Shown: positions 1 through 53,642 of the stretch, one piece after another
Layout: the number at the start of each line of letters is the position of its first letter
Position numbering within the stretch: the stretch's first letter is position 1
Assembly: GCF_009826895.1 (NCBI RefSeq)
Contig: NZ_WUMV01000005.1
Coordinates: 1 to 53,642, forward strand
DNA length: 53,642 nucleotides
Reading direction: 5' to 3'
DNA from: Stappia sediminis
GTDB taxonomy: Bacteria > Pseudomonadota > Alphaproteobacteria > Rhizobiales > Stappiaceae
Program-made: the position numbers and the translations under genes
Notes under the pieces: model-generated
Database searches by the model: none
What the model saw: only the letters and a program-made list of their open reading frames with translations
What the model was told of the DNA's origin: nothing

Positions 1-95
1 GGGGAGACCAAAACAAAAACCCAGCCAATAAAAAAAACCCCCCCCCCCCGGGGGGGGGAGGGGGGGCGGCAAGCGGCGGGGGGGGGGGGGGAAGT
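1..95. other. Low-complexity contig end, probable assembly artifact
   Basis: The first ~95 bases are A-runs followed by long C and G homopolymers, unlike anything else in the window. Coding sequence of normal quality begins just after. I read this as noise at a contig edge and assign no biology to it. Confidence 0.8.
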
Positions 96-112
96 CAACT
101 TCCTCTACCACC

Positions 113-550
113 TTACCCCTTCGGGATGATCGCCGTTCCCTCGATCTCCACCTTCGCTTCCGGCTCGACGAGCGAGAGTACCTGCACCACCGCCATTGAC
201 GGGAAGTGCCGCCCGAGCACGGAGCGGTAGGCCGGCCCGAGGTCCTTCAGCGAATTGCGGTAGGCCTCGATGTCGGTGACGTACCACGTCAGCCGTCCGA
301 TATGTTCAGCCCGTCCGCCGGCCGCCTCCACCACCTTGACGACGTTTTCCAGCGTCTGGCGCACCTGCTCGATGAAGTCGGGTGAGAACACGCCGTCAGG
401 CGTCCAGCCCACCTGCCCTCCGGTGAGCACGATCCGCCCCTCGCCCGCCATGCCGTTGGCGTATCCTCTGGGCTTCGGCCATCCTTCGGGAAGAAGCGTT
501 TCAAGGCCGCTCGATGCGCCAGAATCCTTATCGGTGGAAATCTCGGTCAC
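113..550 (-). CDS. Rid (YjgF/YER057c/UK114) family protein
   Basis: 145 aa, the usual size for one Rid domain. The start is GTG at 550, because a GGGAGTGA ribosome-binding site lies just upstream; the open frame reaches further back but only as a shadow of the ligase gene. The family fold is recognisable from the GRIVLTGGQVGW segment near the N-terminus, the ENVVKVVEAAGG helix and the C-terminal KVEIEGTAII strand. In archetypal RidA an arginine (Arg105 in E. coli) binds the carboxylate of the enamine/imine substrate. In my manual alignment that position falls in PSMAVVQV and is Met, so classical RidA deaminase activity is doubtful. It is the last gene of the anthranilate-type operon, 52 bp after the ligase. 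The pathway passes through a 2-amino-ene (enamine) CoA ester, so a role in handling that intermediate is an attractive inference. Confidence 0.85.
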   Translation of the reverse strand: MTEISTDKDSGASSGLETLLPEGWPKPRGYANGMAGEGRIVLTGGQVGWTPDGVFSPDFIEQVRQTLENVVKVVEAAGGRAEHIGRLTWYVTDIEAYRNSLKDLGPAYRSVLGRHFPSMAVVQVLSLVEPEAKVEIEGTAIIPKG

Positions 551-602
551 GCTCAAGGCGGTCACTCCCTTAAAAACATCTGCATCTTGTGAAACCACAG
601 CG

Positions 603-2243
603 TCAGGACGCGGCGCGGTCGCCCGCCTCATCCGCTGCGATCGTGCGAAGCGCGAAGCGCTGCAGCTTGCCGGTTTCGGTGCGTGGAAGCCGGTCGACGA
701 ACTCCACCGCGCGCGGGTACTTGTAGGGCGCAAGCTCCGCCTTGGCGAAATCCTGCAATTCCTTGACGAGCGCGGCATCCCCGGTGTTGCCCGGTTTCAG
801 CACGATGTAGGCTTTCACGATCTGCCCCCGGTCGGGATCGGGCTTGCCGACCACGCCGCATTCCGCCACCGCCGGGTGGGTCAGCAGCGCGCCTTCCACC
901 TCGGGCCCGGCGATGTTGTAGCCCGATGAGATGATCATGTCGTCGGAGCGCGCCTGATACCAGAAGTAGCCGTCTTCGTCGCGGATGTAGGTGTCGCCGG
1001 TGACGTTCCAGCCGTTTTCAACGTATTTTTTCTGCCGCTCGTCCGCGAGATAGCGGCAGCCTGTCGGCCCGCGCACGGCAAGGCGGCCGGGCGTGCCGTC
1101 CGGCACGTCGTTGCCGTTCTCGTCGATCACTCTCGCCTCGTATCCGGGCACCGGCTTGCCGGTGGAGCCGGGGCGGATTTCCTCTTCCCGGGCCGCGATG
1201 AAGATATGCAGCATCTCGGTCGCGCCGATGCCGTCCATGATCGAGATGCCGGTCGCCGCCTTCCATTCCTCGAAGGTCGCCTTTGGCAGCGCTTCGCCGG
1301 CGGAAACGCATTTGCGCAGCGAAGAGATATCCGCCCCGTTGAGCTTCTGCAGGATCGCGCGGTAGGCCGTGGGTGCGGTGAAGACCACCGATGGCTTGTA
1401 GAAGGGAATCGCCTCCAGCAGGTCGTCGGGTCCGGCGCGTTCCAGCAGAATGGCCGTCGCGCCCGCGCGGAAGGGGAAGAGCACCAGCCCGCCAAGGCCG
1501 AAGGTGAAGGCGAGCGGCGGCGAGCCGATGAAGACGTCGCTCGGCTGCGGCTTCAGCACTTCTTTCGAGTAGCAGTCGCAGATCGCCAGCATGTCGCGGT
1601 GGAAATGCATTGTCGCCTTTGGCTCGCCCGTCGTGCCGGACGTGAAGCCGAGCAGGCAGACATCGTCCGTGGCCGTGTCGCATGCCGCGAAGTCTTCGGG
1701 CTTTTCAGCCATCTGCGCTTCAAGCGAGTCCGGCTCGCCGCTTCCCGAATAGATCACGGTTTTCAGGAAACCGGACTGGGCAAGCGTCTTTTCCATGTCT
1801 TCGGCAAGGCGGTGGTCGCAGACGGCGAGATCGATCTCGGCCTTTCGCGCGATCACGACAAGCTCCTTCGCGCGCAGGAGCGGCATGGTCGCGACCACGA
1901 TGCCGCCGGCCTTCAGCACCGCGAAATAGACGGCCACCATCATCGGCGAGTTGGGAAAGCGCAGAAGAACCCGGTTGCCGGGCTTCAGGCCATGGTCCTC
2001 GCTCAGCACATGCGCGATGCGGTTGATCGTGTGCGCGAGCTCCGTGTAGGTCCAGCGCACGTCCTTCGAGATCACCGCATATTTGCCGCCGCGCCCTTCC
2101 ACGATGTTGCGGTCGACCAGTTCGACGGCGCAGTTCATCCTCTCCGGATAGCCCAGCCGGTCGAGATTGATGAAGTCCGGCCATTGGTCCTTGGGCGGCA
2201 GGTTGTCGGCTGCGAATGTATCCACATGCGCTGATTTCGCCAT
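603..2243 (-). CDS. abmG: 2-aminobenzoate/benzoate-type CoA ligase (AMP-binding family)
   Basis: 546 aa from the ATG at 2243. The frame is open to 2312, but that extension overlaps the upstream gene, and a GAGGGGTTCAGTG ribosome-binding region precedes the ATG. It would activate an aromatic acid with ATP and CoA to the aryl-CoA via an acyl-adenylate. ANL-superfamily motifs are in order: phosphate loop GFTSGTTGEPK near residues 198-208, GIGATE near 338, the hinge region with SDDMIISSGYNI near 433, and PRTETGKLQR with the catalytic lysine near 522. The N-terminus (NLPPKDQWPDF) resembles benzoate-CoA/2-aminobenzoate-CoA ligases. The aminobenzoyl-CoA monooxygenase encoded nearby makes 2-aminobenzoate the most likely substrate; salicylate or benzoate cannot be excluded. 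The gene symbol follows the Azoarcus evansii pathway and is an inference from context. Confidence 0.85.
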   Translation of the reverse strand: MAKSAHVDTFAADNLPPKDQWPDFINLDRLGYPERMNCAVELVDRNIVEGRGGKYAVISKDVRWTYTELAHTINRIAHVLSEDHGLKPGNRVLLRFPNSPMMVAVYFAVLKAGGIVVATMPLLRAKELVVIARKAEIDLAVCDHRLAEDMEKTLAQSGFLKTVIYSGSGEPDSLEAQMAEKPEDFAACDTATDDVCLLGFTSGTTGEPKATMHFHRDMLAICDCYSKEVLKPQPSDVFIGSPPLAFTFGLGGLVLFPFRAGATAILLERAGPDDLLEAIPFYKPSVVFTAPTAYRAILQKLNGADISSLRKCVSAGEALPKATFEEWKAATGISIMDGIGATEMLHIFIAAREEEIRPGSTGKPVPGYEARVIDENGNDVPDGTPGRLAVRGPTGCRYLADERQKKYVENGWNVTGDTYIRDEDGYFWYQARSDDMIISSGYNIAGPEVEGALLTHPAVAECGVVGKPDPDRGQIVKAYIVLKPGNTGDAALVKELQDFAKAELAPYKYPRAVEFVDRLPRTETGKLQRFALRTIAADEAGDRAAS

Positions 2244-2308
2244 CACTGAACCCCTCGATATTCCTGTCGTGCGGGCACCCGGGTCTGGGAGGACGGATGC
2301 CCGGCTGT

Positions 2309-3508
2309 TCATTCCGCCGCGATCTTCTTCGCTTTTCTCGCCGCGTGCTCGGCGACCGCCTGACGCGCGATCACCACCTTCTGGATTTCAGATGCGCCCT
2401 CGTAGATCCGAAGCGCCCTGATCTCGCGGTAGAGCGCTTCCGGCTTGGAGCCGATGGTCACCCCCTTGCCGCCGTGAAGCTGCACGGCGCTATCGATCAC
2501 TTCCTGTGCGTTTTCGGTCGCGACGAGCTTGGCAAGCGCTGCCTCGCGCGTGACCCGTTCGGCCCCCTGGTCCTTCGTCCAGGCGGCGCGGTAGACCAGC
2601 AGAGCCGCCGCATCCACCTTGGCCACCATGTCGGCGAGCGTCGCTTGCGTCATTTGCAGGTCGGAAAGCGGCGCGTTGAAAAGCGTGCGCGTCATCGTGT
2701 GGCAGATCGTCTCGTCGAGGGCCGAGCGTGCGAAACCGAGCGCGGCCGCCCCGACCGTTGAGCGGAAGATGTCGAGCGTCGCCATCGCCACCTTGAAGCC
2801 CTCGCCCCCCTTGCCAAGCTGATGGGAAGCCGGCACGCGAACGTTCTTGAAGGAAAGCGTCGCCAGCGGATGCGGGGCGATCGTGTCGATCCGCTCCTTC
2901 ACGGTCAGCCCCGGCGTATCGGCATCGACGACGAAGGCGGTCAGCCCACGCGCGCCCGGCGCCTCGCCCGTTCGCGCGAAGACGACGTAGTGATCGGCAA
3001 TCCCGCCGTTCGAGATCCAGGTTTTCTCGCCGTCGATGACGACGTGGTCCGGCCCGTCGGGCTCCGCCGTCGTCGCGAGGGCGGCGACGTCAGATCCCGC
3101 TTCGGGTTCCGACAGCGCGAAGGCGGCGATCTTCTCTCCCCGCCCGACAGGCGGCAGGTAGTGCGCCTTCAATTCGTCCGAGCCGTAAAGCGAGATCGAC
3201 CCGGTGCCGAGGCCCTGCATGGCGAAAGCGAAATCGGCAAGCCCGTCGAAGCGGGCAAGCGTTTCGCGGACAATGCAGAGCGAACGCACGTCGAGGGTGT
3301 CGCTCTCGCCGCCGTAAGCAGCGGGGATGGCGTGTTTCAGGATGCCCGCCTGCCCCATTGCCTCCACAAGCCTGCGACAGCTCCCGTCGATATCGTGGTG
3401 ACTGACGAGCCCGCCGACATTCTCGCGTGCCCAGAGTTCGACGGCCGCCGCCAGCACCCGGTGGCGCTCTTCGAAAAACGGCCAGTTGAGGAAGCTGTTG
3501 TCGATCAT
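2309..3508 (-). CDS. Acyl-CoA dehydrogenase
   Basis: 399 aa, full length for this FAD-dependent family. The [11 protein letters not shown] segment (about residues 125-135) and TWISNGG form the FAD/substrate region. Near the C-terminus [10 protein letters not shown] (about 366-375) carries the Glu that acts as catalytic base in many members, and QLHGGKG precedes it. In this operon it probably oxidises a cyclic, non-aromatic CoA ester made after dearomatisation of aminobenzoyl-CoA, feeding a beta-oxidation-like ring cleavage. The exact substrate is not readable. It begins immediately after the enoyl-CoA hydratase gene ends (3510), so the two are probably translationally coupled. Confidence 0.9.
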
Positions 3509-3509
3509 C

Positions 3510-4370
3510 TCAGTTCCCCTCGAAGACCGGCGTCTCTTTATTGGCGAAAGCTTCGAAAGCGCGCCGGTAGTCCTCCGTCTTCATGCAAACGGCCTGCGCC
3601 AGTGCTTCGGCCTCGATGGCCTGGTCGATAGACATGTCCCATTCCATATGCATCATGCGCTTGGTCATGGCGTTGCCGAACGTGGGCCCCGCCGAAAGCT
3701 CCTCGGCCAGTTTTGTCGCCTCGCCCAGCACCGCTTCCGTCTCAACAAGCCGGTTGAAGAAGCCCCAGCGTTCCGCCTCCTCGCCCTTCATCACGCGACC
3801 GGTGTAAAGCAGTTCCGACGCCCGTCCCTGGCCGATGATCCGGGGCAGGATCGCGCAGGCACCCATGTCGCATCCGGCAAGGCCCACCTTGTTGAAGAGA
3901 AAGGCGACCTTGGCGTTCGCGGTGCCGATGCGCATGTCGGACGCCATGGCGATGATCGCGCCCGCTCCCACGCATATGCCATCGATCGCGGCGATGATCG
4001 GCTGCGGGCAGGCGCGCATCGCCTTCACCAGTTCGCCCGTCATCGTCGTGAACTGCAAAAGCCCCGGCATGTCGCGGGATAACAGCGGCTGGATGATCTC
4101 GAACACGTCTCCGCCGGAGCAGAAGTTGCCGCCAGCTCCGGTAATCACGATGGTCTTCACCTCGTCGTCGAACTGCAGCGCGCGGAAGAGGTCGCGCAAC
4201 TCGGCGTAGGAGGAGAACGTCAGCGGGTTCTTGCGCTCGGGCCGGTTCAGCGTCACGGTCGCCGTCTTGCCCTTCACCTCCAGCAGGAAGTGGCGCGGCG
4301 TGTAGTTTCTGACCGGCAGCGTGATGTCGTAGCTTTCCCGGGCGCCTGAAAGGCCAGCCTGCTCGCTCAT
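3510..4370 (-). CDS. Enoyl-CoA hydratase/isomerase family protein
   Basis: 286 aa crotonase-fold protein. [14 protein letters not shown], the oxyanion-hole segment [11 protein letters not shown] near residue 80 and the [20 protein letters not shown] helix region are clear. The N-terminal ~25 residues are an extra extension before the crotonase core. Its ATG overlaps the upstream regulator's stop (4367-4370), consistent with one transcript. In the pathway it would hydrate or open the unsaturated ring-derived CoA ester. Reaction specificity (hydratase, isomerase or ring hydrolase) cannot be told from sequence; operon position supports aromatic-acid catabolism. Confidence 0.9.
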
Positions 4371-4900
4371 TCCTCGTTTCCTTGCTCGTCGCTTTGTTCC
4401 ATCGCCCGGCGCACGGATGCTTTCGTGCGTCCCAGCAGGCGCATGAGTTCGCCCATGTCGCCGTCGTCCAGTTGATTGAAAAAATCGCCGATCCAGTCGC
4501 CGTGGGCTTCCGCCATGGTGGCGAAGCTTTCGTGGCCCTTCGCCGTCAGCTTGACGAGGGAGGAGCGCCGGTCGGCGGGTGCTGCGTGGCGTTCCAGAAG
4601 CCCGTCCTGCACCAGCCGGTCGACAAGGCCGGTGACGTTTCCGGCGGAAACCATCATTCGCCGTGAAAGCTCGCCGAGCGTCATTCCGTCAGGCGCCTTT
4701 TCAAGCTGCGCCATCAGGTCGAAGCGCGGCAGCGTGACGTTGAAGCGCTCGCGCAGCCGCGAGCGGATTTCGGCTTCGATCAGGTTCGTGCAGGTCAGCA
4801 ACCTCAGCCACAGCCTGAGTTCGTCCTTGTGGTCGCCATGGCCGTGGGTGCGCGTTTCCGCGTCGATTGCGATTGCCTCGGCTACGTCCCGCTCGCTCAT
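4367..4900 (-). CDS. MarR-family transcriptional regulator of the aromatic-acid operon
   Basis: 177 aa. I chose ATG at 4900 because GAGGTG lies about 8 nt upstream; a TTG at 4915 is also in frame. The winged-helix core is clear: recognition region [20 protein letters not shown] followed by the wing [19 protein letters not shown] with the conserved DRR. MarR proteins of CoA-dependent aromatic pathways usually repress and are released by an aryl- or acyl-CoA ester. The gene lies second in the operon it presumably controls, giving autoregulation. The perfect 18-bp palindrome at 5722-5739 is its most likely operator, and a longer version stands before the ABC importer at 17784-17817. Ligand identity is inferred only. 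Confidence 0.9.
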
Positions 4901-4922
4901 GCTCACCTCGATCAAGCTCGAC

Positions 4923-5693
4923 TCACATCACTTCGCCGCCAGCAATCGCGATCGACTGGCCGGTCACGCTGCGCGCGCCTTCGCCTGCCAGCCACGCGAC
5001 CGTGTCGGCGATCTCTTCCGGCTCGATCAGCCGCTTCTGCGGGTTGTCGCGCACCATTTCCGAAATCACCTCCGCCTCCGCGCGACCGGTCTTTTCCACG
5101 ATGCGTTCAACGCTTGCCCGCAGGAGATCGGTATCGGCGAAACCGGGGCAGATGGCGTTCACCGTCACGCCCTTTTCGGCGGTCTCGAGCGCCATTGCGC
5201 GCGTCAGTCCAACGACCGCGTGTTTCGCCGCCACATAGGCGGACACGTAGCGGTATCCCTTCAGCCCGGCGGTCGAGGCGATATTGATGATCCGCCCATA
5301 GCCTTCGGCGATCATGCCCGGCAACACGGCCTGCGACGCGGTTACAACGCTTTCCAGGTTGACGCTCAGCATCCGCTGGAAAAGGTCCGGCGGCGCTTTC
5401 AGGAAAGGCGCGCTTTCCGCCGCCCCAGCGTTATTGACGAGGATCGCCACCCCCCCATGCACGTCCTCCGCCTCGGAGATAGCCGCTCGAAGCGCATCGC
5501 GGTCGGTCACATCTGCGGAGACGAAGCCATGCGCGCCGATCTCGTGCGAGACCTGCTCCAGCCGCGTCTGGTTGCGGCCGAGGATCGTTACCGTCGCGCC
5601 CTCGCCAACCAGGCGTTTGGCGATCGAAACGCCGATCCCGCGCGAACCGCCGGTGACCAGCGCATGGTGTCCGTGAAGGGGTAAAGCGGCCAC
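4923..5693 (-). CDS. SDR-family 3-hydroxyacyl-CoA dehydrogenase-like oxidoreductase
   Basis: 256 aa from the GTG at 5693. A GTG at 5717 is also possible, but it lies only 5 bp from the operator palindrome and would leave no room for a ribosome-binding site; the 5693 start has GGTGGG at a good distance. It is a classical SDR: cofactor motif TGGSRGIG near residues 14-21, NNAG, a serine in NIASTAG, then Tyr153 and Lys157 in SAYVAAK. It probably oxidises a 3-hydroxyacyl-CoA made by the hydratase encoded downstream. It is the first gene of the minus-strand catabolic operon and diverges from the monooxygenase gene at 5815. Confidence 0.87.
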   Translation of the reverse strand: MAALPLHGHHALVTGGSRGIGVSIAKRLVGEGATVTILGRNQTRLEQVSHEIGAHGFVSADVTDRDALRAAISEAEDVHGGVAILVNNAGAAESAPFLKAPPDLFQRMLSVNLESVVTASQAVLPGMIAEGYGRIINIASTAGLKGYRYVSAYVAAKHAVVGLTRAMALETAEKGVTVNAICPGFADTDLLRASVERIVEKTGRAEAEVISEMVRDNPQKRLIEPEEIADTVAWLAGEGARSVTGQSIAIAGGEVM

Positions 5694-5708
5694 GTGTTTT
5701 TCCCACCG

Positions 5709-5738
5709 TTGCGTCACGAATTATTTTAAGCTTAAAAT
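5709..5738 (+). promoter_or_regulatory. Probable promoter of the monooxygenase gene
   Basis: TTGCGT (5709-5714) and TAAAAT (5733-5738) are spaced by 18 bp and fit a sigma-70 promoter reading toward the plus-strand gene at 5815. The -10 box lies inside the right half of the operator palindrome, so a bound repressor would block RNA polymerase. Reading is by eye. Confidence 0.5.
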
Positions 5739-5739
5739 A
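5722..5739. promoter_or_regulatory. Perfect 18-bp palindrome, probable MarR operator
   Basis: TATTTTAAGCTTAAAATA is a perfect inverted repeat in the divergent gap between the SDR operon and the monooxygenase gene. It is AT-only except for the central GC, in a GC-rich genome. A related longer site stands before the ABC substrate-binding protein (17784-17817) with the same core TTTAAGCyTAAA. The MarR gene in the adjacent operon is the natural partner. Confidence 0.75.
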
Positions 5740-5767
5740 TCTCGCAGAAGGACGCAAGCGCACCGAG

Positions 5768-5789
5768 GCCGGCAAAACGGATTGCCGGC
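5768..5789 (+). promoter_or_regulatory. Perfect hairpin in the monooxygenase 5' leader
   Basis: GCCGGCAA and TTGCCGGC pair perfectly over 8 bp around a 6-nt loop, ending 11 nt before the AGGAGG ribosome-binding site. There is no T-run, so it is not a terminator; it may stabilise the mRNA or shape translation. Confidence 0.4.
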
Positions 5790-5814
5790 CCGGAACAGGC
5801 AGGAGGTAAGGCCG

Positions 5815-8154
5815 ATGCGGATCGAAGTGATCGGGGGCGGACCGGCGGGGCTCTATTTCGCCATTCTCATGAAAAAGCAGCGGCCGAACGCCCGCATCCG
5901 GGTGATCGAGCGCAACCGCCCGGATGACACCTTCGGCTTCGGCGTGGTCTTTTCCGACCAGACGCTCGACACGTTCGAGGAGTATGATCTTCCCAGCTAC
6001 AAGGCGATTACCGAGAATTTCGCCTATTGGGACGACATCGAAATCCACTTCAAGGGTTCGCTTCACCGGATCGGCGGCAACGGCTTTTGCGGCTGTTCCC
6101 GGCGCACGCTTCTCCTGCTCCTGCAGGACCGCGCCCGCGAACTCGGCATCGAGATGGATTTCGAGACCGAGATCAAGAGCCTCGACGAACTGGCGGGCGC
6201 CGACCTCATCGTCGCAGCCGACGGCATCAACTCCTTCGTGCGCGAGCAGAATCGCGAGCATTTCCAGCCGCAGGTCGACCTTCGCCCCAACAAGTTCACC
6301 TGGATGGGCTCCACCAAGCCGCTAGACGCCTTCACGTTCTACTTCAAGGAGACCGAGCACGGCATTTTCATCGCCCACACTTACCAGTATGAGCCCGGCC
6401 GCTCGACCTGGGTGCTGGAAACCGATCCCGAAACCTTCGACAAGGCCGGCCTCGGCGACATGTCGGAGGAAGAATCGGCCCGTTTCCTCGAAGGTGTCTT
6501 CGCCGAGGAACTCGACGGTCATCCGCTAATGATCAACCGTTCGCTCTGGCGTCAGTTCCCGATGATCCGCAACAAGCGCTGGACCATGGACAACGTCGTG
6601 CTTCTGGGCGACGCGAAGTCGACGGCGCATTTCTCCATCGGCTCGGGCACGAAGCTCGCGATGGAGGATGCAATCGCCCTTTACGAAAGCTTCCGCCGCA
6701 AGGATACGGTCGAGGCCGCCCTTGCCGATTTCGAGGCGACGCGCCGCGAGGACGTGGAGAAAACCCAGCACGCGGCGGATGTTTCGCTCGTCTGGTTCGA
6801 GCACGTGAAGCGCTACTGGCCGATGGATCCGGTCACCTTCTCCTTCGGCGTGATGACGCGTTCAAAGGCGATCACCTATGACAATCTGGAGCTTCGCGCA
6901 CCGGAGTTCGTGAAGGAGGCAAGCCAGGTCTTCGCCAAATCCGTGCGCGCCCAGGGCTTCGATGTGGATGTCGAAAACCCCGCGCCGCCCGCCTTCCAGC
7001 CGTTCAGGATGCGCGGAATGACGGTTGAAAACCGCTTCGTCGTCTCGCCCATGTGCATGTATTCCGCCAAGGAAGGCATGCCGACCGATTTCCACTTCGT
7101 CCATTACGGCGCACGCGCCGTTGGCGGGGCCGGCATCATCTTCACCGAAATGACCTGCGTTGCGCCGGACGCCCGCATCACCCACGGCTGCACCGGGCTT
7201 TGGAACGACGAGCAACAGGCCGCCTGGACGCGGATCGTCGATTTCGTTCATGCGAATTCGAAGGCGAAGATCTGCCTCCAGCTCGGCCACGCGGGCCGCA
7301 AGGGCGCCTCGAAGCTGATGTGGGAAGGCATGGACCAGCCTTTGCCGGAAGGTGAGGCATGGCCGATTATCTCCGCCTCGGCGGTTTCCTATTATCCCGA
7401 AAGCCAGGTGCCGCGCGAAATGACGCGCGAGGACATGGACCGGGTGAAAAGCGAATTTATTGCCGCCGCGAAGCGCGGCATAGACTGTGGCTTCGACATG
7501 CTGGAACTTCACTCGGCCCACGGATATCTGCTGGCGAGCTTCCTGTCGCCTGTCACCAACAAGCGGACGGACGAATACGGCGGGTCGATCGAAAACCGCC
7601 TGCGCTATCCGCTGGAGGTTTTCAAGGCGCTGCGCGAGGTTTGGCCGAACGACAAGCCTATGTCGGTCCGCATTTCCGCGACCGACTGGATCGAGGGCGG
7701 GATTACCGGCGACGATGCGGTGAAGATCGCCGAAGCCTTTGCCGATGCGGGTGCCGACCTTGTCGATTGTTCCACCGGCCAGACGGCACCGGAAAGCGCG
7801 CCGGTTTACGGGCGCATGTTCCAGACGCCTTACGCCGACCAGATCAGGAACGAAGGCGGGCTCGCCACAATGGCGGTCGGCGCGATCACATCCGCCGATC
7901 AGGCGAACACGATCCTGGCGGCAGGCCGTGCGGATCTTATCGCGCTCGGACGTCCGCATCTGGCCGATCCCTCCTTCACGCTGCGTGCGGCGGGCGAATA
8001 CGGCGTCAGCGGCATCTTCGCCCCGGTCCAATACGAACCCGGCAAGGCGCAGCTCCTCCGGAATGCCGAGCGCGACCGCGAGGAGCTGATCGAGCTGAAG
8101 CTGAAGGCCAAGCCCAAGACCCACAATCCGGCCATGCGCGAAGCGGCGGAGTAA
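5815..8154 (+). CDS. abmA: Bifunctional 2-aminobenzoyl-CoA monooxygenase/reductase (salicylyl-CoA 5-hydroxylase-type)
   Basis: 779 aa, starting at ATG 5815 after AGGAGGTAA. Two domains are visible. Residues 1 to ~375 are a flavin monooxygenase with the FAD motif GGGPAGLYFA at 7-16 and the second FAD motif VVLLGDAKS near 261. Residues from ~394 are an Old Yellow Enzyme-type FMN reductase (VVSPMCMYSA; active-site HSAHGYLL near 566; NKRTDEYGGS). This fusion is characteristic of 2-aminobenzoyl-CoA monooxygenase/reductase, which hydroxylates and then reduces the ring to a non-aromatic cyclohexene-carboxyl-CoA; close relatives are annotated as salicylyl-CoA 5-hydroxylase. Together with the ligase, dehydrogenases and hydratase it defines a hybrid aerobic anthranilate route. 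It is transcribed away from the other pathway genes, sharing their operator, and ends at a strong terminator. Confidence 0.9.
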   Translation: MRIEVIGGGPAGLYFAILMKKQRPNARIRVIERNRPDDTFGFGVVFSDQTLDTFEEYDLPSYKAITENFAYWDDIEIHFKGSLHRIGGNGFCGCSRRTLLLLLQDRARELGIEMDFETEIKSLDELAGADLIVAADGINSFVREQNREHFQPQVDLRPNKFTWMGSTKPLDAFTFYFKETEHGIFIAHTYQYEPGRSTWVLETDPETFDKAGLGDMSEEESARFLEGVFAEELDGHPLMINRSLWRQFPMIRNKRWTMDNVVLLGDAKSTAHFSIGSGTKLAMEDAIALYESFRRKDTVEAALADFEATRREDVEKTQHAADVSLVWFEHVKRYWPMDPVTFSFGVMTRSKAITYDNLELRAPEFVKEASQVFAKSVRAQGFDVDVENPAPPAFQPFRMRGMTVENRFVVSPMCMYSAKEGMPTDFHFVHYGARAVGGAGIIFTEMTCVAPDARITHGCTGLWNDEQQAAWTRIVDFVHANSKAKICLQLGHAGRKGASKLMWEGMDQPLPEGEAWPIISASAVSYYPESQVPREMTREDMDRVKSEFIAAAKRGIDCGFDMLELHSAHGYLLASFLSPVTNKRTDEYGGSIENRLRYPLEVFKALREVWPNDKPMSVRISATDWIEGGITGDDAVKIAEAFADAGADLVDCSTGQTAPESAPVYGRMFQTPYADQIRNEGGLATMAVGAITSADQANTILAAGRADLIALGRPHLADPSFTLRAAGEYGVSGIFAPVQYEPGKAQLLRNAERDREELIELKLKAKPKTHNPAMREAAE

Positions 8155-8162
8155 CGACATTG

Positions 8163-8186
8163 AAAACCCCGCTGAAGCGGGGTTTT
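8163..8186. terminator. Bidirectional intrinsic terminator
   Basis: AAAACCCCGCT-gaa-AGCGGGGTTTT-type hairpin with an A-run on one side and a T-run on the other, 9 bp after the monooxygenase stop. It suits both that gene and the convergent minus-strand gene ending at 8212. Confidence 0.9.
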
Positions 8187-8211
8187 CTGAAATACGACCA
8201 TTTCGATATAT

Positions 8212-8763
8212 CTAGATGACGGCCACGCCATCCGGAAAGTGTGGCTCATCCCCTCTGCCGAATTTGGAGAGGCGATCCGCAATTAAGGCTCGCCTCTTTT
8301 CGTCGGACGCCAAATTGACGATGCTAATCTCCACGTCGAGACATCCATTCGGCCACCGCGTAAACATTGCAGCGATACCACTGGTAATGGCCTTGTTGAA
8401 GTTATCCGCCAGATCGGGCCTTCGCGATGCAACCTCTTTGAACTGAGCGTACCATTTCGGGCCTTCAGTTTCGTTTCTTGCGTCGATATCCAGGAGTTTG
8501 CGCTTAAACGCTTGGGATTTTTCCTCCGAGGAAATCGCTTCAGTCAGGAACGCCAATGCCCTTAATGCCTCGACTGGCACTTCTTCATCGTCAACGATCG
8601 CATTGACCGCATCATAGTGGGCTTCAAGAACGAGCTTAGCCGCCCTGAGTTCATGCGCTCTCTTGTGCAGCGCCAATCTGCGGTTTCGTATTATCGCCCC
8701 AAACGCCAGCCCTGCACTGGCCATAGTGATAAACCAAAGCAAGTCCGTCGATTCAATCGGCAT
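8212..8763 (-). CDS. Hypothetical membrane-anchored protein
   Basis: 183 aa from ATG 8763; not recognised. One N-terminal transmembrane helix (about residues 7-25, LLWFITMASAGLAFGAII) is followed by a basic stop-transfer patch (RNRRLALHKRAHE) and a soluble, mostly helical, charged C-terminal part of about 150 residues on the cytoplasmic side. The start overlaps the end of the upstream small membrane gene by 11 bp, so the two are probably co-translated. Base composition is visibly less GC-rich than the flanking catabolic genes, which together with the neighbouring repeats suggests recent acquisition. No enzymatic motif is visible. Confidence 0.6.
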   Translation of the reverse strand: MPIESTDLLWFITMASAGLAFGAIIRNRRLALHKRAHELRAAKLVLEAHYDAVNAIVDDEEVPVEALRALAFLTEAISSEEKSQAFKRKLLDIDARNETEGPKWYAQFKEVASRRPDLADNFNKAITSGIAAMFTRWPNGCLDVEISIVNLASDEKRRALIADRLSKFGRGDEPHFPDGVAVI

Positions 8764-9061
8764 CACTCGCCACCTTTCCGGCAATTCTCCGTTGCATGCG
8801 CTTCAGCGTCTCTCGCCCCTCTTGGGCTTCTACGCTCTCAACGTTCAATTCGGCCATTCGCCGGTCATGGGCCTCTTTCGACTTCATGCGTGTATTATAT
8901 ATGACGTATACGCATAGTGGAAATCCGCCTGCAAGAACGCCGTTAACGCCACTCGACAGCAAGGCTGCCCCGACGAGCAGGCAGGTCGCTCCAAAAACCG
9001 CTTCGGGGTGTCCCTTCAACGCTGTGAAGATTGACTTCCATACGCCGGCAAAGTCCTCCAT
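8753..9061 (-). CDS. Hypothetical small membrane protein
   Basis: 102 aa from ATG 9061 (TTG at 9079 is an alternative). Two closely spaced hydrophobic segments, FGATCLLVGAALLSSG and GVLAGGFPLCVYVIY, form a likely helical hairpin near residues 25-62, followed by a charged, coiled-coil-prone tail rich in Lys, Arg and Glu. It overlaps the downstream membrane-anchored gene by 11 bp. No family is recognised. The pair could form a small membrane complex; a toxin-antitoxin or phage-defence role is conceivable but nothing in the sequence shows it. Confidence 0.5.
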   Translation of the reverse strand: MEDFAGVWKSIFTALKGHPEAVFGATCLLVGAALLSSGVNGVLAGGFPLCVYVIYNTRMKSKEAHDRRMAELNVESVEAQEGRETLKRMQRRIAGKVASDAD

Positions 9062-9211
9062 TAAGACATCCTGAAACAAATAAAGCCAGTTTTTTCGCCT
9101 TCAGATTGCAGGAGAAATAATCCACCCGTCAACCTCCGCTCGCAAATCGGGTCGCGACGCCCTGTTCCACCCGATACTGGCTGTTTCCATCGAAAAACGA
9201 AGGAGACGCCC

Positions 9212-9691
9212 ATGACGAAGATCCGCTTTCAGGCATTGCCGAGCGAAATCGCCCGCCACTACCGCGAGGGAGGCAAGGATGCCAACGGACATGTGCCGGA
9301 AAAAGGCGTATCGGACGGTCAGGCGCCCTGCCGCCATTGCCTGAAGGAAATCGCGGACGGAAAGCCGATGCTCATCCTCTCGCACCGCCCGTTTGACGAG
9401 GCACAACCCTATGCGGAGGTCGGGCCGATCTTCCTCTGCGCGGAAAACTGCGAGCGCCATCCTGACGCGGAAGATACGCCGGACATGTTCCTCGGCTGGG
9501 AGCATCTGAACGTTCGCGGCTACGGTGCCGACAACCGCATCGTCTACGGCACCGGCAGGATCGTGCCGACGGCGGACGTCTCCAAATACGCGGAGGAACT
9601 GCTGGAAAAGCCCGAAATCGCCTACGTCCACCTGCGCTCGGCATCCAACAACTGCTATCAGGCGCGGATCGAGCGGGACGCGGCGGACTGA
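9212..9691 (+). CDS. DUF1203 family protein
   Basis: 159 aa, ATG 9212 preceded by AAGGAGA. The layout matches the DUF1203 family: N-terminal FQALPSEIA, a CRHCLKEI cysteine pair near residue 40, then LILSHRPF, an EVGPIFLCA segment, CERH, and a C-terminal YGADNRIVYGTGRIVP with VHLRSASNNCYQARI. The Cys and His residues could bind a metal but this is unproven. The function is unknown. It stands alone on the plus strand, between the small membrane gene pair and a stretch of palindromic repeats. Confidence 0.82.
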   Translation: MTKIRFQALPSEIARHYREGGKDANGHVPEKGVSDGQAPCRHCLKEIADGKPMLILSHRPFDEAQPYAEVGPIFLCAENCERHPDAEDTPDMFLGWEHLNVRGYGADNRIVYGTGRIVPTADVSKYAEELLEKPEIAYVHLRSASNNCYQARIERDAAD

Positions 9692-9836
9692 ACGGCCTTG
9701 CCGTCAGCAATATGCCACCAAATGCAATTGGGAAAATCCCATCTCAGACGTATTGTCCGGGCTAGACCCACTGCTGTTCGGTAAAGATATCTCATTGGGG
9801 CTTTTTTGCATGGCACTCGCCCACACTCCGCCGTCG

Positions 9837-9855
9837 CGCCCGCCTTGAGCGGGCG
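9837..9855. repeat. Palindromic repeat unit
   Basis: CGCCCGC-CTTGA-GCGGGCG is a perfect 7-bp inverted repeat with a 5-nt loop, typical of short extragenic palindromes in this order. Confidence 0.55.
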
Positions 9856-9951
9856 TCCAATCACGGTGCAACAGGCAAGAGCGGCATTGATTACAGTAGA
9901 TGACTACCGCTAACTGCTTGATATTTCAATGCATTTGGCAATGTGGAATAG

Positions 9952-10025
9952 GCCCCGGATCAAGTCCGAGGCGACTCCGGGTATGAGGCATGGAGATTAC
10001 CAATGTCCGGCGCCGTGTGCGCCGG
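9952..10025. repeat. Palindromic repeat (CCCCGGATCAAGTCCG type)
   Basis: Begins with CCCCGGATCAAGTCCGAGGCG and ends with the perfect hairpin CCGGCGC-CGTGT-GCGCCGG (10007-10025). The unit resembles widely dispersed intergenic palindromes of alphaproteobacteria; copy number cannot be judged from one window. Confidence 0.5.
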
Positions 10026-10234
10026 ATTCGGATATCATTGACCTTGCAGCGTGTCTTGTTCCAGAAATGATCCCAAATCGGCCAACCTTTCAACAGGCTC
10101 GCCAACAGCGAGCAATTTTAACTGGACAAGAGTGGGGCTAGACCCGGGCAACCATGTTAGATTTCATCCAGTGCTCGCTGATCAAGCCGCACTGGAAAAA
10201 TCGTAATTTAAAGTCGTGAGTTACCCTCCAAACA

Positions 10235-10714
10235 ATGAGCAAATCTTCAGCTGCCAATCTGAAATTCCGCATTGAGAACCTTGCAAACTACCCACAATTC
10301 ATTCCCGTCGTTGCAAAATGGCTTTACGACGAGTGGGGGTATCGGCGTGAGGGCGCAAGCTTAGAGACATCAATTGAGCGCGTGTCTCAGCGATGCAATC
10401 TGCACGGCGTGCCAGTAATTTGGATCGCAATTTCTGCAACCGGCGTTCCGATCGCGACAATAAGCATTGTCGAAAAGGAAGATCCAACGGATGAGCCTGG
10501 CCCCTGGGTATCCAGCCTTTATACGGTTTACGTCGCACGAGGGCGAGGCTGCGGAGGCGCCCTTCTAAGTCACCTTGAGGAGTATGCTGCGGCTAAAGGA
10601 TGTGCGCGCCTTCTCCTAACGGCGGCAACTCCCGATTTCTATGCAAAGCGTGGATGGCAAGAGACGGGCCGCATTAAGGGCGGTGAGCCGATCATGCAAA
10701 AGCGCATATCCTGA
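10235..10714 (+). CDS. GNAT-family N-acetyltransferase
   Basis: 159 aa. A GNAT fold is indicated by the central VSSLYTVYVARGRGCGGALLSHL segment, where the R/Q-x-x-G-x-G/A acetyl-CoA pyrophosphate loop reads RGRGCGGA, followed by an alpha helix (EEYAAAKGCARLLLTAA) and the family's usual FYAKRGWQETG near the C-terminus. The acceptor substrate is not predictable. The gene is a single transcription unit on a lower-GC patch bounded by repeats on both sides, so it may be an acquired accessory gene. The start at 10235 is the first ATG; no strong ribosome-binding site is visible. Confidence 0.85.
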   Translation: MSKSSAANLKFRIENLANYPQFIPVVAKWLYDEWGYRREGASLETSIERVSQRCNLHGVPVIWIAISATGVPIATISIVEKEDPTDEPGPWVSSLYTVYVARGRGCGGALLSHLEEYAAAKGCARLLLTAATPDFYAKRGWQETGRIKGGEPIMQKRIS

Positions 10715-10748
10715 AGTCGACCGCGAACGTAAGCACGCTGATTGGACA

Positions 10749-10866
10749 CTAGAGCATATTCCGTTCAGATTGAACCGATCTGAACGGCAAGAATATTCTC
10801 AAGGTATTGATTCTGGAGCGATTTCTTATCCTACAGGTGATTCCACCTGAAGGGAAAGCGCTCTAG
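10749..10866. repeat. RIME-like mosaic palindromic element, copy 1
   Basis: A 118-bp element bounded by CTAGAGC and GCTCTAG. Its first unit is a palindrome from GAGCATATTCCGTTCAGA to GAATATTCTC; its second contains GGAGCGATTTCTTATC and the hairpin CAGGTGATTCCACCTG. A second copy lies at 21919-22035 and a related half at 53367-53416. In the second copy the hairpin reads CGGGTGTTTCCACCCG, so paired bases changed together, which supports selection on the fold. Confidence 0.75.
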
Positions 10867-10873
10867 ATAAGCT

Positions 10874-10967
10874 TGTCATCCCCGCGAAAGCAGGGATCTC
10901 CCGTCATGCACGTCGAGATTCCCGCCTACGCGGGGCTTGTCCCCGTGGAGACGGGGAATGATAAGTG
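10874..10967. repeat. REP-like repeat (GTCATCCCCGCG type), left of ilvD
   Basis: Starts TGTCATCCCCGCGAAAGCAG and ends in GGGGAATGATAAG, with internal inverted repeats. The same left part recurs at 12981, on the other side of ilvD, in the same orientation. Confidence 0.65.
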
Positions 10968-10979
10968 ATCCGCCTTCCC

Positions 10980-12821
10980 TCAGTCCACCTTGCGGACAGC
11001 GCCCTTGGCCGCCGACGTCGTCAGCTTGGCGTAGGCCTTGAGCGCCGCCGTCACCTTGCGCGTGCGCTGCTCGGTCGGTTTCCAGGCCTGATCGCCCTTC
11101 GCTTCCATCGCCGCGCGGCGCTTTGCCAGTTCCTCGTCGGAGATGGCAAGGTTGATCGTCCGGTTCGGGATATCGATCTCGATCGTGTCGCCTTCCTCGA
11201 CAAGTCCGATCGCCCCGCCTTCAGCCGCTTCCGGGGAAGCGTGGCCGATGGAAAGCCCCGAGGTGCCGCCGGAAAACCGCCCGTCGGTGACGAGCGCGCA
11301 GGCCGCGCCCAGCTTCTTCGATTTCAGGTAGCTTGTCGGATAGAGCATTTCCTGCATGCCCGGCCCGCCGCGCGGACCCTCGTAGCGGATGACGACTACA
11401 TCACCCGCCTGAACCTGATTGCCGAGGATGCCGCGCACGGCCGAATCCTGGCTTTCGAAGACCTTCGCCTTGCCCGTAAACTTCAGGATCGAGTCGTCGA
11501 CGCCCGCCGTCTTCACGATGCAGCCTTCCTCGGCGATATTGCCGAAGAGAACGGCAAGCCCGCCGTCCTGGCTGAAGGCGTGTTCCTTGGAGCGGATGAC
11601 GCCCCTCTCGCGGTCGTCGTCCACGCTGTCGTAGCGGCAATCCTGCGAAAAGGCGACCTGCGTCGGAATACCGCCCGGCCCCGCCCGGTAGAAGTTGATC
11701 GCCGTATCCGAATTCGTGCGCTTGATGTCCCAGCGGTCGAGCGCATCGCTCATGGTTTCGGAATGAACCGTCGGCAGCGACGTGTCGATCAGCCCGGCCC
11801 GGTCCAGTTCGCCGAGGATACCCATGATGCCGCCGGCGCGGTGCACGTCTTCCATGTGAACGTTCGCGACCGAGGGCGCCACCTTGCAGAGCACCGGTAC
11901 GTTGCGCGACAGCTTGTCGATGTCGCTCATGTCGAAATCGATTTCGCCTTCCTGTGCGGCAGCGAGAAGATGCAGCACCGTGTTCGTCGAGCCGCCCATG
12001 GCGATGTCGAGCGTCATGGCATTCGCGAAAGCCTGGCGGTTGGCGATAGCGCGCGGCAGCACGCTCTCGTCGTCCTGCTCGTAATGGCGCTTGGCGAGAT
12101 CGACGATCAGGTGCCCCGCCTCGATGAAGAGCCGCTTGCGGTCGCCGTGGGTCGCCAGCGTCGATCCGTTGCCGGGAAGCGCAAGGCCCAGCGCCTCCGT
12201 CAGGCAGTTCATGGAGTTCGCCGTGAACATGCCGGAGCACGAACCGCAGGTCGGGCAGGCGGAGCGTTCGATCGTCTGCACGTCCTCGTCGGACACGCTG
12301 TCGTCGGCGGCTGCCACCATGGCGTCGACGAGGTCGAGCGCCTTTTCCTTGCCGGCAAGCTTCACCTTGCCCGCTTCCATCGGCCCGCCGGAAACGAAGA
12401 CGGCGGGAATGTTGAGTCGCATCGCGGCCATCAGCATGCCGGGCGTGATCTTGTCGCAGTTGGAAATGCACACCATCGCGTCGGCGCAATGGGCGTTGAC
12501 CATATATTCCACGCTGTCGGCGATGATCTCGCGCGAAGGCAGCGAATAGAGCATGCCATCGTGGCCCATGGCGATGCCGTCATCGACGGCGATGGTGTTG
12601 AATTCCTTGGCGATGCCGCCCGCCGCCTCGATCTCGCGCGCGACCATCTGGCCAAGGTCCTTCAGGTGCACATGCCCCGGCACGAACTGGGTGAAGGAGT
12701 TCACCACGGCGATGATCGGCTTGCCGAAATCGCCGTCCTTCACGCCCGTCGCGCGCCAAAGTCCGCGCGCACCGGCCATGTTGCGGCCATGGGTGGTGGT
12801 TCTGGAGCGATAAGGGGGCAT
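10980..12821 (-). CDS. ilvD: Dihydroxy-acid dehydratase
   Basis: 613 aa, matching the family's usual ~615. It dehydrates 2,3-dihydroxy-3-methylbutanoate and -pentanoate to the 2-oxo acids of valine and isoleucine synthesis in the cytoplasm. The N-terminal [18 protein letters not shown] is diagnostic, as are the iron-sulfur cysteines in [12 protein letters not shown] and [19 protein letters not shown], and the later GRFSGGTSG near residue 500. It appears monocistronic and is flanked on both sides by copies of a REP-like repeat. It lies between the catabolic and transport halves of the presumed anthranilate regulon without a palindrome of its own, so it is probably an unrelated housekeeping gene. 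Confidence 0.97.
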
Positions 12822-12980
12822 GACGAAACCTCGGTATTTCTCTGCAAGCCGGCGAAAATCGACACCGGCCTTCGTGACCCGGTGTTTTGTCAGTTTTTTA
12901 GTGCGGGGGAAAGGGCGGAAAAGGCCGAAACGGTTCGCCGGGGGTCGTATTGACGATGGTGTTTATTGCCAAGATCCCCC

Positions 12981-13061
12981 TGTCATCCCCGCGAAGGCGG
13001 GGATCTCCCGCCGCTTTCCGTGGCCATACCGCGCGAGATGCCCGCCTCCGCGGGCATGACA
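12981..13061. repeat. REP-like repeat (GTCATCCCCGCG type), right of ilvD
   Basis: TGTCATCCCCGCG at the left and CGCGGGCATGACA at the right form imperfect terminal inverted repeats around GAAGGCGGGGATCTCCCG. It matches the element at 10874 in the same orientation. It lies between livF-like and ilvD genes and may serve as a weak transcription end. Confidence 0.7.
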
Positions 13062-13082
13062 AACACTAGTGTAGGCGCTCCC

Positions 13083-13793
13083 TCAAACGCTCAAATACCT
13101 CTCAAGCACGCCCCGGTCGGCCTTCAGCGCATCCGTGTCGCCGGTCCACACCACCTGCCCCTTCTCCACCACCACATGGCGGTTGGCGAGCGTTTCCAGC
13201 GCATCGATGTTCTTGTCGATGACGAGGATCGACTGTCCCTCCCCCTTCAGCCGGTCGAGGCAGGCCCAGATTTCGGCGCGGATCAGCGGGGCGAGCCCCT
13301 CCGTCGCCTCATCCAGGATCAGAAGCTTCGGGTTGGTCATCAGCGCCCGGCCGATGGCAAGCATCTGCTGTTCGCCGCCTGAAAGCTGATTGCCGAGGTT
13401 TTTCCGCCGCTCCTTCAGCCTTGGAAAGAACTCGTAGACCCGCTCAAGCGTCCAGCCCGGCTTCGCGTTCCGCCGGTTGGCGCTGGTGGCGATCAGGTTC
13501 TCCTCCACGCTGAGGGTCGGGAAGATCTGCCGCCCTTCCGGCACCAGCCCGATGCCCGCCTGCGCGATCCTGTAGGGCGGCGCGTTGGTCAGGTCCTCGC
13601 CGGAGAAGACCACCTTGCCGCCTTCCAGCTTCAAAAGCCCCATGATGGTGCGGATCGTCGTCGTCTTGCCCATGCCGTTGCGGCCCATGAGCGTGACGAC
13701 CTCGCCCTCGCCGACCGCGAAACGCATGCCGTAAAGCACCTGCGCCTCACCGTAGCCCGCCTCAAGACCGGAGACTTCCAGAAGCGCGCTCAT
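13083..13793 (-). CDS. Branched-chain-type ABC transporter ATPase (LivF-like)
   Basis: 236 aa. Walker A GRNGMGKTTT (about residues 38-47), signature LSGGEQQMLAIGRAL, Walker B LLILDEATEGLAP. The ATEGLAP form and short length are typical of the LivF subunit of hydrophobic amino-acid (HAAT) importers. It energises uptake together with the LivG-like partner, whose gene overlaps its start by 4 bp. It is the last gene of the importer operon. The operon's promoter carries the MarR-type palindrome shared with the aromatic pathway, so the cargo is more likely an aromatic acid such as anthranilate than leucine. Confidence 0.92.
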   Translation of the reverse strand: MSALLEVSGLEAGYGEAQVLYGMRFAVGEGEVVTLMGRNGMGKTTTIRTIMGLLKLEGGKVVFSGEDLTNAPPYRIAQAGIGLVPEGRQIFPTLSVEENLIATSANRRNAKPGWTLERVYEFFPRLKERRKNLGNQLSGGEQQMLAIGRALMTNPKLLILDEATEGLAPLIRAEIWACLDRLKGEGQSILVIDKNIDALETLANRHVVVEKGQVVWTGDTDALKADRGVLERYLSV

Positions 13794-14542
13794 GCCGCCT
13801 CCTCGCCGAGATAGGCTTCGCGCACCTTCGGGTCGTTGCGGATTTCCTCGGGCGTTCCCGTCGCCACCACCGCGCCGTAGACAAGCACGGATATCCGGTC
13901 GGCAAGCGCGAAGACCGCGCTCATGTCGTGCTCGACAAGCATCATCGCGTAGCGGCCCTTCAGCCTGTTGAGGATTTCGACCAGCCGGTCGGTTTCCTCG
14001 CGTCCCGTGCCCGCCATCGGCTCGTCGAGGAGCAGCAGCTTCGGCTCGCTTGCGAGCGCAATGGCGATTTCGAGCGAGCGTTTTTCCCCGTGCGACAGCG
14101 CGCCCGCATGAACGTCCGCCCGGTTGCCGAGGCCAAGGTCGGTCAGGTAACGCCCGGCTTCCGCGTTCAGCGCTTCGTCCTTCGAGACGTTCTTCAGGAA
14201 ATGGAACGAATGCCCCTGCCGCGCCTGAATGGCGAGCGCGACATTCTCTCGTGCGGTGAATTCGGGCAGGATCGTGGTGATCTGGAAGGAGCGGGCAAGG
14301 CCCGCCCTCGCGCGCTTGTCCATCGAAAGCTGCGTGACGTCGTGCCCGGCGAAGACGATCCGCCCTTTATCCGGGCGAAGCGAGCCCGAGATCTGGCCGA
14401 TCAGCGTCGTCTTGCCCGCCCCGTTCGGCCCGATGACGGCGTGGATCTCGCCGGGCAGCACGTCGAGCGAGACCTTGTCGGTCACCCTTAGTGCGCCGAA
14501 GTTCTTTTCAAGCCCGTCAAGCGTCAGGATAGGCTCACTCAT
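13790..14542 (-). CDS. Branched-chain-type ABC transporter ATPase (LivG-like)
   Basis: 250 aa. Walker A GPNGAGKTTL (about residues 37-46), signature LSHGEKRSLEIA, Walker B LLLLDEPMAGTG, and the H-loop in MMLVEHDM. The LSHGE signature and C-terminal GTPEEIRNDPKVREAYLGEE tail are characteristic of LivG-type ATPases. It pairs with the LivF-like subunit. The start overlaps the permease stop by 8 bp and the stop overlaps the next ATG, so translation is coupled through the whole operon. Confidence 0.93.
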   Translation of the reverse strand: MSEPILTLDGLEKNFGALRVTDKVSLDVLPGEIHAVIGPNGAGKTTLIGQISGSLRPDKGRIVFAGHDVTQLSMDKRARAGLARSFQITTILPEFTARENVALAIQARQGHSFHFLKNVSKDEALNAEAGRYLTDLGLGNRADVHAGALSHGEKRSLEIAIALASEPKLLLLDEPMAGTGREETDRLVEILNRLKGRYAMMLVEHDMSAVFALADRISVLVYGAVVATGTPEEIRNDPKVREAYLGEEAA

Positions 14543-15515
14543 GGCGCTTGCCTCCCGGAATGAGGCCCATCAGCCCGCCGCGCGCGAACAGCACGACGAG
14601 GATCAGGAACGGGCCGAAGATGAGCCGCCAATGCTCGGTGACATGCGACAGCACCTCTTCCAGCACCAGATAGCCGGTCGCCCCCAGAACGGCACCGGCG
14701 AACGAGCCGAGCCCGCCAAGAACCACCATGAATATAAGGTCGCCCGAGCGGTGCCAGGTCATGTATGCGGGCGAGACGAACTCCGCCGCATTGGCGAGAA
14801 GCGCGCCGGAAATGCCGGCCAGCATGCCGGCGATCACGAATGCGACAAGGCGATAGGTGTAAGGCTCGATGCCGATCGCCTGCAGCCGCATCTCGCTTTG
14901 CCGCGCGCCTTGCAGCACCCGCCCGAAACGCGAATTGACGAGCGTCGCGCACAGCCACCACGCGCCCGCGAGAAAGGCGAGCACCACGTAGTAGAAGGTC
15001 GTGCGGTCGGAAAGCACGCTGGAGCCGAACACCTCCGTTCGCCCCCAGATCGTCAGCCCGTCGTCGCCGCCATAGGCCGAAAGCGAGGTCGCGGTGAAAA
15101 ACGCCATTTGCCCGAAGGCGAGCGTGATCATGATGAAATAGACGCCGCGCGTCTTCAGGCTGATCGCGCCTGTGACCGCCGCAAAGAGCCCGCAAACGAG
15201 CAGCGTCACCGGCAGGCTTATGTAAAACTCCCAGATGCCGTTTTCGGCGAGGATGCCGACGCAATAGGCCCCGAGCCCGATATAGGCGGCGTGCCCGAAG
15301 CTTACCATCGCTCCGAAGCCGAGGATCAGCGCCAGGCTGACGGCGGCGATCGCGAAGATCATCACCCGGATCGCGAAGAAGACGAGGAAACTGTCGTCGA
15401 GCGCCATGGCAAGCGGCGGAAGAAGAGCGAATGCGGCGAGAATGATCGCCGGCAAAACGCGCGCTCGGAAAATCGGCGTCGCCACAGCTTGCTTGTCGGA
15501 TGCTACTGCCGTCAT
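14535..15515 (-). CDS. Branched-chain-type ABC transporter permease (LivM-like)
   Basis: 326 aa inner-membrane permease with about nine hydrophobic segments. The LGFGAMVSFGHAAYIGLGAY region (about residues 65-85) is the LivM hallmark. GGLGSFAGAVLGA near residue 265 corresponds to the cytoplasmic loop that contacts the ATPase. It forms the channel with the LivH-like subunit, whose gene ends 1 bp upstream. A short polar N-terminus precedes the first membrane helix. Substrate cannot be read from the permease; regulation suggests an aromatic acid. Confidence 0.92.
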   Translation of the reverse strand: MTAVASDKQAVATPIFRARVLPAIILAAFALLPPLAMALDDSFLVFFAIRVMIFAIAAVSLALILGFGAMVSFGHAAYIGLGAYCVGILAENGIWEFYISLPVTLLVCGLFAAVTGAISLKTRGVYFIMITLAFGQMAFFTATSLSAYGGDDGLTIWGRTEVFGSSVLSDRTTFYYVVLAFLAGAWWLCATLVNSRFGRVLQGARQSEMRLQAIGIEPYTYRLVAFVIAGMLAGISGALLANAAEFVSPAYMTWHRSGDLIFMVVLGGLGSFAGAVLGATGYLVLEEVLSHVTEHWRLIFGPFLILVVLFARGGLMGLIPGGKRHE

Positions 15516-15516
15516 A

Positions 15517-16440
15517 TCAGCCCGCCCTCGCCGGGAAGAGGCCGCTCGGCCGGAAGAAGAGAACGGCCGCCATCAGGATATAGATCAGCATGGAGGCAAC
15601 GGCGGGGCCGACGTCGTTGGCCGCGGCGGGCGGGAAGAGCAGTCGCGCGATGTCGGTCGCAAGCGAACGCCCGATGGTGTCGACGAGCCCCACGATAAGC
15701 GCCGCCATGAACGCGCCACGGATCGAGCCGATGCCGCCAATCACGATGACGACGAAAGCGAGGATCAGCAGGTTGTCGCCCATGCCCGGTTCCACCGCCA
15801 AAATGGGCGCCGCCATGATGCCGGCGAAACCGGCCAGCATCGCGCCGAAGCCGAAGACGAACATGAAGAGCCTGCGGATGTTGACGCCGAGGGCGGAGAC
15901 CATCTGCGCGTTCGTCGCGCCCGCCCGCACCAGCATGCCGACGCGCGTCCAGCTTACGAGCACATAGAGAAGTGCGGCGACCGCCAGGCCGGAGACGATC
16001 AGCGCGATGCGGAAGACGGGATAGAGCAAGCCGTCGCTGATCGGGATCGAGCCGGACAGGATTTCCGGGACCGGCAGCGTCAGCGGCGATGAACCCCAGA
16101 TCACCTTCACACCTTCGTTCAGGAACAGGATCACGCCGAATGTCGCCAGCACCTGGTCGAGATGGCTTCGGTCGTAGAGGTGGCGGAACACCAGCATCTC
16201 CAGAATGAGGCCGATGATCAGCGAACCGGCAAGCGCGAGCAGCATGGCGAGCCAGAAGGAACCTGTAAGCCCGTAGCCCGCGACCGCCAGATAGGCGCCC
16301 AGCATGTATTGCACGCCGTGGGCAAGGTTGATGAAATCCATGACGCCGAAAACCAGCGTCAGGCCGGCGGCGATCAGGAACAGCAAAATGCCGAGCTGTA
16401 GGCCGTTCAGTGTTTGAACGGCGAGCAGGGTCATGCTCAC
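15517..16440 (-). CDS. Branched-chain-type ABC transporter permease (LivH-like)
   Basis: 307 aa from GTG 16440, chosen because AGAGG lies 8 nt upstream; the ATG at 16434, two codons in, is the alternative. The first helix LNGLQLGILLFLIAAGLTLVFGVMDFINLAHG is the signature of LivH permeases, and VVIGGIGSIRGAFMAALIVG near the C-terminus is the conserved ATPase-contact loop. It partners the LivM-like subunit in the inner membrane. A strong hairpin with a T-run separates it from the substrate-binding-protein gene upstream, so the permease genes are probably expressed at a lower level through partial read-through. Confidence 0.92.
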   Translation of the reverse strand: MSMTLLAVQTLNGLQLGILLFLIAAGLTLVFGVMDFINLAHGVQYMLGAYLAVAGYGLTGSFWLAMLLALAGSLIIGLILEMLVFRHLYDRSHLDQVLATFGVILFLNEGVKVIWGSSPLTLPVPEILSGSIPISDGLLYPVFRIALIVSGLAVAALLYVLVSWTRVGMLVRAGATNAQMVSALGVNIRRLFMFVFGFGAMLAGFAGIMAAPILAVEPGMGDNLLILAFVVIVIGGIGSIRGAFMAALIVGLVDTIGRSLATDIARLLFPPAAANDVGPAVASMLIYILMAAVLFFRPSGLFPARAG

Positions 16441-16487
16441 GGGGCTCGCCTCTTGGGTAGGTATCTCACGCGGCAGCACTTCGCCGC

Positions 16488-16533
16488 AGATAAAAACAAA
16501 AAGCCGGGCCGGAGAGTCCGTCTCCCCGGCCCG
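16488..16533 (-). terminator. Intercistronic terminator/attenuator after the binding-protein gene
   Basis: On the minus strand an 11-bp stem (GGGCCGGGGAG with CTCTCCGGCCC, one G-U pair) is followed by GGCTTTTTGTTTTT. It stands between the substrate-binding-protein stop and the LivH-like start. Binding proteins are usually needed in excess, so partial termination here makes sense. Confidence 0.8.
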
Positions 16534-16548
16534 CGCTTGGTCGTCTGC

Positions 16549-17709
16549 TTACATCGGGCAATCGGCCGCGTAGGCGTCGCCCTGGTCGTCGAAAACCTTC
16601 TCGACGACATTGACGACGTACTTGCCGTCGTCGCGCTTGGCGCCTTCCACCACGTAGAAGTCCTGAATGGGGAAGTGGTTGGTGTTGAACTTGAAGTCGC
16701 CGCGCACGCTGTCGAAGGGGGCTTCGGCAAGGGCTGCCATAAGCGCTTCCTTGTCCTTGCCGCCGGCCTTCTTCAGCGCACCGTCGATGAGGCGTGCCGC
16801 GTCATACCCTTGCGAGGCGTAGAGCGAGGGAGCGTAGCCGTATTCCTTCTCGAACGCTTCGACGAAGTGCTTGTTCGCCGCATTGTCGAGGGTCGATGCC
16901 CACTGCGAGCCGGACTTGAGGCCGACGGCCTGGTCCTGGGTTGCCGGCAACGTCGTCTCGTCCACGGTGAAGGCGGAAAGGAAGGGGATCGTGTCCTTGA
17001 GGCCGGCTTGCGCGTATTGTTTGACGAGGTTCACGCCCATGCCGCCCGGCATGAAGGTAAAGATGGCGTCGGGCTTGGCGTCCGCGATCCGCGCGATTTC
17101 GGCAGAAAAGTCGAGCTGGCCGAGCTTGGTGTAGATTTCGTCCACCACCTCGCCGTCGTAGTGGCGCTTGAAGCCGGCGATGGAATCCTTGCCCGCCTGG
17201 TAGTTCGGCGCCATCAGGATCACCCGGCCATAGCCCTGTTCCTTGGCATATTCGCCCATCACCTCGTGGTTCTGGTCGTTCTGCCAGGAGGTGGAGAAGA
17301 AATAGGGCGAGCAGGCCTTGCCCGCGATCGGCGACGGCCCGGCGTTGCCGCTGATCAGGATCGTCTCGGATTCGATGACCGGCTTGTAGATCGCCATCAT
17401 CACGTTGGAGAAAACGACGCCGGCCAGAATGTCCACGTTGTCGCGCTCAAGCAGCCCCTGCACCTTCGTGCGCGCCACATCCGGCTTCAGCTCGTCGTCG
17501 ACGATCACCACTTCGGTATCGAGGCCGCCGAGCTTGCCGCCCGCTTCCTTGACGCCGAGCAGGAAGCCGTCGCGCATATGCTCGCCAAGGGCGGCTGGCG
17601 GGCCGGACAGCGTGGCGAGGAAGCCGATCTTCAGGCTTTCCGCCTGGGCGGACATGCCCGAAAGTCCCAGCGCGGCAGCCGTTACCGCTGCCGTCAGTAG
17701 CTTTTTCAT
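16549..17709 (-). CDS. ABC transporter substrate-binding protein (HAAT/Leu-Ile-Val-type)
   Basis: 386 aa from ATG 17709, preceded by GAGGGGAGTGAC. A typical Sec signal peptide (MKKLLTAAVTAAALGLSGMSAQA) implies periplasmic export. The mature protein begins ESLKIGFLATLSGPPAALG, the type I periplasmic-binding-protein start, with GVKEAGG and a later SQGYDAARLIDGAL. Relatives bind branched-chain amino acids, amides or aromatic acids such as benzoate and anthranilate. It is the first and probably strongest-expressed gene of the importer operon, driven from a promoter overlapped by the operator at 17784-17817. Anthranilate or a similar aromatic acid is the favoured ligand by regulation only. Confidence 0.92.
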   Translation of the reverse strand: MKKLLTAAVTAAALGLSGMSAQAESLKIGFLATLSGPPAALGEHMRDGFLLGVKEAGGKLGGLDTEVVIVDDELKPDVARTKVQGLLERDNVDILAGVVFSNVMMAIYKPVIESETILISGNAGPSPIAGKACSPYFFSTSWQNDQNHEVMGEYAKEQGYGRVILMAPNYQAGKDSIAGFKRHYDGEVVDEIYTKLGQLDFSAEIARIADAKPDAIFTFMPGGMGVNLVKQYAQAGLKDTIPFLSAFTVDETTLPATQDQAVGLKSGSQWASTLDNAANKHFVEAFEKEYGYAPSLYASQGYDAARLIDGALKKAGGKDKEALMAALAEAPFDSVRGDFKFNTNHFPIQDFYVVEGAKRDDGKYVVNVVEKVFDDQGDAYAADCPM

Positions 17710-17783
17710 TTTGTCACTCCCCTCTATGAGCGCGTTATTCCGTGCCCCCGCTCCCGGATTTCCGGTGCGCTTCATCTTGTTCG

Positions 17784-17817
17784 ACAGGAATTAGTTTAAG
17801 CCTAAAATAATTCCTGT
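17784..17817. promoter_or_regulatory. 34-bp near-perfect palindrome, second MarR-type operator
   Basis: The inverted repeat extends from ACAGGAATTA to TAATTCCTGT around the core TTTAAGCCTAAA, with only two mismatched pairs in 17. The core matches the perfect palindrome at 5722-5739. It overlaps the -10 region of the importer promoter in the same way as the first site overlaps the monooxygenase promoter. Confidence 0.75.
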
Positions 17818-17822
17818 GTGAA
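17793..17822 (-). promoter_or_regulatory. Probable promoter of the ABC importer operon
   Basis: On the minus strand TTCACA (17822-17817) and TAAACT (17798-17793) are separated by 18 bp. The -10 is inside the operator palindrome. Transcription would start about 75 nt before the substrate-binding-protein ATG. Confidence 0.45.
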
Positions 17823-17953
17823 GCCCTTGCCTGCGGGTTGGCAGAGTAAATCACGGCGGCCGGCATTTTTGAACGCAAAAGCCTGCCTCGCGCTTCGGTT
17901 TGATAGGCTGGTAACCATTTGATGCGAGATTTGTTTTTGCGGTCGCGGCGTAA

Positions 17954-17997
17954 GCGGCCGGATGACCGGCCGGTCTCCAGCTCTTTTTGCAAAGAGC
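17954..17997 (+). other. Two perfect hairpins upstream of the secreted-protein gene
   Basis: CGGCCGG-ATGA-CCGGCCG (17955-17972 region) and GCTCTTT-TTGC-AAAGAGC (17980-17997) stand in tandem 30 nt before the ATG at 18028. The rest of the 17823-18027 gap shows nothing else recognisable. They may be leader structures of this gene. Confidence 0.35.
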
Positions 17998-18027
17998 CCG
18001 TCCGAACCGGCGAATCGGGAGCGCGAC

Positions 18028-18537
18028 ATGCGTCTCGCCTTGAAAAAATTGACGATGGCAGCCGTCCTCGCAGGTCCTTTGGGCCTTGCGATCATGGGCA
18101 GGCATTCGCCGTCATTTGCCGACTCCGTCCCGGAACTCGGCGCATGCGATGCCCCGGCGGCGGCGTATGCGGATCGTCACGCAGTCGCCGGGGCCGACCT
18201 GTCGGCGGGCGCGATAGAAGGCGGTATCGACGGCGCGGTCGTCGGCGGTTTGACGGGCCGTCGGCCCGGACCGGATGGCTGGAGCCCGCGCGGCGCGCGG
18301 CGGGGCGCAAGGGCGGGTGCCGCAATCGGCGTGCTCGATGCCTTGGGAACAGTCGATCCCGCCGAGTGGCAGGCCCTTTACGACCGTGCCTACGAGGCGT
18401 GCCTCACAGGCGCACCCTTGCCCCCGCCCTCAAGGCCCGAAGACTGTTCTTCCACGACGCGGGTTATCGAAGGCGCGCGCTCGCGCGACCGTGGCGGGCT
18501 CTATTCCGCGGGCTCTCGCCTTGACGGCTGCCGCTGA
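18028..18537 (+). CDS. Hypothetical secreted protein with a glycine-zipper-like segment
   Basis: 169 aa from ATG 18028 (GGGAG upstream); an ATG at 17962 is in frame but would run through the hairpins. The N-terminus LALKKLTMAAVLAGPLGLAIMG followed by ...SFADS reads as a signal peptide. After a Cys (GACDAPAAA) comes AGAIEGGIDGAVVGGLTGRR, a glycine-zipper-like repeat seen in some envelope proteins, then a basic Arg/Gly stretch and three further cysteines toward the C-terminus (ACL, DCS, DGC), possibly forming disulfides in the periplasm. The family is not recognised. The last 37 bases overlap the convergent DUF1194 gene. Confidence 0.6.
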   Translation: MRLALKKLTMAAVLAGPLGLAIMGRHSPSFADSVPELGACDAPAAAYADRHAVAGADLSAGAIEGGIDGAVVGGLTGRRPGPDGWSPRGARRGARAGAAIGVLDALGTVDPAEWQALYDRAYEACLTGAPLPPPSRPEDCSSTTRVIEGARSRDRGGLYSAGSRLDGCR

Positions 18538-19265
18538 AACGCGAACGTTTCTCCCCAGCGTAGATCGGCGAAAGCCCCGCCGTTGATCTCGCGCAGCAAT
18601 TTCCGCTTCATCGCCCTTGTATAGTCGCCATAGCCTCTAGCGACCTCGACGAACGCTCCCGGACCGCGCCTCACCTCGCGTCTGTAGTATTCCTCAGGGT
18701 CCGGGTCCGCCCCCTTCACCACCAGCCCGTTCACGGTCACACCGCTGAAATCGAAGGCGTTATACGCCTTGTCCGGCCCGAAGCCTTCATTGTTCACCCC
18801 GTCGCCGGAAACATCCACGACCTTGCGGAAACAAGGTTCCGGCACCCTCTTAAGGTGAACCGAGGCGTAGCCCAGCGCATAGCCGAGCGCGGTCGGAAAT
18901 TCGGTCGAAGCGCGCTGCGTTTTCGCAAGGCGCGCCGCCGTCGCATCGATCAGCGCACCATCGTCGAGAAACACCCAGTCGACCTGCACGACATGCTTGT
19001 GCCGCCCGCTCCATTCGAAGCTCGAGAGCCATATCCCGCCTGTCGAAAGGATCGCGTCCTTCACTTCGTCGTCGGACAATGCGCGGGCGAGGCCCCTTGA
19101 CTGGAGTTGGTATTCCTCGCTGTCGACGCTCGATGAAACGTCGATCGCAAGAACCAGTGCAAGCTGGCAAGCGCTGGCCGGGGATAACTCCGCCGCTGCG
19201 CCAAGCGCGCTCGCGAGGATAACTCCACCTGCGACCGCTTTTCGGAATTTTCCACCAAGCGCCAT
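18501..19265 (-). CDS. DUF1194 (von Willebrand factor A-like) exported protein
   Basis: 254 aa. A signal-peptide-like N-terminus (KAVAGGVILASALGAAA...SPASA) is followed by CQLALVLAIDVSSSVDSEEY, whose DVSSSVD is the metal-ion-dependent adhesion site of vWA domains, and later VDVSGDGVNNEG, the second MIDAS-like segment. This matches DUF1194, a rhizobial/rhodobacterial family of unknown role presumably facing the periplasm. The 3' end overlaps the convergent plus-strand gene by 37 bp, so opposing transcription could interfere. No operon partner is evident. Confidence 0.87.
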   Translation of the reverse strand: MALGGKFRKAVAGGVILASALGAAAELSPASACQLALVLAIDVSSSVDSEEYQLQSRGLARALSDDEVKDAILSTGGIWLSSFEWSGRHKHVVQVDWVFLDDGALIDATAARLAKTQRASTEFPTALGYALGYASVHLKRVPEPCFRKVVDVSGDGVNNEGFGPDKAYNAFDFSGVTVNGLVVKGADPDPEEYYRREVRRGPGAFVEVARGYGDYTRAMKRKLLREINGGAFADLRWGETFAFQRQPSRREPAE

Positions 19266-19403
19266 CCGCCTCTCCTTCGTCAGGCTCCTTATGATCGGGC
19301 GGAAAGCTTAAAAATCAAATCAATCTCTCACGAAGGCATCGAAAGTCACGCAGATCGCCATGAAAAGCGATCCTTTTCGCCTGCCTGGAATTCTCCTCGA
19401 CGC

Positions 19404-19440
19404 AAAAAGCCCCGCCGAAGCGCTTTCCACGAAAGCGGGA
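19404..19440 (-). terminator. Probable intrinsic terminator of the SDR gene
   Basis: On the minus strand TCCCGC pairs with GCGGGG around a 19-nt loop that can itself fold, followed by CTTTTTGCG, about 70 bp after the SDR stop at 19508. Confidence 0.55.
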
Positions 19441-19507
19441 TGGCTTTCGTGACAAGAATTCGCTCAAGATGGCGAGGCTTCGGGATTGCGAATCCTGCGT
19501 TTCGCGA

Positions 19508-20275
19508 TTATCGCGGCGCCATGCGGATCGCGCCGTCGAGGCGGATCGTCTCTCCGTTCAGCATCGGATTCTCGCAGATCGACTGGACGAGCTGCGCATA
19601 TTCCTCCGGCCGCCCGAGGCGGGAGGGGAACGGCACCTGCTGGCCGAGCGAATCCCTGACCTCCTGCGAAAGCGCCATCAGCATCGGCGTTTCGAAAGTG
19701 CCCGGCGCGATCGTCATGACACGAATGCCGGATCTCGAAAGATCGCGCGCCACCGGCAGCGTCATCGCCGCGACACCGCCCTTGGACGCAGCGTAAGCGA
19801 CCTGGCCTATCTGCCCGTCGAAGGCCGCGACGGACGCGGTCGAGACGATCACGCCGCGCTCGCCATCGTCGGTGAGCGGATCGAGCGTCGCCATCGATGT
19901 CGACGAATGGGCAATGCAGCGGAAGGAACCAACCAGATTGACGGCGATCACCTTCTCGAACATGTCCATCGGGTGCGGCTCGCCGCGCGATGTGGTCTTG
20001 GCGACCGGTGCGATGCCTGCGCAATTGACCAGAATCCGTTCGGGGCCGAAGCGGTCGCGCGCCGCCTTGAAGCCGGAGACCACGCTGTCCTCGCTGGTCA
20101 CGTCCACCGCGACGAAGAGCCCGCCGATATCCCTGGCAACCGCCTCGCCCTTTTCCACGTTCATGTCGAAAATCGTGACATTCACGCCTTCGCCCGCGAG
20201 CCGGCGGGCCGTCGCCTCGCCAAGCCCCGACGAGCCGCCCGTGACGACGGCGGCGATATCCGCCCCAAGCTTCAT
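19508..20275 (-). CDS. SDR-family dehydrogenase, 3-hydroxyacyl-CoA dehydrogenase type 2-like
   Basis: 255 aa. Cofactor motif VTGGSSGLGEA near residues 11-21, an acidic FDMN after the second strand (NAD preference), NCAGI, STASVAAFDGQIGQVAYAASK with catalytic Ser, Tyr and Lys, and the C-terminal IRLDGAIRM. The long insertion HSSTSMATLDPLTDDGERG is typical of the type-2 3-hydroxyacyl-CoA dehydrogenase (HSD17B10-like) branch, which acts on short or branched 3-hydroxyacyl-CoA. It is monocistronic, between a terminator and a mosaic repeat that lies just upstream of the start codon. A role in branched-chain or short-chain acyl-CoA oxidation is likely but not specific. Confidence 0.9.
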   Translation of the reverse strand: MKLGADIAAVVTGGSSGLGEATARRLAGEGVNVTIFDMNVEKGEAVARDIGGLFVAVDVTSEDSVVSGFKAARDRFGPERILVNCAGIAPVAKTTSRGEPHPMDMFEKVIAVNLVGSFRCIAHSSTSMATLDPLTDDGERGVIVSTASVAAFDGQIGQVAYAASKGGVAAMTLPVARDLSRSGIRVMTIAPGTFETPMLMALSQEVRDSLGQQVPFPSRLGRPEEYAQLVQSICENPMLNGETIRLDGAIRMAPR

Positions 20276-20291
20276 GGAAATTTCCTCCGCT

Positions 20292-20395
20292 GGAGCATGT
20301 CCCCCAAAAGTGGATACCGGTTTTGGGATAAGGACATGCTGACTAAAAAGGGACAGAGCGCGTCGCGCGATCCTGTTCGAACAGGACGCGCTCTG
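20292..20395. repeat. RIME-like mosaic repeat, GAGCATGTCCC type
   Basis: Two palindromic units in tandem. The first runs from GGAGCATGTCCC to GGACATGCT around CCAAAAGTGGATACCGGTTTTGG, the well-known dispersed rhizobial motif. The second is CAGAGCGCGTC to GACGCGCTCTG around the perfect CCTGTTCGAACAGG. It sits directly upstream of the SDR start at 20275. Confidence 0.7.
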
Positions 20396-20492
20396 ATTTG
20401 AAAGCTTGCGCCGAAGCTAATCCCGGGCGCGGCGGCTCACAAGCCCGCCGAACGGACAGGTGACGGCTATTGTGCGGCCAAAGCGTTTTCCG

Positions 20493-21902
20493 TCACGCGA
20501 TCGCGACAAGATCCAGGGTGTGATTCAATCCCGCCACGCTCTCGTTTCGCCTTGTCGAAAGGTCTTTCGCGTCGAAACCCTGCTCGCAGGCCACGCGATA
20601 GGTTTCCGCGTCCGTCAAAACGCGCGTGTTCTGCGCCTTGTTCGCGTCTTCAAGCTTGGATGCCAGATTGACGGGATTGCCGATGACCGTGAATTCCAGC
20701 CTGTCTTTCGCACCGACTACGCCGACCGTGACCGACCCGGAAGCGACCGCCGCACCCACCTTCAGTTCGCCCGGCCAGCCGAGCGCCTTGAACTCCTCGT
20801 TCAACGCGTCGACGGCTGCAACCGCCTCTCGCGCAGCCCTCAGAGCATCCGCTGCGTAACGCTCGCTTCTTTGCACCGCCCCGAAGGTCGCCAGGATGCC
20901 ATCGCCCAGGAATTTGTCGATACGCCCGTTGTGGCCCTGGATCACCGGCAGCACGGCCTCCTGGTATTTGGCAAGCGTTTCCATAACCACCTGCGGCGGC
21001 AGGGTTTCGGCCGTGGAGGTGAAGGAGCGCACATCCACGATCAGGATCGCGGCATTGCGTATTTTGCCTTCGCCGGCTTTCGGCATCTTGTCTGAATCGG
21101 TAATCGAGCGGGCGACCTCGGGAGCGAAAAACCGCCGCAGATCCTCCGCCGCCGCATGATCGCGGATGGAATCGAACAGCATCTGCCGCCCGCGATAGAG
21201 CGCGAAAGACAGGATCGCCGTAACACCTAGGATGATGATCGTCTTGTCCAGTTCCGCGCCGATCAGTATCGCATTCGACGTAAGGTATTCGACATAGTTG
21301 CGGGTGATGTGCATGCCGCCCATTTCGCCGACCACCGCATATCCCACCAGCATGAGCCAGCCGATGATCGCAATCGCCCCGGTCGTCAGGACGAACCTCG
21401 GGTCGAAACGCAGCGCCCTGAGCGAAATGAAGATGAAGACATACATCAGCGTCGGCGCCTTGAGGTAGAACGCCGGATGCTGCGCATACTGAATGTGAAA
21501 CGAGAAGATGAGCCCGCACAAGAGCGCGATATCGACGACGATCGAGGTAACGAGATACCACTCAGGCAGCACCATCCTGTAGGAAAGCCCAAGGCGCAGC
21601 ACCGTAAACAGGAAGTATGCGGCAAGCGCGATCGGCACGAAATTGAAGCCGGAACCGCCCTCGGCTTTCGGCGCGATCGAGTAAAGCGTTGCGAAAAACA
21701 CGACGATGCCAAGCTGCACCCAACCGATCAGGCGTTCCGCAGCGGCCTCGCGCAGCGCGATTTCCGCGCGCACGCGCGAGGGAATGCCGTCGTCCGTCGG
21801 TCCTCCCCTCAGGATGTAGCGCAAGGTCCTGCGGGACGCGCTCTCTGAAGACCTCGCATCCGCTTTCACGATCGATTTCATGCCGCCGTCAATTTCGGCC
21901 AT
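20493..21902 (-). CDS. Class III adenylate/guanylate cyclase with six-helix membrane domain
   Basis: 469 aa from ATG 21902, preceded by AGGAGG; the frame continues upstream only because it reads through a repeat. Residues ~60-260 contain about six hydrophobic helices; the catalytic domain follows at ~275-440. Metal-binding aspartates are in ILIVDVRSFT (near 283) and DKFLGDGI (near 325), and FTVIGNPVNLASKLE supplies the transition-state region. The Lys in DKFLGD and Thr in FTVIG fit an adenylate-specific class IIIb cyclase, making cAMP the likely product. It lies downstream of genes for an MBL-fold hydrolase, a cyclic-nucleotide-binding domain and an odd ABC exporter on the same strand, separated from them by a mosaic repeat. 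Confidence 0.9.
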   Translation of the reverse strand: MAEIDGGMKSIVKADARSSESASRRTLRYILRGGPTDDGIPSRVRAEIALREAAAERLIGWVQLGIVVFFATLYSIAPKAEGGSGFNFVPIALAAYFLFTVLRLGLSYRMVLPEWYLVTSIVVDIALLCGLIFSFHIQYAQHPAFYLKAPTLMYVFIFISLRALRFDPRFVLTTGAIAIIGWLMLVGYAVVGEMGGMHITRNYVEYLTSNAILIGAELDKTIIILGVTAILSFALYRGRQMLFDSIRDHAAAEDLRRFFAPEVARSITDSDKMPKAGEGKIRNAAILIVDVRSFTSTAETLPPQVVMETLAKYQEAVLPVIQGHNGRIDKFLGDGILATFGAVQRSERYAADALRAAREAVAAVDALNEEFKALGWPGELKVGAAVASGSVTVGVVGAKDRLEFTVIGNPVNLASKLEDANKAQNTRVLTDAETYRVACEQGFDAKDLSTRRNESVAGLNHTLDLVAIA

Positions 21903-21918
21903 ATGTGCGCAAGCCTCC

Positions 21919-22035
21919 TGGAGCATATTCCGTTCAGATTGAACCAAACTGAACGGCAAGAATATGCTCAAGCTTTTGAATCTGAAGCGATTTCTTATCG
22001 ATCGGGTGTTTCCACCCGACCGGAAAGCGCTTTGG
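21919..22035. repeat. RIME-like mosaic palindromic element, copy 2
   Basis: Same two-unit structure as 10749-10866: GAGCATATTCCGTTCAGATT to CAAGAATATGCTC, then GAAGCGATTTCTTATC with hairpin CGGGTGTTTCCACCCG and the end GGAAAGCGCTTTGG. It lies between the MBL-fold hydrolase gene and the cyclase, about 17 bp upstream of the cyclase ATG, next to its ribosome-binding site. Confidence 0.75.
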
Positions 22036-22182
22036 AGCGACGATCATACGCCCGCCCGAAACGGCGGGACCATTTATCGAGCCTTCTGCAAGATGGGCCG
22101 TTTACGGTAAGCCGCAAGTATACAAAGCCGCAGCGTCACGCCTTGTTGACCGATCGTGACCGGATCCGGGGATACCACCGGC

Positions 22183-23007
22183 TCAGGGAGAGAGAACCAT
22201 CCCCTCGCTCGCGACCAGCGTGCCGGGATGGCGTGCCCTTGCCGCTTCGCCGATCTCATCGAGCGCGTCGTCGTCGCGGCGCGGGTCATGGTGAAAAAGC
22301 ACCGGCGTCTTGACGTTGGCATCGAGCGCGAGTTCCACCGCCTTTTGCCAGGTCGAATGGCCCCAGCCGACGAACTGCTTGTATTCCTCGTCCGTATACA
22401 TGGCGTCGTAGATCATCACGTCCGCGCCTTCCACGAAGCGGCGCACGCCTTCGTCGATCTTCTTGTCACCATGTTCGTGATCGGTGATGATACAGATGGA
22501 TTTCCCTTTTAATTCAAACCGATAGCCGCAAGCTCCACCCGGATGGTTCAGCTTTACCGTGCGGATTACCAGGTCGTCATCGCGCGGGATATCCGCGCCC
22601 GCCTTGAAATTCCTGAAGGTGACGGCCTTGAGCGATTTCGCGGCGACGGGAAAGATCGGTGGCGACATGATGCGGCAGATGATGTCCGCCAGGCCGCCTT
22701 CCGAGGCGAAATGGCCCGCCCAGGCGGAAATTTCAAAGCGCCCGTCGTAAGCGGGTGTGAAAAACGGCAGCCCGCAGATGTGATCGAGATGCGTGTGCGT
22801 GAAAAGCAGGTCGAATGGGCGCGGAGGAAACGCATGCAGGTCCCGGCCGAAGTTTCGCGCCCCCGACCCGCAATCGATCAGGACGAGCGAGCCGCCGGCG
22901 CAAAGCTCCATACAGGACGTCTCGCCGCCATACCGCAGCGTGGATGCGCCAGGCGTCGGCGTCGAGCCTCGCACACCCCACAGCTTTAGCGAAAAATCCT
23001 GCGCCAC
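22183..23007 (-). CDS. MBL-fold metallo-hydrolase
   Basis: 274 aa from GTG 23007, with GGAAGG 8 nt upstream. The metal-binding motif FTHTHLDH is near residue 70. Downstream ligands are probably in LNHPGG, IITDHEHG and the terminal LFHHDPRRDDD. The N-terminal LWGVRGSTPTPG and the WGHSTWQKAVELA helix place it among phosphodiesterase-like MBL proteins related to RNase Z and PhnP, not among beta-lactamases. Between a cyclase and a cyclic-nucleotide-binding protein, hydrolysis of a cyclic nucleotide is an obvious hypothesis, but the sequence does not prove the substrate. It lies 40 bp after the binding-domain gene. Confidence 0.88.
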   Translation of the reverse strand: MAQDFSLKLWGVRGSTPTPGASTLRYGGETSCMELCAGGSLVLIDCGSGARNFGRDLHAFPPRPFDLLFTHTHLDHICGLPFFTPAYDGRFEISAWAGHFASEGGLADIICRIMSPPIFPVAAKSLKAVTFRNFKAGADIPRDDDLVIRTVKLNHPGGACGYRFELKGKSICIITDHEHGDKKIDEGVRRFVEGADVMIYDAMYTDEEYKQFVGWGHSTWQKAVELALDANVKTPVLFHHDPRRDDDALDEIGEAARARHPGTLVASEGMVLSP

Positions 23008-23047
23008 CAGCTTAGCCTTCCAATCTTCTTGCGTGGAATTTCGCTGC

Positions 23048-23506
23048 TCAAGCCGCGGAATTGCCCGCCTTCAGTGCCGCGAGGTCCTGCGTTGTCCTTT
23101 CAAGACGCTGTGCCAGCGTACGCATCACCTCAAGCGAAACTTCCGGAAATTCTTTCAGCAAGTTGAGGAAATCATCTTTCGAGACCGTTAAGACCTCCAT
23201 ATCGCCGTTGGCGACCAGTGTCGCCGTTCGCGGCACGTCGCACAAAATGGCGATCTCGCCGACGATCGCGTATTGACCGACTTTCGCAACGACTTTCTCG
23301 CCCTCGGGCGTATTGACGCGCACATCCGCCTCGCCATCCAGAATGATGAAGGCGCAGTCGCCCTCCTCGCCCTGATTGCAAAGGTGCTCGCCGTCGGCAT
23401 ATCGCGCGCGTTGGCTGATAAAGGCCAGCAGGCGCAGTTTTGTTTCGTCGATACCTCTGAACAGCGGCACGCGCCGCAGGGCTTCGACTTCCGTTTCCAG
23501 CGTCAC
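23048..23506 (-). CDS. Stand-alone cyclic-nucleotide-binding domain protein
   Basis: 152 aa from GTG 23506, with AAAGGAGG ideally placed; the longer frame to 23569 is not supported. The whole protein is one CAP/CNB fold: LETEVEALRRVPLFRGIDE, then the beta roll (ADGEHLCNQGEEGDCAFIILDGEADV), the phosphate-binding cassette GEIAILCDVPRTATLVA with the Arg that contacts the cyclic phosphate, and a C-terminal helix (LEVMRTLAQRLERTTQDLAAL). There is no DNA-binding helix-turn-helix, so it is a sensor or regulatory subunit and not a Crp-type transcription factor. It is placed 69 bp after the ABC exporter gene and before the MBL hydrolase, suggesting it regulates the exporter by cyclic nucleotide. Confidence 0.9.
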   Translation of the reverse strand: MTLETEVEALRRVPLFRGIDETKLRLLAFISQRARYADGEHLCNQGEEGDCAFIILDGEADVRVNTPEGEKVVAKVGQYAIVGEIAILCDVPRTATLVANGDMEVLTVSKDDFLNLLKEFPEVSLEVMRTLAQRLERTTQDLAALKAGNSAA

Positions 23507-23575
23507 TTTTCCTCCTTTTCCGTTCCCTGTGGCCAGTCTTCCCGCAGGCCATCCTTTCAAGTCTATCACACGGCG

Positions 23576-26182
23576 TCAGTTTGCCGCCGCAAGCTCCTCC
23601 TCCCTGGCTTCGACAATCCTCCCCTGGGTTAGAACAACACTATGCGGAAATTCCTCCGCCACGGCCATATTCGAGGTTCCGAACAAGAGCGTACGGCCCC
23701 GCAATTGCTCGCGGATGATCTTGCGCGCTTCCCTGTCCTCGTCGCTGAGGCCGGTCAGGGTTTCGTCCAGGACGAAGTAGGACGCGTTCTTCAACAGCGC
23801 ACGCGCAAGCGCGACCCGCCGGCGCTGACCGGCCGAAAGGCGCGAGCCCGACACGCCGACATGGAAATCCAGCCCTGCGCGGGTAATCGGCAGGCGCAGG
23901 TCCATTTCCTCCACCAGCGAACGGATCAGCCGATCTATGCGCTCACGCGCATCGCGCCTGTCGACGCGCGGCCGGCCGAACAGGAGATTGCCCTCGATCG
24001 TCATCGGCGGCACGTACCGGTTCGGGTCGAACGTGACGAAACCCTTGCCGTTCTTCTCGATGCGTTCGCGGAAGACGTGGCGCGCCTTGACGATCTTTTC
24101 CTCCATGTCCTTGCTCAGGACGCCGAGGCGATGCCTTGCGGGGATCAGCTTGAAGGCGAGCCCGATCAGCCGCTCCCGATCGGCATCCTTGAGACCGAGC
24201 TTTTCGTTTTCCGAGCGCCCGGCCCGCACGATCCGCTCGAACTCCGGCAGTTCGTCGAGCGTGATGAACGAATAATTCCCGAGCAGGCCGGAATCGCCGC
24301 TGACGTTCGAGAAGAGTTCCACCATCGTTTCGGCGATGCGAAGCCCTATCGAGACGAGTTGAGGCTTGAGGTTCGTCTCCTCCAGAAATTCCACGACCTG
24401 CCTGTCGCCGGCGAGATCGTCGAAGCTCCTGGTCGGATCGGCCGGCGCGGCGAAAAGGATGTTTTCCACCAGCGTTGCACTGTGGTTGAAGCGGTCGACA
24501 TTCCAAAGCTCGACGAGGCCATGCACCTGGCTGTCCTGCGCGACCCTGTCTGCAAGCGCATGCCTGACCGCCAGTATGCGTTCGGCAAGGTCCGCATCGC
24601 GCTTGGGATCGAGGCGTGATTGCAGGCCCATCCGGTAGACGTCGTTGGAAAGCCCGATCAGCTGAATGACGTTCAGCGCCCTGCCGTCAAGTTCCTCCTG
24701 ATCCGCAACACCGGCAGCTTCCAGGTCTTCCCACACTGCTTCGAGATCGTATTCCGGGTTGGCCGTTTCGCGCGCTTCCATAAGCCGTTTGGCATATTCC
24801 GATTTCGCCTCGCCCACGCGCTCCGGCGAACGGATCGGACGATGGCGCAGGCCATAATAGAGATTGTCCCGAACGGTGCCGGTCCACACGTGCACCGACG
24901 CGCCCACGTAAGCGATCTCCCGGCCGAGCACCGATTCGGGAAGCTTGTCGAGGTTCTGCTCGCCGATCTCCACACGGCCCGAGTTCGGGCCGAGAAGGCC
25001 CGCGGCAAGCTGCAGAAGCTCCGAGCGGCCCGATCCGTCCTGACCGACAACCGCCCAGGCCGCACCCTCCGAAACCTTCAGCGAGACGTCGAAGAGTTCC
25101 TGCCCCGCAGCGCCACCCGAGAAGGAAACGTCCTTGAACACGATATCGCCATTCAGCGGCTCGATCTCGTCCGACGTGATACGGGAAACCGGATAGATGT
25201 CCGGCGGGTCGAAATTTTCGACGACGGTCTGGTACTTAACGTCGACGTCGGCCACCATCTGGTAATAGGCCAGCAGTTCCTTCCACGGCCCGGCGAGATC
25301 CTTGTAGGCGGCGATGACGGCCAGCAGCGCACCGATGGAAAGCTCGCCCTCGATCACCAGGTAGCCGCCGATCAGATAGAAGAAGAACGGCGTCAGCTGA
25401 TTGAGGAAATTATTGAGAAACTTAATGAAATACTTCCAGTTGAAGATCTGGAAGCGGATCTGGTAATTCGTGTAGAGCCGGTCCGAAAGGTCCGCCGAAT
25501 GCCAGGCGGAGGCATCGTTGGCGTGGATTTCGGGAATGCCGGTAATGCTTTCGCCCACCTTGTCCGCGACCGCGCGGATGTTCTTCACCCGCTCGCGCGA
25601 CAGAAGCACGACCCTGCGCTGCAGTTTCGGGATGATGTAGGCCTGCAAGGGATAGGACGAGACCGCGGCTATGCCCAGAAGCGGGTTCTGCATGAAGATG
25701 AAGCCGATCTGAACGACCAGCATGCCGCCCTGATAGGCGGGAAGCGCGATCGCTTCGCCGATGAAGCCGCCGACGTCCTCCACCTCCGACGTGATCATGG
25801 GAATGATCTCGCCAGAGCTCACCTTCTTGAAATGCGGCAGGCGGAAGCGCAGCACCCGCTGGAAAAGCTCGAACCGCAGGCGGCGCAGCATGCGTTCGCC
25901 AAGCCTGCCTTTGTAGATATTGAGAACGAGTTTCAGCCCGTTGGAAACGACAACGAGGCCAAGGAACGCGATACACAAGAGCACCAGATAGGCGATCTGG
26001 TCGAATTCGAAGCCGAGGAATTCACGCGGAAAATCCGACCCCTGAATCGCGTCGTTGGTAATCTGCTTGGGCAGCTCCAGAAGGATATAACTGACAGGAT
26101 AGGACAGGACGGTGATGAAGAGAATCACCATCTGCTGAGGCGCGCTGTATCGCCAGATGAACTTGAAAAGGCTTTTTTCCAT
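23576..26182 (-). CDS. Aberrant ABC exporter (fused TMD-NBD) with ~300-residue insertion in the ATPase domain
   Basis: 868 aa from ATG 26182 (ATG 26230 is possible). Residues ~15-320 are a six-helix ABC exporter membrane domain, followed by a nucleotide-binding domain of about 530 residues instead of ~240. Walker A is GQDGSGRS near 372, with Arg in place of the invariant Lys. The signature is LSAGQRRR near 780 and Walker B is SYFVLDETLTG near 799. The region after strand 8 reads FGTSNMAVAEEF, so the H-loop His is missing. Between Walker A and signature, three TVRDNLYYG/TLVENILFA/TIEGNLLFG segments (near 432, 567, 726), each followed by a helical stretch, look like repeats of the Q-loop-proximal part. 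Export substrate is unknown. It heads the cyclic-nucleotide cluster and diverges from the glycosyltransferase operon. Confidence 0.85.
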   Translation of the reverse strand: MEKSLFKFIWRYSAPQQMVILFITVLSYPVSYILLELPKQITNDAIQGSDFPREFLGFEFDQIAYLVLLCIAFLGLVVVSNGLKLVLNIYKGRLGERMLRRLRFELFQRVLRFRLPHFKKVSSGEIIPMITSEVEDVGGFIGEAIALPAYQGGMLVVQIGFIFMQNPLLGIAAVSSYPLQAYIIPKLQRRVVLLSRERVKNIRAVADKVGESITGIPEIHANDASAWHSADLSDRLYTNYQIRFQIFNWKYFIKFLNNFLNQLTPFFFYLIGGYLVIEGELSIGALLAVIAAYKDLAGPWKELLAYYQMVADVDVKYQTVVENFDPPDIYPVSRITSDEIEPLNGDIVFKDVSFSGGAAGQELFDVSLKVSEGAAWAVVGQDGSGRSELLQLAAGLLGPNSGRVEIGEQNLDKLPESVLGREIAYVGASVHVWTGTVRDNLYYGLRHRPIRSPERVGEAKSEYAKRLMEARETANPEYDLEAVWEDLEAAGVADQEELDGRALNVIQLIGLSNDVYRMGLQSRLDPKRDADLAERILAVRHALADRVAQDSQVHGLVELWNVDRFNHSATLVENILFAAPADPTRSFDDLAGDRQVVEFLEETNLKPQLVSIGLRIAETMVELFSNVSGDSGLLGNYSFITLDELPEFERIVRAGRSENEKLGLKDADRERLIGLAFKLIPARHRLGVLSKDMEEKIVKARHVFRERIEKNGKGFVTFDPNRYVPPMTIEGNLLFGRPRVDRRDARERIDRLIRSLVEEMDLRLPITRAGLDFHVGVSGSRLSAGQRRRVALARALLKNASYFVLDETLTGLSDEDREARKIIREQLRGRTLLFGTSNMAVAEEFPHSVVLTQGRIVEAREEELAAAN

Positions 26183-26502
26183 CGTCTGTCGGGCGATAAA
26201 GGGTTTTTCCTGCGCGCGTTCGCCGACCATATTAACGATGAAATTGCGCGATGCCAGCAATCTATTGAAATGGCTTTCCAAACCGCTGCTCCAGCGCGGT
26301 ATTCGGCGCCCGGCGATGGCCGCCATCAGCCCTGCCGGTCGCAATATATCGCAGCGGCCGGGTTGCCGGGCGGCTTGTCTGTAATGACTACGAAATTGGC
26401 CGACCTTGCAAGGCGGAGCCCGGCTGGCTACAGATAACGTTGCGTTTCGATGATCCGGCGGGGGCCGACCGGTTCATCTCCTCGAGATGAGAACGGGGCT
26501 GA
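26183..26502. other. Divergent intergenic region
   Basis: About 320 bp between the exporter and glycosyltransferase starts. It must hold both promoters. I see short GC-rich inverted repeats around 26,360-26,370 but no clear operator, repeat element or RNA gene. Confidence 0.4.
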
Positions 26503-27729
26503 ATGCCGGAAGCGTCGCCTAAAGTCCTGATTTACAGCCACGATTCGTTTGGTCTCGGCCACCTGCGCCGCTGCCGCACGATCGCCCATTCGCTTGTCGA
26601 GCGTTTTCCCGGCATGTCGGTGCTGATCCTTTCGGGATCCCCGATCATCGGCAGCTTCGAATTCCGCTCGCGTGTGGATTTCGTCCGCATTCCCGGCGTC
26701 ATCAAGCTCAGGAACGGCGAGTACACGCCGCTGTCCCTGTCTCTCAACATCGACCATACGCTGGCCATCCGCTCTTCCATCATCGAGCACACGGCCAAGG
26801 TGTTCGATCCGGATATCTTCATCGTCGACAAGGAGCCTCTCGGCCTGCGCGGCGAAATTCTTCCCACCCTTGAGATGCTGAAAGCCAAAGGCAATACGCG
26901 CCTCGTGCTCGGCCTGCGCGATGTCATGGACGATCCGGCGGTGCTGCGCGAGGAGTGGACGCGAAAGAATGTCGATCCCGCGCTGAAGAACCTTTACGAC
27001 GAACTCTGGATCTACGGCCCTCCCGGCCTCCATAATCCGCTTGAGGGGCTCGGACTGCCGGACGAGGTTCACGACAAGGCGAGTTACACGGGATACCTGC
27101 GCCGCGAATTGCCGATGGGCGCGAAGATCACCGAACCGCTGCCCTTCGACGACGAGCCCTATATCCTCGTGACCCCCGGCGGCGGCGGAGATGGCGTGGA
27201 ACTCGTCGATTGGGTGATGCGCGCCTACGAATCGCGCTCCCAGCCGCTGTTTCCGGCGCTGATCGTCCTCGGTCCCTTCATGTCCGCCTCCGCCGTGGAA
27301 TCCTTTCAGGCGCGCGCGGAGCACCTTCGCGATGTGCATGTCGTGCGCTTCATCCCGACGATCGAACCCTATCTGGACGGCGCCATCGCGATCGTCGGCA
27401 TGGGCGGATACAACACGTTTTGCGAGATCCTGTCGTTCGACAAGCCGACGCTGCTCGTCCCGCGCGTCATCCCGCGCCGGGAACAATCGATCCGCGCCAT
27501 ACGCGCCGAGGAAACCGGCCTTTTGAAGGTGTTGCCGATCGACCATTACCCGAATGTCGAGCTGATGCTGAATGCGCTGGTGGAGCTTCCCCGCTCCGCG
27601 CCGCCCTCCGATGCCGGGGTCGAAAACCTGCTTGGCGGCTTGACCGATATCGGCTGCAAGGTCGAACGAATTCTCGGATCGCGGGTGGAGGAAACAACCC
27701 GGGAAAGGCGGCTGGCCGCCGGTTCCTAG
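26503..27729 (+). CDS. Glycosyltransferase, MurG/GT28-like
   Basis: 408 aa GT-B protein. The N-terminus VLIYSHDSFGLGHLRRCRTIAHSL has the GLGH-type glycine-rich loop of MurG-like enzymes. The C-terminal half has ILVTPGGGGDG (nucleotide-sugar site) and VGMGGYNTFCEILSFDKPTLLVPR, equivalent to the MurG donor-binding GGxxT-E-PxxxxP region. It would transfer a sugar from a UDP/dTDP donor, most likely at the cytoplasmic membrane face. First gene of a five-gene plus-strand cluster with three more glycosyltransferases and a deacetylase-like protein. MurG itself is excluded by sequence divergence and by absence of cell-division neighbours. Acceptor unknown. Confidence 0.85.
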   Translation: MPEASPKVLIYSHDSFGLGHLRRCRTIAHSLVERFPGMSVLILSGSPIIGSFEFRSRVDFVRIPGVIKLRNGEYTPLSLSLNIDHTLAIRSSIIEHTAKVFDPDIFIVDKEPLGLRGEILPTLEMLKAKGNTRLVLGLRDVMDDPAVLREEWTRKNVDPALKNLYDELWIYGPPGLHNPLEGLGLPDEVHDKASYTGYLRRELPMGAKITEPLPFDDEPYILVTPGGGGDGVELVDWVMRAYESRSQPLFPALIVLGPFMSASAVESFQARAEHLRDVHVVRFIPTIEPYLDGAIAIVGMGGYNTFCEILSFDKPTLLVPRVIPRREQSIRAIRAEETGLLKVLPIDHYPNVELMLNALVELPRSAPPSDAGVENLLGGLTDIGCKVERILGSRVEETTRERRLAAGS

Positions 27730-27823
27730 AGCGCCACGCCAAAACGCCGAAACCGGCAAGGCGCTTGAACTCATCGGCGCCGGCGCGCTATTCGATCTTG
27801 TCAGTATTCGCGTTCGAGGCCGC

Positions 27824-29047
27824 ATGTCCCGCATTGCCATCATCGTCAAAGGCTATCCGCGCCTTTCAGAAACCTTTATCGCGCAGGAAATTCTCGGGCT
27901 GGAAATGCGCGGCATCCGCCAGTTGATCGTCGCGCTGCGCCGTCCTTACGATCCTTACATCCACGAGACGCACCGCAGGATCAAAGCCGATGTGCTCTAC
28001 CTGCCGGAATATCTGAAGGATGATCCGGCCCGGGTTGCCGAGGCGCGCAAGTGGGCGCAAGACCAGCCGACCTACGAGGCGGCACGCGCGCTGTTCGAGG
28101 ACGACCTTGAACATGACAACAGCGCCGGACGGCACCGGCGCTGGGGACAGGCCTGCGTGCTGGCCCGCGAACTGCCCGAAGACGTTTCGTGGATCCACAC
28201 CCACTACCTGCACACGCCCTGTTCCGTGGCGCGGTATGCGGCGCATCTTTCTGGCCGCAAATGGTCGTTTTCCGCGCACGCCAAGGACATCTGGACGACA
28301 CCCGAATGGGACCTCAGGACGAAGATCGACGATGCCGCCTGGGGCGTGACCTGCACCCGCGCCAACGCGGATTACCTGAACGCCCTTTCCGCTGACCCCG
28401 GAAAGGTGTCGCTCGTCTATCACGGGCTCGACTTCTCGCCCTTTGCGAAGTCGAACGGCGCGGCCCGCGCGGCCGACGGCGGCACGGGCGGCGAGGTGCG
28501 CATTCTTTCCGTCGGTCGCGCTGTGGAGAAAAAGGGTTATGACGATCTTCTCGCCGCCCTTGCGAAACTGCCCGGCGATCTGCGCTGGCATTTCGAGCAT
28601 ATCGGCGGCGGACAATTGGCCGACAAGCTGAAATCGCGCGCAGATGCGCTTGGCCTCAACGGCAGGATCACATGGCGCGGGCCGCAGCCGCGTGAGGAAG
28701 TGATCAATGCCGCCGAAGCGGCCGACCTTTTCGTCCTGCCGTCGAAAATCGCGAAATCGGGCGATCGTGACGGCCTGCCGAACGTATTGATGGAGGCGCA
28801 GGCGCTGGGGCTTTGCTGCCTTGCAAGCGATGTTTCGGCAATCCCCGAACTGATCACCCACGAAGAGACCGGCTGGCTGGTGCCGCCTGCCGACAGGAAG
28901 GCGCTGGGTCAGGCGCTGGACCGTCTCATCCGTTCGCCGGACACCCGCAAGCGCCTCGGACTGGCGGCGAGCGAACACGTCCGGCAAGCCTTCGCGACAG
29001 ATCCCGGGCTCGACTTTCTGGCCGAGCGCTTCCGCAATCTCCCGTGA
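27824..29047 (+). CDS. Glycosyltransferase family 4 protein
   Basis: 407 aa; ATG 27824 follows CGAGG. GT-B fold with N-terminal KGYPRLSETFIAQEI (typical of exopolysaccharide GT4 enzymes), the central SVGRAVEKKGYDDLLAAL, and the retaining-GT4 signature EAADLFVLPSK...GDRDGLPNVLMEAQALG, where the E-x7-E pair is kept. It uses a nucleotide-diphospho sugar and would extend a lipid- or oligosaccharide acceptor in the cytoplasm. It is 94 bp from the preceding glycosyltransferase and overlaps the next start region, so co-expression is likely. Confidence 0.9.
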   Translation: MSRIAIIVKGYPRLSETFIAQEILGLEMRGIRQLIVALRRPYDPYIHETHRRIKADVLYLPEYLKDDPARVAEARKWAQDQPTYEAARALFEDDLEHDNSAGRHRRWGQACVLARELPEDVSWIHTHYLHTPCSVARYAAHLSGRKWSFSAHAKDIWTTPEWDLRTKIDDAAWGVTCTRANADYLNALSADPGKVSLVYHGLDFSPFAKSNGAARAADGGTGGEVRILSVGRAVEKKGYDDLLAALAKLPGDLRWHFEHIGGGQLADKLKSRADALGLNGRITWRGPQPREEVINAAEAADLFVLPSKIAKSGDRDGLPNVLMEAQALGLCCLASDVSAIPELITHEETGWLVPPADRKALGQALDRLIRSPDTRKRLGLAASEHVRQAFATDPGLDFLAERFRNLP

Positions 29048-29052
29048 GCGCC

Positions 29053-30174
29053 ATGAAAGTCGCGCTCGCCACGCCCATGAAATCCGTCGACGACCCCGTG
29101 CCCTCCGGTGAGCGCACAATGGCGCGCCTTATCGTGAAGGCGTTGCGGGCGGGAGGCCACGACATTGAAATCGCCACTAATTTTCGCGCCTGGCGGCGCG
29201 AAGGCGGAATCGAAAATCAAAAAGCGGTCGAGCGCGAAGCATTGGCTGAGGCCAACCGGATTGCGGACCATTGGGTAGCGGAAAACGCCGTTCCGGACAT
29301 TTTTCTGACCTATCACCTTTATCACAAGGCGCCGGACTGGATCGGCCTTCACCTTGCCGACCGGTTTTCCATTCCCTACGCGGTCGTCGAAGCAAGCCGG
29401 GCGCCGAAACGCCGGGCGGGAGAATGGTCCTACGGGTTCGCCGCCGCCGACAAGGCTTTGGACCGCGCCGATGCGGTGGCCGCTCTCCACCGGGCGGACG
29501 CTGAATGCCTGAGCGCCGTTGTGGACGGGAAACGGCTGTCGATCCTGCCGCCGTTCCTCGACGCGGCTCCCTTCAGGGCGGCCGAGCGGGCACCCTTGCC
29601 GGATGGCGCAACGCCGCGCCTTCTTGCCGTCGGCATGATGCGCGAGGGCGACAAGGAAAGCTCCTACCGCATCCTCGCCGAAGCTCTTGGAAATATCTCC
29701 GACCTCGACTGGACGATCACCCTCGTCGGCGGCGGACCGGCAAGGGAGCGGATCCTAAGTTGGTTCCCTGCGGATCGAACGTCCCACCGCGGCGCCGTCG
29801 AAGCCGGCGACATGCCGGCCATCTACGCGGCACATGACGTGCTCGTCTGGCCCGCCATTCGCGAAGCTTTCGGCTTCGTCTTTCTGGAGGCCCAGGCGAG
29901 CGGCCTTGCGGTTGCTGGTGGTGCGACATTCGGCGTGCCCGACATCGTCAAGGATGGCGTCACCGGGCTTCTGTCTGCGGAAGGCGACGCAAAAGCGCTC
30001 GCCCAAAACCTGAGGCGAATCTTGTGCGAACCGGGATTGCGGGAAAGCCTCTCCGAGGCGGCATCCAGACATGTCGCGGCCGATCACGACCTTGCTGCTG
30101 GGACGGCGCATTTGAATTCGATCCTCGAGCGAGCCTCGCGGAACTTTGCCATGCGGGATAACGGCTTGCCATGA
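29053..30174 (+). CDS. Glycosyltransferase family 4 protein
   Basis: 373 aa from ATG 29053; a GTG at 29044 overlapping the previous stop is equally possible. N-terminal KVALATPMKSVDDPVPSGERTMARLIVKAL is a GT-B Rossmann start. The C-terminal donor domain has LAVGMMREGDKESSYRILAEAL and HDVLVWPAIREAFGFVFLEAQASGLAV, with the GT4 E-x7-E motif. The middle VVEASRAPKRRAGEW is unusual and could recognise the acceptor. The next gene overlaps its stop by 4 bp (ATGA), so translation is coupled. Confidence 0.88.
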   Translation: MKVALATPMKSVDDPVPSGERTMARLIVKALRAGGHDIEIATNFRAWRREGGIENQKAVEREALAEANRIADHWVAENAVPDIFLTYHLYHKAPDWIGLHLADRFSIPYAVVEASRAPKRRAGEWSYGFAAADKALDRADAVAALHRADAECLSAVVDGKRLSILPPFLDAAPFRAAERAPLPDGATPRLLAVGMMREGDKESSYRILAEALGNISDLDWTITLVGGGPARERILSWFPADRTSHRGAVEAGDMPAIYAAHDVLVWPAIREAFGFVFLEAQASGLAVAGGATFGVPDIVKDGVTGLLSAEGDAKALAQNLRRILCEPGLRESLSEAASRHVAADHDLAAGTAHLNSILERASRNFAMRDNGLP

Positions 30175-31325
30175 GTCTCAAGGCCTTCATCCATGTCCAG
30201 CACCTGCTTGGCACCGGCCATGTGGTGCGCGCCTCGGCGATCGGGCGTGCGCTTGCCGCCCGTGGGGTCGAAGTGACGCTGGCGACCGGCAACCGCATTC
30301 CGCAAACGGTCGAAACCGCGGGCCTGCGCATCGTGGACCTTCCGCCGGTGCGAACCGTCGATGCGCGTTTCAACCGCTTCGTCACGCCGGACGGGCGAGA
30401 AATCGATGACGACTGGAGGGCTGCCCGGCGTCAGGCCACGCTCGACGCATTCATGAGCGAGGATTTCGATCTTCTGCTGACCGAAACCTACCCCTTCGGA
30501 CGGCGGCCCTTCGCCTTCGAACTCGACACGCTGGTGGAAGCTGCCAAATCGCTGCCGCGCCCGGCTTTCGTCGCGACATCGATCCGAGACATTCTCGTGC
30601 GCAAGCAGGAGATCCATAAGGAAGAATGGATGGCGAAACGCGCACTCGCCTCCTACGACCGGATCCTCGTTCACTCCGACCCGGAGTTCGTGAAGCTTGA
30701 GGCAAGTTTCCCCTTCGCGAAGGACGTCGACCATCTCGTGCGTTACACGGGCTACGTGGGTGGCGCGAATGCACCGGAAGCGCCCGAAGGATTGGGCGAG
30801 GACGAGGTGATCGTCTCCTGCGGAGGCGGCGCGGTCGGCCAGCATCTTCTGGAGGCGGCGGTCGACGCGGCGAGCCTTTCCCGGCGCGCGGAGGATACGA
30901 CATGGCGCATCCTCGCAGGCCACGACATAGCCGATGACGTTATGGAAACGCTGCTGCGCCGTGCCCCTGCTCACGTGGCCGTCGAACGCGTTCGGCGCGA
31001 CTTCCCTTCGCTTTTGAAGCGGGCGCGGGCTTCGGTCAGCCAGGCCGGCTATAACACCGTGCTCGATATTCTGAACGCCGGCATCCCGGCCGTATTCGTG
31101 CCCTTCGCCCAGATCAGGGAAACGGAACAGCAGCAACGCGCCGAAGCTCTCGCGGCGAAAGGCTGCGCCGTCGTGATACCGGAAAAGACCCTGACGCCGG
31201 AAGGGCTGGCGGCAGCGCTCGACGACGCTCTGGCGCTTCCGCGCAATCCCTTTCAGGTGCGCCTTGGCGGTGCGCAAGCTAGCGCCGAAATCCTTCTTTC
31301 CGACCTGAAGGAGCGCTTTTCGTGA
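30171..31325 (+). CDS. Glycosyltransferase, MurG/GT28-like
   Basis: 384 aa. It resembles the first gene of the cluster: FIHVQHLLGTGHVVRASAIGRAL at the N-terminus (GTGH loop), SCGGGAVGQHLLEAA in the linker, and SQAGYNTVLDILNAGIPAVFVPF in the donor site, followed by ETEQQQRAEALAAKG, a very MurG-like ending. It may act on the same glycan as its neighbours. The ATG overlaps the preceding stop and the next gene's GTG overlaps its own stop (31322-31325), so three cistrons are chained by 4-bp overlaps. Confidence 0.87.
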   Translation: MSLKAFIHVQHLLGTGHVVRASAIGRALAARGVEVTLATGNRIPQTVETAGLRIVDLPPVRTVDARFNRFVTPDGREIDDDWRAARRQATLDAFMSEDFDLLLTETYPFGRRPFAFELDTLVEAAKSLPRPAFVATSIRDILVRKQEIHKEEWMAKRALASYDRILVHSDPEFVKLEASFPFAKDVDHLVRYTGYVGGANAPEAPEGLGEDEVIVSCGGGAVGQHLLEAAVDAASLSRRAEDTTWRILAGHDIADDVMETLLRRAPAHVAVERVRRDFPSLLKRARASVSQAGYNTVLDILNAGIPAVFVPFAQIRETEQQQRAEALAAKGCAVVIPEKTLTPEGLAAALDDALALPRNPFQVRLGGAQASAEILLSDLKERFS

Positions 31326-32107
31326 GCAGGGCCGAACTCCGCTTCTTCCGCGATACGCTTCAGGCGCACCTCGACTGGTTTGCCGAACGCGGCCTGAAGG
31401 CGCGCTTCTGGTGGCGTGACGACGATGCCGCCGCACCGACGCCGGAGCTCGAACGTCTGCTCGAGATCGCAAGAAAATTCGACGCGCAGGTCGCGCTCGC
31501 CGTGATCCCATCCGCCGCGACGCCCGAACTTGCCGATAAGCTTAAAAGAGAACCGCAGGCGGTCGTCTTCCAGCATGGCTTTCAACATCAGAACCATCAA
31601 CGCAAGGACAGGGGCGAGAAAGCGGCGGAGCTTGGCACACGGCGTAACCCGGATGAAGCCATCGCCGAACTGAGGCAGGGGCACGATATCCTCGGGCGGC
31701 TTTTCGGCGACAAATTCCTCCCCACTCTCGTGCCGCCGTGGAACCGGATCGCGCCGGCGATCGTGCGCCGCTTGCCCGAAGCGGGGCTATCGGGGCTTTC
31801 CACCTTCACCTGGATGCACCCCTATTCGCGCCACCAGCTTCAATCTCATGTAGACATCATCAAGTGGAAGAAGGGACGAAGCTTCATCGGCTACCATTGC
31901 GCCGCACTACGCTACGATTTGCAACTCACCCGCCGCCGAAACGAGCCGTCGGAACCTGTCGGCCTGCTGACCCACCATCTGGACCACGACGAAGCCTGTT
32001 TTGAATTTCTTATGGAACTTTTCTCGATTATCCAAGGACATCCAGGAGCGGAAATTCCGCCCGTCCGGGAACTGGTGCCGCCGATTGGGAAGACATTGCC
32101 GTACTGA
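31322..32107 (+). CDS. Polysaccharide-deacetylase-like protein
   Basis: 261 aa, GTG 31322 overlapping the previous stop. A carbohydrate-esterase-4-like layout is visible: FWWRDDDAAAPTPEL replaces the usual T-x-D-D motif, FQHGFQHQNH supplies HxxxH metal ligands near residue 85, and LVPPWNRIAP is the third motif with Arg/Trp. It probably removes an N-acetyl group, or is a degenerate relative, on the glycan built by the four preceding glycosyltransferases. No signal peptide is seen, so it should act in the cytoplasm, unlike most chitooligosaccharide deacetylases. It is the last gene of the cluster. Confidence 0.82.
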   Translation: MSRAELRFFRDTLQAHLDWFAERGLKARFWWRDDDAAAPTPELERLLEIARKFDAQVALAVIPSAATPELADKLKREPQAVVFQHGFQHQNHQRKDRGEKAAELGTRRNPDEAIAELRQGHDILGRLFGDKFLPTLVPPWNRIAPAIVRRLPEAGLSGLSTFTWMHPYSRHQLQSHVDIIKWKKGRSFIGYHCAALRYDLQLTRRRNEPSEPVGLLTHHLDHDEACFEFLMELFSIIQGHPGAEIPPVRELVPPIGKTLPY

Positions 32108-32173
32108 ATTCATATTTGGAATTAAATACGCAACATCATTATATTATTTCTGCTTTCCTCACGAAATCGGATC

Positions 32174-32587
32174 ATGGCCGTAAAGGGCAGTCAGCCAATG
32201 TCGAGACGGCTCGATCGATTGAAATCATGGGCGAAGGGCATCAAACGCGACGTTATCGTCCTTTGGCTCGCCGCCGGGCACGGGCGCGTGCACTGGTCCG
32301 TAAAGGCAGCGGCCGCGCTGATTGCCGCCTATGCCCTCTCGCCCATCGACCTGATACCCGACTTCATCCCCGTCGTCGGATATCTCGATGATTTGCTGAT
32401 TGTACCGCTCGGCGTGGTGCTAGTCGTCAGGATGATACCCTGTGATGTGATCCATGAACTGCGCATCCGCTCGGCGGCGATCACGGAACGGCCGATCAGC
32501 CGCGCTGGCGCCGTACTTGTTGTTTTGTCCTGGTTGGTGCTCGCCCAGGTCTTGGGGGCTGCCGCATGGACTGCGACGTTGGATTGA
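32174..32587 (+). CDS. YkvA family (DUF1232) membrane protein
   Basis: 137 aa. The family core ALSPIDLIPDFIPVVGYLDD is present (about residues 54-73) inside a hydrophobic segment, followed by LLIVPLGVVLVVRMIP and a C-terminal membrane helix (AVLVVLSWLVLAQVLGAAAW). The N-terminus is basic (RRLDRLKSWAKGIKRD). The molecular role of YkvA proteins is unknown. It lies 66 bp after the deacetylase-like gene and may be on the same transcript, but converges with a methyltransferase gene downstream. Confidence 0.9.
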   Translation: MAVKGSQPMSRRLDRLKSWAKGIKRDVIVLWLAAGHGRVHWSVKAAAALIAAYALSPIDLIPDFIPVVGYLDDLLIVPLGVVLVVRMIPCDVIHELRIRSAAITERPISRAGAVLVVLSWLVLAQVLGAAAWTATLD

Positions 32588-32653
32588 GGCTTGCCGAACG
32601 GGGCCACAAATGCCCGTATCTCTCGAAGTCCGCACCGGCCCGGCGCAAGCCCT

Positions 32654-33244
32654 TCAGCGCACCGGCTTCACAAGCCTCAACCGCCAGGTGACGCTTTTTC
32701 TGTCCGACGTCAGGCGATAATCGTCCAGAACCTCCCAATCCGGCCTGTCGGTCGCTTCCCATATCCGCGCAATCAGCCGATTTGCGCCTGAATCCAGGCG
32801 TTTCGGCGAATACATGGAAATCGCCATGACGCCGTTTTCATCAAGGAAGGGAACGTAACGCGCGATGACGGCTGTCGGGTCTTCGGCGAAATGCAGCACT
32901 TCATTGAAGACGATCGCCGAAAACGTTTCTCCCTCTTGCGGTGTAAAGGTATGCATGTCCCCTGCCCTGAGGCTTGCGACCGCCGGATCGACGTCGGCGA
33001 ATTCAAATGCAGCCGGAGCAAGATCGACGCCGACATAACGCTTGATGCCCATGGGCTGCAGGCGTTCGTACAAAAGGCCTTCGCCGCAGCCGATATCCAG
33101 GACATTGTCCATGCAGTGGTTGAGCGAAAGCCACATGCCGATAATGCCGTAGCGCCCGCTTTCGGGAAGATCCCGCAGGAAAGCCCAGCGCCCGCCGCGA
33201 TACTCCTCGTCCCAGCCTTCAGCCGTGCTCGCGTTTTTCGACAT
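32654..33244 (-). CDS. SAM-dependent methyltransferase, NodS-like
   Basis: 196 aa class I methyltransferase. The SAM-binding motif I is VLDIGCGEGLLYERL (about residues 48-62), followed by the acidic YVGVDLAP, RAGDMHTF and the motif IV-like SAIVFNEVLHF. The general shape fits the NodS-like family of small N-methyltransferases, which in rhizobia methylate a chitooligosaccharide amine. Whether it acts on the glycan made by the genes at 26503-32107 is speculative, because it is on the opposite strand. It lies 29 bp after the stop of the permease gene (33274) and may be part of, or precede, nothing else. Confidence 0.8.
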   Translation of the reverse strand: MSKNASTAEGWDEEYRGGRWAFLRDLPESGRYGIIGMWLSLNHCMDNVLDIGCGEGLLYERLQPMGIKRYVGVDLAPAAFEFADVDPAVASLRAGDMHTFTPQEGETFSAIVFNEVLHFAEDPTAVIARYVPFLDENGVMAISMYSPKRLDSGANRLIARIWEATDRPDWEVLDDYRLTSDRKSVTWRLRLVKPVR

Positions 33245-33273
33245 TCAATGCTCCAGCATTCGTTTTTGCGCGA

Positions 33274-34467
33274 TCATTTGTAGGGATCGGCGGCATCCCG
33301 CAAACCGTCACCCAGGAAGTTGAAGGCGAGAACGACGATAATGATCGGCACGACGGGCGCCATCAGCCACGGATAGACCACGATGACTGAGATGTCCTGC
33401 GCCTCGTTCAGCATCACGCCCCAGGATACCGCAGGCCGCCGCAGGCCGAGATTGAGGAAGGAAAGCGCCGTTTCGCCCAGGATCATCGCCGGGATGGAAA
33501 GTGTGGCGGAGGCGATGATGTGGCTTGTGAAACCGGGAAGAAGGTGCTTGCGGATAACGCGGCCCGGCTTTGCCCCCATCAACACGGCCGCTCGCGCATA
33601 TTCCTCTTCGCGCAATGCCAGCAGCTTCGAGCGCACCGCACGCGCAAGCCCCGGCCAGTCGAGCAGGCCGAGAATGACCGTAATCCCGAGGTATATCCAA
33701 ACCGGCGACCATGTCACGGGAAGGGCTGCGGATAGCGCCATCCAGAGCGGCAACTCCGGCAGGGAGCGCAGAATCTCGATCATCCGCTGGACGACACTAT
33801 CTATGAGCCCGCCGAAATATCCTGCGATTCCGCCGAAAAACATGCCAAGCACGATGGATATCGTCACGCCGATGATGCCGACGGTCAACGACAGGCGCGC
33901 GCCGTAAATCAGGCCGGAATAGACGTCCCGGCCCAACCTGTCCGTGCCGAGGAGATAGAGCGTGCCTCCTTTCGCTGGACATATCACATGGAAATTCCAC
34001 GGCACGAGCCCCCAGAAATCATACTCCGATCCCCGGCAGAAAAAGCGGATCGGATAGACCTGGGTACGATCTTCGGTGAAGACCCATTTGACCGTCTCGA
34101 TATCGATTTCCGATGTCATGCCGTAGACGAAGGGGCCTACGAATTCTCCTTCGTGAAAAAAGTGCACCTTTTGGGGCGGTGCGAAGAGGTGGTCGTTGGA
34201 GCGCTCGTTCGCCGTATAGGGGGCGATAATCTCGGCAAACGGGACGTTGAGATAGAACAGGATCAGAATGACGCCCGACCACAACGCAATCTTGTGGCGG
34301 CGGAATTTCCACCACATGATCTGCCATTGAGACGCCTGATAGTAGCGCTCCTGCTCCGGTGTCAGCATTTCCACCGACGCGGGGTTGAACGGCTCCGGAT
34401 TGACGTAATGGCCGGAGTCCGGATCGGCAATGTCCGTCGCGGCGTCTTTCTCGCGCGCACTGCTCAT
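33274..34467 (-). CDS. Peptide-type ABC transporter permease (DppC-like)
   Basis: 397 aa, longer than the ~300 usual for DppC because of a hydrophilic N-terminus and a large periplasmic loop (about residues 85-170, including CRGSEYDFWGLVPWNFHVICPA with two Cys) between the first and second helices. The DppC features GTDRLGRDVYSGLIYGARLSL, the ATPase-contact loop EEYARAAVLMGAKPGRVIRKHLLPG and GETALSFLNLGLRRPAVSWG are all present. It forms the inner-membrane channel with the DppB-like subunit, whose stop overlaps its ATG by 4 bp. Long-N-terminus permeases of this type are common in Hyphomicrobiales; the ligand is not predictable. Confidence 0.92.
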   Translation of the reverse strand: MSSAREKDAATDIADPDSGHYVNPEPFNPASVEMLTPEQERYYQASQWQIMWWKFRRHKIALWSGVILILFYLNVPFAEIIAPYTANERSNDHLFAPPQKVHFFHEGEFVGPFVYGMTSEIDIETVKWVFTEDRTQVYPIRFFCRGSEYDFWGLVPWNFHVICPAKGGTLYLLGTDRLGRDVYSGLIYGARLSLTVGIIGVTISIVLGMFFGGIAGYFGGLIDSVVQRMIEILRSLPELPLWMALSAALPVTWSPVWIYLGITVILGLLDWPGLARAVRSKLLALREEEYARAAVLMGAKPGRVIRKHLLPGFTSHIIASATLSIPAMILGETALSFLNLGLRRPAVSWGVMLNEAQDISVIVVYPWLMAPVVPIIIVVLAFNFLGDGLRDAADPYK

Positions 34468-35489
34468 GACGAGACCCTTCCGCCGAGGCGAATGCGCGGG
34501 TCGAGAACGGCGAGAAGCAAATCGGACACGAGCATGCCCAGAAGTGTCAGGATCGCCACGAATAGCAGGATGAAACCGGAGAGGAACTGGTCCTGCGACT
34601 GCAAGGCATTCAGCAGGATCGGCCCGACCGTCGGAAGGTTGAGCACAACGGAAACAATGACTGAGCCCGAGACGAGCGAGGGGATGAGGTTGCCGATGTC
34701 GGCGATAAACGGATTGAGCGCCATCCGCAGCGGATATTTGACCAGAAGATGCGTTTCGCGCATGCCTTTCGCGCGCGCGGTCGTCACATATTGCTTGTGA
34801 AGTTCGTCGAGAAGGTTTGCGCGCAACCTGCGAATCATCGCCGCCGTACCCGACGTACCGATGACGATGGTCGGCACGATGAGATGCGCAAGCACGGATA
34901 GCGCTTTATCGACGCTCCAGGGCTCTCCGATATATTTCGGATCCATCAGCCCGCCGACCGACAGGCCGAACCAGCGGTTGGCGAAATAAAGCATTATAAG
35001 GCCGAGCAGAAAATTCGGCGTGGCAAGCCCGATGTAACCCAGGAACGTGAAGCCGTAGTCGCCCCAGGAATATTGCCTCGTCGCGGAATAAATGCCGATC
35101 GGGAATGAGACAACGTAAACGAACAGTATCGTTGCGGTATTGAGAATGATCGTGAGCGGCAGCGTCGGCCCGACGACCTGCGACACCGGGCGGTCGAACT
35201 CGAACGACCAGCCCCAGTTGCCCTGTATAAGGCCGTCGAAACCGTGCGGGCCCGGCCACAGCCCGACCCAGATCAGATATCGCTCCAGAAAAGGTTTATC
35301 GAGCGCGAATTCCTGGCGCAGGAACTCAAGCTTGGCGATCGATGCGCTCTCCCCCGTCGCCCTGAGCGCGGCGATCTGGTTGGAGATGTAGTCGCCGGCG
35401 GGAAGCTCGATGATGAAGAACGTCAGGAAGCTGATCACAAGTAGCGTCGGGATCATCGTGAAGATCCGCCGCGCGATGTAATAAAGCAT
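34464..35489 (-). CDS. Peptide-type ABC transporter permease (DppB-like)
   Basis: 341 aa with about six membrane helices. The N-terminus YIARRIFTMIPTLLVISFLTFFI is typical of DppB, and the cytoplasmic loop DELHKQYVTTARAKGMRE contains the ATPase-contact motif. It is separated from the upstream substrate-binding-protein gene by 325 bp that contain a MITE-like element, which is unusual within an operon. It overlaps the DppC-like gene downstream. The start ATG at 35489 lies 12 bp from the element's end, so the insertion may influence its translation or provide the ribosome-binding context. Confidence 0.92.
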   Translation of the reverse strand: MLYYIARRIFTMIPTLLVISFLTFFIIELPAGDYISNQIAALRATGESASIAKLEFLRQEFALDKPFLERYLIWVGLWPGPHGFDGLIQGNWGWSFEFDRPVSQVVGPTLPLTIILNTATILFVYVVSFPIGIYSATRQYSWGDYGFTFLGYIGLATPNFLLGLIMLYFANRWFGLSVGGLMDPKYIGEPWSVDKALSVLAHLIVPTIVIGTSGTAAMIRRLRANLLDELHKQYVTTARAKGMRETHLLVKYPLRMALNPFIADIGNLIPSLVSGSVIVSVVLNLPTVGPILLNALQSQDQFLSGFILLFVAILTLLGMLVSDLLLAVLDPRIRLGGRVSS

Positions 35490-35500
35490 ACCCAGACGTC

Positions 35501-35774
35501 CCTAGGTCGTGGTGAGGATTTAACGTTTAGCAGCGTTGGAGGCCAAAATCGTTCCTGAACAGAAGCAAAGCGCAAGGAAGTGTCGTTTACTTTCGAGCAT
35601 TTGCGCCGCATTCAGGAGCGATTTTGGCCCAACCCGCTTGGGCCGTGGAGAAAATGCGCCATCTTGTCGTCGCTCGTCGTCGAATATGCCCGGCATGTCC
35701 TTCCTCCTCACTCCTAAATCTGACGCATTTTCTCCACGGCGCTGCAAAGCGTAAAATCATCACCACGACCTAGG
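35501..35774. mobile_element. MITE-like element with 35-bp terminal inverted repeats and two internal hairpins
   Basis: The two ends start CCTAGGTCGTGGTGA and read inward as near-identical inverted repeats: about 31 of 35 positions match. Inside, GGCCAAAATCGTTCCTGAA (35541-35559) pairs with TTCAGGAGCGATTTTGGCC (35612-35630), and GCCGTGGAGAAAATGCG (35642-35658) pairs with CGCATTTTCTCCACGGC (35724-35740). The whole can fold into a three-way junction. The CTAG at both borders fits a 4-bp YTAR-type target duplication, as I recall for IS5-group elements. No transposase is encoded. It separates the substrate-binding protein from its permeases. Confidence 0.8.
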
Positions 35775-35814
35775 ATCGTCGCGCAAGCCACCCGCCAGGC
35801 GGGCGTTTCACGCT

Positions 35815-37713
35815 TTACTGGAAGAAAAATTCGTCCATGCGATGTATTCCGAAGTGCGCCCCCGGATCCCAGCCGTAGATACCTTCCTTTGGGACATTCT
35901 CCAACCCCTTGACCACGACGGGCTGGCGCACTTCCGAAACGAGACCGATATGGATCGTCTCGTTGGCGTGAATATCAAGCATTTCCTTCCAGATCTTTTC
36001 ACGCGCTTCCCGAGAGGAGGAAACGAGCCAGGAATTGTAAAGCTCGATCAGGCGTTCGGCCGGCGCCCAATCGGGTTCTTCACCCGTCTTGCCATCCGTC
36101 TCGTAGTAGTCGCCCCACAGCGCCCAGGACAGGAAAACCCCCTGCGTCGGCGCATAATCCTCCGGCGGCATGTCCGGCGTCGGAATGCCGTTCTCGAACC
36201 CCGACCAGACGGACATGACGAGATCGCCCGACATCGCCCGGTCGCGGATCGTGTCGCGCTGGCTGGGCTTGGCAAAAAGCTTCACGCCTATGCCCTTCCA
36301 CGTCTCGGCGATGAGTTCGAGCGCATCGAGCTGCGTCTGGTCCTCGCCCGCCGTCTCGACGATGATTTCGAGCGGACGGCCGTCGGGAAGCAGGCGGATA
36401 CCGTCGCCGCGCCGCTTCGTCAGGCCGATTTCATCCAGCAGGGCATTCGCCTTTTCCGGGTCGTATTCGGCCCAGTCGGTACGGTAATGATCCTCGTACA
36501 GCGGACTTAGCGGCAGCACGATGTCATTGCCGGGCCTGCCGAAGCCGAAATAAAGCACCTTGTTTATTAGGTCTCGATCGATGCCCAGGGACAACGCATG
36601 ACGGAAGCGCGTATCGCGGTTCAAATCCCGCCACACCGGGTCCTTCACCGTGAGATTTGGCAGGAGCGATATCTCCGAGCCTTTTGAAATCGGCCAGAGA
36701 TAGGTCTTGTAGCCCGACTGGGCCTCGCCCTGCTTGAGCACGGTAATGTCCGAAAAGCCGATATTCCTGGCCTGAAGCTGAACCTCCCCCGCCTGCGTCT
36801 TGGCGGGAATGATCTTGCCGTCGGCAACGGTCATGATCACTTCATCCACATAGGGGAGTTGCTGTCCGGCCGTATCGACGCGGTGGTAATAGGGGTTCCT
36901 GACGAGCACGAACCGCCGTCCTTCCTCGCCGCCGCTTTTTCGTACCCACGGCTGCAGGCTCGGCAAATCCGCATTCATCGCGTCGTACATCTCGTCCTTC
37001 TTGTTGAAGAGAGGCGCCCATCCGCGAACCTTTTCCGCCTCTGCCATGGCTTTCAGCTTCGCGGGGTCTGCGTATTTGGCATGAAACTGCTTCAGATAAT
37101 GCGCCGGCCTGTAGATGAACGGCGGGCGCGACTTGGCCAGTTCTGGAAGGAAGAGCGGATTGGGCTCGTCCCATGAAAAGCGCACCGTGGTCTCGTCGAC
37201 GACCTCGAACGTCGGCGGTTCATTTCCCGAAAGCATGAAACGCGGCAGGCCGGACGGCTGAAGGTCCGGATTGGTCGCGATATCCTCGTACCAGAAACGG
37301 ATATCCTCGGACGTGAAGGGATGTCCGTCCGACCATTTGTGGCCCTTCCTCAGGTGCAGCGTATAGACCTTGTCGTCCTCCACCTCCACATCGCGAAGGA
37401 TGTCGGGCTTGAGTTCCAGCTGCTCGGTATATCCCACAAGCCGCGCATAGCCCCACACGTTGATGAGGCGAACATCCTTGGCCCTGCCGATCAGCGTGTC
37501 GATGGCGCCGCCAGGCTTGCCTATCTTCCTTCCCCGCTCCTCCAGTTCGACCACCAGAGGCTCCTGCGGCACGCGCTCGCCGACAGGCGGCAGGTCCTTG
37601 CCCACCCTCCCCGAAAGCGAAGGCGTTTCCTTGAATTCCAGCGCTCCCGCCGGGAACGCGATTGCCGCCGCCAGCAAGGCGCCGGCTGCAAAGTGACCGA
37701 TGACGCGGATCAT
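35815..37713 (-). CDS. Peptide-type ABC transporter substrate-binding protein (SBP_bac_5)
   Basis: 632 aa with a signal peptide (VIGHFAAGALLAAAIAFPAGA), longer than classical DppA (~530). The family motifs include VYTLHLRKGHKWSDGHPFTSEDI (about residues 120-143) and the later FRHALSLGIDRDLINK. The mature protein starts LEFKETPSLSGRVGKDLPPVGERVP, the long proline-rich opening typical of the rhizobial ~630-residue group. The ligand is unknown; peptides, glycosides and opines are all transported by this family. The ATG overlaps the fused-ATPase stop by 4 bp (ATGA), so ATPase, binding protein and permeases are one operon, interrupted by the MITE-like element after this gene. Confidence 0.93.
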   Translation of the reverse strand: MIRVIGHFAAGALLAAAIAFPAGALEFKETPSLSGRVGKDLPPVGERVPQEPLVVELEERGRKIGKPGGAIDTLIGRAKDVRLINVWGYARLVGYTEQLELKPDILRDVEVEDDKVYTLHLRKGHKWSDGHPFTSEDIRFWYEDIATNPDLQPSGLPRFMLSGNEPPTFEVVDETTVRFSWDEPNPLFLPELAKSRPPFIYRPAHYLKQFHAKYADPAKLKAMAEAEKVRGWAPLFNKKDEMYDAMNADLPSLQPWVRKSGGEEGRRFVLVRNPYYHRVDTAGQQLPYVDEVIMTVADGKIIPAKTQAGEVQLQARNIGFSDITVLKQGEAQSGYKTYLWPISKGSEISLLPNLTVKDPVWRDLNRDTRFRHALSLGIDRDLINKVLYFGFGRPGNDIVLPLSPLYEDHYRTDWAEYDPEKANALLDEIGLTKRRGDGIRLLPDGRPLEIIVETAGEDQTQLDALELIAETWKGIGVKLFAKPSQRDTIRDRAMSGDLVMSVWSGFENGIPTPDMPPEDYAPTQGVFLSWALWGDYYETDGKTGEEPDWAPAERLIELYNSWLVSSSREAREKIWKEMLDIHANETIHIGLVSEVRQPVVVKGLENVPKEGIYGWDPGAHFGIHRMDEFFFQ

Positions 37714-39605
37714 AGAACCGCCTCCTCCAATGCAGTTTTGTGTGTTTCTTTCGCAAAGGCAGGCGCGCAGACGAAATGGCCGGGCTCTTCCTCGACGAGC
37801 AGCGGCACATCATCGTCGCGCAATGTATAGGGCTCCGGCCACAGGGCAGGCTCCGACGCCTTGTTCGCATCAAGCTCCGCGAAATCGAGCCGAGCGTCCA
37901 GGTCGGGTTCCGGCACAGCCGTCAAGAGCGCCTTGGTGTAGGGATGCAGCGGATTGTCCACGACCTCCCGGGTCGGACCGACTTCGACTATGCGCCCGCG
38001 GCACATCACCGCGATCCGGTCCGCGATATAGTCGACCACCGCGAGATTGTGGCTGACGAAGAGATAGGTCAGGCCGAATTCGGACTTCAGATCCTTGAGA
38101 AGATTCAGGATCTGCGCCTGCACCGAGACATCGAGCGCCGACGTGGGCTCGTCGCAAAGGATGAATTCCGGATTGAGCGCGAGCGCGCGGGCGATGCCGA
38201 TACGCTGGCGCTGCCCGCCGGAGAAAGAATGCGGATAGCGGCGCAGATAACGCGGGTCGAGACCGACGAGCCGCATCAGCTCGCGAACGCGTTCCGCCCG
38301 CTCTTCCGCCGTGCCGATTTTGTGGATGAGCAATGGTTCGGACAGGATGTCGTTCACCGTCATGCGGGGGTTGAGCGAGGAAAACGGATCCTGGAAGATG
38401 AGCTGCACGCGCTGGCGATAGTCCAGAAGCTTCTCGCGATCGAATTCGGCGACATCGGCGGGACCGTCGCCGCGATCGTAGAGAATTCGCCCTGCGTCGA
38501 TCGGCAGCGCGCGCAGGATCGCCTTGGCGGTTGTCGTCTTGCCGGATCCCGATTCCCCGACAAGGCCCACGCACTCCCCGCGATTGATCGTGAGGTTGAT
38601 GTCGTCGAGCGCGAGAAACTCCCGTGCCTTGGACGAAAACAGGCTGCCCTTGCGGGTCAGGAAGCTCTTGGAGACGTGCTGAAGCTGAACGAGCGGCTTG
38701 CCTGCAGCGATGGTCTTGCGCCCGCCGCCCGTCAGCAGATCGCCCGCCTCCATCTCGATCGGGCGGATCGGCACCAGACGCTCCCCCGGTTTCATGTCGA
38801 AACGCGGCACGGCGTGCAGCAACGCCTTGAGATACGAATGACCCGGCGTCTTGAAAAGCGACCGCGCATCGCCTCTTTCCATGATCCGGCCATGGTAGAT
38901 AACCACCACTTCGTCGGCCATGTTGGCCACCACGCCGAAATCATGCGTGATGACGAGGACGGACATATGCAACTCCTGCTGCACGTCCTTTATGAGCTTG
39001 AGGATTTCAGCCTGGATCGTAACGTCGAGCGCGGTCGTCGGTTCGTCCGCGATCAGAAGCGCGGGACGGCAAATCATCGCCATGGCGATCATCGCGCGCT
39101 GGCGCAGGCCGCCCGACAGCTCGAACGGATAGGCATCGAGCGCGCGTTTGGGATCTGGAAAACGCACGAGGCGCAGCATTTCCTGCGTAAGCTCGCGCGC
39201 CTGCGTCGCATCGACGTTGCGGTGGAGTTCGGCAGCCTCGCCGATCTGGTCGCCAATCGTGTGAAGCGGCGACAACGACGTCATCGGCTCCTGGAAGATG
39301 ATCGCGACACGATCTCCCCGAATTGCACGCATCTGCGGGCCCGCGGGATCCAACTGTGCGATGTCGACCGGCTCTATACGCGAATCGGGGTCGTGGAGGA
39401 CGAGTTTTCCCGAGACGATGCGGGCGGACTTCGGCAGAAGCCCCATGATCGCCTGCGAAATCACGGTCTTGCCGGACCCGGATTCTCCGACCAGCGCGAC
39501 CGTCCGGTTCTGCGGCACGGCAAACGACACGTTGTCAACCGCGCGCGTCGTGCCTTCCCCGGTTTGGAAATCGACGGTCAGACCGTCGATCGTCAGCACA
39601 TTCAC
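37710..39605 (-). CDS. Fused dual ATPase of the peptide-type ABC transporter (DppD-DppF-like)
   Basis: 631 aa from GTG 39605 with two complete ABC domains in one chain. Domain 1 has Walker A GESGSGKT, signature [10 protein letters not shown] and [13 protein letters not shown]. Domain 2 has a second [28 protein letters not shown] and [13 protein letters not shown]. Both halves end with an oligopeptide/dipeptide C-terminal extension ([32 protein letters not shown]). It drives uptake by the permease pair at 33274-35489. It is the first gene of the operon; its leader contains a hairpin-rich element. Confidence 0.94.
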
Positions 39606-39999
39606 TTGCTCCGCCCTCCTCCCGGCGGCGCATGCCGCGACGGGAAAGCACCCAGGGTGGTGAATTTGAAATACACATTGTCTTTGCAGCCGTCTGCTAA
39701 GCGTATTTCAAACTCGAAAACCACACTAGAAACACGAACCAGGCCGCCACCCTGTTTGAATTCGAAGTTCGTTCGAAGCATGCTGCAAATAGAGACGAAC
39801 TTCGGACCCTGGTGACCAGCCCGAAGAAGCAAATCCGTCCCGCGGGTTCCCCGTCCACGTTGCGGATCGCGCCTCAGACTATCCGCCAAAACGTCAAATC
39901 ACAAAGTGATAATGACCTCGTAACGATACGTTATTTTTGAACGCCGCGACGCCGTTGGCGGACATCCGCGCAAACCGCCCGGCGCGCAGGTGGGAACCG
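39606..39999. other. Leader/upstream region of the peptide-importer operon
   Basis: This 394-bp gap, between the cyclase end and the ATPase start on the minus strand, should contain the operon's promoter. It holds the hairpin element at 39651-39815 and two short dyads, ATCAC-AAA-GTGAT (39898-39910) and TAACG-ATA-CGTTA (39921-39933), that could be operators. No gene is seen. Confidence 0.5.
39651..39815. repeat. Hairpin-rich element in the ATPase leader
   Basis: TTTGAAATAC (39665-39674) pairs perfectly with GTATTTCAAA (39703-39712), and CGAAGTTCGT (39763-39772) with ACGAACTTCG (39795-39804). The borders CACCCAGGGT and ACCCTGGTG are a short imperfect inverted repeat. The layout (two hairpins inside an outer repeat) echoes the MITE-like element at 35501-35774, but the sequences are unrelated. 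Confidence 0.5.
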
Positions 40000-41904
40000 T
40001 CAGGCTACGCCGCGCTGTCCTTGCGCGAATATGCGGCCTTCAGCCGGCCAGGAGGCGTTCGAGTGAACGCGCCAGACCTCGATATTCGCCTCGCGCCCAC
40101 GCAGATGCTGTTCGCCGACCGGCTCCACGCCCGTAATTCCCGGAATGCGAGCGAGCGTGTCTGCGCTGGCAAGGATAACGGTATCGTCTTCCGTCACCAC
40201 CGTGCGCCCGAGCGCCTGCAGCCGCTCGCAGGTGTTCACCGCATCCCCGACCACTGTGTAGTTCCAGCGGTCGTGCGCGCCGACGTTGCCTACAACCGCC
40301 GTGCCGGTGTGAACGCCGATACGCAGCCTCAGCACCGGTTTGCCAAGCCGCATCGCTTCCTCATTCGCCTTGTGCTGGGCGTGCGCCATTTTCAGGCAGG
40401 CGCGCAGCGCGGCCTGGGCATGGTCCGGCCGTGCATCGGGTGCGCCCCAGAACGCGAGCATGCCATCGCCAATGAACTTGTCGACCGTACCGCCTTCTTC
40501 TTCCGCGGCTTCCACAAGAAGGCGGAAATGCGCATTCAGCACGTCCGCCGTTTCCACCGCCGACATTTTTTCCGAAAGGGATGTGAAGCCGCTGATGTCC
40601 GTAAAGACGAATGTCAGCTCCGCCTCGCGAGCCTTCGAGGCGCCATCGAAGCCAAGCCGCATGAGCTTGTTGAAGAGCGTGCGCGGCACGTAGGTGTTCA
40701 TGGCCCGAAGGCCTGACACCATGGCGTTGAACGCAAGTGAAACCTGGTCGAGTTCGCGTATGCGGCTGCGCGGCAGCGGGTTGACCTGCTCGAAATCGAG
40801 CTTTCCGACATATTCGGCGCGCGCGGCAATTTCCCGAAGCGGCCGCGCGGAGCGGCGGGCCAGCCACACGGCGACGAGAAAGGCAAGGAGAACGGCGCCA
40901 AGCCCGATTATCGCCGATCCCCTCAGGCGATGCACCTCGCGAGAAATGCTGGTCGACCTGACATATTCTCCCACCAGCCAGGGCTCGGTGCTGTAGCCCG
41001 AAATCGTCGCCGTCATGGCGATGTAGTTCGAATGTTCGGGGCCGTCTCCGATCCGGCGCACATCGACGCCCGCGTCCTCCGCCGCCTTGAAGTCCCCCAT
41101 CACCGGCGTCGAGGAAAGCCGCAACAATACCGGATCGGCAAGATCGGCGATCGTGGTCGGCAGAACGATTTCCTTCTTCCGGCCCGCCTGCAGGTCATCC
41201 GTATCGGAATGCGAGATGACGGTGTCTTCATCCGTAATGATGAAGACCGTGGCATCGCTGCCTTCATCGAGTTCCTGCACGGCCTTGCCGATCTCGTCGG
41301 TGGAGACGGCAGCCGTCAGATATCCCGCCAGCTTCCCCCCTCGCACCAAGGGCACGGTAACGTTTGCGTAGACGCGCCCTTGAGACTCGATGAGCGGCCC
41401 CCAGGTGGGCGGGGCGTCGGGCTCCAGCTTGGGCAGAACGTAGCGCTGGGCGATCTCGGGCGTGGGATTGCGCCGAAACGGCCATAGCTTGCCGTTTTCA
41501 TCCTGATAGATGCCCGACTCATTCTGCTCCGTGTCGGTAAAGACGATGACATCGATCGAGGGGTTCGACAGGATGGCGCCGGAAAGCGCAAGACGCATGA
41601 GATTGAAATCCGCCCCGGAAATATCGCCATCCTCGAACATGCGCTTCAGCGCCGCCACCGACTTCCCGACCGGTTCGAGGTGGCTTTCCACCCTTTCCTT
41701 GAGAGCGCGGACGATCAAAACGGTCTTGTCGTTGAGAAGTGAAAACGTGTTTTCGCGGTTCGCCATGACAGCGAGATAAAGTACGAGCAGCATCGACACC
41801 GCGACGAGCCCGCCAAATGCGGACGCGACGATGGTGGCCAGTGACATCCGGCCTGTCTTTTTGTCCTTCAAGGCGCTTACGGCCTGACGTCGCCTGCTTT
41901 TCAT
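40000..41904 (-). CDS. Class III adenylate cyclase with Cache-like sensor and HAMP domain
   Basis: 634 aa from ATG 41904, with AGAGGTG upstream; the frame further back is not coding-like. TM1 is near residues 22-44, then a periplasmic region of ~270 residues with Cache-like features (VTVPLVRGGKLAGYLTAAVSTDEI), TM2 (SAIIGLGAVLLAFLVAVWLA near 325), HAMP (ARPLREIAARAEYV) and the catalytic domain. The latter has FVFTDISGFTSLSE, DKFIGDGMLAFWG and YTVVGDAVNTCERLQ; Lys and Thr at the base-specificity positions favour ATP. This architecture senses an external ligand to control cAMP synthesis. It is divergent from the hydrolase gene at 42076. Confidence 0.93.
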   Translation of the reverse strand: MKSRRRQAVSALKDKKTGRMSLATIVASAFGGLVAVSMLLVLYLAVMANRENTFSLLNDKTVLIVRALKERVESHLEPVGKSVAALKRMFEDGDISGADFNLMRLALSGAILSNPSIDVIVFTDTEQNESGIYQDENGKLWPFRRNPTPEIAQRYVLPKLEPDAPPTWGPLIESQGRVYANVTVPLVRGGKLAGYLTAAVSTDEIGKAVQELDEGSDATVFIITDEDTVISHSDTDDLQAGRKKEIVLPTTIADLADPVLLRLSSTPVMGDFKAAEDAGVDVRRIGDGPEHSNYIAMTATISGYSTEPWLVGEYVRSTSISREVHRLRGSAIIGLGAVLLAFLVAVWLARRSARPLREIAARAEYVGKLDFEQVNPLPRSRIRELDQVSLAFNAMVSGLRAMNTYVPRTLFNKLMRLGFDGASKAREAELTFVFTDISGFTSLSEKMSAVETADVLNAHFRLLVEAAEEEGGTVDKFIGDGMLAFWGAPDARPDHAQAALRACLKMAHAQHKANEEAMRLGKPVLRLRIGVHTGTAVVGNVGAHDRWNYTVVGDAVNTCERLQALGRTVVTEDDTVILASADTLARIPGITGVEPVGEQHLRGREANIEVWRVHSNASWPAEGRIFAQGQRGVA

Positions 41905-42075
41905 TCGCGCGAACACCTCTTCGTCCGCCGCAATATATGCGAATTGTGACGTAACGCGAGCATCACCGGCAAATCCGAGCGACAGGCCTATTTTCACAAC
42001 AGGCCGCGCAGCGCGGGTTGTTTCCGCGGCGCCATCGGCATTAAGAGGGTGTAAGACATTCGATGAGAGGGCGAT

Positions 42076-42897
42076 ATGAGCGGTCTCGACTACGAGAGCG
42101 AATACAACAACCGGGCCCGGGTGCCGGAGCACCCCGAGATCATTGCCGGATGGCAGCGCGATGCCGCCGCCTTTCGCGATGCCGCCAACGGCCAACTCGA
42201 CATTTCCTACGAGTTGTCGCCACGCGCGACATTCGACTTCTTCACACCCGAAGGCGGATTGGAAGGCGCTCGCGCCGTCGCCCTATTCATTCATGGCGGC
42301 TACTGGCAGGCGTTCGACAGCAAATACTTTTCGCATATGGCCGCCGGCCCGATCGCGCGCGGGCTTCCTGTGGCGGTCGCCAACTACGATCTTTGCCCGG
42401 CTGTAAGGGTCGGCGACATCGTGGAGGAAATGCGCAGCCTGGTCGGCGTCCTGTGGGAGCGTTACAGAAAGCCGGTACTCGCATACGGCCATTCGGCGGG
42501 AGGGCATCTGACCGCAGCCCTGCTTGCAACGGACTGGACGAAGCGCGGCCTGCCGCCGCTTCTGGTGCCTGCGGGCCTTGCCTTGTCCGGCCTGTTCGAT
42601 CTTCAGCCGCTCATCGAGACGACCGTCAACGAAAAACTCGGAATGGACCGGGCCGAGGCAATCGCACTTTCGCCGATCGCGATGTCCGCGCCGCGCGGCA
42701 CGGAATTGATCGCCGCCGTCGGAGGGGCGGAGTCGTCGGAATATCTTCGACAGTCCCGCGTGATCGCGGACATCTGGGGCCGCGGCGGGGTAACGACGCA
42801 TCTCGATATTCGAAGCGACGACAACCATTTCACGGTGATCGGCCCGCTCACCTCGCCTGACAGCGATCTTACAAAATCGCTGGCCGCACTCGCGTAG
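42076..42897 (+). CDS. Alpha/beta hydrolase (arylformamidase/esterase-like)
   Basis: 273 aa. The oxyanion-hole motif is HGGYWQAFD (about residues 73-81) and the nucleophile elbow is YGHSAGGHL near 138. The catalytic acid is probably in the late VIADIWG-to-DIRSD region and the His in DDNHFTV near the C-terminus. HGGYW is the pattern of the kynurenine formamidase (BNA7/AFMID) branch, and the short length fits. Kynurenine formamidase would feed tryptophan breakdown toward anthranilate, an interesting link to region 1, but other esterases share this motif, so the function is open. It is monocistronic or starts a short unit before pepN, 143 bp away. Confidence 0.85.
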   Translation: MSGLDYESEYNNRARVPEHPEIIAGWQRDAAAFRDAANGQLDISYELSPRATFDFFTPEGGLEGARAVALFIHGGYWQAFDSKYFSHMAAGPIARGLPVAVANYDLCPAVRVGDIVEEMRSLVGVLWERYRKPVLAYGHSAGGHLTAALLATDWTKRGLPPLLVPAGLALSGLFDLQPLIETTVNEKLGMDRAEAIALSPIAMSAPRGTELIAAVGGAESSEYLRQSRVIADIWGRGGVTTHLDIRSDDNHFTVIGPLTSPDSDLTKSLAALA

Positions 42898-43040
42898 GAC
42901 CGCGGATACGCAAATTTTCACGCTGAATTGGCTATGCGGATGAGACGGATCAATGTCATCTGTCCCGTGACGCCCGAATATCGAAACAGGATTTGTCCGC
43001 CCCCCGGGTCAAGGCACCTGCTGCCGACAGGAAACCGACA

Positions 43041-45686
43041 ATGCGCACCGAAACCGCAGGCGGTGTACGCCTGGAAGACTACCAGCCAGCCCCGTATACG
43101 ATCGACCGCGTCGACCTCAACATTCGCCTCGCGCCGAAAGCGACACGCGTCAGCGCAAGGCTTGCGATCCGGCGCGGCGACAACACTGCCCCCGGAACGG
43201 CACTGGTTCTGGACGGCGACGACCTGAAGCTCACAGGCCTGCTTCTCGACGGCTCCGCCCTCACCTTCCAGGACTACGAAGCGAGCCCGAACCGCCTGGA
43301 AATTCCGGCCCCCCCGTCAGAGCCTTTCGTGCTTGAGATTTCAACCGAACTCGATCCCGACGCCAATACCAAGCTGATGGGCCTTTACCGCTCGCAAGGT
43401 ACATATTGCACCCAGTGCGAGGCGCAAGGTTTCCGCCGCATCACCTACTTCCTCGACAGGCCGGACGTTCTTGCCGTTTACTCGACGCGTATCGAGGCAC
43501 GGAAGGGCGAAGCTCCGGTCCTGCTTGGAAACGGCAACCTTATCGAAACCGGCGACGTCGCCGGCACCGATCGTCACTTCGCGATCTGGCACGACCCCCA
43601 TCCCAAGCCATCCTATCTGTTCGCCCTGGTCGCGGGCGACCTTGCCCGTGTGCCGGGAGAATTCACCACGGCGTCCGGGCGGGAGGTAGAGCTTGGCATC
43701 TATGTGGAGCACGGCAACGAGGACCAATGCGGCTGGGCGATGGATTCGCTCAAGCGTTCCATGCGCTGGGACGAGAAGGCTTTCGGCCGAGAATACGATC
43801 TCGACGTTTTCAACATCGTCGCCGTTTCCGACTTCAACATGGGCGCGATGGAAAACAAGGGTCTCAATATCTTCAACGACAAATACATCCTTGCCGATCC
43901 CGATACCGCGACCGACCAGGACTATGCCAACATCGAGGCGGTGATCGCCCACGAATATTTCCATAACTGGACGGGCAACCGGATCACCTGCCGCGACTGG
44001 TTCCAGCTTTGCCTCAAGGAAGGCCTGACGGTTTTTCGTGATCAGGAGTTTTCGGCGGACGAACGCTCAAGGCCGGTGAAACGCATCAGCGACGTGCGCC
44101 TTTTGAAGTCGCATCAGTTCCCCGAAGACGCGGGTCCCCTTGCCCATCCCGTGCGGCCGCGCTTTTACCAGGAGATCAACAACTTCTACACCGCCACCGT
44201 CTATGAGAAGGGGGCGGAGGTCGTTCGCATGATCAAAACGCTTCTGGGCGAACAGGCGTTCAGGGCTGGCATGGACCTCTTTTTCGAGCGCCACGACGGC
44301 GGGGCGACGACTGTCGAAGCCTTCCTCGATTGTTTCCGCGATGCCTCGAACGAAGACCTCGACCAGTTCGCGCTCTGGTACGAGCAGGCCGGCACGCCGA
44401 CGATCACCGTGAAATCGGATTACGACAGCAAGGCGAAGGTCTTCACGCTTTCCTTCAGCCAGTCCGTCCCGCCGACGCCGCGCCAGGCCGACAAGAAGCC
44501 GATGACGATCCCGGTCCGCTTCGCCCTCGTCGGCGAAGACGGTTCGGACCTTGCCTATGAGACGGTTTCCGGCGTTGAAGTGAAGGGCGATGTCCTGAAG
44601 CTCCAGGCCCCGGAACACAAGGTGACGATTTCGGGCGTCAACGAGCGGCCGATCCCTTCGCTCCTCCGCGGCTTTTCCGCTCCCGTAATTCTGGAAAGCG
44701 ACATTTCGGAAGAAGATTATCTGCACCTTGCAGCAAGGGATGGCGATCCGTTCAACAGGTGGCAGGCATTGCAGACGGTGGCGTTGTCCTCGCTCACCGC
44801 AGGGATGGAAGCCGCAAGAGATGGTGCCGCGATAGAAGTCGACGGACTGTTGGTCCACGCGCTCGGCACGGTTGCGGAAGATGAAAGCCTCGATCCCGCG
44901 TTCCGCGCCTTGGCGCTGCAACTGCCCGCAGAGGCCGACATCGCCCGCGAGATCGGCTCCGATGTCGATCCTGACGCTGTGGCGGCCGCCCGCAACCACC
45001 TGCGAAGGACCATCGCACGGGAAAAGGGAGCGAGTTTCGCGCGGCTCTATGAAAGCCTTGAAATCGACGGCCCTTATTCGCCCGACGCCGCATCCGCGGG
45101 CGTTCGCGCGTTACGTAACACTCTTCTGGAATATCTGGCACACTCGGGCGCAGACGGCGATGCCGAGCGTGTGCGCGACCATTTCGCCAAAGCGGACAAT
45201 ATGACCGACCGGCTGGCGGGCCTGACGCAGCTTGTTCATGCCCGCCTCGAAGGCGCGGAAGATGCGCTTGCCGCCTACTACGAGCGTCACAGCACCCACC
45301 CTCTCGCGATCGACAAATGGCTCACCGTCCAGGCGACCGACGGGCACCCGGAAGCGCTCGAAAAAGTCCGGGCGCTGACGGCGCATCCGGCTTTTTCATT
45401 CGCCAATCCCAATCGCCTGCGTGCGCTCGTCGGCGCATTCGCCACCGGCAACCAAACACAGTTCAACCGTGCGGATGGGGCAGGCTTCGACTTCGTCGCC
45501 GACACGGTACTCGCGCTCGACGAAAAGAACCCGCAGGTCGCCGCAAGGCTGTTATCCGCATTTCGGTCATGGCGTGCCCTAGAGGCAACACGTCGTAAAC
45601 TTGCGGAAAATGCTCTTCGTCGCGTTGCGGAAAAGGCTGATCTTTCCCGTGACGTCAAAGATATAGCGGAAAGATCGCTTCAATAA
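43041..45686 (+). CDS. pepN: Aminopeptidase N
   Basis: 881 aa, the normal size of the bacterial M1 aminopeptidase N. The ATG at 43041 is chosen over an upstream in-frame start at 42993, because the protein then begins METAGGVRLEDYQPAPY-like as in the family, and AGGAAACC lies just before it. The exopeptidase motif GAMENKGLNIF is near residue 270 and the zinc site HEYFHNWTGNR with the downstream Glu (LKEGLTVFRDQEF) follows. It releases N-terminal residues from peptides in the cytoplasm. C-terminal HEAT-like helical repeats fill residues ~550-880. In related rhizobia, as I recall, pepN lies next to pleC and glnE, as here. Confidence 0.96.
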   Translation: MRTETAGGVRLEDYQPAPYTIDRVDLNIRLAPKATRVSARLAIRRGDNTAPGTALVLDGDDLKLTGLLLDGSALTFQDYEASPNRLEIPAPPSEPFVLEISTELDPDANTKLMGLYRSQGTYCTQCEAQGFRRITYFLDRPDVLAVYSTRIEARKGEAPVLLGNGNLIETGDVAGTDRHFAIWHDPHPKPSYLFALVAGDLARVPGEFTTASGREVELGIYVEHGNEDQCGWAMDSLKRSMRWDEKAFGREYDLDVFNIVAVSDFNMGAMENKGLNIFNDKYILADPDTATDQDYANIEAVIAHEYFHNWTGNRITCRDWFQLCLKEGLTVFRDQEFSADERSRPVKRISDVRLLKSHQFPEDAGPLAHPVRPRFYQEINNFYTATVYEKGAEVVRMIKTLLGEQAFRAGMDLFFERHDGGATTVEAFLDCFRDASNEDLDQFALWYEQAGTPTITVKSDYDSKAKVFTLSFSQSVPPTPRQADKKPMTIPVRFALVGEDGSDLAYETVSGVEVKGDVLKLQAPEHKVTISGVNERPIPSLLRGFSAPVILESDISEEDYLHLAARDGDPFNRWQALQTVALSSLTAGMEAARDGAAIEVDGLLVHALGTVAEDESLDPAFRALALQLPAEADIAREIGSDVDPDAVAAARNHLRRTIAREKGASFARLYESLEIDGPYSPDAASAGVRALRNTLLEYLAHSGADGDAERVRDHFAKADNMTDRLAGLTQLVHARLEGAEDALAAYYERHSTHPLAIDKWLTVQATDGHPEALEKVRALTAHPAFSFANPNRLRALVGAFATGNQTQFNRADGAGFDFVADTVLALDEKNPQVAARLLSAFRSWRALEATRRKLAENALRRVAEKADLSRDVKDIAERSLQ

Positions 45687-45740
45687 CGAAAGGCAGGCAT
45701 TTTCAACCGCGCCAATACTGCCACACAACATCCCGCGAAA

Positions 45741-45756
45741 TTAACGCTCCATTAAC
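45741..45756. promoter_or_regulatory. Perfect CtrA-binding box
   Basis: TTAACGCTCCATTAAC is exactly TTAAC-N6-TTAAC, the consensus of the alphaproteobacterial cell-cycle regulator CtrA. It lies 119 bp upstream of the PleC-like kinase start, in an otherwise GC-rich gap. Confidence 0.75.
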
Positions 45757-45783
45757 CAAATTTTTCCTTCGAAGGACTGGACA

Positions 45784-45840
45784 GACTCTTCGAATAAGAT
45801 TCAAATGTGAATGATTCGAACGAGCGGCGTGTATCGAATC
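45784..45840. promoter_or_regulatory. Cluster of four GANTC (CcrM methylation) sites
   Basis: GACTC (45784), GATTC (45798), GATTC (45813) and GAATC (45836) lie within 57 bp of the kinase promoter region. About one would be expected per 256 bp in random equal-base DNA. CcrM-type GANTC methylation couples promoters to replication in this class. Confidence 0.7.
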
Positions 45841-45874
45841 ATCGGCGGAAATCAACACTTTGGGGGCCAACAGG

Positions 45875-48241
45875 ATGGCGCGGGCATATATTGCCAACGC
45901 GTCCGCGCGCCGATTCGCGGACTTCATAAAAAGGCAGAAGGGCGCGGCCTCGCTAACGGGGCATATTCGGCTTCTCGCGCAACCGGCCTATCACCGCCTC
46001 CTCGCGTCGGAACCGCTATTCCGCCGTCTTATTCCGGCTCTGTCGGTTATATTCATCGCTTCGCTTGCCATCTACCGGGCGCTTTCGATTTCCTACGACC
46101 ATCAGGAAATCGCCACGCGTGCGCGGGACGACCTGTCCATGATCGCAACGTCGCTTTCGGCGCGGCTTACGCTTGCCGAAAGCGAATTGCCCGACATTGG
46201 CTTCGCCACGGCCTTGCAGACGGCGCTCTCCGACAATCTTCCTCCGCGCGCGACCAGCGGCGGGCGGCAGATTTTCGTTGCAGATGCGGACGGCACCATC
46301 GTCGCGAGCGCGCCTATCCGGCCCGGGCTGGAAGGCCGGCCCCTGGCCGGGCTGCTCGGCGCCGGCCAGCCACTCACCGTTTTCGGCGAACGCGCGGGCG
46401 TTCTCACTATCCATGAGGGAAGGGACAACGCCGCCCTTGCCACGGTCCATCATCTGGCCGGGCGCCTCGGCATGGTGGCGGTGATCCAGGCGGAAGATGC
46501 CGTTTTTGCTGACTGGCGCGCCGACGTTTCGGCGAATGTCACCCTTTTCGTCGGCACCGCCGCGGTTCTTATCGTACTGATCTACGCCTTTTTTTCCCAG
46601 GCAACCCGCGCCGAGCAGGCCGACCAGATTTATGCCGCCACACGGGGGCGGATCGATGCCGCACTCAACCGCGGACGATGCGGCCTGTTCGACTGGGACC
46701 TGTCGCGCGGGCGGATCTTCTGGTCGGCGTCGCTTTATGAAATGCTCGGCCAGGAACCGCGCGACGATATCCTGGGCTTTGCCGAGATCACGGCGATCGC
46801 CCATCCCGACGACATCGATTTCTATGAACTTGCCGAAACGCTGCTTGAGACCGGTGAAACCACGGTGGATCGCATGTTCCGCATGCGCCACGCCAACGGC
46901 AGCTGGGTCTGGCTGCGCGCCCGCGCGGAGGTCCAGTCGGAGCCCGGCCTTGCGGAACCGCACCTGATCGGCATTTGCATCGACGTTACCGAACAGAAGA
47001 AACTCGCCGAGGAAAGCCGCACCGCGGACCTGCGCCTGCGCGATGCGATCGAGACCATATCGGAAGCCTTCGTGCTGTGGGATTCCGAAAACCGCCTCGT
47101 CATGTGCAATTCCAACTATCAGACACTGCATGACCTGCCGCCAAGCCTAATCCGCACCGGCACGCCCTATACGCAGGTAATGGCGACGGCACGCCAGCCC
47201 GTCGTCAATACCAGTGCGATCGGCGCGACCATCAACGACGCTTCATCGAGCTACGAAGCCCAGCTGGAGGATGGCCGCTGGCTTCAGATTTCAGAGCGCC
47301 GCACCAAGGACGGGGGGTTCGTCTCGGTCGGTACGGATATCACCGCGCTGAAGCGGCACGAAGAAAAGCTGATGGAAAGCGAGAGGCGGCAAATCGCGAC
47401 GATCGCGGATCTTCGCCAGTCGCGCCAGAAGCTCGAGGTTCAGGCTCAGCAACTTGTCGAACTGGCCGAGAAATATTCGGAAGAAAAGACCCGCGCCGAG
47501 GATGCCAACAAGGCGAAATCCGAATTCCTCGCCAATATCTCGCACGAGCTTCGCACGCCGCTCAACGCGATCATCGGCTTTTCGGAGATCATGAACCAGG
47601 AGATGTTCGGCAAGCTCGGCTCCGACAAATATCAGGAATACTGCAAGGATATCCACGAAAGCGGCCGCTATCTGCTGAATGTGATCAACGACATTCTCGA
47701 CATGTCGAAGATCGAAGCCGGCCGCATGGAGCTGAAGAGCGAAAAGGTCGATCTTGGCGAGATCGTTCAGGAAGTCACGCGCATCATCACCCCGACTGCG
47801 AAGGAAAAGCACATCGTCGTCGAGGCGCAGGCCGATGAAGACCTGACGCTCTCCGGCGATCGCCGCGCGCTGAAGCAGATCCTTATCAACCTCATGGCTA
47901 ACGGCGTTAAATTCACGCAGGATGGCGGCACCGTAAGGATCGAGGCATCACGCACGGACGAGACGTTTGATGTCGTCGTCACCGACACTGGCATCGGCAT
48001 AGCGCGCGAACATGTGCCGATGCTCGCCCAGCCGTTCGTGCAGGTCGAAAACCAGTTCACCAAGACGCACAAGGGATCCGGCCTCGGGCTCGCCATTGCC
48101 CGCTCGCTCACGGAACTGCATGGCGGCAGCATGGATATCCAGTCCGAGGAAGGCGTCGGCACGCGCGTTCACCTGCGCCTTCCCGTTAGCGGGCAGCCGC
48201 CGGCAGATGGCCAGTCTGCAGCGGCCCCTGAAGAAGCCTGA
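45875..48241 (+). CDS. pleC: PleC-like sensor histidine kinase with two PAS domains
   Basis: 788 aa from ATG 45875 (TTG 45860 alternative). TM1 (LIPALSVIFIASLAIYRAL) near 55-75 and TM2 (VTLFVGTAAVLIVLIYAFF) near 222-242 bracket a periplasmic domain. PAS regions follow at ~260-375 and ~380-495, then a coiled coil, the phospho-acceptor His557 in NISHELRTPLNAIIGFSEIM, and an HATPase domain (NLMANGVKF, DTGIGI, GSGLGLAIARSL). The dimerisation segment (MFGKLGSDKYQEYCKDIHESGRYLL) closely resembles the PleC/DivJ/PdhS group that acts on DivK in cell-cycle control. The CtrA box, four GANTC sites and the downstream glnE support PleC. There is no receiver domain. The symbol is probable, not certain. Confidence 0.82.
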   Translation: MARAYIANASARRFADFIKRQKGAASLTGHIRLLAQPAYHRLLASEPLFRRLIPALSVIFIASLAIYRALSISYDHQEIATRARDDLSMIATSLSARLTLAESELPDIGFATALQTALSDNLPPRATSGGRQIFVADADGTIVASAPIRPGLEGRPLAGLLGAGQPLTVFGERAGVLTIHEGRDNAALATVHHLAGRLGMVAVIQAEDAVFADWRADVSANVTLFVGTAAVLIVLIYAFFSQATRAEQADQIYAATRGRIDAALNRGRCGLFDWDLSRGRIFWSASLYEMLGQEPRDDILGFAEITAIAHPDDIDFYELAETLLETGETTVDRMFRMRHANGSWVWLRARAEVQSEPGLAEPHLIGICIDVTEQKKLAEESRTADLRLRDAIETISEAFVLWDSENRLVMCNSNYQTLHDLPPSLIRTGTPYTQVMATARQPVVNTSAIGATINDASSSYEAQLEDGRWLQISERRTKDGGFVSVGTDITALKRHEEKLMESERRQIATIADLRQSRQKLEVQAQQLVELAEKYSEEKTRAEDANKAKSEFLANISHELRTPLNAIIGFSEIMNQEMFGKLGSDKYQEYCKDIHESGRYLLNVINDILDMSKIEAGRMELKSEKVDLGEIVQEVTRIITPTAKEKHIVVEAQADEDLTLSGDRRALKQILINLMANGVKFTQDGGTVRIEASRTDETFDVVVTDTGIGIAREHVPMLAQPFVQVENQFTKTHKGSGLGLAIARSLTELHGGSMDIQSEEGVGTRVHLRLPVSGQPPADGQSAAAPEEA

Positions 48242-48331
48242 GCCAGCAGCAGGCCTTTTCATCCGCCAAGCGGCAGACAAACGGGTTTTTCGCGCCAGAC
48301 GCCCGTAAGCCACCAAACCGGGCGCCGAAAA

Positions 48332-51271
48332 TCAATCCTCGACGCGTACGGGGCCGACGATCTTTTCAAATGTCGATCTTACGCTTGCCTGCATGTCTGC
48401 AAGCTTCGCCTGAAGCCGCGCGAAATCCGGTTCGCCGCTCGCGCGCACCAGAAGGTCGATCACGCCGCGCGGAGCTTCCTCCGGTTTGAAGGCCCCCTCC
48501 ATCGCAAGCCTCAGCACCTGCGTCAGCGCGTGATACATGCGGATCGCCGGCACCAGCACCTCGGCATCGCCCGGATCAAGCACGCCGGCCTCCGCCGCCT
48601 TGCCAAGGGCGGTTTCCGTCGTCTGGTTCAGCATATCCGGGCAGGCAGCAGCATGAACGAGCTGCAAATACTGGGCGATGAACTCGATATCGACCAGCCC
48701 GCCGGCCACCTGCTTCAGGTCCCAGATGTCTTTCGTGCCCTTTTCCTTTTCGATGCGGGCACGCATGCTGGCAACCTCGCCCGCAACGGTCGCCAGATCG
48801 CGTGGCTTGCAGAGCGTGTCGCAGATCGATCTTTCGATCTTTTCGCGAAATTCATCGCTCGACGACGCGATCACCCGCGCCCGCGTGAGCGCCATATGCT
48901 CCCACGTCCATGCGCGGTTCGCCTGATAGTCCTCGAAAGCTGAAAGCCTTGTCGCCAGCGGCCCCGCGTTTCCGGACGGGCGCAGGCGAAAATCGACGTC
49001 ATAGAGCTGGCCTTCGGCGGTCGGGGCGGAAAGCGCGGTGACAAGACGTTGCGTCAGGCGGATATAGTACGGACCGGGTTCCAGCGGGCGCTGACCATCG
49101 GTCTTCTGAACGCCTTCGTCGAAATCGTAAAGCAGCATGAGATCGAGATCGGAGGACGCCGTCATTTCCCGCCCGCCGAGCTTGCCCATGGCGACGATCG
49201 CATAGTCGCCGCCCTGCAGCATGCCGTGGGTCTCGCCAACGTGCTCGACGACGCGCTCCATCAGCATCTGTACGACCACCTCGGCAAGCCGCGCCTGCGC
49301 GTGGCCGACCTGCAGGGCGTTCAGCGTATCCGACAGTAGCCGCAGGCCGATGAGGAACTGCTGTTCTTGCGTGAAGATGCGCGCACGGTCGAGTGCATCT
49401 TCATAAAACCGCGCAAGTTTGAGTGTTCGTTCAAGCCCTGCCCGAAATTCGGCAGCGCGCGGCATCGCATCGAAAAATGCCGGATCGAGCACCGCATCGA
49501 GCACATGAACGCGGCGAGAGACGACCTGCGCAAGCCGTGGCGCGGCCCCCATCACCGTCGCCAGCAGGTTCAACAGCTGCGGATTGGAGCGCAGCAGTGA
49601 AAAAAGCTGCACCCCCGCCGGCAGCTTCGACAAGAAGCCGTCGAAGGCGATCAGTGCCTGATCCGCGTTGTCCGTGCGCGCCAGCGCGTCGATCAGCAAA
49701 GGGTGAAGTTCGGTGAGCCGTTCGCGCGCCTTGGTGGAGCGCACAGCCGGATATCGCCCGAAATGCCAGGACTTGATGATACGGCAGGCATCTTGCGGCC
49801 GTTTGAAGCCAAGGCGCGACAGCGTTTCCAGCGTTCCGGGATCGTCGTCGTCGCCGGTGAAGACGAGATTGCCGAGGTCGGAGGCAAGCTCCGGCTCATC
49901 CTCGAACAACGCGGCATAGTGGCCCTGAACGGCGACGAGCCGCGCCCTGACTGCATCCTTGAAATCGGCGATGTCCTCGAAGCCCATCAGCGCGCCTATC
50001 CGCGCAAGGCCCGCATCGTCGGAAGGCAGCGTATGTGTCTGCTCGTCATTGACCATCTGGATGCGGTGTTCGACGGCGCGCAGGAAGACATACGCCTCCT
50101 CCAGTTCGGCACGCGCGCTTTCCTCGATCCAGCCGAGTTCGGCAAGTTTTCCAAGCGTATCAAGCGTTCGCTTTCCCCGCAGGTCCGGAATGCGGCCGCC
50201 GGCGATCAGCTGCTGTGTTTGCGCGAAGAACTCGACCTCGCGGATGCCGCCACGTCCAAGTTTCACATTGTGGCCGGCAACCGCGATCCGCCCGTGCCCC
50301 TTTTGGGCGTGGATTTGCCGCTTGATCGAATGGACATCGGAAATCGCCGCGTAATCCAGGTACTTGCGCCAGATGAAGGGAGAGATCTCGCGCAAGAACC
50401 CCTCCCCCGCCCGGATATCGCCCGCGCAGGCACGCGCCTTGATGAGCGCGGCCCGCTCCCAGTTCTGCCCCATGCTCTCGTAGTAGACCAGGGCGGCCGG
50501 AACGGCCATGGCAAGAGGCGTCGCGCCGGGATCGGGCCTGAGCCGCAAATCCGTACGGAAGACATAACCATCGCCCGTTCGCTCGCTCAGGATCTTCACG
50601 ACACGCTTTGTCAGCCGGACGAACTCGACCGGCGCCTCCGCACTTCCCGCAAGCGGCGCCTTGTCCGGATCGTAAAGCGCAATCAGATCGATATCGGAAG
50701 AATAATTTAGCTCGAAGGCGCCGTATTTGCCCATGGCGAGCACGATGAAGCCGCTGTCGGCTTCGGGCATATCCGGGTCTTTCGGATCGAATTTCCCGCG
50801 CCGCGTCAGGTCGTCAAGACAGAAGCGGATAGCCGCGTCGAGGGCGGCATCGGCAAATCGGCTCAGGCCTCCGGTAACGTCATCGAGCGAAATCGCGCCG
50901 CCGATGTCGGCAAGCGCCAGCGTCAATGCAAGTTCCTTCTTGAGCTTGCGCAACTCCGCCATGAGGTCCGCTTCGTTTTCGCTCCTGAGGTTCCTGGCGC
51001 TCTCGACGAGCGTGCGTGAAAGCGCGACCGGGTCGCTGTCCATGATCGCCAGCAACCGCTCCTCGTCGGCAAGGCCGATGTCGCGCAGGTATGGCGCGTT
51101 GGTGAAGACGCCAGCCAAAAACGTTTGGATTTTTTCGGGGGAAGCGGCAATCAGCGGCGCGTCCGCGAACAGGCGCTCGCCGCTCTCGGTATCGCGCGTC
51201 GGCGGGATGATGGTCACACGATCGGCAAGCTTTCCCGCCCCTTGTGCCGGTTGCGCGCGCTCATCCCTCAT
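48332..51271 (-). CDS. glnE: Bifunctional glutamine synthetase adenylyltransferase/deadenylyltransferase
   Basis: 979 aa, the normal length for GlnE. Two nucleotidyltransferase domains are seen, with ELNYSSDIDLIALYD (about residues 187-201, deadenylylating half) and EMTASSDLDLMLLYDFD (about 700-716, adenylylating half), separated by a helical linker. Conserved FGRYPAVRS and GGIREVEFFAQTQQL are also present. It attaches and removes AMP on glutamine synthetase in response to PII and glutamine, controlling ammonia assimilation. The start overlaps the sensor kinase stop by 11 bp, so it is the third gene of an RR-HK-glnE unit, and it converges with the pleC-like gene. Confidence 0.97.
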   Translation of the reverse strand: MRDERAQPAQGAGKLADRVTIIPPTRDTESGERLFADAPLIAASPEKIQTFLAGVFTNAPYLRDIGLADEERLLAIMDSDPVALSRTLVESARNLRSENEADLMAELRKLKKELALTLALADIGGAISLDDVTGGLSRFADAALDAAIRFCLDDLTRRGKFDPKDPDMPEADSGFIVLAMGKYGAFELNYSSDIDLIALYDPDKAPLAGSAEAPVEFVRLTKRVVKILSERTGDGYVFRTDLRLRPDPGATPLAMAVPAALVYYESMGQNWERAALIKARACAGDIRAGEGFLREISPFIWRKYLDYAAISDVHSIKRQIHAQKGHGRIAVAGHNVKLGRGGIREVEFFAQTQQLIAGGRIPDLRGKRTLDTLGKLAELGWIEESARAELEEAYVFLRAVEHRIQMVNDEQTHTLPSDDAGLARIGALMGFEDIADFKDAVRARLVAVQGHYAALFEDEPELASDLGNLVFTGDDDDPGTLETLSRLGFKRPQDACRIIKSWHFGRYPAVRSTKARERLTELHPLLIDALARTDNADQALIAFDGFLSKLPAGVQLFSLLRSNPQLLNLLATVMGAAPRLAQVVSRRVHVLDAVLDPAFFDAMPRAAEFRAGLERTLKLARFYEDALDRARIFTQEQQFLIGLRLLSDTLNALQVGHAQARLAEVVVQMLMERVVEHVGETHGMLQGGDYAIVAMGKLGGREMTASSDLDLMLLYDFDEGVQKTDGQRPLEPGPYYIRLTQRLVTALSAPTAEGQLYDVDFRLRPSGNAGPLATRLSAFEDYQANRAWTWEHMALTRARVIASSSDEFREKIERSICDTLCKPRDLATVAGEVASMRARIEKEKGTKDIWDLKQVAGGLVDIEFIAQYLQLVHAAACPDMLNQTTETALGKAAEAGVLDPGDAEVLVPAIRMYHALTQVLRLAMEGAFKPEEAPRGVIDLLVRASGEPDFARLQAKLADMQASVRSTFEKIVGPVRVED

Positions 51272-52682
51272 GTTCCTTCACCCCCGATGCGCCGTCCTTG
51301 AGCGGCAAACGCAACACGGCCTTGAGCCCGGGTTCGCCGTCTTTCAGCTCCAGTTCCCCGTGATGCAGGTGCGCCACCGCCTGCACAAGGGAAAGGCCGA
51401 GGCCGGATCCCGGCTCGGAACGGCTTGCCTCCAGCCTCACGAAGCGGCGGGCGGCACGGTCGCGATCGGCTTCGCCTATCCCGTCCCCCTTGTCCCTCAC
51501 GTAGAGACATGCCTCGCCTTTGTCTTGTTCCACGCCGATGACGACGCTGGCAATCCCCGTCTCGGAATCCTTGCCGTATTTGAGCGCATTTTCTGTGAGA
51601 TTGACCAGTGCCTGGGCAAGAAGCTCCCTGTTTCCACTCACTGTCAGATCCTGCGAGGGGCCGAGTTCGAGTGTTGCGCCCTCGTCCTCCGCCAGGGGCT
51701 CGTAGAGCTCCGCGATCTCGCCAGCAAGGGCGCCCAGGTTCACGTCGTGCATCTCTGCGTCGGAAGACCCTGCCTCGACCCGGGCGATCCGCAAGAGCGC
51801 GTTGAAGGTTCGGATCAGGTAGTCGCAATCCTCGATCGTCGCTTCCAGCGCCTGTCTCGCACCGGCGCCGTTTTCGTCCGTGTTCTCGCGCAGTGCGCTC
51901 TCGACGCGATTGCGCATGCGCGTCAGCGGCGTTTTCAGATCATGCGCGATATTGTCGGAAACGTCCTTCAGCCCGTAAAGCAGCGCTTCGATGCGCTCCA
52001 GCATTTGATTGAGGCTCGTCGCAAGGCGGTCGAATTCGTCACCGCTGCCATCGACCGGCAAACGCTCGCTCAGGTCACCGTTCATGATGCGCCTGCTCGT
52101 CGCCGCCATGGCGTCTATGCGCTTGAGAACGCGCCGGCTGACGAAAACCCAGGTGAGTAGCCCGAGCAGCACCACGACGACAAGCCAGTAGCGTAGTGAT
52201 TCCGCCAGCACGCCGCGGAAATACTGCTGTTCGGCAAGGTCCCGGCCAACGAGGATGCGATATCCCCCCGTCAGCCCGAACACGCGCACCAGGGCTTCGT
52301 AGGATTTTTCGTTCTCGAACCGGGTGTAGCGCACCCGCTGTATCTGGCCGTCGGCTTCGGCGAGGACGGCGGAGGAAAGCTGCTGGATGTTGCCGGCAAG
52401 CGAATTGCCGGCAAAATCCGTCACGAGGTAGAGGCTTGCACCCGGCTGGCGGGAGCGCGCGTCCACCGCGGCAACCAGCCGGCGAATGCCGCCAATCCGG
52501 TATTGATCGGAAAGTCCGGTAATCTCCGCGTCGACCGTTTCAACGATCTGGTCGCGCATCACGCTTGCCGTTTGCTGGGATACATAGACGAGCAGCACCG
52601 CGGATGCGGCGGTAAGGACGCCGAGATACATCACGGCGAGCTTGATCGCCGTCGTTCGAAGAAGTTTACCCAGCGCCGTCAC
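51261..52682 (-). CDS. Sensor histidine kinase (OmpR-type partner)
   Basis: 473 aa from GTG 52682, overlapping the response-regulator stop by 17 bp. TM1 (LAVMYLGVLTAASAVLLVYV) near 15-35 and TM2 (YWLVVVVLLGLLTWVFVSRRVL) near 165-185 flank a periplasmic sensor of ~125 residues. A HAMP domain (RRIMNGDLSERLPV) precedes the H-box HDLKTPLTRMRNRV; the ATPase domain has NLTENALKYG, DKGDGIG and GSGLGLSLV. HDLKTP instead of HELRTP is seen in a rhizobial subgroup. Its stimulus is unknown. The gene order response regulator, kinase, glnE, pleC matches what I recall from Sinorhizobium and Agrobacterium. Confidence 0.93.
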   Translation of the reverse strand: MTALGKLLRTTAIKLAVMYLGVLTAASAVLLVYVSQQTASVMRDQIVETVDAEITGLSDQYRIGGIRRLVAAVDARSRQPGASLYLVTDFAGNSLAGNIQQLSSAVLAEADGQIQRVRYTRFENEKSYEALVRVFGLTGGYRILVGRDLAEQQYFRGVLAESLRYWLVVVVLLGLLTWVFVSRRVLKRIDAMAATSRRIMNGDLSERLPVDGSGDEFDRLATSLNQMLERIEALLYGLKDVSDNIAHDLKTPLTRMRNRVESALRENTDENGAGARQALEATIEDCDYLIRTFNALLRIARVEAGSSDAEMHDVNLGALAGEIAELYEPLAEDEGATLELGPSQDLTVSGNRELLAQALVNLTENALKYGKDSETGIASVVIGVEQDKGEACLYVRDKGDGIGEADRDRAARRFVRLEASRSEPGSGLGLSLVQAVAHLHHGELELKDGEPGLKAVLRLPLKDGASGVKEHEG

Positions 52683-53346
52683 GTATCGAGTATCCCGCCC
52701 CGCGGATCGTGTGAAGCAGCGGCTTTTCGAACTCCTTGTCGATCTTGGACCTCAGCCGCGAAATATGCACGTCGATCACGTTCGTCTGCGGATCGAAGTG
52801 ATATTCCCAGACGTTTTCAAGCAGCATTGTCCGCGTCACCACCTGGCCGGCGTGCTGCATGAGATATTCAAGCAGTTTGAATTCCCGTGGCTGAAGCGGG
52901 ATTTCCTGCCCCTCCCGGCGCACCGTGTGGCTGAGTCGGTCGAGCGTCAGCCCGCCGACGCTGTAACTCGTCTCCAGAGCGCCCTGCTTCGTCCTTCGGC
53001 CAAGCGCCTCGACCCGGGCCAGCAGTTCGGAAAACGCATAGGGTTTGGGCAGATAGTCGTCACCGCCCGCGCGAAGTCCCTTGACCCGGTCGTCGACCTG
53101 GCTCAGGGCGGACAGGATCAGCACCGGCGTATTGTTGTCGCGCTCGCGAAGTTCCGAGACGACGGACAGCCCGTCGCGTTTGGGCAGCATCCGGTCCACG
53201 ACCAGCACGTCGTAGTCGGTGTCGAGGGCAAGCTCGAACCCTTCCTCGCCATCTGCGGCATGGTCCACCACATGGCCAGCCTCTTTCAGCGCCTTGACCA
53301 GATAGGCCGCAGCTTCCCTGTCGTCTTCGATGATCAGGATCCGCAT
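52666..53346 (-). CDS. OmpR-family response regulator
   Basis: 226 aa from ATG 53346. The receiver domain has the acidic pair in LIIEDDREAA, the phospho-acceptor Asp in YDVLVVDRMLP (about residue 51), the switch Ser in LILSALS and Lys in DDYLPKPY. The C-terminal winged helix is of the OmpR type: LQPREFKLLEYLMQHAGQVVTRTMLLENVWEYHFDP then VIDVHISRLRSKID. It is the first gene of the RR-HK-glnE unit. A RIME-like half-element lies 20 bp upstream of the start, within the promoter region. The regulon is unknown. Confidence 0.95.
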   Translation of the reverse strand: MRILIIEDDREAAAYLVKALKEAGHVVDHAADGEEGFELALDTDYDVLVVDRMLPKRDGLSVVSELRERDNNTPVLILSALSQVDDRVKGLRAGGDDYLPKPYAFSELLARVEALGRRTKQGALETSYSVGGLTLDRLSHTVRREGQEIPLQPREFKLLEYLMQHAGQVVTRTMLLENVWEYHFDPQTNVIDVHISRLRSKIDKEFEKPLLHTIRGAGYSIRDGAG

Positions 53347-53366
53347 GAGTCTGCTCGCTGGTTGAC

Positions 53367-53416
53367 GGAGCATATCCACACGAAGCGCAATTCGCTCCGT
53401 AAATCAAGAATATGCT
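53367..53416. repeat. RIME-like half-element upstream of the response regulator
   Basis: GGAGCATATCC ... AAGAATATGCT has the same ends as the first unit of the elements at 10749 and 21919, but a different middle (GAAGCGCAATTCGCTCCG, itself an imperfect hairpin). This mosaic exchange of centres is typical of rhizobial intergenic mosaic elements. Confidence 0.6.
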
Positions 53417-53499
53417 GCAAAATTCAAGCTCCAGCCCGCTTTCTTGCCTTGAAACCTTGTGATTTCATGAAGCGCTTGCGCGGGGCCGGAACGTAAAAT

Positions 53500-53525
53500 C
53501 CGGCGGCAGTTCGATCTGCCGCCGG
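53500..53525 (-). terminator. Probable intrinsic terminator of a gene beyond the right end
   Basis: CCGGCGGCAG and CTGCCGCCGG form a perfect 10-bp stem with a 6-nt loop; on the minus strand it is followed by ATTTTACG. It would end transcription of a minus-strand gene lying off the contig. Confidence 0.55.
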
Positions 53526-53564
53526 GTGGGCCGGTTGCGTCGGGGCGACAATTGTCAACAACCG

Positions 53565-53642
53565 ACATGGCGGGGGGGGCCGGCCCGGGGGGGGGCCGGG
53601 GGCGCCCCCCCGCACCCAGGCGCGGCGCCTGGCGGCCGGGGG
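53565..53642. other. Low-complexity contig end, probable assembly artifact
   Basis: The last ~75 bases are almost only G and C in long runs, in contrast to the clean sequence before them. Likely edge noise of the assembly; no feature is assigned. Confidence 0.75.

Follow-up and report, generated by a model that had tools for sequence, protein, structure and literature searches.

Whether a single regulator can tie together two gene sets that lie 12 kb apart is the question raised by a 53,642-nucleotide stretch of the Stappia sediminis genome, here called the window. One set is an aromatic-CoA catabolic cluster containing a MarR-family gene, and the other is an operon for a branched-chain-type ABC importer. 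From comparison of sequences, we place at about 85% the probability that the MarR protein is the repressor of an anthranilate regulon that spans the pathway units and the importer and is derepressed by a product of the pathway.

Two similar palindromes overlap predicted promoters of the pathway and the importer

Between two divergent transcription units lies TATTTTAAGCTTAAAATA, which was found where a preliminary description of this DNA had placed it and is fully palindromic (operator 1, Table 1). The longer near-palindrome of that description (operator 2) was also present as described: it reads ACAGGAATTAGTTTAAGCCTAAAATAATTCCTGT, with 15 of its 17 pairs complementary by hand count, and its 18-bp core (17792-17809) has two mismatches to operator 1. 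The -10 box of the monooxygenase promoter sits in the right half of operator 1, and the core of operator 2 overlaps the -10 box of the importer operon, so that the reported combination of a -10 overlap with an 18-bp spacer holds at both places and is kept in relatives. TTGC[GA][TC]-18-TAAAAT is retained at 12 of 12 Stappiaceae sites of the operator 1 type, hand-picked to illustrate this geometry, and by eye all 17 Stappiaceae importer orthologs whose binding protein is at least 76% identical have TTCACA at an unchanged distance. On the opposite strand, the TAAGCT of the proposed leftward promoter falls within operator 1, and GACGCAAGC is retained in the 12 hand-picked Stappiaceae sites; the automated promoter scan listed no promoter at operator 1, either toward the monooxygenase or for the leftward operon. 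The MarR gene had been assigned to the first operon, where it indeed lies, but the locus is not one operon: the site serves two divergent units, the leftward of which runs SDR-MarR-hydratase-dehydrogenase-CoA ligase-RidA from operator 1.

Table 1. Features of the two loci (window positions).
Feature	Positions	Strand	Basis
RidA-type (enamine/imine deaminase)	113-559	-	PF01042, 62.2 bits (cut-off 27.3); start by eye
Benzoate-CoA-ligase family	603-2312	-	TIGR02262, 401 bits (cut-off 375)
Acyl-CoA dehydrogenase family	2309-3508	-	Profile matches including Pfam
Enoyl-CoA hydratase family	3510-4370	-	NF006107, 478.5 bits (cut-off 330)
MarR-family regulator, putative repressor acting at operators 1 and 2	4367-4915	-	PF12802, PF01047; TTG start uncertain
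Short-chain dehydrogenase (SDR), leftward operon gene 1	4923-5693	-	Profile matches; GTG start chosen by eye
Promoter toward monooxygenase	5709-5738	+	TTGCGT 5709-5714, 18-bp spacer, TAAAAT 5733-5738; by eye
Operator 1	5722-5739		Perfect palindrome; window sequence and relatives
Proposed promoter of leftward operon	5729-5757	-	TTGCGT 5757-5752, 17-bp spacer, TAAGCT 5734-5729; inferred from sequence
Fused flavin monooxygenase/old-yellow-enzyme reductase, 2-aminobenzoyl-CoA monooxygenase/reductase type	5815-8154	+	NF006101, Pfam
LivF-type ATPase	13083-13793	-	Profile match
LivG-type ATPase	13790-14542	-	Profile match
LivM-type permease	14535-15515	-	Profile matches including Pfam
LivH-type permease	15517-16479	-	Profile matches including Pfam
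Periplasmic substrate-binding protein (Peripla_BP_6)	16549-17709	-	Profile matches, solved relatives
Operator 2	17784-17817		34-bp near-palindrome; window sequence and relatives
Importer promoter	17793-17822	-	TTCACA-18-TAAACT; promoter scan; -10 box within operator 2

Within the window, exact copies of the core TTTAAGCYTAAA are confined to operators 1 and 2, and these are also the only sites in the 4.79-Mb genome with at most one mismatch to TTTTAAGCYTAAAA. At up to two mismatches the window holds 8 matches against a mean of 1.3 in shuffles, a count reached in 2 of 100 shuffles; these within-window statistics are modest, and shuffling inside the window alone is too weak to decide. The whole genome showed no enrichment at this threshold: the pattern had 6 forward and 9 reverse matches, fewer than the 24 and 24 of its backward-read version.

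Elsewhere in this genome, a site with three mismatches (C15:342253) stands ahead of a hydratase/hydroxyacyl-CoA dehydrogenase pair; it does not cover a -10 box but precedes a -35-like TTGACA. We rejected it as a firm target and regard it as a weak candidate, as this position carries 6 mismatches in one relative and 4 in another. At another locus (L114), a three-mismatch site ahead of a FadJ-like gene resembles three-mismatch sites of other Stappia genomes.

The operator is conserved at both loci and at displaced genes

The preliminary description had suggested looking for the palindromes in relatives that keep these genes, and there the operator is mostly conserved. In the 300 bases that precede the monooxygenase gene, the best 18-mer had at most three mismatches at 56 of 79 named loci (80, less L209 with its truncated start) and at most five at 77, a threshold reached by the reversed pattern at none of the 79 loci and in none of 1580 shuffles; L166 and L205 had no recognisable site in this region. 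Upstream of genes for binding proteins at least 50% identical (matches below 50% or with fewer than 120 bases upstream being excluded), 23 of 26 regions matched at up to three mismatches and 25 at up to four, as compared to 0 of 26 for the reversed pattern at up to five. The 17 Stappiaceae importers defined above all retain the site, 15 of them at three mismatches or fewer and two at five, and the reversed pattern has 7-9 mismatches there. Named loci (L) and G-numbered genomes overlap in part (e.g. G001 and L131), so counts from the two are not independent samples.

Some distant clusters lack the site. When 30 of 73 monooxygenase matches were drawn across the phylum, 7 of the 29 loci other than the window's own had none at up to four mismatches. 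G097 and G098 carry a pathway cluster with MarR and no site at up to four mismatches in the stretches examined, and the sole site of the G007 cluster has four mismatches and lies near a second MarR gene. Upstream of the binding-protein relatives in these three genomes and in G048 (best hit), no site was found at up to five mismatches.

Sites are also kept where importer and pathway are unlinked, by 283 kb in G002, by about 134 kb in G043 and by location on different contigs in G052 and G037. The operator stands before an acyl-CoA dehydrogenase gene outside the main cluster in G095 and before a lone binding-protein gene in G077, and G079 has its MarR gene within the importer operon. At thirteen Microvirga loci the importer is followed by a site, the CoA ligase, a second site and the monooxygenase, and some genera have the importer genes next to the pathway genes or among them. 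The proposal that uptake and breakdown are jointly regulated gains support from both the shared operators at unlinked loci and this adjacency.

The operator accompanies the MarR ortholog

From 101 genomes in a MarR search we scanned two sets (52 in all; the other 49 were in neither). Of 26 genomes with a good MarR match, 23 had a site with at most two mismatches, as against 0 of 26 picked for a match of E 1e-12 or weaker. The former set comprises the 25 best MarR matches and G048; this genome has a lower rank than G008 and G047, and we included it knowing that a site lies beside its MarR gene. Without it the count is 22 of 25. At up to three mismatches, forward and reversed matches numbered 69 versus 13 in the good-match set and 14 versus 37 in the poor-match set (hand sums). 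No site at up to two mismatches was found in G007, G097 and G098, whose MarR relatives are 48-63% identical, and no core within the 3.4 kb examined around L032, L033, L035 and L036 (48-51%). The recognition segment R[ML]MV[ST]xGN[VIL]T is present in 69 of 70 MarR sequences, and because the recognition helix varies so little, no signal of co-variation with the operator emerged from these 70.

These data bear on whether the two palindromes might have different regulators, or the importer site a regulator encoded elsewhere, their likeness being convergent around an AT-rich -10 box. The -10 box does account for a large share of one half-site at each operator, and MarR operators are often AT-rich palindromes, which would favour convergence; however, in the hand-picked sites the left half is conserved like the half with the -10 box, the presence of sites follows that of the MarR ortholog from genome to genome, and neither shuffled nor reversed sequence yields them. 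We consider such convergence highly improbable. Chance likeness was ruled out by the reversed-pattern, shuffle and poor-MarR controls across relatives.

Enzymes, importer and tryptophan genes point to anthranilate

The fused monooxygenase is accompanied by the other genes of an abm-type set, for aryl-CoA ligase, hydratase, acyl-CoA dehydrogenase, SDR and RidA. The monooxygenase (779 amino acids) combines FAD_binding_3 (5-293) and Oxidored_FMN (394-726) in one protein according to Pfam, the winged-helix domain of the MarR protein scores 56.8 bits for PF12802 (cut-off 27) and 49.4 bits for PF01047 (cut-off 24.6), and the RidA-type protein matches NCBIfam Rid models below their cut-offs. The solved structure nearest to the CoA ligase is 4wv3, named anthranilate-CoA ligase. 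The cluster enzymes are predicted, with indirect support, to act on 2-aminobenzoate and its CoA ester.

All parts of a HAAT importer were found: a Peripla_BP_6 protein, two BPD_transp_2 permeases and two LivG/LivF-like ATPases. Four of the five nearest solved relatives of the binding protein are 4evq (2e-56), 4ey3 (3e-48), 4evs (8e-40) and 4f06 (2e-34), which we take to be aromatic-acid binders of Rhodopseudomonas palustris; the second-closest is 4zpj, and chains named branched-chain amino acid binders match at 3e-22 or weaker. In sequence, the binding protein is closer to these presumed aromatic-acid binders than to branched-chain amino acid binders. The aromatic substrate proposed earlier for this importer is supported by these four relatives and by the operator at genes leading from tryptophan to anthranilate.

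We examined 30 loci with formamidase-tryptophan dioxygenase-kynureninase genes in another genus, probably Bradyrhizobium. The operator stands ahead of these genes in 29, and the remaining locus is cut at a contig end; NCBIfam names the dioxygenase and the kynureninase above cut-off. The 30 belong to 47 genomes with the dioxygenase, of which four more (G510, G521, G540, G543) were treated separately and 13 lay outside the comparison. Three further genomes have these genes inside the pathway cluster. In 18 Stappiaceae genomes (L280-L297, with L285 from the genome of the window), the stretches examined at the kynureninase-dioxygenase genes held no site at up to four mismatches. Since the formamidase, dioxygenase and kynureninase genes would make anthranilate, this is likely the substrate of the regulon. 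The link of tryptophan genes to the operator is new in this analysis.

The same regulon might instead serve another aryl-CoA substrate, salicylate or a benzoate. The monooxygenase exceeds the cut-off of NF006101 (1138.5 bits; cut-off 1078), which NCBIfam names salicylyl-CoA 5-hydroxylase/oxidoreductase (bifunctional), although this model covers the fused form and so probably does not separate salicylyl-CoA from 2-aminobenzoyl-CoA enzymes. Moreover, 2-aminobenzoate-CoA ligase also accepts benzoate, according to the available portion of PMC8388817. What makes this alternative improbable is that the RidA-type protein encoded in the operon hints at an amino group on the substrate, that the annotated genes of 113-8154 include no gentisate dioxygenase, that the CoA ligase is nearest to an anthranilate-CoA ligase and that another genus has the genes leading from tryptophan to anthranilate behind this operator or inside the cluster.

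Six Stappia genomes have the operator at genes for a cupin, a formamidase-cupin, a flavin monooxygenase and another binding protein, next to a gene for an AndR-like activator.

More tentatively, one MarR and one operator may define a modular anthranilate regulon of Alphaproteobacteria, comprising kynurenine supply, import and CoA-ester breakdown. It could include an unstudied Stappia supply route by cupin, formamidase-cupin and monooxygenase, perhaps from an indole- or quinoline-type compound to N-formylanthranilate and anthranilate.

A proposed repressor mechanism and its known counterparts

We propose that a MarR dimer would sit on TATTTTAAGCTTAAAATA-type operators covering the -10 boxes and would block its own operon (CoA ligase, acyl-CoA dehydrogenase, hydratase, SDR, RidA) together with the divergently transcribed monooxygenase/reductase gene and, 12 kb away, the operon of the importer. 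Once anthranilate (2-aminobenzoate) enters the cell or arises from tryptophan, a pathway product, most likely 2-aminobenzoyl-CoA and otherwise anthranilate itself, would release MarR, and uptake and degradation would rise together. We infer MarR binding, repression and transport of anthranilate from sequence; the aryl-CoA as inducer is a guess by analogy with CouR. MarR might alternatively activate, as the position of the weak candidate site upstream of TTGACA would allow, or a broad aromatic or amino-acid importer might merely have been drawn into the regulon. We think this unlikely: the -10 overlap, seen at the two main sites as well as in the relatives described above, is the geometry of a repressor.

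Clusters for aerobic 2-aminobenzoyl-CoA metabolism (abm) were reportedly described by Schuehle et al. in 2001 from Azoarcus (Aromatoleum) evansii. They are said to comprise a CoA ligase, a monooxygenase/reductase fusion, three beta-oxidation enzymes, an ABC binding protein, a MarR-like regulator and a RidA-like protein. The same gene set with its association of MarR and binding protein was thus reportedly already known; in Stappia, by contrast, the full importer forms a separate operon that the operator ties to the cluster. The available portion of one report gives A. evansii two very similar clusters, with abmG as the ligase gene (PMC8388817). The open-licence literature that we searched, seen in part, yielded no operator for the A. 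evansii MarR.

The MarR protein weakly matches chains 5cyv and 3fm5, presumably CouR (E about 7e-4), and at this distance CoA-ester sensing cannot be carried over from CouR. That hydroxycinnamate repressor of Rhodococcus jostii is described, in the accessible text, as losing operator binding with p-coumaroyl-CoA and not with p-coumarate (PMC4737184). Like CouR, the protein studied here is a MarR-family member, with a proposed role as repressor of an aromatic-CoA pathway. IadR-type MarR regulators govern indoleacetate degradation by a route ending in anthranilic acid, as far as the available part of PMC9613470 describes it; they thus control formation of anthranilate from indoleacetate, whereas the system proposed here concerns its CoA-dependent breakdown.

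Implications

One repressor very probably switches on an anthranilate importer and the breakdown enzymes together through two sites 12 kb apart, and in many related bacteria these switches persist despite separation of the genes. The MarR protein that accompanies 2-aminobenzoyl-CoA degradation in many Alphaproteobacteria thereby gains a concrete candidate operator and target list, and anthranilate becomes a testable substrate assignment for importers recognised by models for branched-chain amino acids and urea. In one genus, tryptophan breakdown by the kynurenine route appears wired to the CoA-dependent anthranilate route, and searches for the operator can reveal further genes that make or use anthranilate.

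The operator at the catabolic and importer promoters

As the preliminary description had claimed, the palindrome TATTTTAAGCTTAAAATA stands at the catabolic genes and a near-palindrome with the same core at the importer, and a MarR gene sits in the catabolic operon. The palindrome lies between two divergent units, the MarR gene being in the leftward one; the near-palindrome is 82 bases (core to gene start) ahead of the binding-protein gene. The claimed promoter overlap was also confirmed: each operator covers the −10 box of a promoter-like sequence whose spacer is 18 bp, on the monooxygenase side by eye, the promoter scan having given none there. The window is the entire contig C14 of a 4.79 Mb genome; its first 100 bases hold runs of G, C and A resembling assembly or sequencing noise, with the end of the RidA gene just inside. 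An ilvD gene (dihydroxy-acid dehydratase, 10980-12821), with no evident pathway role, lies near the importer in many fetched Stappiaceae loci.

Operators and associated genes; positions are those of the window or, for L-numbers, of the fetched locus
Feature	Position	Description
Operator 1	5722-5739	TATTTTAAGCTTAAAATA; between two divergent units
Leftward operon from operator 1		SDR, MarR, hydratase, acyl-CoA dehydrogenase, CoA ligase, RidA
Rightward gene from operator 1		monooxygenase/reductase fusion
Operator 2	17784-17817	near-palindrome, core as in operator 1
Importer operon		binding-protein gene first, then LivH-LivM-LivG-LivF type
Third-operon operators	L095 12297, L098 11053, L241 4279, L242 5836, L243 3511, L244 5726	

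Judged in the window alone, the likeness of the two operators makes a modest case. They are the only places in the whole genome matching TTTTAAGCYTAAAA at ≤1 mismatch; with two mismatches allowed, the pattern occurs there less often than its reversed control (the same pattern read backwards). As far as sequence evidence goes, it is comparison across genomes that decides the question of chance. We searched for the MarR protein in 101 genomes, including the window's own, and scanned for sites in 26 genomes that match it well (the top 25, and G048, added in the knowledge of a site beside its MarR gene) and 26 that match it poorly. A site at ≤3 mismatches was found in 24 of the 26 good-match genomes and at ≤2 in 23 (22/25 without G048); the poor-match set gave 14 matches in 7/26 genomes, each at exactly 3 mismatches, and no site at ≤2 in any of the 26 scanned. 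By hand sum, forward and reversed patterns numbered 69 versus 13 in the good-match set and 14 versus 37 in the poor-match set.

Conservation in relatives

Among the best 80 of 284 matches listed, the nearest named monooxygenase is that of Hongsoonwoonella zoysiae (Stappiaceae, Hyphomicrobiales; 96% identical), followed by those of Stappia species. Upstream sequence was usable in 79 of these 80 loci, fetched by monooxygenase similarity, and the closest match in the 300 bases ahead of the gene showed 0 mismatches in 17 loci, 1 in 14, 2 in 16, 3 in 9, 4 in 10 and 5 in 11, bearing out conservation of the core (77/79 at ≤5); the remaining two had 7 and 10, and the reversed pattern never fell below 6 in the 79 loci. 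Of the 80 loci, 70 contain a relative of MarR with 45% identity or more, and in 69 of these its recognition segment is R[ML]MV[ST]xGN[VIL]T. A draw of genomes across the phylum contained the monooxygenase in 71/398; among 29 loci beyond the window's own, 18 had a site at ≤3 mismatches and 22 at ≤4, seven had none at ≤4, and the reversed pattern reached ≤4 in none. The core of the Roseomonas-type loci shown has drifted to TTGAAGCCTAAA, and most of them have two copies, as if one served each divergent promoter. Seven loci (L146, L148, L157, L160, L181, L197, L107) carry a pair of operators between the divergent genes, ~54-56 bp from each other, again as if one per promoter, in contrast to the single shared operator of Stappiaceae.

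In line with the preliminary description, the core also precedes importer genes in relatives. Among 26 named-locus binding-protein genes (at least 50% identity, usable upstream sequence), 25 have it at ≤4 mismatches (1 in 9, 2 in 12, 3 in 2, 4 in 2) and one at 9, and all 17 Stappiaceae orthologs of at least 76% identity keep it (15 at ≤3, two at 5; reversed pattern, 7-9). The importer site persists with the pathway 283 kb off in G002, ~134 kb off in G043, and on another contig in G052 and G037, which supports the proposed joint control of importer and catabolic loci. Distant best matches of the binding protein (41-61% identity, eight genomes) have a site at ≤4 mismatches in G077, G095, G079 and G073; the site is absent (at least 6 mismatches) in G048, G007, G097 and G098, and five second copies in Stappia lack it over 500 bases (best 9-10). 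Several genera have importer genes in the pathway cluster: LivHMGF adjoins it in G077, LivF and LivG flank the MarR gene in G079, the MarR gene adjoins the binding-protein gene in G095, and CoA ligase, binding protein and LivHMGF form a row in G048; 13 Microvirga loci run importer, site, CoA ligase, site, monooxygenase. The G077 binding protein, unlinked from pathway cluster and permeases (L103 6326), keeps an operator-like site, with a flavin monooxygenase gene downstream.

Conservation wherever the genes are kept held in most relatives but failed in some distant clusters. G097, G098 and G007 have the whole pathway cluster and a MarR gene; in the stretches scanned, G097 and G098 have no site at ≤4 mismatches and G007 has a single one, at 4 mismatches and close to a second MarR gene. 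Four further MarR loci (L032, L033, L035, L036; 48-51% identity) had no core in the sequence examined. On these cases the operator goes with one MarR-family branch in such clusters; more distant branches may use another.

Additional operator-like sites

The regulon is wider than the preliminary description saw. Six Stappia genomes have an operator (1-3 mismatches) between an AndR-like AraC gene, whose product scores under the cut-off of the AndR model, and another operon encoding a cupin, a formamidase-like/cupin protein, a flavin monooxygenase and a second binding protein. The formamidase-like part shares 62% identity with its counterpart in the kynurenine operon, and our guess is that this third operon is another anthranilate-delivering route. 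G034 also has a second binding protein, yet no third site at ≤3 mismatches.

Elsewhere in the window's own genome, a weak operator-like site (C15:342253; L115 4254) precedes paired genes for an enoyl-CoA hydratase and a 3-hydroxyacyl-CoA dehydrogenase, a possible lower-pathway target. A 3-mismatch operator-like site precedes a FadJ-like gene (L114 4504), with near-identical sites in other Stappia genomes. A 2-mismatch site (L108 17947), in a genome whose MarR relative is 56% identical, has an indolepyruvate ferredoxin oxidoreductase alpha-like gene and a peptide-/nickel-type binding-protein gene on either side.

Anthranilate as the likely shared substrate

Formamidase, tryptophan 2,3-dioxygenase and kynureninase convert tryptophan to anthranilate. 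G095, probably a Bradyrhizobium, has the operator immediately ahead of genes for a formamidase-like protein (so read from gene place; its NCBIfam name is hormone-sensitive lipase family member), the dioxygenase and kynureninase. Its genus has the dioxygenase in 47/60 genomes and the three genes adjacent in 30/30 loci fetched. In 29 of these an operator with 1-3 mismatches lies 24-106 bases ahead of the formamidase match; the thirtieth starts within formamidase at a contig end. A MarR match at E ≤ 1e-20 occurs in 58/60 genomes. In a second group, dioxygenase and MarR lie within 7 kb of each other in 10 genomes by coordinates. Each of the three regions fetched from this group is a single cluster of formamidase, operator (2, 2 and 4 mismatches), kynureninase, dioxygenase, RidA, CoA ligase, MarR, binding protein and monooxygenase. 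G073 and G077, of other families, have a 4-mismatch site ahead of the dioxygenase.

Because genes joined to this operator and cluster turn tryptophan into anthranilate, anthranilate is the likely shared substrate. The CoA ligase, whose closest chain is named anthranilate-CoA ligase, agrees with this, as does the presence of RidA; the binding protein's nearest solved relatives belong mostly to what we take to be a group of aromatic-acid binders. Against anthranilate, the NCBIfam name of the monooxygenase puts salicylyl-CoA on its substrate side, and 18 Stappiaceae genomes have no operator at ≤4 mismatches at their kynureninase-dioxygenase loci. In loci L280-L297 (Stappiaceae), dioxygenase and kynureninase genes without the operator adjoin another LivG/LivF-like ATPase gene.

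A proposed repressor with self-feedback

Covered −10 boxes, a MarR gene within the controlled operon and several relocated genes that keep the site together make up, on sequence, the layout of a self-regulating MarR repressor: MarR would block the promoters, its own among them. The regulator CouR is released by p-coumaroyl-CoA, not the free acid; by this analogy our first guess, at slightly better than even odds, is that 2-aminobenzoyl-CoA would release MarR, anthranilate itself being an unlikelier inducer.

Schuehle and colleagues (in 2001) are said to have found a binding protein, a MarR-like regulator and a RidA-like protein in the A. evansii clusters, the same kinds of gene as in the window. 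The 2-aminobenzoyl-CoA pathway and these clusters have been described (PMC3534580, PMC8388817), and proteomic and genetic work found such a cluster vital for anthranilate degradation (PMC6221969). The open-licence literature searched gave neither an operator nor a regulon for this MarR. The gene set is of an already known kind; the operator pair and MarR regulon are well supported, the finding is real and its first interpretation mostly right. An aromatic substrate for the branched-chain-type importer is supported, and in place of an unspecified aromatic that substrate is likely anthranilate.
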